Positions 1-45,746 of a stretch of 45,746 bases of DNA are shown here, in pieces. Under the pieces are notes generated by a model. The model worked only from the letters and a program-made list of their open reading frames with translations, ran no database searches and was not told the origin of the DNA. The stretch is taken from assembly GCA_024276495.1 (NCBI GenBank), contig JAJRXC010000015.1, forward strand, positions 1 through 45,746, in the 5' to 3' direction. Positions within the stretch are counted from its first letter, which is position 1. Each line of letters begins with the position of its first letter. This stretch comes from Actinomycetes bacterium (GTDB lineage: Bacteria > Actinomycetota > Acidimicrobiia > Acidimicrobiales > Aldehydirespiratoraceae). The position numbers were made by a program, and so were the translations under genes.

Positions 1-160
1 CGAGGAGATTCGCGACCAGTTGGCCAGCGTCATCGTCGCGACCCACGATCGCGCCGCCCTCGACCTCTTCGATCGGGTCGTCATGCTCGACGGCGGAGCC
101 GTCGTCTACGACGGCGTCCCGGCGGGCGTGCCCGCGGTCGATGGGCGAACCGGCCGATGA
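1..160 (+). CDS. ABC transporter ATP-binding protein, C-terminal end (partial)
   Basis: Only the last 52 codons are present; the reading frame enters at base 2 and stops at TGA 158-160. The peptide contains VIVATHDRAALDLFDRVV followed by VMLDGGAVVYDG. This is the typical end of an ABC ATPase: the switch (H-loop) histidine in 'ATHD', then the 'drvv.ldgG.vv..G' strand. The stop overlaps the Kup start as ATGA, so the two genes are probably co-transcribed and translationally coupled. The substrate cannot be deduced from this fragment. Confidence 0.75.
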   Translation, partial: EEIRDQLASVIVATHDRAALDLFDRVVMLDGGAVVYDGVPAGVPAVDGRTGR

Positions 161-2034
161 CCGCCCCGATCACCGCCACCGCCAAACGCCGAGCCACCCT
201 GGGCCTCGGCGCGCTCGGCGTCGTCTTCGGCGACATCGGCACCAGCCCCCTGTACGCCCTTCGCGAGTCGCTGGCCGGGGAGAACGAGCTCGCCGTCAAC
301 GAAGCCAACATCCTCGGTGTGCTGTCGCTCATCGTCTGGTCGTTGCTGATCGTCGTCACGTTGAAGTACCTCGTCGTCGTCATGCGGGCCGACAACGACG
401 GCGAGGGCGGCATCCTCGCCCTCGCCGCGCTGATCGTGAAACGGGGGGGCAACCGGCGCCGCGCGACTCTGATCATGTTGGCCCTGTTCGGAACCGCGCT
501 CCTCTACGGAGACGGGATGATCACCCCGGCGATCTCGGTACTCTCCGCCGTCGAAGGCATCGAGGTCGCCGCACCCTCGGTCCATGCCTGGGTCAAACCG
601 ATCGCCGCGGCGATCCTCATCGGCTTGTTCGCGGTGCAGCATCGGGGAACGAGCACGATCGGCCGCTTCTTCGGACCGGTGATGGTCGTCTGGTTCGGCA
701 CCCTCGCGTTGCTCGGGATTGCGGAGATGGCCGGCGAACCCGGCGTCGCCCGCGCCCTCAACCCGATCTGGGCGGTGCGTTTCTTCTCCGAGAACGGCGG
801 GCGGGGGTTTCTCGTCCTCGGCTCGGTGTTTCTCGTCGTGACCGGCGGGGAAGCGCTCTATGCCGACATGGGGCACTTCGGCCGGCGCTCGATCCAGGCG
901 GTCTGGTACGGGCTCGTCCTTCCGTCACTCGTCCTCAACTACTTCGGTCAGGGGGCGTTGCTGCTGCGGAATCCGGACGCGATCGAGAACCCGTTCTTCC
1001 TGCTCGCCCCCGACTGGTCCCACTGGCCGCTGACGGTGCTCGCCACGGCGGCGACCGTCATCGCGTCGCAGGCGCTGATCACCGGCGCGTTCTCCCTCAC
1101 CGTGCAGGCCATCCATCTGGACTACCTGCCCCGGCTCCACACCGTGCAGACATCCGACGAGAGTCGGGGGCACGTGTACGTGCCGGCCATCAACTGGTTC
1201 CTGCTGAGCGCGTGCCTGATCCTCGTGTTCGCGTTCGGCACGTCGAGCCGGCTCGCGGCGGCGTACGGTGTCGCCGTCACCATGACGATGGTGATCACGA
1301 CCCTTCTCGTCGGCCATGTCGCGTATCACCGCTGGGGGTGGTCGGCGCTCGCGACCAGCGCGCTCACCTGGCCCCTGCTGGTCGTCGACATCGCGTTCGC
1401 GAGCGCCAACGTCTTCAAGATCCCCGACGGTGGTTGGTTCCCGCTGCTCGTCGGCCTGCTCGGGTTCCTGATCTTCACGACGTGGCGAACCGGACGCGGC
1501 CTCGTTGCCGACCGACTCGAGCGAAAGGCCCTCTCGGTCGCCGACTTCGTGGCCGGTCTGGCCAACGACCCGCCGATCCGCCACCTCGGAACCGGCGTCT
1601 ACCTCCATCGCACGCCGGGTCTCGTTCCCCCGGTGCTGCTGACGAACCTGCGCTTCAACGAGAGCCTGCACGAACAGGTCGTGATCTTGTCGATCATCTC
1701 CGTCGACACGCCGACCGTGCCGGCCGCGGCAAGGGCCAAGTTCACCCATCATCCGTTGGGATTCCACGAGCTCCAGCTGCACTACGGCTACGCCGATCAG
1801 CCCCGGGTGGCAGACGACCTCGCCAAGCTGGTGGGCAGTGGCGTCTCCTTCGACGAGGAGCTCACCACCTACTTCCTCGGACGCGAACGGGTCGATGTCA
1901 CCGATCGGCCCGGTATGGCGATCTGGCGGGAACACCTGTTCGCGTTCTTGCATCGCAACGCCGCCGACCCCGCCCAGCACTTCTCGATCCCGCGAGCGCA
2001 CACCGTCGACATCGGGACCCATGTCGACATCTGA
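157..2034 (+). CDS. kup: Kup-family potassium uptake protein
   Basis: The 625-residue product has the family's usual length and architecture. GVVFGDIGTSPLYALRES lies near the N-terminus, the signature of KUP/HAK/KT transporters. About twelve hydrophobic segments run to roughly residue 440, followed by a soluble C-terminal domain ending in the family-typical 'MAIWREHLFAFLHRNA..FSIP' stretch. It should import K+ with protons across the cytoplasmic membrane. The ATG at 157 overlaps the stop of the upstream ABC ATPase. The gene ends 3 bases from the convergent ArsR-type gene, leaving no room for a separate terminator. No regulatory element such as a ydaO riboswitch is visible, because the upstream gene abuts it. 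Confidence 0.95.
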   Translation: MTAPITATAKRRATLGLGALGVVFGDIGTSPLYALRESLAGENELAVNEANILGVLSLIVWSLLIVVTLKYLVVVMRADNDGEGGILALAALIVKRGGNRRRATLIMLALFGTALLYGDGMITPAISVLSAVEGIEVAAPSVHAWVKPIAAAILIGLFAVQHRGTSTIGRFFGPVMVVWFGTLALLGIAEMAGEPGVARALNPIWAVRFFSENGGRGFLVLGSVFLVVTGGEALYADMGHFGRRSIQAVWYGLVLPSLVLNYFGQGALLLRNPDAIENPFFLLAPDWSHWPLTVLATAATVIASQALITGAFSLTVQAIHLDYLPRLHTVQTSDESRGHVYVPAINWFLLSACLILVFAFGTSSRLAAAYGVAVTMTMVITTLLVGHVAYHRWGWSALATSALTWPLLVVDIAFASANVFKIPDGGWFPLLVGLLGFLIFTTWRTGRGLVADRLERKALSVADFVAGLANDPPIRHLGTGVYLHRTPGLVPPVLLTNLRFNESLHEQVVILSIISVDTPTVPAAARAKFTHHPLGFHELQLHYGYADQPRVADDLAKLVGSGVSFDEELTTYFLGRERVDVTDRPGMAIWREHLFAFLHRNAADPAQHFSIPRAHTVDIGTHVDI

Positions 2035-2037
2035 ACC

Positions 2038-2388
2038 TCACTCGCCGGGCGGTGCGGAGTAGTCGAGCGAGTCGAGATCGGCGAGGAGCTCGTCGGTGCC
2101 GACGAGGCGGGTGATGATGATCTGCTTCGCCACGTTCAAGAGCTCGAAGATCTGGGGATCGACGACCGAATAGATCATCGAGGATCCCTGACGGTCCGCC
2201 TGCACGATGCCGGCCTTGCGCAGCACCGACAGCTGCTGGGAGAGGTGAGAGGACTCTATTCCGACGTCGGGCTGGAGCTCCGAGACCGAACGCGGCCCGG
2301 CGGCGAGAACCTCGAGAACCCTGATCCGAGCCGGATGGCCGAGGGTCTTGAAAAACTGCGCCTTCAGCTCGTAGACCGGCTTCGTCAA
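2038..2388 (-). CDS. ArsR-family winged-helix transcriptional regulator
   Basis: The product is about 116 residues and is a compact ArsR/SmtB winged helix: FFKTLGHPARIRVLEVLAAGPRSVSEL, then the recognition helix SSHLSQQLSVLRKAGIV and the wing RQGSSMIYSV. No obvious metal-binding Cys motif (such as ELCVCD) is present in helix 3, so it may sense something other than a thiophilic metal, possibly redox state or a protein partner. I chose the TTG at 2386-2388 because AGGGGG precedes it by about five bases. An in-frame TTG at 2421 would add 11 residues. It lies 52 bases after the cytochrome c gene on the same strand and may be the last gene of that redox operon and its regulator (inference). Confidence 0.85.
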   Translation of the reverse strand: MTKPVYELKAQFFKTLGHPARIRVLEVLAAGPRSVSELQPDVGIESSHLSQQLSVLRKAGIVQADRQGSSMIYSVVDPQIFELLNVAKQIIITRLVGTDELLADLDSLDYSAPPGE

Positions 2389-2440
2389 ATGTGCCCCCTG
2401 CTCATTCCGACAGGTTACCAAATCGTCAGGTTCGCCCTCT

Positions 2441-3418
2441 TCAGTCGGTGGACTGTGCTTCGAGGAAGGCGAAGATCGTCTCGATGTCCTCGTCGCTGAG
2501 CTCCGCCTCGTCGAACGCCGGCATGCCCCGCGGGCCCTCCCGGACCTCCTCGATCAGGCGATTGGCGGAACGCACACCGTCCTCACCGATGATCGGGCCG
2601 CCGACCACGGCCCCACCTCCCTGCACACCATGACAGCTCGCGCAACCGGACTGCACGAAGAGCTGCTGCCCGTCGAGGACGACGGACGGATCCCGAGATC
2701 CCAGTCCGAGCCCCAGATAGTCGCTGTCGACCCCGATCTCCGCCCTCGGCACCCGATCGAAGTCTCCGGTGGGATCGAGGTTGGCGTGCGACTGGGGCTT
2801 GGTGACCACGACGATGAGCATCCCCAACGCGGTGAAGGTCACGAAGGCCACCATGATCCGGGGGATCGCCCGGGCCGGACCCGCGGGCAGGTCCGAGGTA
2901 CGACCGATGCGGCCCACCCACACCGTCGCCATGATGATGAGCACCCAGACGGCACCGAGCACGACGACGATCCACCAGACACCGAAGATCGGGAGGTCCG
3001 CGCCGGCGTCGCTACGCACCTGCTGGGGCCCGTCGACGACGGTCATCGTGAACTCGAAGTTCTCCTGACCATCCGGGCCGCGGTACTGGACCCGCATCCG
3101 TTCGGCGTCGAGGGTCCGTTGCCGGTAGTCGAACGTGACGACCCCGTTCTCGTCGGTCACACCGGCGGCGACGACGATCCAGCCCGACTCTCCCGCCACC
3201 CGGCCGAGAAAGGCGAGCGCGACGTCGCCATCGACCACGGCCTCGCCTCCATCGCTGACCGTCACGGTCACCTCGACCTCGTCACCGACCATCACCACGG
3301 TCGGATTGTCGATCTCGACCTCTGCCGCCCCCGCCGGACGGGCGGCCGGCACCACGAGAACGCCGACGAGCGAGACGGCCGCGATCCGCCCGACACGCGA
3401 GATCCGTGACCGGCTCAT
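2441..3418 (-). CDS. Membrane-anchored monohaem cytochrome c
   Basis: The product has 325 residues. A signal peptide (residues 1-31, ending near AGA-A) is followed by a beta-rich, Ig-like extracytoplasmic domain (about 33-130). Two membrane helices follow (about 146-168 and 188-207), then a C-terminal class I cytochrome c domain. The haem motif CASCH is at residues 259-263 (bases 2630-2644), and the likely axial Met is in RGMPAF. Its start overlaps the stop of the NrfD-like gene (ATGA), so it is very probably a subunit or electron acceptor of the same complex. Inferred role: pass electrons between the quinone-reactive NrfD/ferredoxin module and soluble or surface cytochromes. The N-terminal Ig-like domain with two helices before the haem is not a standard family layout that I recognise. 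Confidence 0.85.
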   Translation of the reverse strand: MSRSRISRVGRIAAVSLVGVLVVPAARPAGAAEVEIDNPTVVMVGDEVEVTVTVSDGGEAVVDGDVALAFLGRVAGESGWIVVAAGVTDENGVVTFDYRQRTLDAERMRVQYRGPDGQENFEFTMTVVDGPQQVRSDAGADLPIFGVWWIVVVLGAVWVLIIMATVWVGRIGRTSDLPAGPARAIPRIMVAFVTFTALGMLIVVVTKPQSHANLDPTGDFDRVPRAEIGVDSDYLGLGLGSRDPSVVLDGQQLFVQSGCASCHGVQGGGAVVGGPIIGEDGVRSANRLIEEVREGPRGMPAFDEAELSDEDIETIFAFLEAQSTD

Positions 3419-4755
3419 GTCACCAACTCCGGGACCCGTTCCGCCTCCGCCTCACGGGCCCGCTCGGCTCGTTCCTCGGTCATCTCCCACACCGCGAGGA
3501 TCGGGAAGAAGCGGGCGAACAACGTGAGGAGCAGCATGAAGCCGGCGAACCCGGACGCGAGGATCGACCACTCGACCCAGGTCGGCGAGTACGACGACGG
3601 CTCGTAGTCCATGATCGGAACCCGGAGACCGGCCACGACGATGAAGTAGCGCTCGATGAACATCGCGATGTCGACGAACACCGCGGCGACGACGATGCCG
3701 CCGATCGTGCGACTCGGTTTGAACGCCACCAACAAGATGGGCAGGACCAGGCCACCGAAGAAGTAGAACCAGTACATCGAGGCGAAATCCCGAGCGAAGA
3801 GCTGCTCGAACGCGAACCGGTCCTCCTCGGCCATCTTGAATCCCTTGGTGATGTACTCCGACGCGTTGCCGTAGATCATCACCAGCGACATCGACACGAG
3901 GATGTAGCCGAGATAGGTGAAGTGCAGGCGGGTGATGTACTCCTCGAGGTGGTACACGCGTCGCATCACCGCGAGCACCACGATCAACGTGGCGACACCG
4001 GAGTAGATCGCACCGGCGACGAAGAAGAAGCCGAAGATCGTGCTGTTCCAACTGACCCGAAGCGTCATCGCGAAGATCCACGAGACGACCGTGTGCACCG
4101 ACACGGCGATCGGGATGATCAGCACCATCAAGATGCCGATCGAACGGGAGAGGGCCTCGCGCTGCGTCCGGTTGTCGTTCCAGCCGATCGCCAGGGTCCG
4201 GTAGACCCACAACTGGAACCGGCTGACCTGATCGGTGAGTTGATCCCGGAACATGGCCAGATCCGGGATCATCGGCACGTACAGGTAGACGACGCTGGCC
4301 GTGAGATAGATCGTTATCGCCATCATGTCCCACATAAGCGGCGACTGCCAGTTGCCGTTCAGCCAGAACTGGTAGAGCCGCTCGGGCCGACCCATGTCGA
4401 CGATGACGAACAGCGCGCCGCTGACGAGCGCGACCACGGTGATCGACTCGGCGATCCGGGTGACCGGGCTCCGCCACCCTGCGTTGGCGACGCGCAGGAT
4501 CGCCGAGATCAACGTTCCGGCGTGGCTGATGCCGATGAAGAACACGAACGCGGTGATGTACAGCCCCCATGAGATCCGGTCACGCATGTCGGTCACGTAG
4601 AGGCCGTTCTTCCACTGATACGCGTAGGCGACGAACCCCCACGCGATGACGAGGCCGAGCCCGGCGAGCCACGCGACGTACAGGCGCCCGGAGGTGCGGG
4701 TCGCCGCGAGGGTGCGTTCCCGGAGGGTCTCCTCCCAGCTGGTCACCGTCTCCAT
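3415..4755 (-). CDS. NrfD/PsrC-family integral membrane subunit
   Basis: The product has 446 residues and about ten hydrophobic helices. It resembles the NrfD/PsrC family, quinone-interacting subunits of polysulfide, tetrathionate and nitrite reductases and of alternative complex III. Family-like stretches include WGLYITAFVFFIGISHAG early on and AFKPSRTIGGIVVAAVFVDIAMFIERYFIVV late. Its start overlaps the end of the ferredoxin gene by 13 bases, and its stop overlaps the cytochrome c start by four. This fixes a ferredoxin-NrfD-cytochrome c unit. Expected role: exchange electrons between menaquinone and the extracytoplasmic iron-sulfur subunit. Direction and substrate are unknown because no catalytic subunit is encoded nearby. 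Confidence 0.88.
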   Translation of the reverse strand: METVTSWEETLRERTLAATRTSGRLYVAWLAGLGLVIAWGFVAYAYQWKNGLYVTDMRDRISWGLYITAFVFFIGISHAGTLISAILRVANAGWRSPVTRIAESITVVALVSGALFVIVDMGRPERLYQFWLNGNWQSPLMWDMMAITIYLTASVVYLYVPMIPDLAMFRDQLTDQVSRFQLWVYRTLAIGWNDNRTQREALSRSIGILMVLIIPIAVSVHTVVSWIFAMTLRVSWNSTIFGFFFVAGAIYSGVATLIVVLAVMRRVYHLEEYITRLHFTYLGYILVSMSLVMIYGNASEYITKGFKMAEEDRFAFEQLFARDFASMYWFYFFGGLVLPILLVAFKPSRTIGGIVVAAVFVDIAMFIERYFIVVAGLRVPIMDYEPSSYSPTWVEWSILASGFAGFMLLLTLFARFFPILAVWEMTEERAERAREAEAERVPELVT

Positions 4756-5816
4756 GTCACGGCCCCCTTCACTCGCTCGATCCAGGGCCAGCGGGTCGGG
4801 AGCCGGCCCTCGTCGTGAGGATCGCGGCCGACGTCCTCGCCGTGGCCGGGGATGTAGAAGACCCTCGGCTGCGTGCCGAGATCCTCCTTCAGGCGGAAGC
4901 TGTTGTTCTCCGTCGTGAAGTCACTGAACGAGACGACATCGCGGCCGTTCGTCGCGACGTCCTCCTCGAGATCGCCGTAGTAGATCGCGTCGTTCGGGCA
5001 CGCCTGGGCGCAGTACGGAAGCGTTCCGGCCCGGGCCATCTCCGGGCAGAAGTCGCACTTCATGACCGTGCCCTTGCGAGCCGGAACCTGATGTTCGGCG
5101 GAGTAGTCCGCCAACACGGCCTCCGGCGGCACCGGCGGATCGCCCCAATTGAAGAAGCGCCGGTCGTAGGGGCACGCCGCCATGCACATCCGACAGCCGA
5201 TGCACCGATCCTGATCGATGAGGACGGTGCCCTCTGCCGTCGAGTAGGTCGCGGTGACGGGACACACGTTGACGCACGGCGGGTTCTGGCACTGTTGACA
5301 AGGGGCGGGGATGAACTGGGTTCCCCCGCCTTCCATCTCCGATTCGTAGATCTGGATCCACTCCATCGGTTCGGGTGCGAAGTGTCCCTCGATGCAAGCG
5401 AGGGTGCACTGCGGCGCGGTCCCCTGGCTCTGGCAGCCGTCGCACTTGCGAAGGTCGATGATCATGCCCCACTGTCGGGTCCGGCCGGAGGGCCCGGTCG
5501 CGGCACCCGCTTCTGCCTTCCAGCTGTCGATGAGCGTCGGCCCGCCGACCGCCACCGGCACGGCGAGGCCGGCCCCGCCCACGCCGAGGCGCTTGATCGC
5601 CTCCCGCCGCGAGACACCCCGCGGCGAGATCTCGACGGTGGTCGAGGTCGGTTCGGGCGACTCACCCCGAAAGCTCCGGCGCAAACGGACCGGGACGGCG
5701 ACGAACGCGGCGACCACCACGAGGAGCAGCGCGGGGACCGGCCCGGCGACGAAGGAGACGAGCAGCGTCACCAGCGCCAGTGCGACGGTGACCTCGAGTG
5801 GATGTGTCCTCTTCAT
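4743..5816 (-). CDS. Four-[4Fe-4S] ferredoxin subunit with internal Tat motif
   Basis: The product has 357 residues from the ATG at 5814-5816. Its C-terminal half is a DmsB/PsrB/TtrB-type ferredoxin with four cysteine groups: CDGCQSQ..QCTLAC (from residue 125), CQQCQNPPCVNVC, CIGCRMCMAAC and CDFCPEM..YCAQAC. That is sixteen cysteines, enough for four clusters. The N-terminus is odd. Two hydrophobic stretches (about residues 9-46) precede a twin-arginine-like motif, SRREAIKRLGVGG (RR at 70-71), and a second hydrophobic segment. This suggests Tat export with an extra N-terminal anchor. It should wire an NrfD-type quinone site to a partner on the outside of the membrane. An upstream in-frame extension to 5972 overlaps the EB_dh-like gene in another frame and was rejected. 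Confidence 0.9.
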   Translation of the reverse strand: MKRTHPLEVTVALALVTLLVSFVAGPVPALLLVVVAAFVAVPVRLRRSFRGESPEPTSTTVEISPRGVSRREAIKRLGVGGAGLAVPVAVGGPTLIDSWKAEAGAATGPSGRTRQWGMIIDLRKCDGCQSQGTAPQCTLACIEGHFAPEPMEWIQIYESEMEGGGTQFIPAPCQQCQNPPCVNVCPVTATYSTAEGTVLIDQDRCIGCRMCMAACPYDRRFFNWGDPPVPPEAVLADYSAEHQVPARKGTVMKCDFCPEMARAGTLPYCAQACPNDAIYYGDLEEDVATNGRDVVSFSDFTTENNSFRLKEDLGTQPRVFYIPGHGEDVGRDPHDEGRLPTRWPWIERVKGAVTWRR

Positions 5817-5859
5817 GACGGTGCTTTCACGACCTGGTCGGTCCTTGCTCGTTCGACGG

Positions 5860-6780
5860 TCAGACGAAGCTGATCGTGATCCAACCCTGGTTGCCGCTCT
5901 GGACGTGGTCCTCGTCCTCCCAGCCGTCGGGACCCGAGTCGGCGTCCCAGTAGGCGATGGCGAGCCGGGCATCCGAGCCGACCTCGAACTGGGCGTCGGT
6001 GCTGTCGCCGGTGACGAGCGGACGACGCATCTCGAAGGTCCACGTGCCGTCGGCTCCGGCGGTGGCGTCCGAGTGGGTCCAGACGCCGAGCAGGCTGTTC
6101 TCGGCGCCGTCGGCGTTGTCGTCCTCGCGATCCTCGGTGGTCATCGCGTACTCGTCGTCGAAGTTGCAGCCGGAGTCGTTTCCGGGGTCCTTGCCCTCAC
6201 CGGGGCCCGCAACCGCACCGCCGCTGTCGACGCCGGCCTCGCACTCGAGCTCCCAGTGCCAGATGTCCACCAGGCCGAGGCTCGTCTCACGATCCTCGTC
6301 GGTCGCTCCCATCGCCTCACCGGCACCGGGTTCGATCGCCCACTGGATCGCCGCCGCGGCCGACAGATGGGCGTCGTCCGCCGACCAGTCGTAGTCGTCG
6401 TCGACCTGGAGGAGCACATAGACGAACTCGTCGTCATGGGCTGCTTTCAGCGTCGCGTCCTTGGGGGCGTAGCGTTCGTCGGTGATCGGGTACAAGGTCA
6501 GGTCGAGGCCTTCGATGTCGGCCCAGTCGGTCGCGTCGCCGTCGACCTCGATGGTCGCGGCCACCGCGTCGAGCGTGCGACCCTCGTCCGAGTACGCCGG
6601 TCCGAGCTCCCCTTCGTCGGGGGGCGTGGTCGCCGCGGGCGCCGCGGTGTCGTCCGGGGACGAGACCGGCGTGGTCGCCTCCGGCGTGGCGGTCTCCGAC
6701 GACGTCGTGTCGTCGCTCCCGCAGGCGGCAGCGACGAGCGCCACCGCGAAGATGATGGTGAACAGCCGCGAAAGGGCCAT
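5860..6780 (-). CDS. EB_dh-like (ethylbenzene dehydrogenase gamma-type) haem-binding lipoprotein, copy 1
   Basis: The product has 306 residues from the ATG at 6778-6780, preceded by GGAGGG. A lipobox (VALVAAACGSDD) indicates a lipoprotein, followed by a Thr/Pro/Ala-rich linker. The domain from about residue 80 resembles the haem-b gamma subunits of type II DMSO-reductase enzymes (ethylbenzene, selenate, chlorate and DMS dehydrogenases). It has a 'DGDATDWADIEGLDLTL' opening, 'DEFVYVLLQVDDDYDW' strands, an 'LVDIWHWELEC' segment and a final 'ARLAIAYWDADSGPDGWEDEDH' strand. Two cysteines (LECEAG and GCNFDDE) may form a disulfide. It is the first gene of the ferredoxin/NrfD/cytochrome operon, 43 bases upstream of the ferredoxin start. 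A close paralogue lies at 10380-11276. Haem binding is inferred from the family. Confidence 0.8.
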   Translation of the reverse strand: MALSRLFTIIFAVALVAAACGSDDTTSSETATPEATTPVSSPDDTAAPAATTPPDEGELGPAYSDEGRTLDAVAATIEVDGDATDWADIEGLDLTLYPITDERYAPKDATLKAAHDDEFVYVLLQVDDDYDWSADDAHLSAAAAIQWAIEPGAGEAMGATDEDRETSLGLVDIWHWELECEAGVDSGGAVAGPGEGKDPGNDSGCNFDDEYAMTTEDREDDNADGAENSLLGVWTHSDATAGADGTWTFEMRRPLVTGDSTDAQFEVGSDARLAIAYWDADSGPDGWEDEDHVQSGNQGWITISFV

Positions 6781-7039
6781 GACAATCCCTCCGTCTCGTT
6801 TCGAGCTGTGGGCATCAGCACCCAACGAACAGCTCGCTGAGTGAACTGTAGGAACCGACGACGGAGTCGGCCCAGGGACCTTCGACCCCTTGTGGCGACG
6901 CGTTCGGCGCGCGGCGACGGGTGACGGAGCTCGGGACGTATGGCCCTTCCGGGCGAACGTGGCTCGTTGCTACGTTGGGAACGCACTGGAAATGCGGAGC
7001 AACGGAAGTCCCGAGATGCGTCGAATACGGAGGGCATCG
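6781..7039. promoter_or_regulatory. Divergent intergenic region between the two redox operons
   Basis: These 259 bases separate the start of the minus-strand EB_dh-like lipoprotein from the start of the plus-strand multihaem cytochrome. They must hold both promoters. I see no convincing -35/-10 pair; TACGTT within 'GCTACGTTGGG' near 6970-6980 is the best -10-like hexamer for the plus strand. No coding potential is convincing here: an upstream in-frame extension of the cytochrome has no signal-peptide character. Confidence 0.45.
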
Positions 7040-8962
7040 ATGGAGGAGACTTCGACCGACGCGCCCCCGAGGCGGTGGTCGAGGGCCGTTGTCGGCCTCC
7101 TCACGGTGATGGCGCTCGCCTACGGCATCAGCTTCGCGGCGAGCGCGCTCGCCTCCAGCGGTGGGATCAGCGGGCACACCGGCGACCCCGCCGTGAGCGC
7201 GGGGGCGACCTGCGCGAGCTGCCACACCGGAGGGGTCGTTCCGGCCGTGTCGCTCACGGGACCGCCGACGGTCACCGTCGGGTCCCAATCCCGCTACACG
7301 CTGACGATCACCGGTGGCCAAGCGGCCGGCGGCGGCTTCGGCGTGTCGGCCACGGCGGGATCGCTGGTGTCGACCGCAGGTGACACCCGACTTCTCGCCG
7401 GTCAGATCGTCCAGCAGAGCACGAAACCCGCGGACCCGTCGGGAGCCGTGTCGTGGACGTTCGACTGGACCGCGCCGGCGTCGCCGGGATCCGTCACCCT
7501 CTACGCGTCGGGCAACTCGGTGAACATGGACGGGGGACCGGGGGGCGACGCGTCGGCCGAGACCTCACTCGCGATCGTCGTGAACCCGATCCCGAACGCC
7601 GATCCGGTCGCGGTGATCGGCGGGCCCTACGCCGGAGTCGTCCAGGAGGGAATCAGCTTCGACGGCACCGGCTCTCGCGACCCGGACGGCACGATCACCA
7701 GCTACCGGTGGGATTTCGGCGACGGCAGCCCGGTGGTGGATTTCGGCACCGCGGGCGCACGTCTGCAGCACAGCTACGCCGCGACCGGGACCTACACGGT
7801 GACCCTCACCGTCGTCGACGACACCGGCGCCACCACCGGCGCCACGACATCTGTCACCGTCACCTCGGGCACGCCGCCGCCACCCCCCACCATTCCACCG
7901 ACGACGACCGTCGCGCCCACGACCACGAATCCGCCGACGACCACCGCTCCCCCGCCGACCACCGCCGCCGCGAACGTCGACGGCCGGGCCGTCTACGCCA
8001 CATCGTGTGCGAGCTGTCACGGCCCGAGCGGGCAGGGAGGTGCCGGGCCGTCACTGGTGACATCGACATCATCGCGATCCGTGATCCGATCGATCATCAC
8101 GGCCGGACAGGGCACGATGCCCGGCTTCGGCGCGGTGCTGTCGGCCGAGGAGATCGCCGCCGTCGCGGCGGTGACCGCATCGATGCAGTCGAGCACCGCA
8201 CCGGCCGCCACGACCACCACCCTGGCCCCGGCGGCGACCGGCGCCGACATCTACGCGTCGAGCTGCGCGAGCTGTCACGGCGCCGCCGGAGAGGGTGGCG
8301 TCGGGCCGTCGCTGATCGACGCCCCGCTCGCCCGCGCCGTGGTCGGTTCGATCACCGCCAACGGCTCCGGCACCATGCCCGCGTTCGGTGACCGTCTCAC
8401 CGCCTCGCAGATCGACCTGGTGAGCGCCTATGTCGAGTCGCTCGCACCCACCGACATCGACGCCGGAACGGCCGACCCTGCCGACGGCACCGAGCCCTCC
8501 GTCATCGCGGACCCGGGCGCGACGCTCTACGCCGCGAACTGCGCGTCGTGCCATGGCGCGAATGGCGCGGGCGGAAGTGCCGAGCCCCTCGACCGTTTCT
8601 TCGAGCGGGACGACCTCGTCGGTCTCATCAACCGCGGACCGGGCGACATGCCGGCGTTCGCGGAGTTGTTGAGCGAGGCCGACATCGAGTTGATCGCCGA
8701 CCACGTCGCCCGCTTCGCGGACGCGCCCGAGGTCGACGTCGAAGTGGCGGGGCGCAGCGAAGTCGCGGCTCCTCGGGGACCGGCTCCCCAGAGCCGGGAG
8801 CTGATCGAGCGGCTCGACCGGGTCCCGGCGACCACCGGGACCGATGACCGTCCGGGATTCCCGACGCTCCTCGCCCTGGGAATGGCGCTGGTGACGGTTG
8901 TTCTCGCCGGCGCCGTGATCCGACGAGTCGGCCCCTCCACGACCCCACTTCGCAACGAGTAG
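7040..8962 (+). CDS. Tetrahaem c-type cytochrome with choice-of-anchor-V-like and PKD domains
   Basis: The product has 640 residues from the ATG at 7040-7042, which follows GGAGGG by five bases. Order of parts: an N-terminal signal/anchor helix (AVVGLLTVMALAYGISFAAS); a first haem motif CASCHTGG (bases 7211-7225) opening a beta-rich domain that resembles the 'choice-of-anchor V' family; a PKD domain (DPDGTITSYRWDFGDGSPV..YTVTLTVVDD); a Pro/Thr linker; three class I cytochrome c domains with CXXCH at 8006-8020, 8264-8278 and 8540-8554, each with a GTMP or GDMP axial-Met stretch; and a C-terminal membrane helix (LLALGMALVTVVLAGAVI). The chain should lie outside the membrane, tethered at one or both ends. 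It is a good candidate for carrying electrons through the cell wall, transcribed divergently from the NrfD operon. Confidence 0.88.
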   Translation: MEETSTDAPPRRWSRAVVGLLTVMALAYGISFAASALASSGGISGHTGDPAVSAGATCASCHTGGVVPAVSLTGPPTVTVGSQSRYTLTITGGQAAGGGFGVSATAGSLVSTAGDTRLLAGQIVQQSTKPADPSGAVSWTFDWTAPASPGSVTLYASGNSVNMDGGPGGDASAETSLAIVVNPIPNADPVAVIGGPYAGVVQEGISFDGTGSRDPDGTITSYRWDFGDGSPVVDFGTAGARLQHSYAATGTYTVTLTVVDDTGATTGATTSVTVTSGTPPPPPTIPPTTTVAPTTTNPPTTTAPPPTTAAANVDGRAVYATSCASCHGPSGQGGAGPSLVTSTSSRSVIRSIITAGQGTMPGFGAVLSAEEIAAVAAVTASMQSSTAPAATTTTLAPAATGADIYASSCASCHGAAGEGGVGPSLIDAPLARAVVGSITANGSGTMPAFGDRLTASQIDLVSAYVESLAPTDIDAGTADPADGTEPSVIADPGATLYAANCASCHGANGAGGSAEPLDRFFERDDLVGLINRGPGDMPAFAELLSEADIELIADHVARFADAPEVDVEVAGRSEVAAPRGPAPQSRELIERLDRVPATTGTDDRPGFPTLLALGMALVTVVLAGAVIRRVGPSTTPLRNE

Positions 8963-8977
8963 GAAAGGCAACAGGCG

Positions 8978-10267
8978 ATGACCGAACCCTCGGAACCGAT
9001 CACCGATGACCGGCGACGATCGGCGCGCCGTTTGCTTCGCCCGACCGCCACCACGGTCGCCATCGCGCTCCTCGCCTGGATCGGTGTCGCCGGCGCCACC
9101 ACCGGCCCGGGCCCCGACACCGCCGCCACGCCGAGCCCACGGACCGGCGTCCTCGGCGTCGTCGCGCTCGGCACCGGATCGGCTCCGGTGGCGGTCGCCG
9201 ACTCCTACCGGACCGCCGTCGGCCAGAGTCTGACCGTGACCGCTCCGGGCGTCCTCGCGAACGATGCCGACCCGGAGGGGGATCCGATCAGCGCCGTGTT
9301 GCGGGTGGGGCCCGCCAACGGCTCGCTGACCTTCTTGTCGGTCGGTGCCTTCGTCTACACCCCGAGTGCCGGGTTCACCGGCGCCGACTCGTTCACGTAC
9401 TCGGCGACCGACGGGACCGGGGTGTCGGCGCCGGCCGTCGTGACGCTCGAGGTCGGCACGGGCCCACCCACCACGAGCGTTCCCGGGACGACGACCACGA
9501 CGACCGCGCCGACCACGACCGTTCCCGTCACGACGACCACTCCTGTTCCGACCACGACCGCGCCGAGCACGACCGTGCCGCCCGGGACACCCGACGGCGC
9601 CATCCTCTACGCGCAGAGCTGCGCCTCGTGCCATGGCCCGGGGGGCACCGGTGGGTTCGCCCCCTCCCTTTTGGGGACGACGCTCTCCACCGCCCAGCTC
9701 GTCTCGATCACGACCTCGGGAGCCGGCGCCATGCCGGCGTTCGGCGCCTCGCTCACCGGCGCGCAGATCCAGGCCATCGCCGACTATGTCGCCGGCCTGC
9801 AACCGGGAGGGCCGCCCCCACCGGTCCCGCCGCCACCGACGGCTTCGGGGCCCGAGGCGGTGTTCGCCGCGTTCTGTGCGTCGTGCCACGGTCCGGCAGG
9901 CGCCGGGACTCCGCTCGGACCCGACGTGCGAGGTGAGGAGATCCGCGAGATCTTCAGCGTCGTTCGTACGGGCGACGACTCGATGCCCCCGTTCGGGCCC
10001 GCCGTCATCTCCGACGCCGATCTCGACGAGCTCGCCGCCTGGATCGCCGATCTGACCGGTGCCGACTCGGATCGAGACGGCGACGATGGCAACCGGCCCT
10101 CGCGCGAAGACGACGAGGACGACGATGAGCGAGACGACGACTCCCACGACAAGCACGACGACGAGCACGACGACGACGAGCACGACGACGATGAGCACGA
10201 CGACGAGCGGGCCGGGCGGCTGGTGGTCGTTCGTGACGATGACGACGCGGTGAAAGACGACGACTGA
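8978..10267 (+). CDS. Dihaem c-type cytochrome with cadherin-like domain and Asp/His-rich tail
   Basis: The product has 429 residues and starts at an ATG 15 bases after the preceding cytochrome, behind GGAAAGG. It has an N-terminal hydrophobic export segment (TTVAIALLAWIGVAGATT), then a cadherin-like/Big-type beta domain (VAVADSYRTAVGQSLTVTAPGVLAND..FTYSATDGTG). A long Thr/Pro linker separates it from two cytochrome c domains with CASCH motifs at 9620-9634 and 9875-9889. The last ~65 residues are extremely rich in Asp, Glu and His (repeats of DDEHDD). I see no sortase motif or C-terminal membrane helix, so it is probably secreted or retained by partners. The acidic/His tail could bind metal ions or a mineral surface (inference). 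Confidence 0.85.
   Translation: MTEPSEPITDDRRRSARRLLRPTATTVAIALLAWIGVAGATTGPGPDTAATPSPRTGVLGVVALGTGSAPVAVADSYRTAVGQSLTVTAPGVLANDADPEGDPISAVLRVGPANGSLTFLSVGAFVYTPSAGFTGADSFTYSATDGTGVSAPAVVTLEVGTGPPTTSVPGTTTTTTAPTTTVPVTTTTPVPTTTAPSTTVPPGTPDGAILYAQSCASCHGPGGTGGFAPSLLGTTLSTAQLVSITTSGAGAMPAFGASLTGAQIQAIADYVAGLQPGGPPPPVPPPPTASGPEAVFAAFCASCHGPAGAGTPLGPDVRGEEIREIFSVVRTGDDSMPPFGPAVISDADLDELAAWIADLTGADSDRDGDDGNRPSREDDEDDDERDDDSHDKHDDEHDDDEHDDDEHDDERAGRLVVVRDDDDAVKDDD
10150..10209 (+). repeat. 12-bp coding repeat giving the DDEHDD tail
   Basis: Imperfect tandem units of gacgacgagcac encode successive Asp-Asp-Glu-His blocks at the end of the dihaem cytochrome. Slippage could change the copy number in frame. 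The unit is built only of codons already used in the surrounding acidic tail. Confidence 0.75.
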
Positions 10268-10307
10268 GCGTCGGGGCGGACGCCGGCGGGTGGGTATCGA
10301 CCGCGCC

Positions 10308-10321
10308 GGGACCAATGTCCC
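10308..10321. terminator. Weak hairpin between dihaem cytochrome and second EB_dh-like gene
   Basis: GGGAC and GTCCC flank a CAAT loop and are followed by TGTT. The five-pair stem is short and the T-run is poor, so it may be a partial terminator or nothing. The 112-base gap also holds a small GGTTG/CAACC inverted repeat at 10349-10363, just upstream of the AAGGGAG ribosome site. Confidence 0.25.
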
Positions 10322-10379
10322 TGTTCACACGTGAGGATCCGGCCGGACGGTTGAGACACAACCCCCAAGGGAGACTCTC

Positions 10380-11276
10380 ATGAAACGAACCATTCTGGTG
10401 TTGTTCGCCGTCTTGTCGCTGGTGGCAGCCGCGTGCGGCAACGACACCTCCACAACCGCTGAGCAACCCGACACCACCGAGGCGCCGGACACCACCGACG
10501 CGCCCGACACCACCCAGGCACCGACCGTCGACGATGACGACGACGGACCGATGCGAACCATCGAGGCCACGTCCGTCGACGGCATCGTGATCGACGGTGA
10601 CGCCTCCGACTGGGACGGAGTGGCCGGGCTCGACGTCACCCTCGAGGGCATCACCGGCGAGTCCGTCGAAGCCCACCCGGCGACGTTGAAGGTCGCCCAC
10701 GACGGCGAGAACGTCCTCATGCTCCTCCAGGTCGAGGACGACTACGACTGGAACCCCGACGACGCGCACCTCTCGGCGGCCAACGCCATCCAGTGGGCGA
10801 TCGAACCCGACGCGGCCGAACACATGGGCGCCGAGGACGACGACCGTGAGGGCAGCTTCGGCATGGTCGACATCTGGCATTGGGAGCTCGACTGCAGCGC
10901 CGGCCGGCAAAGCGGTGGTGCCGTCTCCGACGCGGGCGAGGGCAAGGATCTCGGCAACGACGCCAACTGCAACTTCGACGACGAGTGGGCGACCAATCCG
11001 ACCACTCGCGAGGACGACAACGGCGACACCGCCGAGAACAGCCTGCTCGGGGTCTGGACCCACACCGCCTCGACGATCGGCGAGGACGGGACCTGGACCT
11101 TCGAGATGCAGCGACCCATGCAGACCGGGGATGCGCAGGACGCCCAGTTCAGTGTCGGCTCGACGGCACGGCTCGCGGTCGCCTACTGGGACGCCGACAA
11201 CGGCCCCGACGGGTGGGACGACGACGAGCACGTGCAGAGCGCCAATCAGGGATGGATCGAGGTGGTCTTCTCCTGA
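10380..11276 (+). CDS. EB_dh-like haem-binding lipoprotein, copy 2
   Basis: The product has 298 residues from an ATG preceded by AAGGGAG. It has a lipobox ([12 protein letters not shown]), an acidic Thr-rich linker, then a domain nearly collinear with the product of 5860-6780. Shared stretches include DDYDW..DDAHLSAA, AIQWAIEP, MVDIWHWEL, AENSLLGVWTH and YWDAD.GPDGW. The conserved cysteine pair (LDCSAG and NCNFDDE) is also kept. The family's known members are haem-b subunits that take electrons from a molybdopterin enzyme. The last common segment ends the protein ('NQGWIEVVF'), as in copy 1. The two copies bracket the two cytochromes, so duplication within the locus is likely. Each copy may serve a different operon product. 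Confidence 0.8.
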   Translation: MKRTILVLFAVLSLVAAACGNDTSTTAEQPDTTEAPDTTDAPDTTQAPTVDDDDDGPMRTIEATSVDGIVIDGDASDWDGVAGLDVTLEGITGESVEAHPATLKVAHDGENVLMLLQVEDDYDWNPDDAHLSAANAIQWAIEPDAAEHMGAEDDDREGSFGMVDIWHWELDCSAGRQSGGAVSDAGEGKDLGNDANCNFDDEWATNPTTREDDNGDTAENSLLGVWTHTASTIGEDGTWTFEMQRPMQTGDAQDAQFSVGSTARLAVAYWDADNGPDGWDDDEHVQSANQGWIEVVFS

Positions 11277-11439
11277 CCCCGCTCCCATGACGCCGCGACC
11301 CTCGCCGCCACCTTCAGAGATGTCGACACCGAGCCGGGTGACCACCGCTTCGACGCGGCGGTCACCCGGCTCCGGCGCGCCCGACCGGGGATTACCCCCG
11401 TCACCGTTCTTCAACGAGACTCGCCGGGTGAGACGCTTC

Positions 11440-12348
11440 ATGTGGGCCGCCGCGACCACCCCACCGCTGGCGTGGACCCTGCAACATCGGCGATCCGATG
11501 CGGTGAGGAACTGGTCCCCGCCGGGCCTGCCCGGTCAGAGGTTCGGCCCGCTGCACGCCCGCACCGGTGGCACCGGCGACCGCGGCATCTTGTTGCTCCA
11601 CGGCCTGGTGTCGACCGGCGACGTGTTCGGCGCCGAGTACGAGGTCCTGGCGGCGAGTCACCGGCTCGTGGTCCCCGACCTGTTGGGCTTCGGCAGGTCG
11701 CTCGACACGACCCGCGCCGCCTTCTCCCCCGACGACCACCTCGACGCGCTCGACGAGCTCGCCGAACGGACCGGTCTCCTCGAGCGGCCGTTGACGATCG
11801 GGGCCCACTCGATGGGCTCGGCGCTGGCCCTGCGCTGGGCGGCCCGCCACCCCGACAGCGTCGAACGGATCGTGTGCTGGGGCGCACCGATCCACCGGTC
11901 GCCCGAGGCCGCACGGTCCGAGCTCTCCGGAAACATGATGGTCCGACTGTTCGCGTTGGACACCGCCGCGGCCCGAGCCGCATGCGCGGCGAGTTGTCGG
12001 CACCGAACCGCAGCCGGATGGCTTGCCGCCGCGCTCGAGCCCAAGCTGCCGGTCCCGCTCACCCGGGCGGCATCGCTGCACACGTGGCCCGCCTATCACG
12101 ACGCGATGGTCGGTCTGGTCATCGAGACCGACTGGGACCGGTTGATCGACGAGCTCGTGGAAGCCGGGATCGGCATCCGTCTGGTGTGGGGCAGCGACGA
12201 CGCGGTGGGCGACCGGGACCACGCCGACGCGATCACGAGACCGCGGGCGGGCGCGGAGATGACGATCGTTCCCGGCGCCGATCACCATCTTCCGCTCAGC
12301 CATCCGTTCGTGTGCCTCGACGACCTGACCGGTTCCGATCGGACGTGA
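11440..12348 (+). CDS. Alpha/beta hydrolase
   Basis: The product has about 302 residues. It shows the alpha/beta-hydrolase core: oxyanion-hole HG in GILLLHGLVSTGD, nucleophile Ser in AHSMGSALALRWA, an acid in WGSDDAVGDRDHA, and a catalytic His in the GADHHLPLSHP stretch. The nucleophile elbow reads A-H-S-M-G rather than the usual G-x-S-x-G, a tolerated change. The start is uncertain: the ATG at 11440 sits behind GGTGAGA, a GTG at 11428 is possible, and an open frame extends far upstream without protein-like sequence. The substrate is unknown. The gene is not obviously part of the redox operon that precedes it. Confidence 0.85.
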   Translation: MWAAATTPPLAWTLQHRRSDAVRNWSPPGLPGQRFGPLHARTGGTGDRGILLLHGLVSTGDVFGAEYEVLAASHRLVVPDLLGFGRSLDTTRAAFSPDDHLDALDELAERTGLLERPLTIGAHSMGSALALRWAARHPDSVERIVCWGAPIHRSPEAARSELSGNMMVRLFALDTAAARAACAASCRHRTAAGWLAAALEPKLPVPLTRAASLHTWPAYHDAMVGLVIETDWDRLIDELVEAGIGIRLVWGSDDAVGDRDHADAITRPRAGAEMTIVPGADHHLPLSHPFVCLDDLTGSDRT

Positions 12349-12429
12349 GCCGACACCGACACTGGGACGAACGACCCTCCCGCGACCTCCCGTCGACGCG
12401 CAGACTTCGAGATGAGGAAAGGAGTCGAG

Positions 12430-13269
12430 ATGAGACACATCGTCGTCGGCGTCGACGGATCCGTCGTCGGGCGCGACGCGCTGCGATGGGCGGTCGGGGT
12501 CGCCGTCCGGGCCGACGCGGAGGTTCACGCCGTCAACTGCTTTCACGACCCGTACTCGGAGGTCACACCGGAGAACCACGACCGGCTCCTGGCCGAACGC
12601 GAACGTGAGTTGGCCGGATCCTGGACGGCGTCCGCTCGGGAGGTGACGTCCGCGCTGACCACCGAGGTCCGGCCGGGTGACCCCCGTGAGGTCCTCGCCC
12701 GGATCAGCGCGACCGACGACGTCGATCTGCTGGTGCTCGGCCGCACGGGCGCCGGCGGCGGCCCCGGCTTTCTCCATCTGGGAAGTGTGGTCGAACACGT
12801 CGCGCACCACCTGTCGGTTCCCCTCGCCGTCATCTCGCCCGGCACTCCCGCGGAGATCGAGCGCATCGTGATCGGCGTCGACGGATCCGCCGCCTCGGCC
12901 GCCGCGGTGGCGTGGACCGCCGACCTCGCCTCGTCGCTCGGCGCCTCCGTGATCGCCGTCAACGTGGCCGAGCCCTTCTTGGAGTGGACACCCGCCGACA
13001 GCCCCGACAACTGGCGGCGCGACACCGAACGTCACATCGCCGAGTGGACCACGCCGCTGACCGACGCCGGCATCGCGGTGCGAGCCATCGCCCACCGTGA
13101 TCTCTACCCGGCCGACGGGCTCCTCGGCGTCTCGGCCACCCGCCACGGCGACCTCCTCGTCGTCGGAACGCGAGGGGTGGGAGGGTTCATCGGTCTGCGG
13201 ACGGGAGGGGTCGCCCTCAAGATCCTCCACCGGGCGAACCTGCCGCTGGTCCTCGTTCCCGAGCACTGA
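12430..13269 (+). CDS. Tandem-domain universal stress protein (UspA family)
   Basis: The product has 279 residues and contains two Usp domains. Each begins with the family's 'IVVGVDGS' or 'IVIGVDGS' strand and ends with a glycine-rich ATP-loop-like segment (LVLGRTGAGGGPGFLHLGS; VVGTRGVGGFIGLRTGG). The first loop is one residue longer than the G-2x-G-9x-G(S/T) consensus and the second lacks the terminal Ser/Thr, so ATP binding is uncertain. The ATG at 12430 has an ideal AAAGGAG at 12418-12424; an ATG at 12412 would remove that site from use. It is followed 15 bases later by a second Usp gene, and the two probably form an operon responding to stress or energy limitation. Confidence 0.9.
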   Translation: MRHIVVGVDGSVVGRDALRWAVGVAVRADAEVHAVNCFHDPYSEVTPENHDRLLAERERELAGSWTASAREVTSALTTEVRPGDPREVLARISATDDVDLLVLGRTGAGGGPGFLHLGSVVEHVAHHLSVPLAVISPGTPAEIERIVIGVDGSAASAAAVAWTADLASSLGASVIAVNVAEPFLEWTPADSPDNWRRDTERHIAEWTTPLTDAGIAVRAIAHRDLYPADGLLGVSATRHGDLLVVGTRGVGGFIGLRTGGVALKILHRANLPLVLVPEH

Positions 13270-13284
13270 CGATCGGGCGGCGCG

Positions 13285-14124
13285 GTGACGGACACGACCC
13301 CCCGACCGCCGGGCGGCATGCGCTTCTCCGACATCGTGGTCGGCGTCGATGGCGACCCTGGTTCGGCCGACGCGGCGACCTGGGCCCTGGGTCGACTCGC
13401 GCCCGGTGGCCGTCTCACCCTCGCCCATGTCACCCCACGGCGAGATGCACGGGCCGACGATCTCCTCGGTGACCTCCTGGACGGTCTCGACGCGACCTCC
13501 CGAGCGGTGTCGATCCGGGCCGACCATCTGATCGGCGACGATGTCGGCGACGTGTTGCTCGATGCCGCGGCCGAGGCCGACGCCGACCTCCTCGTGCTCG
13601 GCAGCCGTCGGCCCTCGGCGTGGCATCTCCGCAACGTCAGTCGCCCCGCGGCGCGGATCCACCGGGCCCGGCAGCTGCCGTTCGCCGTCGTCCGACCGGG
13701 CGCGACGATGGACGTGTCGACCACCTGGGTCGGAATCGACGGAACCGAGGGAAGCTGGGATCTGCTCCGGTGGGTCCACGACCACATCGGTCCGACCGAC
13801 GAGATCACGGCGATCTGGGTCCTCGACCGATCGATGAGCGAGACCGCGGAGATGCCGGTTCGCGACGACGAGGTCCTCCGGCGGGCCGTGCACGCCTACA
13901 TGACCCAGGAGATCGGGTCGATCTTCGGTGCTCGGGCCGAGCGGGTCCGCATCGTCATCGAGACGGGGCACGCCGCGAAGCATCTGGCCGAGGACCGCAC
14001 CCCCGAGGATCTCGTGATCATCGGCCACGACCACCACGGTGTTCTCGAGCGGGCGGTCGGCTCGTCGGTCAGCCTGCAGCTGCTGAATCGCTGTGACGCC
14101 ACGATGATCGTGGCGAGCCGCTGA
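13285..14124 (+). CDS. Universal stress protein family protein, divergent second copy
   Basis: The product has 279 residues from a GTG at 13285 (an in-frame ATG at 13318 is an alternative, directly before the first Usp strand). The first domain opens with DIVVGVDGDPGSADAA and ends at LLVLGSRRPSAWHLRN, which lacks the nucleotide loop. The second opens with TTWVGIDGTEGSWD and ends with VIIGHDHHGVLERAVGSSVS, closer to the ATP-binding consensus. It is therefore a degenerate tandem Usp protein, probably co-expressed with the upstream one. It ends convergently with the cyclase gene. Confidence 0.85.
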   Translation: MTDTTPRPPGGMRFSDIVVGVDGDPGSADAATWALGRLAPGGRLTLAHVTPRRDARADDLLGDLLDGLDATSRAVSIRADHLIGDDVGDVLLDAAAEADADLLVLGSRRPSAWHLRNVSRPAARIHRARQLPFAVVRPGATMDVSTTWVGIDGTEGSWDLLRWVHDHIGPTDEITAIWVLDRSMSETAEMPVRDDEVLRRAVHAYMTQEIGSIFGARAERVRIVIETGHAAKHLAEDRTPEDLVIIGHDHHGVLERAVGSSVSLQLLNRCDATMIVASR

Positions 14125-14142
14125 CCGGATCGGGGCGACCGG

Positions 14143-14160
14143 CGGGCCGAACGGGGCCCG
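14143..14160. terminator. Possible bidirectional hairpin between convergent genes
   Basis: CGGGCC and GGCCCG pair around a six-base loop in the 45-base gap between the Usp and cyclase genes. The stem is six pairs and lacks a T-run on either side. The location fits a shared terminator, but the evidence is thin. Confidence 0.3.
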
Positions 14161-14169
14161 TGCGCCGCG

Positions 14170-14871
14170 TCAGTCGAGGACTCGGCGATACCGCTCGGGC
14201 GACTGTTCGAAGAGCTCGGCGCAACGCGGTGAACAGAACCCGACCCTCGGGTCGCCGGGACCGGGGGACGCGGCCCGGCCGGGCTCCAACCGCATTCCGC
14301 AGACGGGGTCGACGAGCCAGTGGTCGTGATGGTGGCAGGGATCGACCTGGAACAGCTCGATCGCGGCATCGAACCCGCGGACCTCGACCGGGCCGAGCGC
14401 GGTGGCCGCGAGCTCGAGATCCGTCGCGGCGAGAGCGACCGGGCGGGTCATCACCACCGATCCCGGATCGGCGAGCGACGCGAGGCGGGCGGCGAGGTTC
14501 ACGGTGGAACCGAACACGTCGCCGTTGCGCGCCACCACCGATCCGTGATCCGCGCCGGCTCGGGCATCGAACCCCGCGTCGTGGAGCTGCTCGATGAGCG
14601 CGGCGATGCAGCGGAGCGCGTCGTGCGGGTTCGTCGCCTGCAACAACACGCCGTCGCCGGCGGTCTTGACCAGCCGGACCTCATCACCGAGCACCCCCCT
14701 CGTGAGCGATTCGAGGGTGTCGGCCGCATCGGCGCCGGCCTCGTCGCCGTGGACGTTGGTGAGCGATGTGAACTGGATGAGGTCGACGAAGGCGATCGTG
14801 GATGCGACCGATTCCGGCGTCCGGTCATCAGCAGTCGGAGGACGAATCGGTTCGTTCACGTCGGCAGGCAC
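14170..14871 (-). CDS. Class III adenylate cyclase domain fused to a C-terminal YHS domain
   Basis: The product has 233 residues. The cyclase homology domain fills residues ~24-170: the metal Asp in AFVDLIQFTSLT, the second metal Asp and adenine-selecting Lys in VKTAGDGVLL, the second adenine-selecting Asp in GDVFGSTVN, and the transition-state Asn and Arg in VNLAARLA. All catalytic positions are kept, so cAMP formation is plausible, probably as a homodimer. After a His-rich link (CHHHDHW), the last ~50 residues form a YHS-type domain (DPVCGMRLE..VGFCSPRCAELFEQSPERY). YHS domains are linked with metal handling, including copper. No membrane or receiver domain is present. The GTG start at 14871 has a poor ribosome site; a second GTG lies four codons in. 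Confidence 0.88.
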   Translation of the reverse strand: MPADVNEPIRPPTADDRTPESVASTIAFVDLIQFTSLTNVHGDEAGADAADTLESLTRGVLGDEVRLVKTAGDGVLLQATNPHDALRCIAALIEQLHDAGFDARAGADHGSVVARNGDVFGSTVNLAARLASLADPGSVVMTRPVALAATDLELAATALGPVEVRGFDAAIELFQVDPCHHHDHWLVDPVCGMRLEPGRAASPGPGDPRVGFCSPRCAELFEQSPERYRRVLD

Positions 14872-14996
14872 AGGTCGGCGGCAGCATCACCCGTGGCCTC
14901 GGGGGTGACGAGGGTGGCCTCGGGGATCACCGTACACTCGGGCGAATCGACCGGCGAACGACATGCGCGCCGAGCCATCGACACGAGGGGGCGAAC

Positions 14997-15653
14997 GTGC
15001 CGCATCCGCAGAGCAAGCGGGCCAAGGCAGCCAAGCGACAACGGGCCGCGGAGCGTCGGAAGCAGACCGCGGATGACCGCTCGGCCCGAGTGGAGCATCA
15101 CGCCGAGACCGAGGCTCGACGCCAATCCAACCGGGCCCGACGACAACGCCGGGCCCGCGTCTGGAACATCGCGGCGTGGGTGGGATCGCTGGCGGTCGTG
15201 GTCGGCATCGGGTTCGGCCTGTGGCTGGCGCTTCGCCCCGGTCCCGAGCTCGCCGGCGTCGAACGGCCACCCGATGCCGGGCGGGGGCACGTTGCGTCCG
15301 CGGCCTACTCGTCGGGGGCCCCGACCAGCGGTGCCCACGCCAGCCAGTCGCCCACGTGCGGGGTGTACCCCACGCCGCTGGCGCCGAGCCTCGCCGTCCA
15401 CGCGCTCGAGCACGGGGTCGTCGTGCTCTGGTACGACGCCGACCGTCCCGATCTCGCCGCCGAGCTGGCCGATGTCGCCGACAACTGGGACTCCCACGTG
15501 ATCGTGTCGCCCTCGGACAACATCGACTCACCGATCGTCGCGACGGCGTGGAATCGGCGGAAGGCCTACTCCGACGTCGTACCCGAAGTCAACGAGTTCG
15601 TCGACATCTATCGACAGCGGGGTCCCGAGAGCGTTCCCTGCGATCAGCCGTGA
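14997..15653 (+). CDS. DUF3105-family membrane-anchored protein
   Basis: The product has 218 residues from a GTG at 14997 behind GAGGGGG. A very basic N-terminus (about residues 1-55, Arg/Lys/Gln-rich) precedes one membrane helix (IAAWVGSLAVVVGIGFGLWLAL). An extracytoplasmic DUF3105-like domain follows, with the family's 'YSSGAPTSGAHA', 'CGVYPTPLA' and 'HALEHGVVVLWY' motifs. The conserved His residues and Cys suggest a metal site, but the family's function is not established. It is divergent from the cyclase gene across about 125 bases. The open frame continues upstream of the GTG but without protein-like content. Confidence 0.88.
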   Translation: MPHPQSKRAKAAKRQRAAERRKQTADDRSARVEHHAETEARRQSNRARRQRRARVWNIAAWVGSLAVVVGIGFGLWLALRPGPELAGVERPPDAGRGHVASAAYSSGAPTSGAHASQSPTCGVYPTPLAPSLAVHALEHGVVVLWYDADRPDLAAELADVADNWDSHVIVSPSDNIDSPIVATAWNRRKAYSDVVPEVNEFVDIYRQRGPESVPCDQP

Positions 15654-15778
15654 TCCTGCGTTCGACTGGCGACGCGTCGGCCGCCGCCCCGCGCCCGGTG
15701 GCGGACACCCGGCGGCCCGAGGGGACCTGAGCACGACTCGTCGATCTCCCGCCCAGGGTGATACGCCTTTACATTTTG

Positions 15779-15784
15779 TATAAG
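15779..15784 (+). promoter_or_regulatory. Candidate -10 element for the BMP transporter operon
   Basis: TATAAG stands in an AT-rich pocket (15765-15785) that is striking in this GC-rich DNA. It lies about 20 bases before the GGGAGGGAGGGG ribosome-binding region of the first permease. No good -35 hexamer is found 16-18 bases upstream, so the call rests on the -10 match and position. Confidence 0.35.
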
Positions 15785-15817
15785 CTCTCGCAGGTCTCGA
15801 TCGGGAGGGAGGGGACC

Positions 15818-16957
15818 TTGCACAGAATCGTCGGCGCGGTCGTGCCCCTTTTCGCCGCCATCGCAGCCTTCCTCTGTGCGGCGATCATCCTGCTCTTCCT
15901 CGGCACGAACCCGTGGGACGGCTTCACCGCCCTCGTCGACGGTGCGTTCGGCGACGTCAACAGTCTCTCGCAGACCGCGGTGCGGGCGACGCCCCTCCTT
16001 CTCGTCGGGGCCGGGATCTCGATCTCGTTTCGGGCCAGCGTGATCAACATCGGGGGCGAGGGACAGATCGTCGCCGGTGCCCTGCTCTCGACCGTGGTGG
16101 CCCTGCAGCTTCCCGACGTTCCCCGGCCGATGCTGATCCCGACCGTGATGGTGGCCGGATTCCTCGGCGGCGCGTTCTGGGGCGCGATTCCGGGGGTGCT
16201 GAAGGCCTACGCCTCGGTGAACGAGATCCTCAGCACCATCATGTTGAACATCGTCGCCGTGCAGTTTCTCAACTACATGCTGCGCAGCCCGCTCATCGAC
16301 CCGCGCGAGATCGAGGCGGGCACCCGCATTCCCCAGACCGAGCGTCTCTCCGACAACGCGGCGCTCCCGACCCTGATCGACGGAACGCGGCTGCACCTCG
16401 GCGTGCCGATCGCCATCGCCGCGGCCGTCATCGCCTACATCGTGTTGTGGCGCACACCGCTCGGGTTCCGGCTCCGAGCCGTCGGCTTCAGCCCGGACGC
16501 GGCCAAGGCCGCCGGAATCCCGGTGAAGCGCAGCATCGTCGCCGCGTTGGCGCTGAGCGGCGCCATGTCCGGCCTGGCCGGCGCGATTCTCGTCTTCGGC
16601 AGCGAAGGCCAGCGGCTCATCACCGACGGCACGTCGGCGGGGTTCACCGGTTCGGCCGGCTTCAACGGAATCGTCGCCGCCTTGTTCGGCGGTCTGCATC
16701 CCCTCTGGACGATCCCGTCGTCGTTCCTGTTCGGCGGACTGCTGACCGGGGCGACCAGCCTCCAACGGGTGTTGCAGGTGCCGGCATCGATGGCGGTCGC
16801 CCTCAACGGCATCGTCGTCATCTTCGTCGTCAGCAGCGATCGATTCCGGTCCCGGGTCAACACCGCGCTCGCGGCCCGCCGACAGTTCTCGTCCGCCACC
16901 TCCGACGAACCGGTCGACGACGGCACCGACGACGCAGCGATGGCCGCCTCGTCATGA
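15818..16957 (+). CDS. BMP-family (nucleoside-type) ABC transporter permease 1
   Basis: The product has 379 residues from a TTG at 15818-15820. That start is favoured because GGGAGGGAGGGG precedes it by three bases and the signal-like first helix (IVGAVVPLFAAIAAFLCAAIILLFL) follows at once; a GTG at 15758 would add 20 residues containing the -10-like element. About nine or ten helices are visible. Family motifs include FRASVINIGGEGQIVAGAL and, late, 'SAGFTGSAGFNGIVAALFGG', typical of the permeases that serve basic-membrane-protein (BMP/Med) importers for nucleosides. The stop overlaps the next permease (ATGA). The last ~35 residues are a polar cytoplasmic tail. Confidence 0.9.
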   Translation: MHRIVGAVVPLFAAIAAFLCAAIILLFLGTNPWDGFTALVDGAFGDVNSLSQTAVRATPLLLVGAGISISFRASVINIGGEGQIVAGALLSTVVALQLPDVPRPMLIPTVMVAGFLGGAFWGAIPGVLKAYASVNEILSTIMLNIVAVQFLNYMLRSPLIDPREIEAGTRIPQTERLSDNAALPTLIDGTRLHLGVPIAIAAAVIAYIVLWRTPLGFRLRAVGFSPDAAKAAGIPVKRSIVAALALSGAMSGLAGAILVFGSEGQRLITDGTSAGFTGSAGFNGIVAALFGGLHPLWTIPSSFLFGGLLTGATSLQRVLQVPASMAVALNGIVVIFVVSSDRFRSRVNTALAARRQFSSATSDEPVDDGTDDAAMAASS

Positions 16958-17883
16958 GCGATTTCTTCACCGTCTCGGTGCTCGTCGCCACCCTCGCCTC
17001 GGGGATCCGGCTCGCGACGCCGTACCTGTTGGCCGCGCTCGGGGAGACCATCGGCCAACGCAGCGGCGTGCTCAACCTCGGGGTCGACGGCGTGATGTTG
17101 CTCGGTGCGTTCTTCGCCCACTGGACCGCCCTCGAGACCGGCAATCTCTGGCTGGCCGTGGTCGTCGGGCTGTTCACCGGCCTGGTGATGGGCGTGGTCT
17201 ACGCGATCATCACCGTCTACTTCAAGGCGGAGCAGGGCATCAGCGGGATCGGGATCTTCCTGTTCGGTCTCGGGTTCAGCGATCTCATGTTCGAGGTCAA
17301 GGTCGGCACCCCGAAGTTCACCACGCAACTGCCGCCGGTCGAGATACCGCTTCTCTCAGACATCCCTCGTGTCGGCGAGGCGCTCTTTTCCCACTCGCTG
17401 CTCACCTACACCGCGTTCTTGCTGGTCCCCGCGGTCGCCTGGCTGTTGCACCGGACGACCTTCGGCATGAACATCAGGGCCGTCGGGGAGAACCCTCAGG
17501 CGGCCGACAGCCTCGGCGTGTCGGTCAACGCCGTCCGGGTGAAGACGATCCTGATCGGCAACACCATGGCCGGTCTCGCCGGCGCGGCCCTCGTCCTCGA
17601 GGCCAAGGTGTTCCAACCCAACCTCACCCAGGGCCTCGGATTCATCGCGGTCGCACTCGTCTACTTCGGGGCCTGGCGCTCACCGTTCGTGATGGCCGGC
17701 GCCCTGCTCTACGGCCTGGTGCAGGCCACGGTCATCCAGTGGAAGGTGCTCGGCATCATCTCCCGTCAGTTCTCCGACATCGCGGCCATGGCTCCCGCAG
17801 TCCTGACCGTTGTCGCCTTGATCGTCCTCGCCGGACGGGTTCAGGCGCCCAGAGCGCTCACGAAACCGTTCGAACGGCATTAG
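16954..17883 (+). CDS. BMP-family (nucleoside-type) ABC transporter permease 2
   Basis: The product has 309 residues. It begins with an ATG that overlaps the stop of permease 1. Eight or more helices and the motif 'GETIGQRSGVLNLGVDGVMLLGAF' identify the partner permease of BMP-type importers. 'FGMNIRAVGENPQAADSLGVSV' is the cytoplasmic coupling loop that contacts the ATPase, and 'GLGFIAVALVYFGAWRSP' is the late family helix. The open frame runs far upstream inside permease 1 in another phase and was cut at 16954. It is followed 64 bases later by the binding lipoprotein. Confidence 0.92.
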   Translation: MSDFFTVSVLVATLASGIRLATPYLLAALGETIGQRSGVLNLGVDGVMLLGAFFAHWTALETGNLWLAVVVGLFTGLVMGVVYAIITVYFKAEQGISGIGIFLFGLGFSDLMFEVKVGTPKFTTQLPPVEIPLLSDIPRVGEALFSHSLLTYTAFLLVPAVAWLLHRTTFGMNIRAVGENPQAADSLGVSVNAVRVKTILIGNTMAGLAGAALVLEAKVFQPNLTQGLGFIAVALVYFGAWRSPFVMAGALLYGLVQATVIQWKVLGIISRQFSDIAAMAPAVLTVVALIVLAGRVQAPRALTKPFERH

Positions 17884-17947
17884 CCCGGCGGGGTCGTACC
17901 AATGCGGGCCGTCACCGACCCGCACCACCCATAGGAGGGAACCCGAA

Positions 17948-19120
17948 ATGTCCAAACGAAACAAGAGCCTCTGGCGACTACTCGCCGTGCTGCTCGCGTT
18001 GGTGCTCGTCGCCGCGGCGTGTGGCAACGACGACGACGCCGCCGACACGCCGAGCGATGCCGCCGACAACGCGAACGACACCGCCGACACCGCCGACGAC
18101 GACATGGCCGACGAGGAGATGTCGGACGAAGAGATGGCGGCCATGGACGACGACGAGATGGACGACGACGAGATGGCCGACGGCGAGATGGCCGACGGCG
18201 AGATGGCCGACGGCGAGATGTCCGACGAGGAGATGGCCGCCATGGGCGACCTGTCCGTCGCGATCGTGGCACCGAGCGCGGTCGATGATCTCGCCTTCAC
18301 CCAGTCGATGATCGATGCCGTGGCCGCCCTCGGCATCGAGCCGCAGGTCACCCCGGGAACCTTCATCATCGAAGAAGCGGCGACCGCCCTGCGCGGCTAC
18401 GCCGAAGACGGTGTCGACGTGATCATCGCCCACGGCACCCAATACGGCGGCTCCCTCGAGGAGATCGCCCCCGACTTCCCCGACACCACGTTCATCTGGG
18501 GGACGGCGACCGACACGATGGATCTGCCCAACGTCTTCGCCTACGCCCCCGCCGCCGATCAGGGTGGCTATGTGAACGGCATCATCGCCGGCGCCCTCAC
18601 CGAGTCCGGCATCATCGGCGTGGTGGGACCGGTCGAGGCCGGCGACGCCGTGGCGTACATCAACGGGTTCGAGGCCGGTGCCCTGGCCGGTGGCGCGACC
18701 GAGGTCAACATCGTCTACACCGGCTCGTTCGGTGATGTCGCCCTCGCCGCCGAGACCGCGACCGCCCACATCGCCAACGGCGCCGACATCTTGACCGGCT
18801 CCGCCCAGATGGTCGTCGGTGCGGTCGGTGTCGCCGCGAGCAACGACGTCTTGTGGTTCGGTACCCAGGCCAACCAGACCGAGCTGGCGCCCGACCTGGT
18901 CGTCGCCTCCCAGGTGTACCACTGGGAGGTCGTGCTCGAACAGATGCTCGAGCAGCGGGCCAACGGCACCCTCGGCGGCGAAGCCTTCCTGCTGACGTTG
19001 GAGAACGGCGGCCTCGTCGTCGAGTTCAACGACGGCTTCGACCTGCCCGACGACGTACGAGCCGCAGCCGACGCGGCCATCGCCGGCATCATCGACGGCT
19101 CCATCGACACCGGCGCCTGA
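17948..19120 (+). CDS. BMP-family substrate-binding lipoprotein
   Basis: The product has 390 residues. A lipobox ([12 protein letters not shown]) marks a lipoprotein. Residues ~28-98 are an unusual acidic, methionine-rich linker (see the repeat at 18107-18235). The binding domain then runs from [16 protein letters not shown] to the end. It shows Med/BMP-like stretches such as [20 protein letters not shown], '[18 protein letters not shown]' and '[16 protein letters not shown]'. Relatives bind nucleosides or related compounds; here the neighbourhood of purine-type enzymes makes a nucleobase or nucleoside plausible. GGAGGG precedes the ATG by about six bases. Confidence 0.9.
18107..18235 (+). 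repeat. 15-bp in-frame repeat encoding (A/S/D)D(G/E/D)EM units
   Basis: Two units at 18107-18136 and six consecutive units at 18146-18235 share the pattern of two Asp-like codons, Gly/Glu/Asp, Glu, Met. Three units (18176-18220) are identical gccgacggcgagatg, which suggests recent duplication by slippage. The product is a flexible acidic spacer with Met every fifth residue, between the lipid anchor and the binding domain. Confidence 0.85.
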
Positions 19121-19136
19121 CCCCGACGCGGCCCGG

Positions 19137-19168
19137 GGGGGGTCGAACGGCACGCCGTTCGACCCCCC
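19137..19168 (+). terminator. Strong intercistronic hairpin between binding protein and ATPase genes
   Basis: Perfect 15-base arms (19137-19151 and 19154-19168) made of GGGGGGTCGAACGGC and its complement are separated by only AC, so a tetraloop with 14 pairs is realistic. No T-run follows; instead GGGGCGCG. Such stems after binding-protein genes often slow 3' decay or partly terminate, raising binding protein over ATPase. Full termination is unlikely because the ATPase gene needs this transcript. Confidence 0.7.
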
Positions 19169-19208
19169 GGGGCGCGTTCTCCGATCAACGAAACCCGAGG
19201 TGCTCACC

Positions 19209-20735
19209 ATGACACCGATGCTCGAGATGCGAGGGATCACGAAACGATTCCCCGGCGTGCTGGCCAACGACAAGGTCGACCTGACCGTCGAGGCCGGGGA
19301 GATCCACACCCTGCTCGGCGAGAACGGCGCGGGCAAGAGCACGCTCATGAAGGTGCTCTTCGGGCTCTATCACCCCGACGAGGGCGAGATCCGCATCAAC
19401 GGCGACCCGGTCACGGTGTCCTCTCCCGCCGACGCGATCGCCCGCCACATCGGGATGATCCACCAGCACTTCATGTTGGTGCCGACACTGACCGTTGCCG
19501 AGAACGTCGCGCTCGGCACCAAGTCGACCCGGGGCCTGCTGACCGATCTCGACCATGTGTCCGAACGGGTCGCGGCGATCTCCGACCAGTACAACCTCCG
19601 GGTCGACCCCCGCGTCGAGGTCTGGAAGCTCGCGGTCGGTGAGCGTCAGCGAGTCGAGATCATCAAGGCGCTCTACCGCGACGCCCACCTGTTGGTGCTC
19701 GACGAACCGACCGCGGTGCTGACGCCACAGGAGGTCGAGGAGTTGTTCGTCATCCTCGACCAGATGAGAAACGACCAGAAGGGGCTGATCTTCATCAGTC
19801 ACAAGCTCCGTGAGGTCATGGCGATCTCCGACGAGATCACCGTGTTGCGCCACGGGCGGGTCACCGGCCACACCCGACCCGACGACACCGACCGCCAACA
19901 GCTCGCCGACATGATGGTGGGCCGGGAGGTGTTGCTCGCTCCCGACCGGCCCCCGGTCGAGGTCGGTGATGCCCGCCTGGTCATCCGGGGGCTGACGGTG
20001 AGAAGCGACCGGGGCACCGTCGCGGTCGACAACATCGATCTCGACGTGCGATCGGGGGAGATCCTCGGGATCGCCGGGGTCAGCGGCAACGGCCAGCGGG
20101 AGTTGGCCGAGGCCATCGTCGGGCTTCGCGATCCGCTGCCGGGCTCGTCGATCGAGGTCAACGGACACCAATCGGTCGGTGCGGGAACCAAGGAGATTCG
20201 CAACGCGGGGCTCGCGTACGTTCCCGAGGAGCGGATGAAGGACGGGGCGATCGGCGAGTTCACGGTCAGCGAGAACATCATGCTGGTCGATCATGCCGAG
20301 CCGCGCTACGTCCGCCGGGGGTTTCTGCGCCGCGGTGAGATCCGCGAGCAGAGCCGGCGTCTGGTCGACGAGTTCGCGGTGAAGACCCCGAGCCTCGAGA
20401 CCCCCACCTCGAGCCTGTCGGGGGGCAACATCCAAAAGGTGATCCTCGCTCGCGAGCTCAGCACGTTGCCGACCGTGCTGATCGCGGCGCAGCCCACTCG
20501 GGGGGTCGACATCGGGGCCGCCGAGTACATCCACGCCCGACTCATCGAGCAGCGAGGGGCCGGTACGGCGGCGTTGGTGATCTCGGAGGATCTCGACGAG
20601 CTCCTCGGACTGGCCGACCGGATCGCCGTGATGTTCGAAGGCCGGGTGATGGCGATCATCGACATCGAAGACGCGACCCGGGAGTCGATCGGTCTCCTGA
20701 TGGCCGGGGTCGACGGCGGGCACGAGACTTCGTAG
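19209..20735 (+). CDS. BMP-family (nucleoside-type) ABC transporter ATPase, two nucleotide-binding domains
   Basis: The product has 508 residues from the ATG at 19209, behind GAGGTG at 19197-19202 (a GTG at 19200 lies inside that ribosome site). The first domain has Walker [10 protein letters not shown], Walker [12 protein letters not shown] and a divergent signature ([11 protein letters not shown]). The second has a non-canonical Walker A (GVSGNGQRE), signature LSGGNIQK and Walker B-like LIAAQPTRG. This asymmetry is normal for the RbsA/YufO-type double ATPases. It powers the two permeases and the BMP lipoprotein upstream. The order permease-permease-SBP-ATPase is unusual; SBP first is more common. 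Confidence 0.93.
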
Positions 20736-20745
20736 CCTCACCGGA

Positions 20746-21726
20746 GTGCAGCGAACCAACGCCCTGGCCGGCTCCGTCAACCTGATGCCGGTGGGCCCGG
20801 TCGCCCTCGTGGCGGAGCTCGCGGCCGAAGCGGAACGACTCGGCTATCACCGCTGTTGGGTCTACGACGAAGGGCTGGCGACGCGCGACGTCTACATCAC
20901 GCTCGCCGCGGTCGCCGCGGCGACGAGCACGATCCGGATCGGGCCGGGGATCACCAACCCGTTCACCCGCCATCCTGGCGTCACCGCCAACGCGATCGCG
21001 TCGCTCGACGAGTACAGCGGGGGACGCGCGTTCCTCGGCCTCGGCGCCGGCGGCGGGCTCACCCTCGACCCGCTCGGAATCGAACGCCGCCGGCCCCTCG
21101 CCGCCGTCGAGGAGATGCTCGACTCGACCCGACGTCTGTGGAGCGGCGCCCGAGTCGACCTTCACGGGCGGACCATCGATCTTCGCGCCGCGAGCCTCTC
21201 GATGGCGAGGGACGGGATCGAGATCCACCTGGCCGGTCGTGGTCCGCGAATGATCGAGCTGGCCGGACGACTGGCCGACGGCTTCTACCTGAGCTACGTC
21301 CACAAGGAGCTGCTGGGGCCCACGGTCGAGACGCTCCGGGCGGTCACCGCACGACCGATGACCGTCACCTACTCGACCAGGATCGTCGTGACCGACGACG
21401 ATTTCGAGGCGGCCCGGCGCGACCTGACCTTTCGCCTCCCCGACTCGCCGCCCGATGTCCACGAGCGACTGGGAATCGGCCCGGCCGACGTCGATGCCCT
21501 GCGCGCCGCGTTGGCCGAAGGGGGCCCGTCGGCCGCCGCCCATCTGGTCCGCGACTCGTGGGTGGCACCGTTCGTGATCGCCGGCACTCGTGACGAATGC
21601 GGCCGGGAGCTGGCCGAGCTCGCCGCCGAGCACGGCCTCGACGAGTTCCTGTTGCAGGTCAACGATCTCGACGCCGGGTCGGCGCTGATGGCCGACACGA
21701 TGGGGATGATCTCAGCCCGATCCTGA
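20746..21726 (+). CDS. LLM-class (F420-dependent type) oxidoreductase A
   Basis: The product has 326 residues from a GTG at 20746, ten bases after the ATPase stop; the ribosome site is weak (CCGGA). It is a luciferase-like TIM barrel: LAAEAERLGYHRCWVYDEGL, 'TSTIRIGPGITNPFTRHP', 'EYSGGRAFLGLGAGG', and a late 'WVAPFVIAGTRDECGRELAELA'. The family usually uses F420 or FMN for hydride transfer. It is a close paralogue of the product of 38179-39147. Its last 15 bases overlap the end of the convergent UbiX-like gene. Substrate unknown; its position at the end of the transporter operon suggests it acts on an imported compound. Confidence 0.88.
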   Translation: MQRTNALAGSVNLMPVGPVALVAELAAEAERLGYHRCWVYDEGLATRDVYITLAAVAAATSTIRIGPGITNPFTRHPGVTANAIASLDEYSGGRAFLGLGAGGGLTLDPLGIERRRPLAAVEEMLDSTRRLWSGARVDLHGRTIDLRAASLSMARDGIEIHLAGRGPRMIELAGRLADGFYLSYVHKELLGPTVETLRAVTARPMTVTYSTRIVVTDDDFEAARRDLTFRLPDSPPDVHERLGIGPADVDALRAALAEGGPSAAAHLVRDSWVAPFVIAGTRDECGRELAELAAEHGLDEFLLQVNDLDAGSALMADTMGMISARS

Positions 21727-22284
21727 CCAGCGGGCCAGTCCCGGCACCGCGATGCCGAGGTGTTCGAGCGCCCGTCCGACCGAATGCGACACGATCTCGT
21801 CGATCGTGCCCGGACGGTTGTAGAACGCCGGCACCGGCGGCTGCACGATCGCACCCATCTCGGTCACCCGTTCCATGAGGCGGAGGTGGCCGAGGTGGAA
21901 GGGCGTCTCCCGCACCATCAACACCAGGGGACGGCGTTCTTTGAGCATCACGTCGGCCGCCCGCACGATCAGGTCAACGCTGAACGAGTGGGCCACCCCG
22001 GAGAGGGTCTTGATCGAGCACGGCGCGATGATCATGCCCACCGAGGTGAACGAGCCCGACGCGATCGGTGCCGCGATGTCGCGGGGACCGTGGACATGGT
22101 CGGCCAGCTTCTCGAGATCGCCGGTCGACAGGTCGGTCTCGATCCCCAGGGTCTGACGAGCCGACGGGGTGACGACGAGATGCGTCTCGATCCCGTCGAT
22201 CGTCGACAGCAACTCGAGCGACTTCACTCCGTAGATCACCCCGCTGGCGCCGCTGATTCCGACGACCACCCGCGTCGGGGTCAT
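21712..22284 (-). CDS. UbiX-like flavin prenyltransferase
   Basis: The product has 190 residues from the ATG at 22282-22284. It shows the flavoprotein motif VVVGISGASGVIYG, then 'APIASGSFTSVGMIIAPCSIKTLSGVAHS' and 'ERRPLVLMVRETPFHLGHLRLM', all typical of UbiX/PAD1. These enzymes join dimethylallyl phosphate to FMN to make prenyl-FMN, the cofactor of UbiD decarboxylases. The start overlaps the stop of the UbiD-like gene (ATGA), which makes the functional pairing strong. An open frame continuing upstream within the UbiD gene is a shadow. Confidence 0.93.
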   Translation of the reverse strand: MTPTRVVVGISGASGVIYGVKSLELLSTIDGIETHLVVTPSARQTLGIETDLSTGDLEKLADHVHGPRDIAAPIASGSFTSVGMIIAPCSIKTLSGVAHSFSVDLIVRAADVMLKERRPLVLMVRETPFHLGHLRLMERVTEMGAIVQPPVPAFYNRPGTIDEIVSHSVGRALEHLGIAVPGLARWSGSG

Positions 22285-23630
22285 CCCAGGTACCGGGTGA
22301 GGTCCACCGGGGCGTAGGCCACCCGTTCGCCGTACTCGCGCCGTTCGCGCTTGTACGTGGCGTCGATGCCGACCTTCACCCCGACCCCGCGATTGTCGGC
22401 CACCGGGTCCATCTCGTGGCCCTGGGCGTGGGGAACGGTGAAGACGTCGTCGCTCCAGTGCACCCGGTTGGTGATGGCCCAGAGCACGTCGGACGGTTGC
22501 GACACGTCGACGTCGCGATCGACGACGACGACGTTGCGAATGTTGATGTGGGCGGTCATCGCCGCCATCGCGAGGTTGCGGGGAGTCCCCGGATCGTCGC
22601 GATCGACGGAGACGACCGCGAGGAATCCGTTCCCGTAGGGCGGGATGTGGACGTCGGCACCGGCATCGAGATGGCGGACGAACCGACGGAGCAGGGGCTC
22701 CCGGGGAAGCACGTTGCCGATGTAGATGTGCTCGTACCAGCCGGGAACGATCGTCTGATAGATGGGGTCGTCGCGCCACGAGACCGAGGTGATCTCGACC
22801 GTGGGGCTCTCCCACATCTCCCCCAGGTAGCCGTGGAACTCCGCCAGCGGACCCTCGGGGGCCCGCGTCGCCGGATGGATCATTCCCTCGAGCACGATCT
22901 CGGCCCGCGCCGGTATGTCGATGTCGACATCGACCCCGCGGCACACCTCGACGCCGCGACCGCGGATCGCGCCGGCGATCAACAGCTCGTCGATCGGGGT
23001 GCGCACGCCGGCCGCGATCATGATGGCCGGATCGAGCCCGATCGCGAGGGCGACCGGGAACGGCGCGTCGGGGTCGGGGCGCGATTTCATGAACGTTCCG
23101 ACGTCGCGCCACTCGTTCACGTTGAATCCGAGCGTGTTGCGACCCATTCGCAACATCCGGTTGTACGAGAGGTTGCCGCGGCCGCTGACCGGGTCTTTGG
23201 TGACGGTCACGGCGCCCGTGATGAACTCCCCGCCGTCGCCCCGCGAGTGGATCGGTATCGGCAGGGCCGTGAGGTCGACCTCGTCCCCCCGGACCGTGTT
23301 GGCCTGCCACGGTGCCGAATCGACGGTGTCGGTCGGGAGGGCGTTGGCGGGGTCGAGGACCTCCCCCATCTTGTCGACGATCTGCTCGATCGGGCATCCG
23401 AGCGCGACCGCGGCGAGTCGCCGGCTGGCGACTCCGCCGGTGAAGATCGGCCAGGGCGAACCGGCGACGTCGGTGAAGAGGGCCGCTCCCGCATCGGCGC
23501 GTTGCATCGCCGCGGCGACATCGGAGAGCTCGTAGTCGAGCGCGACCGGTGCGGAGATCCTCGACAACAGGCCCTGATCCTCGAGTGCGTCGATGTGGCT
23601 GCGCAGGTCGGTCATCTCGGCGTTGGTCAT
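22281..23630 (-). CDS. UbiD-family prenyl-FMN-dependent decarboxylase
   Basis: The product has 449 residues. Family features: an Arg-containing 'GRGNLSYNRMLRMG' segment, the acidic pair in 'AEIVLEGMIHP' and 'APEGPLAEFHGYLG' that supports decarboxylation, and 'TVPHAQGHEMDP' near the C-terminus. The ATG at 23628-23630 follows AGGG. It decarboxylates (or carboxylates) an unsaturated or aromatic acid. It is coupled to its cofactor synthase UbiX. Since the locus also holds N-heterocycle-type enzymes, an aromatic or heteroaromatic acid is a reasonable substrate class, but which one cannot be read from sequence. Menaquinone biosynthesis (futalosine route) uses a related decarboxylase and is the main alternative. 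Confidence 0.9.
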   Translation of the reverse strand: MTNAEMTDLRSHIDALEDQGLLSRISAPVALDYELSDVAAAMQRADAGAALFTDVAGSPWPIFTGGVASRRLAAVALGCPIEQIVDKMGEVLDPANALPTDTVDSAPWQANTVRGDEVDLTALPIPIHSRGDGGEFITGAVTVTKDPVSGRGNLSYNRMLRMGRNTLGFNVNEWRDVGTFMKSRPDPDAPFPVALAIGLDPAIMIAAGVRTPIDELLIAGAIRGRGVEVCRGVDVDIDIPARAEIVLEGMIHPATRAPEGPLAEFHGYLGEMWESPTVEITSVSWRDDPIYQTIVPGWYEHIYIGNVLPREPLLRRFVRHLDAGADVHIPPYGNGFLAVVSVDRDDPGTPRNLAMAAMTAHINIRNVVVVDRDVDVSQPSDVLWAITNRVHWSDDVFTVPHAQGHEMDPVADNRGVGVKVGIDATYKRERREYGERVAYAPVDLTRYLG

Positions 23631-23667
23631 GGGTGAACCCTAGAGACCGGGCCCGATCGCCGCATCA

Positions 23668-24390
23668 TCAGCTCGCCGGCGCCGTCGGACCGTAGACCGC
23701 GGTGCCGCCGGCGATCAGGGCCCACCTCCGGGTTCCGAGCTCGAAGTGCCACCACTCCCCTTCGAAGACGACGAATCCCTCCGACCGCATCGACCAGTAC
23801 AGGAAGCGGCGCAGCTCACGATCGGGCCCCGGTGTCCCCTCGAGGTGGGCGACATGGGCGCGGCTCGTCGTGTCGTCGAACCCACAGCCGGGCGCGAGCG
23901 GGGTCGATTCGAACGTGAGGGTGAGGTCGACGGCGCCGCCGGTGAGGTGCGGCGGCGGGGTCGCCGGATCATCCGAGACCGGCGCCATGAACCCCGGCTC
24001 GATCGTGGGATCGGCGATCGCGATGTCGTAGAGCTCCCGTTGCAGGGCCAGTGGCCGCCAGGCGTCGAAGACCGCGAGGCCCCAGGGCGCGGGGAGCGCG
24101 TCGGCGACCGCGTAGAGCCGCTCGGCGACGCCGACCCGAAGCCAGGTGTCGGGAATCGCGTGGTCCCACCCTCCGTGCCAGTAGTTCGCCAGGGTGCGGA
24201 TCCGGCGGTGCGCGACCCGAACGAGGGGTTCGGCGACGGGTCCGGTGACCTCGGACCCCTCGCTCCCGATCAGCGCCGGAAGCGCGGGCTGCGCGTCGAT
24301 GCCCGGCAGGACCGACCCGAACACCTGCGAGCACGGGACCGTGAACGTCGGCTCGTCGAAGCTCGGCCGTCCGGTGTGAGCCGCGCTCAT
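23668..24390 (-). CDS. VanX/DdpX-like D-alanyl-D-alanine dipeptidase
   Basis: The product has 240 residues. It carries the M15D zinc-peptidase pattern: AVFDAWRPLALQRELY, the zinc-binding 'PPHLTGGAVDLTL' (His and Asp), and 'EGEWWHFELG' (catalytic Glu and third zinc ligand His). There is no signal peptide, so it acts in the cytoplasm on D-Ala-D-Ala or another dipeptide. Its ATG overlaps the stop of the YqeC-like gene (ATGA), making it the last gene of the molybdenum-hydroxylase operon, an unexpected partner. No VanH/VanA genes are nearby, so glycopeptide resistance is not indicated. Confidence 0.88.
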   Translation of the reverse strand: MSAAHTGRPSFDEPTFTVPCSQVFGSVLPGIDAQPALPALIGSEGSEVTGPVAEPLVRVAHRRIRTLANYWHGGWDHAIPDTWLRVGVAERLYAVADALPAPWGLAVFDAWRPLALQRELYDIAIADPTIEPGFMAPVSDDPATPPPHLTGGAVDLTLTFESTPLAPGCGFDDTTSRAHVAHLEGTPGPDRELRRFLYWSMRSEGFVVFEGEWWHFELGTRRWALIAGGTAVYGPTAPAS

Positions 24391-25130
24391 CGGGCGACGC
24401 CCGCGATCTCGGGGGACTCCGTCGGATCGAACGGTGCGACCGCGACGACCGGAACATCGGCGCCGAGGATCGCCGTCAGCTCTTCGACGAAGGCGGCCTC
24501 GCGCTCGGTGACCTTGTTGACCATCACCGCGAAGCGGGCCCCGGCCGGGCAGCCCTTGCGGGATCCCCGCCGGCTGTGCAGCACCGCCGCGAGCCGCGCC
24601 GGGGTGAGCCGGACATACGGTGAGCAACCGGCGATGGCGGCGACCCGCATCGGCCGGTGGCACTGATCGGCGATCACCCGTCCCAACGCGTCGGCGCCGA
24701 CGCAGGCGACGACCATCGTCGCGGTGGCCGGCACGACGGGCTCGAACGACCGGGGGGCCTTGAATGGGCGACGGCGGGAACCGTCGGCTTCGACGACGAC
24801 ATGATCGACCACCGTGAACCAGCCGTCGCAGACCCGAGGGGAGACGCCGACCGCCTTGTGCCCCCCGTCGGCTCCCCACACCAGCGCCACCCGATCCCGA
24901 TCCAGGGTGTGGGCGAGCTCCGGTTCGGTCGGCGAGAAGAGCACCGGGTGACCGCCGGTGCGATCCTTCCCCATCTTGGTGGTGGTGGTCAGCACGACCG
25001 ACCCGTCGAGTTGACCTCCGAGGGCGAACAACGCGGTGGTCTTGCCGCCCCCGCCCACGAGGGCGACGTGCTCGTGGTGCCCCAGCCCCAGCGCGCCGGC
25101 GAGATCGGCGATCCCTACCGGTTCGACCAT
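24387..25130 (-). CDS. yqeC: YqeC-like selenium/molybdenum-hydroxylase maturation protein
   Basis: The product has 247 residues. A P-loop (LVGGGGKTTALFALGG) opens a NTPase fold, followed by VVLTTTTKMG, VVVEADGSRRRPFKAP and VMVNKVTEREAA. This pattern matches YqeC, a protein linked by comparative genomics to insertion of labile selenium into molybdenum hydroxylases. It overlaps the preceding YqeB gene by 16 bases and the VanX-like gene by four. Its biochemical step is not established; ATP- or GTP-driven activation of the cofactor is the usual suggestion. Confidence 0.88.
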   Translation of the reverse strand: MVEPVGIADLAGALGLGHHEHVALVGGGGKTTALFALGGQLDGSVVLTTTTKMGKDRTGGHPVLFSPTEPELAHTLDRDRVALVWGADGGHKAVGVSPRVCDGWFTVVDHVVVEADGSRRRPFKAPRSFEPVVPATATMVVACVGADALGRVIADQCHRPMRVAAIAGCSPYVRLTPARLAAVLHSRRGSRKGCPAGARFAVMVNKVTEREAAFVEELTAILGADVPVVAVAPFDPTESPEIAGVAR

Positions 25131-25900
25131 GTCGCCACCGCCTCCGCCACTCCACCGCCGACCGCCAGCGCCTTGTCGGAGATCTCGAAACAGGCCGACC
25201 GGGCACAGCCCGGGTCGATGTCGCCGATCTTGACCCCCGCCGCCACCTCGACCCCCGGCGCGATGAGACCGCGGACCCGACCGGCGAACGGGGAACGCAC
25301 CACGGACCCGCCGACCGATCCGATCACCTGGCCGGCTTCGACCCGGTCCCCGATGGCCGCCGTCCACGTCGCGGCCCCGGCCTCCGGGGCCCGAAGCACC
25401 CGTTCGGCGCCCCGGCCCCCGACGGTTCCGGGAACGCCCGTGTCGGCCGCCGCCCCGCCCTGCCAGAACACCCGCCCGAGGTGGTGACCACGCTGGGTCT
25501 CCACAACGGCGTGGCAGTCGACACCGGCGGTGAACCCCGGCCCGACGCCGACGACCAACGGCGCGTCGTCGATCGTCGTGTCGATGTTGCGCTTGGCCAC
25601 CCGGGCGTCGACGACGACGTCGGCATCGATCGACGGGAGGCCGGGGGCGACCACGACGGCCACGACGCCGGTGTGGGCCAGGGTGACCGCGGCGGTGGCC
25701 GAGTCGGCGAGCTCGGCCCGCATCCCCTCGATGTCGACGGTTCCGTCGGTGACCGCGGTCGACACCGCCACCGCTCGGCGAACGGTCAACGGGGCCGACA
25801 ACTCGGTGACGACGACCGCCCAACCGGCCCGAGCGAGCCGCCAGACGATGCCGGTCGCGAGGTCTCCTCCACCCCGGATCAGGCAGAGATCACGGGCCAC
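25115..25900 (-). CDS. yqeB: YqeB-like selenium-dependent molybdenum hydroxylase accessory protein
   Basis: The product has 261 residues from a GTG at 25898-25900. It begins with LCLIRGGGDLATGIVWRL, an NAD-fold-like start conserved in the YqeB (EF2563) family. It ends with 'DPGCARSACFEISDKALAVGGGVAEA', the family's C-terminal signature. Comparative work ties YqeB to organisms with SelD and labile-selenium molybdenum hydroxylases. It overlaps XdhC by 11 bases. A biotinyl/lipoyl-like stretch ('GDRVEAGQVIGSVGGSVVRSPFAGRVRGLI') lies in the second half. Confidence 0.9.
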   Translation of the reverse strand: MARDLCLIRGGGDLATGIVWRLARAGWAVVVTELSAPLTVRRAVAVSTAVTDGTVDIEGMRAELADSATAAVTLAHTGVVAVVVAPGLPSIDADVVVDARVAKRNIDTTIDDAPLVVGVGPGFTAGVDCHAVVETQRGHHLGRVFWQGGAAADTGVPGTVGGRGAERVLRAPEAGAATWTAAIGDRVEAGQVIGSVGGSVVRSPFAGRVRGLIAPGVEVAAGVKIGDIDPGCARSACFEISDKALAVGGGVAEAVATWSNR

Positions 25901-26645
25901 GCCGGTGTCCGATCACCTCGGCGAGGATGCTGAGCGCGATCTCTTCGGGCGTCTCCGCGTTGATCTCGATCCCGATCGGTGCGTGGACCCGACCGAGATC
26001 CGAGTCGGCGATGCCGCGATCCGACAACCCGGCGCGGGTCGTGTCCCAGCGCCGCCGGCTCCCCATGAGGCCGATGTAGCCGGCCGGGGTGGCGAGCAGC
26101 GCCGGCAGGATCTCCAAGTCGAGCTTGACGTTGCGGGTGACCATGACGATCGCATCGTCGGCGGTCACCGGGTGGGTCGCGAGGGCATCCGCGATCGGGC
26201 CGGTGAGGGCGACATCGACATGGTCGGCCCCGTCGAGCACATCGGCCCGGTCGTCCCAGACGATCGTGCGAAAGCCGATCCACTGGGCGAGATCGGACAC
26301 CGCGCGACCGACATGGCCGGCACCGATGACGAAGAGGTTCGGGGTGGGCATGTAGGGCTCCAGATAGATCTCGGCCTCGCCTCCGCAGACTCCGGCGTCG
26401 CCGTCGGCGGGATCGATGAGGTTGTAGGTGATGAGTCGGGGCCGGCCGTCGACCAGCGCCGCGGCGGCCTCGACGGTGACACGGTGCTCCATCTCACCCC
26501 CGCCGATCGTGCCGAGAGTTCGACCATCGGCGAAGACGAGCATCTTCGAGCCGGGTCGACGGGGAACGGAGTCTCGCGTCCTCACGACGGTCGCGAGGGC
26601 CACCGTCTCACCGCGGGCGATCGCCGCCGCGAGCTCGGGGATCAC
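25890..26645 (-). CDS. xdhC: XdhC-family molybdenum cofactor sulfuration/insertion protein
   Basis: The product has 251 residues from a GTG at 26643-26645 that overlaps the stop of the amidohydrolase gene. The N-terminal XdhC domain has 'ATVVRTRDSVPRRPGSKMLVF' and 'GTIGGGEMEH', then 'GVCGGEAEIYLEP'. The C-terminal Rossmann domain carries LFVIGAGHVGRAV and 'GYIGLMGSRRRWD'. XdhC binds molybdenum cofactor, helps give it the terminal sulfur (or selenium) and delivers it to the hydroxylase. The upstream open-frame extension into the amidohydrolase gene is a shadow. Confidence 0.93.
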   Translation of the reverse strand: MIPELAAAIARGETVALATVVRTRDSVPRRPGSKMLVFADGRTLGTIGGGEMEHRVTVEAAAALVDGRPRLITYNLIDPADGDAGVCGGEAEIYLEPYMPTPNLFVIGAGHVGRAVSDLAQWIGFRTIVWDDRADVLDGADHVDVALTGPIADALATHPVTADDAIVMVTRNVKLDLEILPALLATPAGYIGLMGSRRRWDTTRAGLSDRGIADSDLGRVHAPIGIEINAETPEEIALSILAEVIGHRRGP

Positions 26646-27964
26646 CGGCCCGCCTTCCAGAGCCGGGCGGCCTGTTCTCGCGAATGGGCTCGGAGCCGGC
26701 CGAGGTCGGCACCGAGCACGACGCCGGACCGGACCCGCCAGGTGCCGGCGACCATGACGTCGCGGACATGGCTGTGGTTGCGCCACAAGACCACCTGGTC
26801 GGCGAGGTTGTGGGCCGTGGGGGGGCTGGGGAAGTCGGCATCGACGATCTGGAGATCCGCGGACCATCCGGGATCGAGTCGGCCGACCCGTTCGAGTCCG
26901 AGGGCGCGAGCGCCGCCGACGGTCGCCATCGACAGGACCCGGTCGGCGGGCATCGTCGCCGGATCCATCAGCCGGGCCTTGTGGATGAGGAAGGCGCCCC
27001 GCATCACCTCGTAGAAGTCGTTGATGTAGCCGTCGCTGCCGAGCCCGACCGTCACCCCGGCATCGAGCAGCTCGGGCATGGGTGCGATTCCCCCACCGAC
27101 CTCGCAGTTGGCCAGCGGCATGTGGGTCACCCGCACGTCACGTTCGCACAACAGCTCCCGTTCCCGCTCGGAGAGGTGCACGCACTGGCTGGCGAGCAGA
27201 CGCGGCCCGGCGATGCCGAGACGGTCGTAGAGCTCGAGGGCTCGTTCCCCCAGGTTCTTCTCGGCCCACTCGCCCTCGTGGACACCCTCGTTGACGTGGC
27301 AGTGGCTCATCACCCCGAGGTCCGTGGCCCGGCCGAACGCCTCGGTGATGTAGTCGGCGGAACAGGTGAAGGTCGTGTGCCAACACATCAGGCCGCCGAC
27401 GAGACCATCGGGGTCGCATGCCTCGATCAGCCCGACGTTCTCCTCGATCCCGAGCCGGGCGATCTCGGCGCCTGCCCGCTCCGTCGCCTCGAAGCTCAGC
27501 AGCCCCCGCATGCCCCGTCGTTCGACGATCTCCTTTTGGGCCAGGAGGACCTCGGGAAGCGCATGGGGTGCTTCGAGGATGTCGTAGAAGGTCGTCGTTC
27601 CCGAACGGAGCATCTCCGCGGTGACCTGGTCGGTGGCCGCCTCGATCATGGCCACATCGAGGGCATCTTCGACCTTGGGCCACCAGTAGTCGGCCAGGAA
27701 GCTCCAGAAGTCGCCGGGCCCGTCGCCGTCGACCGCCGGAATGCCGTGGGCGAGGGTGCCGTACAGGTGGACGTGGGCGTTGACGAATCCGGGCATCACG
27801 AGATGACCCGAGGCGTCGACGATCTCCTCGTCGGGGTGCGCGGCGCGCAGGTCGTCCGCCGGACCGATCGCGTCGACCGAACCGTTCACGACCCGCACCC
27901 CCCAGTCGCGCTCGGCCGGCCGGTCGGCGGCCACCAGGAGCCAGTCGGAGAGGATGAGGGTCAT
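26642..27964 (-). CDS. ssnA: SsnA-like metal-dependent amidohydrolase (aminohydrolase)
   Basis: The product has 440 residues and a typical AtzA/TrzN-type amidohydrolase fold. Metal ligands are visible: HxH in NAHVHLY, a His in the CWHTTFTCS/HCHVNEG region, and Asp in GLGSDGYIND. An ADLQIVD-type C-terminal strand is present. Gene context (XdhD-like and YgfM-like subunits, YqeB, YqeC) matches E. coli ssnA, which lies in the xdhD locus and whose substrate is unresolved. It probably deaminates a purine-like or other N-heterocycle produced or consumed by the molybdenum enzyme. It overlaps neighbours at both ends by four bases, so translation is coupled. Confidence 0.9.
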   Translation of the reverse strand: MTLILSDWLLVAADRPAERDWGVRVVNGSVDAIGPADDLRAAHPDEEIVDASGHLVMPGFVNAHVHLYGTLAHGIPAVDGDGPGDFWSFLADYWWPKVEDALDVAMIEAATDQVTAEMLRSGTTTFYDILEAPHALPEVLLAQKEIVERRGMRGLLSFEATERAGAEIARLGIEENVGLIEACDPDGLVGGLMCWHTTFTCSADYITEAFGRATDLGVMSHCHVNEGVHEGEWAEKNLGERALELYDRLGIAGPRLLASQCVHLSERERELLCERDVRVTHMPLANCEVGGGIAPMPELLDAGVTVGLGSDGYINDFYEVMRGAFLIHKARLMDPATMPADRVLSMATVGGARALGLERVGRLDPGWSADLQIVDADFPSPPTAHNLADQVVLWRNHSHVRDVMVAGTWRVRSGVVLGADLGRLRAHSREQAARLWKAGR

Positions 27965-30894
27965 GCGTCGTTCAACGCCGCCCAGACCCGTTCGGGGGTG
28001 AACGGCAAGTCGTTGATGGCGACCCCGGTCGCGTTGAGGATCGCGTTGCGCAACGCCGGCGCCACTCCGTCCTTCGGGATCTCCGCGACTGCTTTCGCGC
28101 CGAACGGGCCGCTGTCCTCCAACGTCTGCACCAGGTACACGACGGTGTCCGGCATCTCGTCGGCCCGGTAGATCTTGTACGGACCGAAGGAGGTGTTGAG
28201 CAGGCGACCGTCGTCGTCGAACGCGAACTCCTCACAGTGGGCGTAGCCGAGGGCCTGCGCCATCCCTCCCTCGACCTGGCCGCTCGCGGTGATCGGGTTG
28301 ATCGCCACGCCGCAGTCGACCGCCATCACCAGCTTGGTGACCGTGACCTGCCCGGTCTCGACGTCGACCTCGATCTCCGCCATCTGGGCCGCGAACGGCG
28401 GCGGACAGTCCGGCGACACGTAGGACGACGTGCCCATGATCTGTTCCTGCTCCTGGGTGTGCAACGAGTCGAGGGCGATGTCCTCCAGGCTGACGGAGCG
28501 GCCATCGGCGGCGTAGGCCCGGCGATCCCGCAGCTCAATCGTGCAGGGTTCATCGACGTCGAGCAGCATCGCCGCCCGCTCCTTGATCCGTTTGCGAGCC
28601 ACCTCGGCCGCCTGCATCGCCGCGGTGCCCGAGATGTAGGTGGTGGAGCTCGCGTAGGCACCGGTGTCAAACGGGGTCATGTCGGTGTCGGACGAGTAGA
28701 CCTTGATGTCCTCGAGCCGCACCCCGAGCACCTCGGCCGCGATCTGGCCGAGGACGGTGTCGGCCCCGGTGCCGAGATCGGTGGCCCCGACCAACATGTT
28801 GAACGAACCGTCGTCGTTGAGCTTGATCGAGCACCCACCCATGTCGAGGAACGGGATGGCGGTCCCGTGCATGCAGAACGCGAAGCCGATCCCGCGACGG
28901 ATGTGGGGGCGATCGGCCGGCTCCCTCCAGGCGGGGTCGTCGCGGCGGTGCCACCCGATCTCCCGGAGGGCCTGGGCGACACATTCCTCGATGCCCTCGG
29001 ACATGATCCGCGGGTATTCGTCGAGCTCGTCCTCGACCACGGCCCGCTCCCCGAGGTGGGGGGCGATGTCGATCTCCGAACCGGTCGAGACCCAGTTCTT
29101 GCGCTTGAACTCGATGACGTCGTATCCGAGCTCCCGGGCGATGTCCTCGAGGTGGGCTTCGAGCGCGAACTCGGCCTGCGGGGCGCCGTAGCCGCGATAG
29201 GCGCCCGGCACCGGGATGTTGGTGTAGACGACGTCACAGTGGAACCGCTTGTTCGGGCAGTCGTACTGGCTCAGCCCCCGCATGCCGGTGACGGTCTGCA
29301 CGGTGTAGCCGTGGGTGCCGTACGGGCCGGTGTTGCCGATCACGTACATGTCCTGGGCGACGAGCTTGCCGTCGTCGTCGACACCGGTGCGGTAGGTGAT
29401 CGTCTGGGGATGGCGGGTGCGGCTCGACGCGAACTCCTCTTCGCGGGTCAGCTCGAGTCGGCACGGCCTCCGGGTGGCCTTGGCCAGGTGACCGACGATG
29501 TCCTCGAGGAGCATCTCTTGTTTCGCGCCGAACCCACCGCCGATGCGGGGTTTGATGATGCGGACGTCCTTGATGTCCATCTCGAGCAGCGGGGCGACCA
29601 TGCGGCGGGCGTGGAACGGCACCTGGGTCGCGGTGCGGATCACCATGCGCTCGTCCTCGTCGATCCATGCGATGGAGATGTGGGGCTCGATCGGGCACTG
29701 CTGGACCTGGTGGACCCGGAAGGTCTGTTCGAACACGTGGGCGGCGTGGGCGAGGGCATCCTCGACGTCGCCCCGCTGCGCCTTGATCTGGTGGACGATG
29801 TTGCGCTCGGCGTCGAAGATCTCCTCGGTGTCGTCCTCGTCGTGGATCTTCGGCGCGTCCGGTTCCATCGCCTCGCGCTCGTCGAAGATCGCGGGGAGCA
29901 CCTCATAGGTGACGTCGATCAGCCGCACCGCCTCTTCGGCGATCTCGACGGTCTCGGCCGCCACCGCGGCGACCCGGTCTCCGACGTGGCGGACCTTCGT
30001 GTCGAAGCTCACCTGGTCGTGGGGGTGCGGGTTCGGCCAGCTCTGGCCACCCGATGCGTACTTGATCCGGGCCACGTTCTTGTGGTGCAGGACCGCGTGC
30101 ACGCCGGGCAGGGCTAGGGCGGCGCGGTCGTCGATGTCGACGATCCGGGCGTGGGCGTGAGGGCTGGTGAGCAGCCGGCAGTAGAGCATTCCCCGCGGCT
30201 CGATGTCGTCGGTGAAGGCGGGGTTTCCCTTGGCCAACCGGACCGCGTCGACCTTGACCTCGGGTTTGCCGACGACGGCCATGTCGGGGACGTCGCGCGA
30301 CGGGATCAGGCGAGGCACCGCCGACGAGCCGGCCGGGGCGCGATCCGCGGGGTCGTAGACCGCGGCCTCGCCACCGTCGGTCAACGGCTCGAGGATCATG
30401 GGCGCGAACGGCGCCGCCGTCTCTCCCCGGAGCACCGCGGCCGCCCGCTTCACCGCTTCGACCGGTTTCACATAGGCGGTCTCGCGGTCGAGGATGCCGC
30501 TGAGCATGTCGCGAATCTCGGCCTCGGTCGGGTCGGGGTTCTCTGCGAGCAGCGCCAACGTCCCGAGGATCATGGCGCCCGCCGAGTAGCCCGACTGCAT
30601 GGCGCCGACCGCGGCGAACGCCGCCTGGATCGGGTGGAGCTCCCGTTCGGTGTTGAGCGATTCGACGGTGACGACCGAGTGGCCGTCGGCCTGGGCGGCG
30701 AGGATGACGTCGCTACTGGCCAACCGACCGTCGAACAGCACGGCCCCGGCACCGGTCTCACCGCTCGCGGAACCGAACTTCACGCTGAACATGCCTTCGC
30801 GGCGCAGCACGTCGCGCAGGTTGTCGGACGGCGAGACGTCGGTGGTCACCGTCGTGCCGTTGAGCTCGAACGAGATGGACAGGGTGTCGCTCAT
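27961..30894 (-). CDS. xdhD: XdhD-like molybdenum hydroxylase with cysteine-free [2Fe-2S]-type N-terminal domain
   Basis: The product has 977 residues. Residues ~1-150 have the fold pattern of a CoxS-type small subunit (SFELNGTTVTTDVSPSDNLRDVLRR, GAVLFDGRLASSDVILAAQADG, ELHPIQAAFAAVGAMQSGYSAGAMILG). All eight cluster cysteines are missing: the QCGYCTPG site reads QSGYSAGA and the CRCTGY site reads LDRETAY. From about residue 200 it is a molybdenum subunit: KVDAVRLAKGNPAFTDDI, RIGGGFGAKQEML, GAYRGYGAPQAEFALE, and the catalytic Glu region FGAKAVAEIPKDG. E. coli XdhD, as I recall it, is organised the same way. It is the second gene of the operon, overlapped by the FAD subunit upstream. Likely role: hydroxylate a purine-like ring with a Mo(-Se) cofactor. 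Which protein carries electrons is open. Confidence 0.92.
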   Translation of the reverse strand: MSDTLSISFELNGTTVTTDVSPSDNLRDVLRREGMFSVKFGSASGETGAGAVLFDGRLASSDVILAAQADGHSVVTVESLNTERELHPIQAAFAAVGAMQSGYSAGAMILGTLALLAENPDPTEAEIRDMLSGILDRETAYVKPVEAVKRAAAVLRGETAAPFAPMILEPLTDGGEAAVYDPADRAPAGSSAVPRLIPSRDVPDMAVVGKPEVKVDAVRLAKGNPAFTDDIEPRGMLYCRLLTSPHAHARIVDIDDRAALALPGVHAVLHHKNVARIKYASGGQSWPNPHPHDQVSFDTKVRHVGDRVAAVAAETVEIAEEAVRLIDVTYEVLPAIFDEREAMEPDAPKIHDEDDTEEIFDAERNIVHQIKAQRGDVEDALAHAAHVFEQTFRVHQVQQCPIEPHISIAWIDEDERMVIRTATQVPFHARRMVAPLLEMDIKDVRIIKPRIGGGFGAKQEMLLEDIVGHLAKATRRPCRLELTREEEFASSRTRHPQTITYRTGVDDDGKLVAQDMYVIGNTGPYGTHGYTVQTVTGMRGLSQYDCPNKRFHCDVVYTNIPVPGAYRGYGAPQAEFALEAHLEDIARELGYDVIEFKRKNWVSTGSEIDIAPHLGERAVVEDELDEYPRIMSEGIEECVAQALREIGWHRRDDPAWREPADRPHIRRGIGFAFCMHGTAIPFLDMGGCSIKLNDDGSFNMLVGATDLGTGADTVLGQIAAEVLGVRLEDIKVYSSDTDMTPFDTGAYASSTTYISGTAAMQAAEVARKRIKERAAMLLDVDEPCTIELRDRRAYAADGRSVSLEDIALDSLHTQEQEQIMGTSSYVSPDCPPPFAAQMAEIEVDVETGQVTVTKLVMAVDCGVAINPITASGQVEGGMAQALGYAHCEEFAFDDDGRLLNTSFGPYKIYRADEMPDTVVYLVQTLEDSGPFGAKAVAEIPKDGVAPALRNAILNATGVAINDLPFTPERVWAALNDA

Positions 30895-31610
30895 CGGATG
30901 GCCTCCACGGCTCGGGCACCGAGTATTCGCGCCAGCTCGAGCCGGTACTCGGCGGTGCCGCGGAAGTCGGCCGGGGGGGTGAGGCCCGCGCTCGGGTCGA
31001 GCGGGTCGACGAGCACGGGGGTGTCGGCGACGCCGGTGAGAGCCAACGCGGTCGTGCCGTTCGATGTTCGGGCGACCGCCGCGACGATCGGGGCGTCGGC
31101 GGGCGTGCGGGCCGTGTGGGCTTCGGCCGCGGTGCCTCCCGGATCGATCGTCACCGCGGTGATCACCGCACCCTCGGGCACACCGGTGGCGAGAAGCTCG
31201 GCCAGACCCCGTTGCTCCGCCCCGGCCAGCTCCACCCGGGCATCGGCGACGAGCAGCGCGGCGAGCAGCAGGCTCTCGCCCGACCCGGCGGCCACCGTTC
31301 CGCCGATCGTGGCGAGGCTGCGCAACGTGGAAGGGGCTTCGGCCCGGGCGATCGTGCGCATCCAGGCGGGGACCGCGTCGGCGTCGCCGCCGGCGGCCAA
31401 CGTGGCCATGGCGCCGATCCGCACCCGGTCGCCGTCGTGTTCGATCGTGTCGAGGCCGAGTGACTGGAGGTCCACCACCTCGAGGTCGCTCGGGGCGCGG
31501 TCGGCGTTGACCACCGTGCCCCCCGCGAGCACGATTCGATTCGGTGCCTGCAGCAGGTCCATGGCCACATCGAGGCTGGTGGGTCGGTGATACGCGGCAA
31601 TCAGCGGCAC
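30891..31610 (-). CDS. ygfM: YgfM/CoxM-like FAD-binding subunit of molybdenum hydroxylase
   Basis: The product has 239 residues, shorter than most CoxM/XdhB subunits (about 280-290). The FAD motifs are recognisable: VLAGGTVVNADR (usually AGGT/Q with an Asn or Ser) and ATIGGTVAAGSGESLLLAALLVADA (TIGGN in classic members, here TIGGT). The end, 'DFRGTAEYRLELARILGARAVEAI', is family-like. It is the first gene of the minus-strand operon, with an ATG that begins just past the divergent control region. It should accept electrons from the hydroxylase and pass them to an acceptor, but the FeS relay expected in between is absent from the XdhD-like partner. Confidence 0.9.
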   Translation of the reverse strand: MPLIAAYHRPTSLDVAMDLLQAPNRIVLAGGTVVNADRAPSDLEVVDLQSLGLDTIEHDGDRVRIGAMATLAAGGDADAVPAWMRTIARAEAPSTLRSLATIGGTVAAGSGESLLLAALLVADARVELAGAEQRGLAELLATGVPEGAVITAVTIDPGGTAAEAHTARTPADAPIVAAVARTSNGTTALALTGVADTPVLVDPLDPSAGLTPPADFRGTAEYRLELARILGARAVEAIR

Positions 31611-31774
31611 AGCTCTACTCCGTCTCTGATCGGCCGTCCCGGGGATACGCCGCCGGGCAAGTCCATGATCGCAGTTCGTTTTCCGTCAACCTAGCCCACC
31701 GAAGCGCGCGGATCGTCAACGGGACCCGACGACGGATCGGTTCGCTATTGTCGGCGCGCCGACCAGGAGGACCG
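31611..31774. promoter_or_regulatory. Divergent control region of the molybdenum hydroxylase operon and RidA gene
   Basis: The 164 bases between the two divergent starts are AT-richer than their surroundings. On the minus strand a TTGACG hexamer (complement of 31686-31691) could be a -35 for the operon, without a strong -10. On the plus strand TATTGT near 31745-31750 could be the RidA -10. AGGAGG at 31765-31770 is the RidA ribosome site. No operator palindrome stands out. Confidence 0.4.
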
Positions 31775-32188
31775 ATGCCGAACGACACGACCCACCGCAC
31801 CGTCGATCCTTCGTCGATCGCACCCCCCGCCGCCAACTACGCCCACGCCCGGATCACCACCGGCGCGACCCGGTGGCTTCACACCTCTGGGGTCGTGCCG
31901 ATCGCACCCGACGGCTCGGTGCCCGCGGGGCTCGTCGCCCAAGCCGAGGTGATCTGGGCCAACATCGCCGCGATGCTCGCCGACGCCGAGATGACCGCGG
32001 CCGACATCGTGGCGGTCACGACCTATGTCACCCCCGGTCACGAGCTCGGCCCGATCATGGCCGTTCGGGATCGAGCGCTCGACCCCCGTTCCGGCGGGAA
32101 CAACGTCGCGGCTTCGACCCTGGTGATCGTCGCCGAGCTGGCCCGCCCCGAGTGGCAGATGGAGATCGCGGTCGTCGCCGCGACGTGA
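31775..32188 (+). CDS. RidA/YjgF-family enamine/imine deaminase
   Basis: The product has 137 residues from the ATG at 31775, four bases after a perfect AGGAGG. The family fold is clear: 'NYAHARITTGATRWLHTSGVVPIAPDGSVP', 'VIWANIAAMLADAEMTAADIVAVTTYV', and the end 'NNVAASTLVIVAELARPEWQMEIAVVA'. RidA hydrolyses reactive enamines/imines; related proteins work in pyrimidine and purine degradation. Classic RidA has a catalytic Arg (in RPCYA-type loops), and here the C-terminal 'ARPEWQMEIAVVA' has an Arg at that position. Position next to the hydroxylase/amidohydrolase operon suggests it handles an unstable ring-opened product. It ends directly against the convergent amidohydrolase gene. Confidence 0.9.
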   Translation: MPNDTTHRTVDPSSIAPPAANYAHARITTGATRWLHTSGVVPIAPDGSVPAGLVAQAEVIWANIAAMLADAEMTAADIVAVTTYVTPGHELGPIMAVRDRALDPRSGGNNVAASTLVIVAELARPEWQMEIAVVAAT

Positions 32189-33577
32189 TCAACGGGTCAG
32201 TCGGCTCTCGACCCCGGCCCGACGAAAAACGTCGCGGGCCGAGACCTCGGCGTCGGCGAGCAGCGCCGCTTCGTCGAGCATCACGACCTCCCGTTCGTCG
32301 ATCAGGATGCGGCCATCGACGATCACGTGGGTGACGTCGGCCGGGGTGGCGTTGAACACCAGCGCGCTCGGCACACGGTGCACCGGCGCCACGAAGACCG
32401 AGCCGAGGTCGACGATCACGAGGTCGGCCTTCCTGCCGGCCTCCAGCGAGCCGGTGAGCTGCGGGGTGCCGAACGCCCGGGCCCCTCCCCGACACGCCAT
32501 CGTGAGACTGTCCTCGGGTTGCAACGCCATCGCGTCGAGGTGGTGCACCTTCTGGAGCAGCACGGTCGCCTTGAGGACCTCGAACATGTCCTGACGGTTG
32601 TTGCTGCCCGGTCCGTCGCTCGCGAGGGCCACGGTGATGCCGCGGGCCCGCATGTCGAGGATCCGGGGAACCCCCGAAGCGAGATACATGTTGCTCACCG
32701 GGCAGTGCACCACCGTGGCGTCCCGGCGCGCGATGAGGTCCAACTCGGCGTCGTCGAGCCAGACGCTGTGGGCGAGCTGGAAGTCGGGACCGAGAAGACC
32801 GAGCTGCTCCAGCCACTCGACGTGGCGCAGCCCCCGTTCGTCGACGCTCATGTCGACCTCCGTCGCGGTCTCCGCGCAGTGGATGTGGGTGCCGGCCCCC
32901 CAGGTCCGGGCCTCGGCGACGGTGGCGCGCATCGCGTCGTCTGAGCAGCCCCACGGGATCAGGGGCGCCAGCTCGACACGGATCCGGTCGTCGTCGTGGC
33001 CGTGCCAACGGTCGCGGACCCGGCGGGTGCGTTCGATCACGGTGTCGGCGGACTCGCTCAACGACGGCTCGTAGTTGCGATCGGCCCACCCCCGGGCGAG
33101 CAGGAACCGGATGCCGAGCTCGTCGGCCGCCGTGCACACGCCGTCGTCGATGGTCTCGTCGATGTGGACGTACTGGTGGTCCATCACCGACGTCGCCCCG
33201 GTGCGCAGGTTCTCGACCAACCCGACCGTCGCGGCCAGCCGGGCCGACTCCCGGTCGAGGTGCACGGCCCCGGGCCAGATGCAGTCACGAAGCCAGTCGA
33301 GCAGCGGCTTGTCGTCGGCCAACCCACGAAAGAACGTCTGGAAGAGGTGGGTGTGGGCGTTGGTCATTCCCGGCATCACCGCCCGACCGGTCCCATCGAT
33401 CACGCGGCCGACCCGGGCCCGCACCTCGGCGGGCGCGGGACCCGACCCCACGGCCTCGATGCGGTCGTCGACCACGTGCACCCATCCCGGGTCGTGGACC
33501 GTGAACTCGTCGTCGACCGTCACGACCGCGGCACCGTCGACCAGGACGCCACCCGCCGGGCGGGAGGGCGGGGTCAC
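32189..33577 (-). CDS. Amidohydrolase, 8-oxoguanine-deaminase/TrzN-like
   Basis: The product has 462 residues from a GTG at 33575-33577 overlapping the LLM gene stop (GTGA). Metal ligands: NAHTHLFQ, the [12 protein letters not shown] helix, LAHSVWL, and ASDGPGSNN. '[21 protein letters not shown]' and '[14 protein letters not shown]' are characteristic of the TrzN/AtzA/8-oxoguanine deaminase branch. It likely deaminates or dechlorinates a triazine- or purine-like ring; the exact substrate cannot be read. It is distinct in sequence from the SsnA-like enzyme 4 kb away but of the same superfamily. The open frame upstream of the GTG runs into the LLM gene and is a shadow. Confidence 0.9.
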
Positions 33578-34599
33578 GGCGTCCAGTCGGCGAACGCGTC
33601 GATCACGGGCTTGATGTCGTCCATCATCGGGAAGAGGATCGGGCAGGTGACACCAGCGTCGATGTACTCCGCGACCTTCTCGCGACACTGATCGGCGGTG
33701 CCGACCGCCATCAGCTTGCGGACCAGTTCATCGGGGATCAGATGGGCGGCCTTGCGATAGTCGGCCTCGGTGGCCGGCCACCCGACGATCTCCTTGACCC
33801 GTTCGACGAGATCGGGATCGGCACCGGAGGCTTTCATGATGTGCGGTTCGGTCCCGAGGTAGTAGGCGACGAGCGACTTTCCGGTCAGCATCGCCTCGTC
33901 GGGGTCGTCGTCGGAGAGCGAGCAGACCAGCAGCTCGGGCCGATCGATGTCGGCGATCGTCTTGTCGACCTTGGCGGCGCCGGCCACCACGAGATCGACG
34001 GCCTCACGGATGTAGTCGGTCGAGACGACGTAGTTGAGCACGATGCCGTCGCAGATCTCGCCCGTCAGCTCCAACATCTTGGGCCCCGTCGCCCCGATGT
34101 AGATGGGGATGTCGCGCGGTCCGGTGTCGCCGAAGGCGACATCGAGCTTGACCCGGTCCAGTTGGACGAACTCACCGTCGTAGCTGACCTCCTCCATCGT
34201 GAAGAGCTGCCGGATCGCCTCGATGTTCTCGCGCATCGCGGTGAGGGGCTTGCGCCGGTCGGCTCCCACTCGCGAGGCGATCGGCTCCCACCACGCGCCC
34301 AGGCCCAGCATCACCCGGCTCTCGCCTTGCGGGGTCAAGCCGCCGAGCTCCCACATCGTGCTCCAAGTGGCGGCGATGACCGCGGGGTTGCGGGTGTAGA
34401 TCGGCAACACACCACTACCGAACCGCAGCGTCGTCGTCTCCGCGAGAAAGGCGCTCATCATCACCACGCAGTCGCGCGCGAGGCGGGTGTCCGCCTGCCA
34501 GATCTCGGAGAAACCCTTCTCCTCGGCGTACTTCACCATCTCGATCTCGTACGAGATCGGGTGTTTGTCCTGGAGATAGAGGGCCATTCGTTGTGACAT
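33574..34599 (-). CDS. LLM-class (F420-dependent type) oxidoreductase B
   Basis: The product has 341 residues from the ATG at 34597-34599, behind AGGAT with AGGAGG farther upstream. It is a luciferase-like barrel: '[49 protein letters not shown]', '[20 protein letters not shown]', '[29 protein letters not shown]'. Typical members use F420H2 or FMN. It is the gene upstream of the amidohydrolase and overlaps it, so the two should act in one pathway. It differs from oxidoreductases A and D and is nearer the methylenetetrahydromethanopterin-reductase-like subgroup. Confidence 0.88.
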
Positions 34600-34619
34600 C
34601 GTCGGGATCCTATTCCTCC

Positions 34620-35483
34620 TCAGGTGGCGGTGATGAGTGCGCCGCCCGCGACCACGAGAACCAGCGCGAGCAGAATGCGGGGAGTGCGCTCCCGGGCACC
34701 GAACACGGCCGCGCCCAACGCCACCACCATCACGCTCTGCGAGGCGTTCGACAGGGGGGCGACCAGTCCGACCTCGCCGCGGTCGAAGGCGAAGAACAGC
34801 ATCGGCAGCGCGATCCCGATCGCGAGGCCGGACGCGAGAAACGACGGCGACGCCCGACGCACACCGGCCATCAGCGAACCGCGAAGCCGGCCCGCCGACA
34901 TGACCAACACCACGAGCGTCGCCGCGACGAACACGATCGACGACGCCCACCAGATCGAGACGTCGCTTTCGCTCGTGAACTCCCGCGCGATCACGTCGCG
35001 CACCCCGAACGTCACCGCGGTTCCGAGGGCCAACACCACGCCGATGTGACGGAACCCGAGGCCCGGTTCCCAACTGATCAACACGCCGCCGACGACGACG
35101 AGCAGCGTCCCGACGATCACCGCGACCTCCCAACCCTCCCCGAGGAACAAGATCGCGAGCGCGACCGACCAGATCGGGTTCGTGCTCACCAGCACCGAGC
35201 TCCGGGCCGGTCCGATCCGCCCGATCGACGACACGAACAGCCCCTGGGAGCTCCCCGGCGCGATCGCGCCGACGAGAGCGAAGCGCCAGACCGAGTCCCA
35301 ACCCGGAACCTCGGCCCCGGTGACGACGGCCGCGATGATCGCCACCCCCGCGGCGATCCCGATCGCCACGAGCGCGCCCGCCATCGGCGGGGCGCCGGTG
35401 CGATCGAGGGCCCACCGGACGGTGACGATGTTGACGGCCCAGCCGACACCCGCGACCAACGAGAGCGCGATCGCCGCGTCCAT
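34620..35483 (-). CDS. EamA/DMT-superfamily transporter
   Basis: The product has 287 residues with about ten hydrophobic helices in two repeated EamA halves. '[44 protein letters not shown]' closes the first half. '[42 protein letters not shown]' closes the second, both with the family's 'P....l.a..flgE..t....iG..lil.G..l' pattern. Members export or exchange metabolites. It sits in the same direction as the flanking LLM genes with short gaps (20 and 9 bases), so it is likely co-transcribed. Confidence 0.9.
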
Positions 35484-35492
35484 CGGGTCGAC

Positions 35493-36644
35493 TCAGCCGA
35501 GCTGGGGAATGACGTTTTCGGCGAGCCGGTGCAACTGCTCCTCCACCTTGGTGTAGGAGTCACCGGGCATCATCGGGAACAGCATCAGGTTCTCGAGTCC
35601 CAGCTGCTCGTCGAACCAGTTGAGCTGCTCGGCCACCTCGTCGGCGGACCCGACGATCCACGTGCGTTGCTCGATCGACTCCTCCAGCGAGGGGATGAGA
35701 CCGGGCGGGGCGGGCTTGCCGTCGGCACCCATGTAGCCCTTGCTCCAGCCGTAGGGACCGAGGAACTTCCAGAACTCGTCGTGGCCGGGACGCACCGATT
35801 CGATCGCCGCCTCGTGGCTGTCCTCCACCCGCACACACATCGCCAGCGCCCGGTGCTCACCCCGATCGAGAGCCCGGCCGTGGGTCTCCTCGTAGATCTG
35901 TGCGAACTTCTCCCAGCGCATCTTCACGAACGAGTGGTGGTTGTTCCAAAAGACGCCACCCCACCCGGACCGCGGTACGGCCTCGAGGGTGGGGGGCGAG
36001 GTGATCGCCTGCCACGTCTCGTAGGGGTGCAACGGTCGCGGCACGAGCGTCAGCTCCTCGACGAACCCACCGCGGTCGGGGATGCCCGGAGGCGGATAGT
36101 CGTAGATCTCACCGTGGAACGAGAACGTCTCTTGATCCAGGGCCATGCGCAGAACCGTCATCGCCTCGTCGAACTGCGTGCGGTTGTACTCGTCGGCGGC
36201 TCGCTGGTCGGGATTGTCGAAGCTCCCGATCTTCGATCCGAGCACCTCCGACTCGCGCGGCACCGTGCCCCGCCCGACACCCAGGATCGCGCGCCCGCCC
36301 GAGATGTTGTGCAACGTCGCGAAGTCCTCGGCCAGTTTGAGCGGATGCCATTGCGGCACGATGTTGAAGGCCATGCCGATGCGGATCTGCTCGGTTCGTT
36401 CGGCCAGGATCGCGCCGAGGAGGATCCCGTTGGGTATCACCTCGTAGCCCTCGAACTGGAAGTGGTGCTCGGTCAGCCAGAACGAGTCGTAGCCGAGCGT
36501 GTCACACACCACTCCCATGTCGAGGATGCGTTCGGTCGCGGCCCAGATGGTCGCGTTGTCGTAGCGACGATCCAGCGGCGACGGCGGGCCCGCGCCCACG
36601 TCGTCCATCTCGACCCCACCGAAAAGGAACGTTCCAACTCGCAT
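35493..36644 (-). CDS. LLM-class oxidoreductase C (luciferase-like)
   Basis: The product has 383 residues from the ATG at 36642-36644, with a GGTGG ribosome site. The barrel is recognisable: '[85 protein letters not shown]' is close to the bacterial-luciferase alpha-type pattern with the TEHH motif. It is longer than A, B and D, with insertions after residue 200. A flavin (FMN) monooxygenase or F420 enzyme is likely. It begins an operon with the EamA transporter and oxidoreductase B. The upstream open-frame extension to 37112 overlaps the opposite-strand gene and is a shadow. Confidence 0.88.
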
Positions 36645-36707
36645 GTCGCCACCATAGAAGAGGTTGGCCGTGGGGGCGCCACTCGCCGATGGCCTACGCT
36701 CCGGGTC

Positions 36708-37271
36708 GTGAGACGAGTCCTGGTCATCGACGCCTATCGCCCCGACGATCCCGACCGGCAGGCGGTCGACGAGGCGGTGACCGCCCTCACCGGGCGGGGC
36801 CACGAGGTCACCCGGATCGAGCTCGTGCCCGACGGTTTCGTTCCCGCCATGACCGTGGCGGAACGAGAGGCGTACCACGCCGACGAGAACATCGTCAGCG
36901 ACGAGGTCCGACGATCGGCGGACCTCGTCAGAGACGCCGACGCCTTGTTGTTCGCCTACCCGACCACGACGTTCACCATGCCGCAGATCATGAAGGCCTG
37001 GCTCGAGCGGGTGCTCCTGCCCGGCGTCGCCTTCGTCTTCGATTCGGCCGGCCGGGTCGCCCCGGGGATGACCAACATCCGACGCATCGGCATCGTGACG
37101 ACCCGGCCCCACGGCCGTGTCGCGACGGCTCGGGCCCGAGACAGCGGCCGGGCGGCGGTCCTGCGGGCGCTGCGCCTGAGCTGTGCCCGAACCTGCCGGC
37201 GGACCTTCGTCGCCATGCCGACCGGGCGGGTCGACGCAGCCCGAATCAGGCGGCGCTTCGCGAGGTGGTGA
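36708..37271 (+). CDS. Flavodoxin-fold NAD(P)H oxidoreductase, copy 1
   Basis: The product has 187 residues from a GTG at 36708. The flavodoxin_2 pattern is visible: VLVIDAYRPDDPDRQAVDEA, then 'DADALLFAYPTTTFTMPQIMKAWLERVLLPGVAFVF', the family motif for quinone/flavin reductases such as MdaB and KefF. It is divergent from LLM gene C. The long open frame upstream is not this gene. Its 3' end overlaps the convergent copy 2 by 26 bases. The short C-terminal Arg-rich end is unusual. Confidence 0.85.
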   Translation: MRRVLVIDAYRPDDPDRQAVDEAVTALTGRGHEVTRIELVPDGFVPAMTVAEREAYHADENIVSDEVRRSADLVRDADALLFAYPTTTFTMPQIMKAWLERVLLPGVAFVFDSAGRVAPGMTNIRRIGIVTTRPHGRVATARARDSGRAAVLRALRLSCARTCRRTFVAMPTGRVDAARIRRRFARW

Positions 37272-37770
37272 GGCGGGTCTCGCGTTCGACCCGATCGAGG
37301 AACGCCTCGAGGTCGGCCGGCTCGAGCCGGTCGAGCTTGTAGAGAGCGATCCAGTGGTGGCGCGCCCCGGACGCGCAAAGCGGCAGAACCGATCGTCTGA
37401 GCAGTTGACGACCGCCCTCCCCCTGGACCCGGTTGATCAGATGCGACGATCCGTGGCTCGTCACCGAGACCAGCCCCCGGACGGTGCGAACCGGCGACGT
37501 GTGCGACGGCGCCCCGGCGTCGATCCACGGGCCGATGTGACGTTGCACCCAGCCGAGCAGTGGGGCGGGGAGTCCGCCCCACCAGGTGGGATGGACGAAG
37601 ACGAGGAGCTCGGCTCCGACGATCTCGTCCCCGTCGGGATCGTCCCCTTCGGCGAGACGATGGACTTCCGGCGTGGCCCCGCCGGCCTCGATCCCGCGGC
37701 ACGTCCGTTCGAGCATCGCCTCGTTGTAGCTGGATCGCAGGGGGTGGCATTGGAGCACGACGGCGCGCAT
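37246..37770 (-). CDS. Flavodoxin-fold NAD(P)H oxidoreductase, copy 2
   Basis: The product has 174 residues from the ATG at 37768-37770. It has VLQCHPLRSSYNEAM (the phosphate-binding start of flavodoxin_2 proteins) and 'GAELLVFVHPTWWGGLPAPLLGWVQRHIGPWIDAG', where the W-W-G-G-P core is clearer than in copy 1. It probably reduces quinones or flavins and could recycle reduced flavin for the neighbouring LLM enzymes (inference). It overlaps copy 1 tail to tail, so the two genes share 26 bases of antisense sequence. Confidence 0.85.
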   Translation of the reverse strand: MRAVVLQCHPLRSSYNEAMLERTCRGIEAGGATPEVHRLAEGDDPDGDEIVGAELLVFVHPTWWGGLPAPLLGWVQRHIGPWIDAGAPSHTSPVRTVRGLVSVTSHGSSHLINRVQGEGGRQLLRRSVLPLCASGARHHWIALYKLDRLEPADLEAFLDRVERETRLTTSRSAA

Positions 37771-37816
37771 GGGCGAAAGCTAGTCGGACCGGCCGCGTGA
37801 TCACTACGATCCGGCC

Positions 37817-38182
37817 ATGTCCGAGTTTCGTGTCCTGTTCACCGCCGCCGACTACGACACAACGGTCGCGTTCTTCACCGAGACGATGGGGCTGCCGGTT
37901 CTTCGTTCGTGGGACGACAACGGTCGGGGCACGATCATCTCGGCCGCGGGCGAGGGCCAGATCGAGATCTTCGCCGGCGACGAGTCGAGCGCGAACCTGC
38001 GGGGCGCGGCGTTGGCCTGGCAGGTGGACGACGTCGATCAGCGCTGCGCTCGGCTCGAGGCGGCCGGCGTCGAGTTCGTGGCGCCTCCCGCCGATCAGCC
38101 ATGGGGTCACCGCAACGCGACGTTCACCGGCCCCGAGGGTCTGACGATCACCCTCTTCACGGTCATCGGCGACGCGTCGTGA
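37817..38182 (+). CDS. VOC-superfamily (glyoxalase-like) protein
   Basis: The product has 121 residues with one VOC module pair: FRVLFTAADYDTTVAFFTETMGLPVLRSWDDNGRGTIISAAGEGQIEIFAGDE, then 'ALAWQVDDVDQRCARLEAAGVEFVAPPADQPWGHRNATFTGPEGLTITLF'. A His in 'WGHRNATF' and an acidic residue in the first half could be metal ligands. Such proteins act as lyases, dioxygenases, epimerases or resistance binders. Its stop overlaps the LLM-D start (GTGA), and the two genes are co-transcribed with the molybdenum hydroxylase large subunit. Confidence 0.85.
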   Translation: MSEFRVLFTAADYDTTVAFFTETMGLPVLRSWDDNGRGTIISAAGEGQIEIFAGDESSANLRGAALAWQVDDVDQRCARLEAAGVEFVAPPADQPWGHRNATFTGPEGLTITLFTVIGDAS

Positions 38183-39147
38183 TCCCCGGGGCGGTGATGC
38201 TCCATCCCGACGTGCCGGTCGCCACCGTGGTCGAGTTGGCCCGCCGGGCCGAAGCGCTCGGCTTTCGACGGGTGTGGGTTCCCGACGAGGGGCTGGCCAC
38301 CCGCGACGTCATCGTCACCATGACGGCCATCGCCGCGGCCACGGAGTCGATCCGCATCGGCACCGGCATCGTCAACCCCTACAGTCGCCATCCGGCGCTC
38401 ACGGCGGCGGCGATCGCGTCGATCGACGAGCTGTCGGGGGGCCGGGTCTTTCTCGGGGTCGGCGCCGGCGGCAGCCTCACCCTCACGCCGCTGGGCATCG
38501 AACGGCCGCGGCCCGTGGCCCACGTCCGGGAGGCCGTGGAGGCGGCGCGGGCCCTGTTCACCGGCGACACGGTCGATTTCGAGGGCGAGACGCTGCAGTT
38601 GACGAACGCCCTCATCGACTACGCCCGTTCCGACATAGAGATCTGGTTCGCCGGCCGCGGCCCGAAGATGCTGCATCAGGCCGGCGCGATCACCGACGGG
38701 GTCCTGCTCGAGTTCCTCCACAAGCCGTCACTCGGGACCTTCATCGACACCGTCCGCGGAGGCGCCGCCACCACCGGCAACCAACCTACGTTGTGCTACG
38801 CGACGATGGTGATCACCGACCCGGCGCGTCTCGAGGAGGTCCGGCCCCACATGACCTACCGGCTGGTCGACTCCCCTCCTGCCGTCAAGGAGGCTCTCGG
38901 CATCACCGAGGCCGACACGGCCGCGATTCGCGAGGCGATGGCCGATGGGCTCGACGAGGCCGCGAAGCTGATCCCCGACGAGTGGGTCGAACCGTTTGTC
39001 ATCATGGGGTCGATCGACGAGTGCGCGGCCGAGCTGCGTTCGCTGGCGCACCAACACGGCTTCGGCGAGTTCATGCTCGTCGCGGCCGACATGGACGGCG
39101 CGGCCGCGCTCATGGCCGACGTGGCCGACGTGCTGGCGAGGGTCTGA
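38179..39147 (+). CDS. LLM-class (F420-dependent type) oxidoreductase D
   Basis: The product has 322 residues from a GTG at 38179 that overlaps the VOC gene stop. It closely parallels oxidoreductase A: shared stretches include DEGLATRDV, 'SIRIGTGIVNPYSRHPAL', 'SGGRVFLGVGAGGSLTLTPLGIERPRPVA' and 'GRGPKMLHQAGAITDGVLLEFLHKPSLG'. It ends with 'EWVEPFVIMGSIDECAAELRSLAHQHGFGEFMLVAADMD'. The gap to the molybdenum hydroxylase gene is one base. The A and D genes are probably old duplicates recruited to separate operons, perhaps for related substrates. Confidence 0.88.
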   Translation: MIPGAVMLHPDVPVATVVELARRAEALGFRRVWVPDEGLATRDVIVTMTAIAAATESIRIGTGIVNPYSRHPALTAAAIASIDELSGGRVFLGVGAGGSLTLTPLGIERPRPVAHVREAVEAARALFTGDTVDFEGETLQLTNALIDYARSDIEIWFAGRGPKMLHQAGAITDGVLLEFLHKPSLGTFIDTVRGGAATTGNQPTLCYATMVITDPARLEEVRPHMTYRLVDSPPAVKEALGITEADTAAIREAMADGLDEAAKLIPDEWVEPFVIMGSIDECAAELRSLAHQHGFGEFMLVAADMDGAAALMADVADVLARV

Positions 39148-39148
39148 G

Positions 39149-41503
39149 ATGTCCTCCGGCCGGGCAGCTCGCTGGGTCGGCCGGCCCCTTCCGCGGCGCG
39201 AGGACCCGGCCCTTCTCGTCGGCGCAGCCCGGTTCATGGCCGACCTCGCCACCCCCGACACGCTGCGGGTGGGATTCGTGCGCAGTCCCGTCGCCCATGC
39301 CGACATCGTGGCGATCGACATCTCGGCGGCCACGGTCATGCCCGGTGTCGCCGCGGTGTTCACGGCGGCCGACTTCCCGAACCTGCGGCCCCAGCCGAGC
39401 ACCCACCGGCTCGGCACCCGCCCGACGCCGTACTTCGCGCTCGCCGCGGATCGGGTCCGTCATGTCGGCGAGGCCGTCGCGGTGGTCGTCGGCCACAGCG
39501 AGACGGCCGTGGCCGACGCCGTCGAGATGGTGGTCGTCGACTACGACGAGCGCCCGGTGGTCACCGATGTCGTCGCCGCGCTCGACGACGACGCACCCCT
39601 GGTCCACGACGACTGGCCCGACAACGTCGCCGGCACGTTCGACATCGAGATGGGCGACATCGATGCCGCGATCGGGTCGGCCGAGCTGGTGATCAGCGAA
39701 CGGATCTCGATCGGCCGTCAGACCGGGGCATCGATGGAACCGCGTGGTGTCCTGGCCGAGTGGGATCGCGCCGACGAACGCCTGGTGTTCTGGACCTCGA
39801 CCCAGAGCCCGAACATCGTGCGCGACTTCGTCTCCGACGTCACCGGGATCCCCGAGCACAAGGTGCAGGTCCGGGTGCCCGCGGTGGGAGGCGGCTTCGG
39901 CACGAAGTTCCACTACTACTGCGAAGAATCGATGATGGCGCTGCTCGCCCCGATGTTCGATCGGCCGTTGCTGTGGCTGGAGGGCCGCAGCGAATCCTTC
40001 GTCGCGTCGGTCCACGCCCGCGAGCAGACCGTCGACGTCACCATCGCGGCGAACCGGGACGGCACCATCGTCGGCATGTCGGCCGAGGTGCTCGCCGACA
40101 TGGGCGCCTACCTCCACATGGTCAGCTACGGACCGGCCTGGCTCACCTCGGTCATGATGACCAACGCCTACACGATCCCCAACGCCCGGGCCCGACTCAA
40201 GGCGGTGATCACCAACAAGGTGCCCTCGGGTTCCTATCGCGGCTGGGGGCAGCCCCAGGCGAACTTCGTCGTCGAACGAATGGTCGATCTCGTCGCCGCG
40301 GAGCTGGGGATGGACCGGGCCGAGATCCGGCGCCGGAACTTCGTCCCGCCCGACCGCTTCCCCTACACGAGCCTGTTCCACACGTTCGACAGCGGCCGCT
40401 ACGCGGAATGCCTCGATCGGGGGCTCGAGTTGGCAGGCCACGACGAATGGGTCGCGTACCGGGCGCAGGCCCGGGCCGAGGGTCGACACGTCGGGATCGG
40501 GCTGTCGTTCTATGTGGAGAACACCGCGCTCGGGCCGTCCTGCAAGATGAACCAGGGTGGTCTCGAACAGGGCGGCTACGACATCTCGAACATCCGCATG
40601 GAACCCGGCGGAGAGGTCACGATCTTCACCGGGCTGTGCGAGATGGGGCAGGGGTTCACCAACGGTCTCGTCCAGTTGTGCGCCGACACGGTCGGCGTGC
40701 ATCCCGACCGGATCCGGGTCGTCACCGGCGACACCGACGCGTGTCCGTACACCGGCCACGGCACCGGGGCGAGCCGCTCGGCCGCGATCGGCGGCGCCGC
40801 CGTGCGCAAGGCGTCGATGGCGCTGCGCGAGAAGATCGAGGCGATCGCCGCCCACATGCTCGAGGCGGCACCCGAGGACCTGGTGATCGAGGACGGCACG
40901 ATCTCCGTGACCGGTTCTCCCGACCGCGCCGTCACGATGAGAGACGTCGGTCGCGCCGCCTACCTGCGGGCCATCGACCTCCCGCCGGGGATGGCGCCGG
41001 GGCTCGAGGTCATCGAGGTCTACGATCCCCCCGATCAGGCCTGGCCGTACGGGCTCAACCATGTGGTGGTCGAGGTCGATGCCGACACCGGCGCGACGAC
41101 GATTCTCGACTACACGGTGATGCACGACTGCGGCACGATCCTCAACCCGATGATCGTCGACGGACAGATCCACGGTGGTGTCGCCCAGGGGATCGCGGCG
41201 GCGCTCCATGAGGAGATCGTCTACGACACCGACGGCCAGATCCTCACGACCGGCTTCATGGACTACCGAATCCCCTCGGCGGTCGAGTTGCCGAACTTCC
41301 GTCTGGGCCACATGACCACCCCTTCGCCTGTCATCCCCGGCGGCATGAAGGGCACCGGTGAGGCCGGGGTGATCGGTCCCCCCGCCGCGGTCATCGGCGC
41401 GATCGAGGATGCCCTGGGCCCGGGCGGACCGACGTTCACCTCGATTCCGGTGAGCCCCCGCATGATCTTCGAAGCCCTGCAGAAACGAGATGTCGATGGA
41501 TGA
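39149..41503 (+). CDS. Xanthine-dehydrogenase-family molybdenum subunit (CoxL/aldehyde-oxidase type), lone large subunit
   Basis: The product has 784 residues. It begins with 'ARWVGRPLPRREDPALLVGAARFMADL', a classic large-subunit opening. It carries 'PAVGGGFGTKFHYYCEES', the cofactor loop 'SGSYRGWGQPQANFVVERMVD' and, near the end, 'GGMKGTGEAGVIGPPAAVIGAIEDAL' with the catalytic Glu (GTGEAG). The loop reads SYRGWGQ, not the form I CO dehydrogenase AYRCSFR, so carbon monoxide is not its substrate. No small (FeS) or medium (FAD) subunit gene lies beside it. It overlaps the SDR gene by 14 bases. Likely role: hydroxylation of an aldehyde or N-heterocycle in concert with the LLM, VOC and SDR proteins. 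Confidence 0.92.
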   Translation: MSSGRAARWVGRPLPRREDPALLVGAARFMADLATPDTLRVGFVRSPVAHADIVAIDISAATVMPGVAAVFTAADFPNLRPQPSTHRLGTRPTPYFALAADRVRHVGEAVAVVVGHSETAVADAVEMVVVDYDERPVVTDVVAALDDDAPLVHDDWPDNVAGTFDIEMGDIDAAIGSAELVISERISIGRQTGASMEPRGVLAEWDRADERLVFWTSTQSPNIVRDFVSDVTGIPEHKVQVRVPAVGGGFGTKFHYYCEESMMALLAPMFDRPLLWLEGRSESFVASVHAREQTVDVTIAANRDGTIVGMSAEVLADMGAYLHMVSYGPAWLTSVMMTNAYTIPNARARLKAVITNKVPSGSYRGWGQPQANFVVERMVDLVAAELGMDRAEIRRRNFVPPDRFPYTSLFHTFDSGRYAECLDRGLELAGHDEWVAYRAQARAEGRHVGIGLSFYVENTALGPSCKMNQGGLEQGGYDISNIRMEPGGEVTIFTGLCEMGQGFTNGLVQLCADTVGVHPDRIRVVTGDTDACPYTGHGTGASRSAAIGGAAVRKASMALREKIEAIAAHMLEAAPEDLVIEDGTISVTGSPDRAVTMRDVGRAAYLRAIDLPPGMAPGLEVIEVYDPPDQAWPYGLNHVVVEVDADTGATTILDYTVMHDCGTILNPMIVDGQIHGGVAQGIAAALHEEIVYDTDGQILTTGFMDYRIPSAVELPNFRLGHMTTPSPVIPGGMKGTGEAGVIGPPAAVIGAIEDALGPGGPTFTSIPVSPRMIFEALQKRDVDG

Positions 41504-42296
41504 CGAGAGACCCACTCCGGCCCGGTTCACCGGGCGGGTCGTCGTGGTGACCGGTTCGGCCACCGGGATCGGTGCGGCGATCGCCGACCGATTCGCGACC
41601 GAGGGCGCCCGTGTCGCCTGTCTCGACAACAACGCCACGGAGAACCGCGCCACCGTCGCCCGGATCGCCGACTCGGGCGGTGACGCCTTCGAGCTCCACT
41701 GCGACGTGCGTTCGGCCGACTCCCAACGGGCGGCGTTCGCCGCGGTGATCGAGCGCGGGGGCCGCATCGACATCCTCGTCGCCTGCGCGGGGATCTTCGC
41801 CGGGTCGGCCATCACCGACATCCCCCTCGACCGTTGGCGCGACATCGAGGCCACCAACCTGACCGGCGTGCTCATCTCCAACCAGCTCGCGGCCCCGCAC
41901 CTGATGGCGCAGGGCGGGGGTTCGATCATCAACATCGCGTCGATGGCGGCCAAGACCAGTTGGGTCAAATCGGCCGAGTACTCCGCCACCAAGAGCGGCG
42001 TCATCGGCATCACCCGTTCCGTCGCCATGGATCTCGGCCCCCATGGCATCACGGTCAACGCCGTGTGCCCGGGCAACACCCTCACCGCGATGGTTCGCAA
42101 CGTCGCGGGCCAAGTCGGTGGCGAACTGGGGATGACCGCCGACGAGTGGTTGGCGATGCGAGCCGACGACACCGCGCTGAAGCGGCTGGCCGAACCATGG
42201 GAGATCGCCGGCGTGGTGGCGTTCCTGGCATCCGACGACGCCCGCTATCTCACCGGCCAGTCGATCGAGGTCGACGGCGGCCTGATCCTTTCCTGA
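41490..42296 (+). CDS. Short-chain dehydrogenase/reductase
   Basis: The product has 268 residues from an ATG at 41490 (ATG 41496 is an alternative). The Rossmann nucleotide motif is VVVTGSATGIG, with 'LDNN' at the acidic position favouring NAD(H). The catalytic Ser is in IINIASMAAKTS and YxxxK in 'EYSATKSGVIGITRS'. 'GITVNAVCPGNT' and a C-terminal 'DDARYLTGQSIEVDGG' complete the classical SDR pattern. A NAD-linked alcohol/ketone step is likely. The usual NNAG motif reads ACAG here. The gene ends the plus-strand operon just before the large inverted repeat. Confidence 0.92.
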   Translation: MSMDDERPTPARFTGRVVVVTGSATGIGAAIADRFATEGARVACLDNNATENRATVARIADSGGDAFELHCDVRSADSQRAAFAAVIERGGRIDILVACAGIFAGSAITDIPLDRWRDIEATNLTGVLISNQLAAPHLMAQGGGSIINIASMAAKTSWVKSAEYSATKSGVIGITRSVAMDLGPHGITVNAVCPGNTLTAMVRNVAGQVGGELGMTADEWLAMRADDTALKRLAEPWEIAGVVAFLASDDARYLTGQSIEVDGGLILS

Positions 42297-42297
42297 C

Positions 42298-42358
42298 GCC
42301 CTGGTTCTGTGACATCTCCGGACCGCCACACGGTCCTGCGATGTCACAGAACCAGGGC
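42298..42358. terminator. Perfect 19-bp inverted repeat between convergent genes
   Basis: The arms 42298-42316 and 42340-42358 are exact complements (left arm begins GCCCTGGTTCTG, ends GTGACATC). A second stem, GGACCG (42320-42325) with CGGTCC (42331-42336), lies in the loop. Both genes point toward it, so a two-way terminator is the simplest reading, although no T-run follows on either strand. It could also be a small palindromic repeat element. The left arm starts two bases after the SDR stop, and the right arm ends seven bases before the stop of the dehydrogenase. Confidence 0.8.
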
Positions 42359-42364
42359 TTGGGG

Positions 42365-43369
42365 TCAGGCGATGCGGTCGAGCATGTCTTCGGTGATCTT
42401 GTAGACCGGTGCTTCGCCGGCGAAGAAGCGGCGGAGCTCATCGACGGCGAGCTCGCCCATGCGGTTGCAGTTCTCGATGCAGCCGGCCGTGTGGGGCGTC
42501 AGCACGACATTGTCGAGGCGTCGCAGGGGGCTGTCGAGGGCGCACGGTTCGGGGTCGGTGACGTCGAGGAACGCGAAGAACCGGCCTTGCTCGAGTGCCG
42601 CGATCAACGCGGTCTCGTCGATCAGCTCACCACGGGCGGTGTTGATCAGCAGCGCGTGGTCGCCCATGAGGGCCAGGCCGTCAGCGTCGAGAATGTGATG
42701 GGTCTCCGCGGTCGACGGGCAGTGCAGCGACACGACATCGGCGCGCGACAGGAGCTCGGGCAACTCGACCTTCGTCACGCCGAGCTCGGCCGCGTCGGCG
42801 TCGTCGAGGTACGGGTCGGCGACGAGGATCGTCGTCTCGAAGGGGGCGAGCAGGGAGATGACGTGACGGCCGACGTTCGAGGCACCGATGAGCCCGACGG
42901 TCGATCGGGTCAGCTCCCGGGCGTCCCACCGGTCCCAGGTCGGGCTGTCGCGCCAGCCGCCGTCGCGGAGGTGACGTCCGAGGGGGATGATCCGCTTGCG
43001 GCCGACGATCATCATGCCGAGGGTCGTCTCGGCCACGTCACGGGCCAGCGTGATTCCCGCGCTGGTGAGATGGATGCCGCGAGCCCAGAACTCCGGCGAC
43101 GTGAAACGTTTCACGCTGCTGCCCATGTGGGCCATGGCCCGGAGCCGGGGGGCGCCGGCGAGCACATCGGCGTCGAGTCGGTGCACCCCCCACGACGTGA
43201 TGCACGCGTCGGCGTCGGCGAGCAGTTCGGTCAGTTCCGCCTTTCCCGCGGGTTCGGTGCCGCCGTGTTCGATGTCGGCGAACGCGCCGAGGGATTCGAG
43301 CGTCTCGTGGGAGAACATCCGGGGGTAGTTCTCGGTTCCAATGGTGATGGCGACAGTGGGACGGTTCAT
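42365..43369 (-). CDS. D-2-hydroxyacid dehydrogenase (NAD-dependent)
   Basis: The product has 334 residues from the ATG at 43367-43369. The catalytic triad is present: Arg in NTARGELIDE, Glu in DVTDPEPCAL, His in LTPHTAGCIENCN. The nucleotide loop reads GLIGASNVGRHV, where the usual G-x-G-x-x-G has Ser instead of the middle Gly. NAD binding is likely but the change is worth noting. It acts on a 2-hydroxy/2-keto acid. Its start overlaps the stop of the FGGY kinase gene (ATGA), so it belongs to the sugar-type cassette. The longer open frame upstream is a shadow of the kinase. Confidence 0.92.
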   Translation of the reverse strand: MNRPTVAITIGTENYPRMFSHETLESLGAFADIEHGGTEPAGKAELTELLADADACITSWGVHRLDADVLAGAPRLRAMAHMGSSVKRFTSPEFWARGIHLTSAGITLARDVAETTLGMMIVGRKRIIPLGRHLRDGGWRDSPTWDRWDARELTRSTVGLIGASNVGRHVISLLAPFETTILVADPYLDDADAAELGVTKVELPELLSRADVVSLHCPSTAETHHILDADGLALMGDHALLINTARGELIDETALIAALEQGRFFAFLDVTDPEPCALDSPLRRLDNVVLTPHTAGCIENCNRMGELAVDELRRFFAGEAPVYKITEDMLDRIA

Positions 43370-44817
43370 CGATGATTCTCCGAGATGAGCTCGAGATGGG
43401 CGGGATAGCGGCGGTCGAAAAGGGCGACCGCGTCGGGTCGTGGTGGGTGGGCGATCGATTCGGTGCCGGTCGCGAGGGGCGCAGCCGCGCCGGTGAGCTG
43501 CGCCGCGCCGAGCGCGGGCCACGAATGGGCGGGCGCGGCCGTGACCGGCACCGCACAGACGTCGGCGATCATCTGGGGCCAGCCGGGTGCGTTGGTGGCG
43601 CCGCCGACGAGGGTGAGCGAGCGGGGTCGTTGCCCGGGTGGCAGCAACGCCATCGAGGTGCGTACCTCGAACGCGGCGAGCTCCATGATCGCCCGGGCAC
43701 CGACCGCGCCGGTGGGTGGCGGACTCGAGGGCGCGAACCGGCCGGCACCGGGGCGCGACGCGTCCGCGTCGTGGTCGCTGGTACAGACGAAGAACGGGCT
43801 GTCGTCGTCGATGGCGACACCGTCGAGCTCGGCGGCGAGGCGGCCGTAGCGGTCGGCGTCGGTTCCGTAGCCGGCTTCGCCGATCCACCACTCCATGCTG
43901 GCTCCGAGTCCACCGAGATAGCGGGAGATGGTGCGTCGTCCGTCGACGACGTGGAAGCTGAGGTTCATCGCGTCGGGACGCGTTCCCGCGTCGGACGCGT
44001 CGACGACCGCGGTGAGGACCCAGGCGGTTCCCGCGGACAGCAATGCCGCACCCGGCTCGTCGACGCCGAGCGCCAGCGCGGTGCAGGTCTGGTCGTGGCC
44101 GCCGCTGATCACCGCGAGGCCGGCGGGCAGCCCCGTGCGCGCGGCCATTGCCGGGCCGAGCGAACCCACGCCGTCGCCACAGGCCACGATCGGTGAGAGC
44201 CGGTCGGGTGAGATGCCGGCCACGGCGCACAGGTCGGGGCTCCATTGACCCGTGTCGATGTCGAGCAGCTGCATGCCGGCGGCGTTCGACGGGTTGGTCG
44301 CCCATCGACCGGTCAGCCGCGAGACGACGAAGTCGTCGGCCGAACCGAACCGGTTCGGTGGATTCCAGCGGTCGGGGTCGTTCTCGCGCAGCCACACGAT
44401 CTGGGCCAGCCCGAGACCGGGTTGGGCCGACCATCCCGACCGGGCCCGAATTCGCGCCGCGGTGCCGTCGGCATGCCATCGCTCGACGATGTCGACCGTC
44501 CGGGTGTCCATCCAGGTCGTCATCGTGGCGCCGGGTTGCCCCGTCTCGTCGACCACCATCAGCGAGCCGCTCTGCACCGCCGCACACAGCGTCGTGCACT
44601 CGACGGTGTCGGGCAGTGCGACGACCAGCGACGCGAGACACTCCACCAGCGCGTCGTGGAGCTCCGCCGTGGACTGCAGCGCCCAGCCGGCGGTCGGCGC
44701 GCTCAACGAGAGCGGTCGCGACGAGGCCGACGCGACGAGCTCGCCGGTGTCGGCGAGCGCGACGGCCTTGACGGAGGTCGTTCCGATGTCGAGACCGACC
44801 GCGGCCGTGACGGTCAC
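43366..44817 (-). CDS. FGGY-family carbohydrate kinase
   Basis: The product has 483 residues from a GTG at 44815-44817. It shows the FGGY start AVGLDIGTTSVKAVAL, the catalytic Asp in SGGHDQTCTALALG and the glycine-rich ATP motif LLSAGTAWVL. 'SLTLVGGATNAPGWPQMIADV' is the C-terminal signature. Length and motifs fit xylulokinase, gluconokinase or LsrK-like kinases; substrate cannot be fixed. The gene overlaps its neighbours on both sides (GTGA with the aldolase, ATGA with the dehydrogenase). With an LsrF-like aldolase upstream, phosphorylation followed by aldol or thiolytic cleavage is the likely logic. Confidence 0.9.
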   Translation of the reverse strand: MTVTAAVGLDIGTTSVKAVALADTGELVASASSRPLSLSAPTAGWALQSTAELHDALVECLASLVVALPDTVECTTLCAAVQSGSLMVVDETGQPGATMTTWMDTRTVDIVERWHADGTAARIRARSGWSAQPGLGLAQIVWLRENDPDRWNPPNRFGSADDFVVSRLTGRWATNPSNAAGMQLLDIDTGQWSPDLCAVAGISPDRLSPIVACGDGVGSLGPAMAARTGLPAGLAVISGGHDQTCTALALGVDEPGAALLSAGTAWVLTAVVDASDAGTRPDAMNLSFHVVDGRRTISRYLGGLGASMEWWIGEAGYGTDADRYGRLAAELDGVAIDDDSPFFVCTSDHDADASRPGAGRFAPSSPPPTGAVGARAIMELAAFEVRTSMALLPPGQRPRSLTLVGGATNAPGWPQMIADVCAVPVTAAPAHSWPALGAAQLTGAAAPLATGTESIAHPPRPDAVALFDRRYPAHLELISENHR

Positions 44818-45605
44818 GCCGACGTGGGAAGCAGTGCCATGGCGTCGTCGACGGTGGTGCCGTCGTGGACGACCGCGACGATCGCCGCCGTCATCGCCGC
44901 CGGGTCGTCACACTGGAAGACGTTTCGACCGATGGCGACACCGGCCGCTCCGACGCCGATCGCGTCGGCGATGTTCGTGAGGGTGTTCCGTTCGCTTCCC
45001 TTCGACCCGCCGAGGATGACGACCGGCGCGAACGTGCCCTCGATCACCTGGGCGTAGTCGTCGGCGTAGGGGGCCTTGATGAAGTCGGCGCCCAGCTCGG
45101 CGCCGAGGCGGGCGGCCAACGCGATGGCGGGCGCGCCTCGCAGGTCGGGTCCGCTGTTGAAGCCGCCAGGCACCATCTCCCCGAGCACGGGCATTCCCCA
45201 ACGATGGGCTTCCCGGGTCATGCGGGCCAGGTTGGTGAGTGTGGACTCTTCCTTCTCGCTGCCGGGGAGGGCGGTGACCACGAGGGCGTCGGCGCCCAGC
45301 CGCAGCGCCTCCTCGACCGTGAAGAACAATGTCGACGCCGAGCCGTCGCTCGGTGTGCCGAGGTTCGTCGCCGCGCCATCGCCGCGCAAGATGAGCCCGA
45401 CGCCACGCAACTCGGCCTCGAACCGGCGAGCGATGCCGTAGGACGTGAGGATGGCGTCGGCGCCTCCGGCGACGACCTGGCGGATCACCGAGGCGGGTTC
45501 TTCGAATCCCTAGCAGGGCCCGTCGATCAGACCGTGGTCGAGGGCGACGATGACGGCTTTCCCGTCGGGGGCGAATATCCGGCTCAGGCGGCGGTCGGTT
45601 GACAT
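44814..45605 (-). pseudogene. Class I aldolase (DhnA/LsrF-like) interrupted by an in-frame amber codon
   Basis: Reading from the ATG at 45603-45605 gives [15 protein letters not shown], then [14 protein letters not shown], a TAG at 45510-45512 (codon 32), then GFEEPASVIRQVVAGGADAILTSYG in the same frame to the end. The part before the stop is exactly the missing first strand of the family ('aldHg...gp..G'). The rest keeps the Schiff-base Lys region (ADFIKAPYADD), VVILGGSKGS and 'AAGVAIGRNVFQ'. So one base change in an otherwise intact ~263-codon gene seems to have stopped it. A restart at GTG 45486-45488 would give 224 residues without the first strand. Stop read-through or a sequencing error are the alternatives. 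It overlaps the FGGY kinase start. Confidence 0.8.
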
Positions 45606-45642
45606 GGTTGATGCTCCATCGGTGCGGTCGGCGCGCCCGCCA

Positions 45643-45746
45643 CTATCGGGGCTGACTATCCGAGAGGATCTGGTAGGTGTCGTGCAGCAGCGCGAGGTTC
45701 TCGTCGAGATCGTGCGACAACACGTCGACCAGCACTGTATCGAGTC
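45643..45746 (-). CDS. Probable C-terminal end of an unidentified upstream gene (partial)
   Basis: An open frame enters from the window edge and stops at TAG 45643-45645. It ends in [33 protein letters not shown], read in the same direction as the aldolase and 37 bases before its start. The amphipathic helical character and codon use look protein-like, but 33 residues are too few to name a family. Confidence 0.45.

Follow-up and report, generated by a model that had tools for sequence, protein, structure and literature searches.

The window, by which we mean the whole stretch of 45,746 nucleotides that was analysed, contains a gene for an XdhD-like protein of 977 amino acids (27961..30894, minus strand, ATG start), in which a cluster-less CoxS-like domain is fused to a molybdenum subunit (MoCoBD_1, MoCoBD_2, Ald_Xan_dh_C). 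Scores for MoCoBD_1 (262.7 bits), MoCoBD_2 (256.5 bits), and the a/b hammerhead domain (98.4 bits) were all above cut-off, and the protein is a molybdenum-subunit member of the xanthine oxidase family. On TIGR03313, the model for E. coli-type XdhD, it scored 654.9 bits, below the curated cut-off of 1101.9; XdhD of Cetobacterium also fell below this cut-off (1032.5), and that of E. coli scored 2122.8.

All neighbouring genes described here lie on the minus strand as well. The gene overlaps by 4 bases with one encoding a YgfM-like FAD-type subunit of 239 amino acids (30891..31610; TIGR03312, 85.8 bits, below the cut-off of 241.5; PF00941, 59 bits). On its other side are genes for an SsnA-like aminohydrolase (26642..27964; TIGR03314, 245.2 bits, below the cut-off of 455.5), an XdhC-family maturation factor (25890..26867, with the true start inside the ORF; NF045664, 223.7 bits, below the cut-off of 350; PF13478 above cut-off), the selenium-dependent molybdenum cofactor protein YqeB (25115..25900; TIGR03309, 289.8 bits, cut-off 220), and an ORF containing the selenium cofactor biosynthesis protein YqeC (24387..25823; TIGR03172, 155.4 bits, cut-off 73.05, domain at residues 253-444). 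Beyond the YgfM-like gene are an amidohydrolase of the SsnA/deaminase superfamily (32189..33688; best NCBIfam match NF005557, 376.8 bits, below the cut-off of 522) and a luciferase-like (LLM) oxidoreductase, a putative F420-dependent reductase (33574..34596, approximate start; PF00296, 213.7 bits). YqeB adjoins the molybdenum subunit and SelD is encoded in the host genome (368.6 bits, one in-frame TGA), which is the gene context expected of a selenium-dependent molybdenum hydroxylase; judged by this context, the XdhD-like enzyme is most likely the product of a selenium-type operon.

The earlier note had proposed a search of the genome for an iron-sulfur partner. YgfK gave no match above the family cut-off in the whole genome; on another contig, a 625-aa frame next to a selenium-type XDH relative whose cysteines are intact matches the YgfK model at its two ends only. 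The genome encodes seven Fer2_2 domains, and the six besides that of the XdhD-like protein have both cysteine sets and all lie outside the window. YgeY and diaminopropionate ammonia-lyase, families of the E. coli pathway, had no match reaching cut-off in the host genome.

Cluster cysteines in the XdhD-like protein and its relatives

The CoxS-like domain spans residues 1-155 (30430..30894, minus strand), as delimited by Fer2_2, the ligand columns, and a structural model. Pfam Fer2_2 matched residues 76-149 with 65.6 bits (cut-off 30.3). The AlphaFold2 model of the whole protein had a mean pLDDT of 88.8 and a pTM of 0.91, with ten-residue pLDDT means of 82-96 over residues 1-160, and it matched the aldehyde oxidoreductase of D. 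gigas (1sij) over residues 4-976 (Z 38.0, rmsd 2.5, 861 residues). By homology and in the predicted structure, the CoxS fold is thus retained, as the earlier note had proposed for the first ~150 residues. It had also described both cluster-binding sets as replaced, and none of the eight aligned ligand columns indeed holds a cysteine. The four former distal [2Fe-2S] ligands (30709..30771, minus strand), a plant-type set, are now S42, T47, G50, and D62, and the four former proximal ligands (30481..30594, minus strand) are S101, S104, D136, and E138 (QSGYS ... LDRETAY); the columns were assigned by alignment with intact relatives. The domain presumably carries no bound metal.

A search within the window's own order yielded 18 orthologues at 70-87% identity, 17 of which have the N-terminus, and a further one (L123, 80% identity) was found separately. 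The eight cysteines were absent in 17/17 and in L123, making all 18 readable orthologues cluster-less; in the window's own genus, the gene was found in 0/6 other genomes at E 1e-100. As the orthologues agree, the loss is not a sequencing error, and an assembly error is ruled out in the same way. Relocation of a cluster to new cysteines was also ruled out: in the N-domain of the window clade (22 rows), the commonest other cysteine column is filled in 12/22 rows and stands alone.

The empty domain is still constrained. The divergence ratio between N-domain and molybdenum domain had the same median, 1.32, in cluster-less as in intact pairs. Its pN/pS (0.38) is looser than that of the molybdenum domain (0.22) and still below 1. 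The matching 5' part of xdhD is retained, to 80% or more, in 5128 of 5426 complete E. coli genomes, the best places all having at least 90% identity, as measured on DNA rather than residue by residue. A decaying pseudogene domain or an assembly error would account for the missing ligands and nothing more; given the constraint, the E. coli genomes, and the loss common to 18/18 own-order orthologues, we regard this explanation as already refuted.

Beyond the order, the picture is mixed. Classes are written as distal plus proximal cysteine count, so that 4+4 has both sets, 0+4 the proximal set only, and 0+0 none. Among 96 sequences typed, partly from the best 80 of 584 matches in a contig scan, 43 had none of the eight cysteines, 28 had all, 18 had the proximal set only, 1 the distal set only, and 4 one stray cysteine, while 2 were cut; as only the best 80 of 584 matches were taken, these counts do not give the frequencies of the classes in the population. 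The N-terminus is missing from L090, L103, and L115, three of the 80, and L073, initially 0+4, was classed as cut since its contig starts within the domain. A phylum search gave matches in 12 other genomes among 396: one is the cluster-less orthologue L123, and the other 11 are more distantly related proteins whose cysteines are all intact. E. coli K-12 XdhD, which the earlier note had thought similar, does lack all eight, reading D A D S / S N S D at the ligand columns; Cetobacterium XdhD, its nearest relative in the sampled set, has all eight. Likewise, the intact L074 and L119, whose distal set is gone, are 86% identical in the molybdenum domain. Cysteine loss as a uniform trait of the XdhD family is therefore not supported as written: it holds for the own-order orthologues and E. 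coli, whereas 28/96 relatives keep all cysteines and 19/96 exactly one cluster's set, an outcome of the kind that the earlier note had named as refuting its reading.

Repeated loss and replacement of the ligands

The losses were traced on a tree of the molybdenum domain, with 49 rows chosen from 92; the 92-row tree was made with FastTree, and both trees carry a long-branch warning for E. coli, Cetobacterium, and XdhA. The fewest changes on the 49-row tree were 10 distal and 7 proximal, and a cautious count, in which weak forks (L119/L077/L074, L104, and L122) were grouped by judgement, gave 7 distal and 6 proximal losses. Constraining the 15 cluster-less rows to a single clade was rejected (dlnL 766, p 3e-113), which rules out one ancestral loss. 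Cetobacterium XdhD clusters with E. coli XdhD on this tree, and the 0+0 rows L062 and L065 stand apart, flanking an intact clade, whereas the N-domain tree unites these two rows. The latter tree covers 140 columns, excludes the ligand columns as well as those next to them, and leaves out E. coli. Its cluster-less groups adjoin the intact relatives that they have on the molybdenum-domain tree, and a single cluster-less clade is rejected weakly (p 0.034). Because it follows the molybdenum-domain tree, domain swapping does not account for the pattern, and swapping of the N-terminal module was ruled out. Proximal-only sequences outnumber distal-only ones by 18 to 1 among the 96 typed. As read from these sequences and trees, the distal cluster is usually lost ahead of the proximal one, and the relay has been dismantled piecewise, more than once.

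Acidic residues are overrepresented among the replacements, at 17/39 replaced ligand positions versus 34/386 other changed positions (Fisher p 1e-7, from 9 distal and 6 proximal events); the cautious event list gave 23/52 versus 6.6 expected. Proximal ligands three and four became D/S and E/D, respectively, in six groups separately. Such convergence would suit a Ser/Asp/Glu set binding an oxygen-ligated centre in place of [2Fe-2S], but the first and second positions are variable (S, A, N, T, D, E, C), and we know of no fully oxygen-ligated redox centre in a CoxS-type fold. We consider this very improbable.

At the molybdenum site, the position of E616, which corresponds to Glu606 of E. coli XdhD and is expected to be Glu in a urate-to-2,8-dioxopurine reductase, holds Glu in 78/78 family rows and in 1/3 outgroup rows. 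E938, near the C-terminus, is Glu in 75/78 family rows, the other 3 being gaps, and we take it to be catalytic by correspondence to Glu1261 of bovine xanthine oxidase. The predicted catalytic Glu is unchanged throughout the family, despite the loss of the clusters.

Electron supply to the molybdenum site

The second FAD signature of the window's YgfM-like subunit reads TIGGT...ES in place of TIGGN...SD and is, by its residues, degenerate. Neither the Asn nor the Asp of the signature was kept in any of 54 YgfM-type subunits of the family loci, and E. coli YgfM lacks them too; the GGT/GG portions survive in most YgfM-like subunits, and the Cetobacterium subunit has a GGN...D signature. As the signature is equally degenerate in two-cluster and cluster-less relatives, its loss does not follow cluster loss within the clade. 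Among the best 80 of 584 matches, a FAD-type ORF was present at 23/24 0+0, 13/18 0+4, and 22/28 4+4 loci, at 0/4 0+1 loci, and not at the 4+0 locus; its presence at 23/24 0+0 loci rules out that cluster loss is due to loss of the FAD gene. L060 and L061 had none within 10 kb on either side. A full signature is present in another 15 FAD-type ORFs, spread over 14 of these 80 loci, where they might act with XdhD.

In bovine xanthine oxidase, Mo and FeS I are ~15 Å apart, FeS I and FeS II ~12 Å, and FeS II and FAD ~8 Å. The retained ygfM-like gene might point to a slow classical route, with the FAD of YgfM reducing molybdenum by long-range tunnelling across the scaffold; from these distances, however, the gap would lie far beyond usual single steps, and the FAD signature residues are gone in the clade's subunits as well as in YgfM of E. 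coli. A recent study reports that XdhD of E. coli, together with a partner of ~30 kDa, reduces urate to 2,8-dioxopurine with NADH, at 10 umol/L enzyme (PMC12507026). Such an activity would be compatible with a slow enzyme. Overall, we think this route improbable.

Equally improbable to us is a redox-neutral reaction, in which XdhD, as a transhydroxylase or dismutase, would use its molybdenum to pass oxygen or hydride from one purine to another, with no wire needed. It accounts for a molybdenum site that stays the same while clusters and FAD signature are lost, and for the absence of a nearby FAD-type ORF at L060 and L061, but the E. coli assay with NADH as reductant gave net urate reduction and E. 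coli mutants show net urate loss through XdhD (PMC12507026).

An external donor (YgfK, ferredoxin, or an F420- or DHO_dh-type flavoprotein) may instead dock at the former place of the distal cluster and FAD, delivering electrons first through the proximal cluster (0+4) and finally to the pterin (0+0). The distal-first order of loss fits a new docking site. Moreover, npdG, cofE, cofD, and an LLM protein adjoin XdhD in L104, and cofE in L077; L060 and L061, whose XdhD is FAD-less, have DHO_dh-family proteins nearby; and LLM genes are present in the window and cofD in its genome (gene calls at the relatives' loci are longest-ORF guesses). No single partner gene tracks the cluster-less state, however, as LLM relatives adjoin XdhD in many loci, whether intact, half, or cluster-less, and a docked protein would still be separated from the pterin by protein. 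In E. coli, the published assay required only NADH and the co-purified partner (PMC12507026). We hold an external donor to be unlikely, less so than the two preceding routes.

The explanation towards which we lean, by a small measure, is that the XdhD-like protein is a purine (urate-type) reductase of the XdhD kind, with a cluster-free N-domain as scaffold, a repeatedly dismantled relay, and both half-reactions at molybdenum. The CoxS-like domain would fill space beside the pterin and hold the enzyme in shape as an assembly, and the former thiolate places of both clusters would be taken by acidic and hydroxyl side chains. The relay from FAD through the distal to the proximal cluster would have been taken apart in pieces, repeatedly, around a constant molybdenum site, so that the enzyme may turn over without it. 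NADH, F420H2, or a reduced purine would act as hydride donor and reduce molybdenum directly, and the metal would then take oxygen off the substrate purine; for the window enzyme this is presumably urate. Electrons probably reach the molybdenum by a route not yet described, and a donor acting directly at the metal seems the most likely one. Against this stands the YgfM-like gene retained at 23/24 0+0 loci, a surprising finding were the FAD route no longer in use. Several observations given above count against it too: the GGT/GG portions survive in most YgfM-like subunits, degeneracy of the signature extends to two-cluster relatives, full-signature FAD-type ORFs occur in 14 of the 80 loci, and the N-domain has the higher pN/pS. 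The published assay would also be compatible with slow tunnelling from FAD to molybdenum. A more specific version is tentative: a wire-less enzyme, its molybdenum reduced directly by nicotinamide, F420H2, or purine, from which the FAD signature and then the distal and proximal clusters were removed in turn, several times, with acidic residues each time replacing the charge of the lost cluster and the empty domain giving the pterin an electrostatic scaffold.

Comparison with known systems

Two [2Fe-2S] clusters are regarded as a defining feature of the xanthine oxidase family, and a clade with one molybdenum site behind eight, four, or zero cluster cysteines amounts to a natural test of the purpose of the relay. 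E. coli XdhD, which performs the first step of gut urate breakdown, is of the cluster-less kind, yet its database name is Mo/Fe-S-binding subunit; the electron route is therefore a sharp question in a laboratory strain. The words "cysteine" and "2Fe-2S" do not occur in the urate-reduction text of PMC12507026, and no earlier mention of the cysteine loss was found in the open-licence literature consulted. Selenium-dependent molybdenum hydroxylases share YqeB, YqeC, and SsnA-like neighbours with the window and SelD with its genome, and a cysteine-less relay was not mentioned in the parts of that description consulted (Haft and Self 2008, PMC2276186).

E. coli XdhD (YgfN) and YgfM (TIGR03313/TIGR03312) resemble the window in the fusion of CoxS-like and molybdenum domains, the adjacent FAD-type subunit, SsnA, YqeB, and YqeC, and in lacking the eight cysteines while keeping the Glu606 equivalent. 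The two XdhD proteins share 39% identity, the window has LLM genes instead of an adjacent YgfK, and their losses are placed apart on the tree. Unlike the window protein, XdhD of Cetobacterium somerae, encoded in a uricolytic gene cluster, has the eight cysteines and a FAD subunit with GGN...D. The Desulfovibrio aldehyde oxidoreductase (MOP, 1sij/1dgj) shares the fused fold over residues 4-976; its solved structure contains two [2Fe-2S] clusters, for which the window protein has no ligands. Relatives of XdhD from Chloroflexota (Anaerolineae), at 46-66% identity among the best 80 of 584 matches, have the window's fused architecture, molybdenum site, and neighbours, but differ from it in carrying eight cysteines, the proximal set only, or none.

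Cysteine-free cluster sites in a constrained domain

The XdhD-like protein of 977 aa (27961-30894, reverse strand, from ORF translation) comprises a CoxS-like domain (residues 1-155) and a molybdenum subunit of the xanthine-oxidase family (residues 206-977), as delimited by domain profiles and a structure match. In an alignment with intact relatives, which hold cysteines in the same columns, the distal ligand positions are occupied by S42, T47, G50, and D62, and the proximal ones by S101, S104, D136, and E138. The motifs reported in the earlier note, QSGYSAGA and LDRETAY, proved exact, and the loss of all cluster cysteines that it described is real, with 8/8 ligand columns replaced. A sequencing or assembly error was ruled out, as all 17 own-order orthologs with an N-terminus, and one more, lack the eight cysteines. 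The remaining six Fer2_2 domains of the genome have theirs intact. E. coli K-12 xdhD (11317-14187 of its locus, L001) is annotated as an Fe-S-binding subunit, though it lacks all eight cluster cysteines; at least 80% of the xdhD 5' stretch is present in 5128 of 5426 E. coli genomes in RefSeq.

The ratio of N-domain to molybdenum-domain divergence was the same in cluster-less and intact pairs (1.32 each) and stood at 1.25 in proximal-only pairs, and pN/pS among 11 own-order sequences was 0.38 in the N-domain versus 0.22 in the molybdenum domain. The cluster-less N-domain is constrained, more loosely than the molybdenum domain. The predicted fold is confident and is that of Desulfovibrio aldehyde oxidoreductase over residues 4 to 976; together with the divergence ratio, this upholds the proposal that the domain is retained as structure.

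Repeated loss behind a constant active site

Named genomes were scanned and the best 80 of 584 loci, mostly from Acidimicrobiia and Chloroflexota, were typed; adding E. coli, the window, and its own-order relatives brought the set to 96 sequences. None of the eight cysteines was kept in 43 of these sequences and all eight in 28, while 18 kept the proximal four only and one the distal four only; four had one stray cysteine and two were cut. Uniform loss across the family, which the earlier note had suggested, is therefore not borne out. Across the typed set, the cysteines of one cluster were almost always lost together. The sole distal-only case among the best 80 loci (L086, 10001-12961) reverses the usual order. 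The gene itself was found in 0/6 other genomes of the window's genus (E 1e-100). Its distribution is patchy, and most sampled family genera with xdhD keep it in every genome sampled.

Trees were built from the molybdenum domain alone (92 rows in FastTree and 49 in IQ-TREE under a mixture model; loci from the best 80 of 584), so that the cysteine trait cannot shape them. The 49-row tree requires at least 10 distal and 7 proximal changes; certain forks have weak support, and a more cautious tally gives 7 distal and 6 proximal losses. A single ancestral loss was rejected, since forcing the 15 cluster-less rows into one clade costs 766 log-likelihood units (p = 3e-113). E. coli XdhD groups at 100/100 support with that of Cetobacterium, which keeps all eight cysteines and is encoded in a uricolytic cluster; both are long branches. 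Swapping of the N-terminal domain as the cause of this pattern was ruled out, because an N-domain tree without the ligand and neighboring columns recovers the principal groupings (L086 with L091; L077 with L119 and L074; L062-L065 together; the window clade together). In that tree, one cluster-less clade is weakly rejected (p = 0.034).

Independent losses converge on similar residues. Proximal CRC became DRE in the window clade, L062-L065, and L122, SRE in L086, and SRD in L077 and E. coli; 3 of 22 window-clade rows retain one cysteine, as CRE. At the distal set, several groups now read D-S/T-D-G, and the window clade reads S-T-A-D. Among positions at which cluster-less representatives depart from the intact-majority residue, acidic residues occupy 17/39 ligand positions versus 34/386 others (Fisher p = 1e-7); on the cautious event list they occupy 23 of 52 positions, with 6.6 expected. 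Most losses introduced two acidic residues. An oxidized [2Fe-2S] cluster with four thiolates carries a charge of -2, and we infer that the acidic replacements preserve it.

The accessible text of Li et al. (PMC12507026) singles out Glu606 of the E. coli active site. Its counterpart, E616, is Glu in 78/78 family rows of every cluster class, and E938 in all 75 rows having a residue there (loci from the best 80 of 584); elsewhere in the active site there is one exception, the Arg R567, which is Gln in E. coli XdhD. The earlier observation and its structural reading stand and the uniform family trait does not. The relay has been removed repeatedly, cluster by cluster, behind an unchanged active site, a stranger picture than uniform loss.

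FAD-type subunits and the electron route

The best 80 of 584 loci encode two kinds of FAD-type proteins. All 54 YgfM-type subunits, whatever their cluster class, lack the Asn and Asp of the TIGGN...SD signature, which we take to contact FAD; the loss of this signature in the XdhD clade hence predates, or is independent of, cluster loss. Both residues are absent from E. coli YgfM, whereas the Cetobacterium subunit keeps them. The 15 others, in 14 loci, keep the signature, are mostly 470-515 aa long, and lie apart from XdhD; examples separate from the YgfM-type ORF are found at L092 (14057-15484) and L122 (18654-20123), with 12 further loci. At L060 and L061, no FAD-type ORF was found within 10 kb either side of XdhD; DHO_dh-family proteins are encoded nearby (L060, 8836-9969; L061, 1718-2728), one directly upstream.

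According to the accessible text of Li et al. (PMC12507026), E. coli XdhD was purified with a partner of ~30 kDa, probably YgfM, and converts urate with NADH to 2,8-dioxopurine; no rate or NADH-free control was found described there for this step, and "cysteine" and "2Fe-2S" are absent from the main text. An enzyme without cluster ligands performs a two-electron reduction, so that an internal relay is not needed for the chemistry. We favor a route in which a hydride donor would reduce molybdenum directly at the active site. Second to this, outside docking partners could deliver electrons to XdhD; slow tunneling from FAD to molybdenum is less likely, purine-to-purine exchange at XdhD less likely still, and a new oxygen-ligated metal in the former cluster domain the least likely. 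For the clostridial counterpart XdhAC, a commentary lists the electron donor as unknown (PMC12990295).

Purine and selenium context

On the same strand, from high to low coordinates, lie genes for an LLM oxidoreductase, an amidohydrolase, a YgfM-like FAD-type protein, XdhD, an SsnA-like aminohydrolase, an XdhC-family protein, YqeB, and YqeC; against family profiles, YqeB and YqeC exceed their curated cut-offs and the SsnA, FAD, and XdhC matches fall below theirs. UbiD decarboxylase and UbiX-like flavoprotein genes (21712-23630, reverse strand) adjoin this purine operon. Nearby, on the forward strand, are a second LLM gene (20746-21726) and a purine-nucleoside-type ABC transporter set of permease, PnrA-like binding protein, and ATPase (15758-20735).

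LLM relatives adjoin XdhD in all main cluster classes, and no YgfK relatives were detected in the loci lacking both cysteine sets (both among the best 80 of 584 loci). Family matches place the F420 genes npdG, cofE, and cofD and an LLM gene beside XdhD at L104 (3417-7632), and cofE at L077 (1690-2460); L122 (5491-8930) appears similar by eye. The window's genome contains cofD, and gave no convincing match to YgeY or the ammonia-lyase. For Chloroflexota, replacement of YgfK by an F420 enzyme is proposed in the accessible text of Li et al. (PMC12507026); the window LLM gene (33574-34596) probably carries out this step.

The same genome encodes an XDH relative of the selenium type whose cysteines are intact (contig C73, 102871-107485; L017, 9164-14516) and which scores 777 bits against TIGR03311 (cut-off 830). 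A 625-aa frame beside it matches YgfK at its two termini only, the middle missing. Profile match and reading frame identify a SelD (contig C48, 14587-15504; L015) whose active-site position holds an in-frame TGA (FSHGAG*GCK), probably a selenocysteine codon. Genes of the YqeB/YqeC/SsnA/XdhC/SelD type are tied to selenium-dependent molybdenum hydroxylases in the accessible text of Haft and Self (PMC2276186), and the window operon, together with this SelD, matches that gene set.
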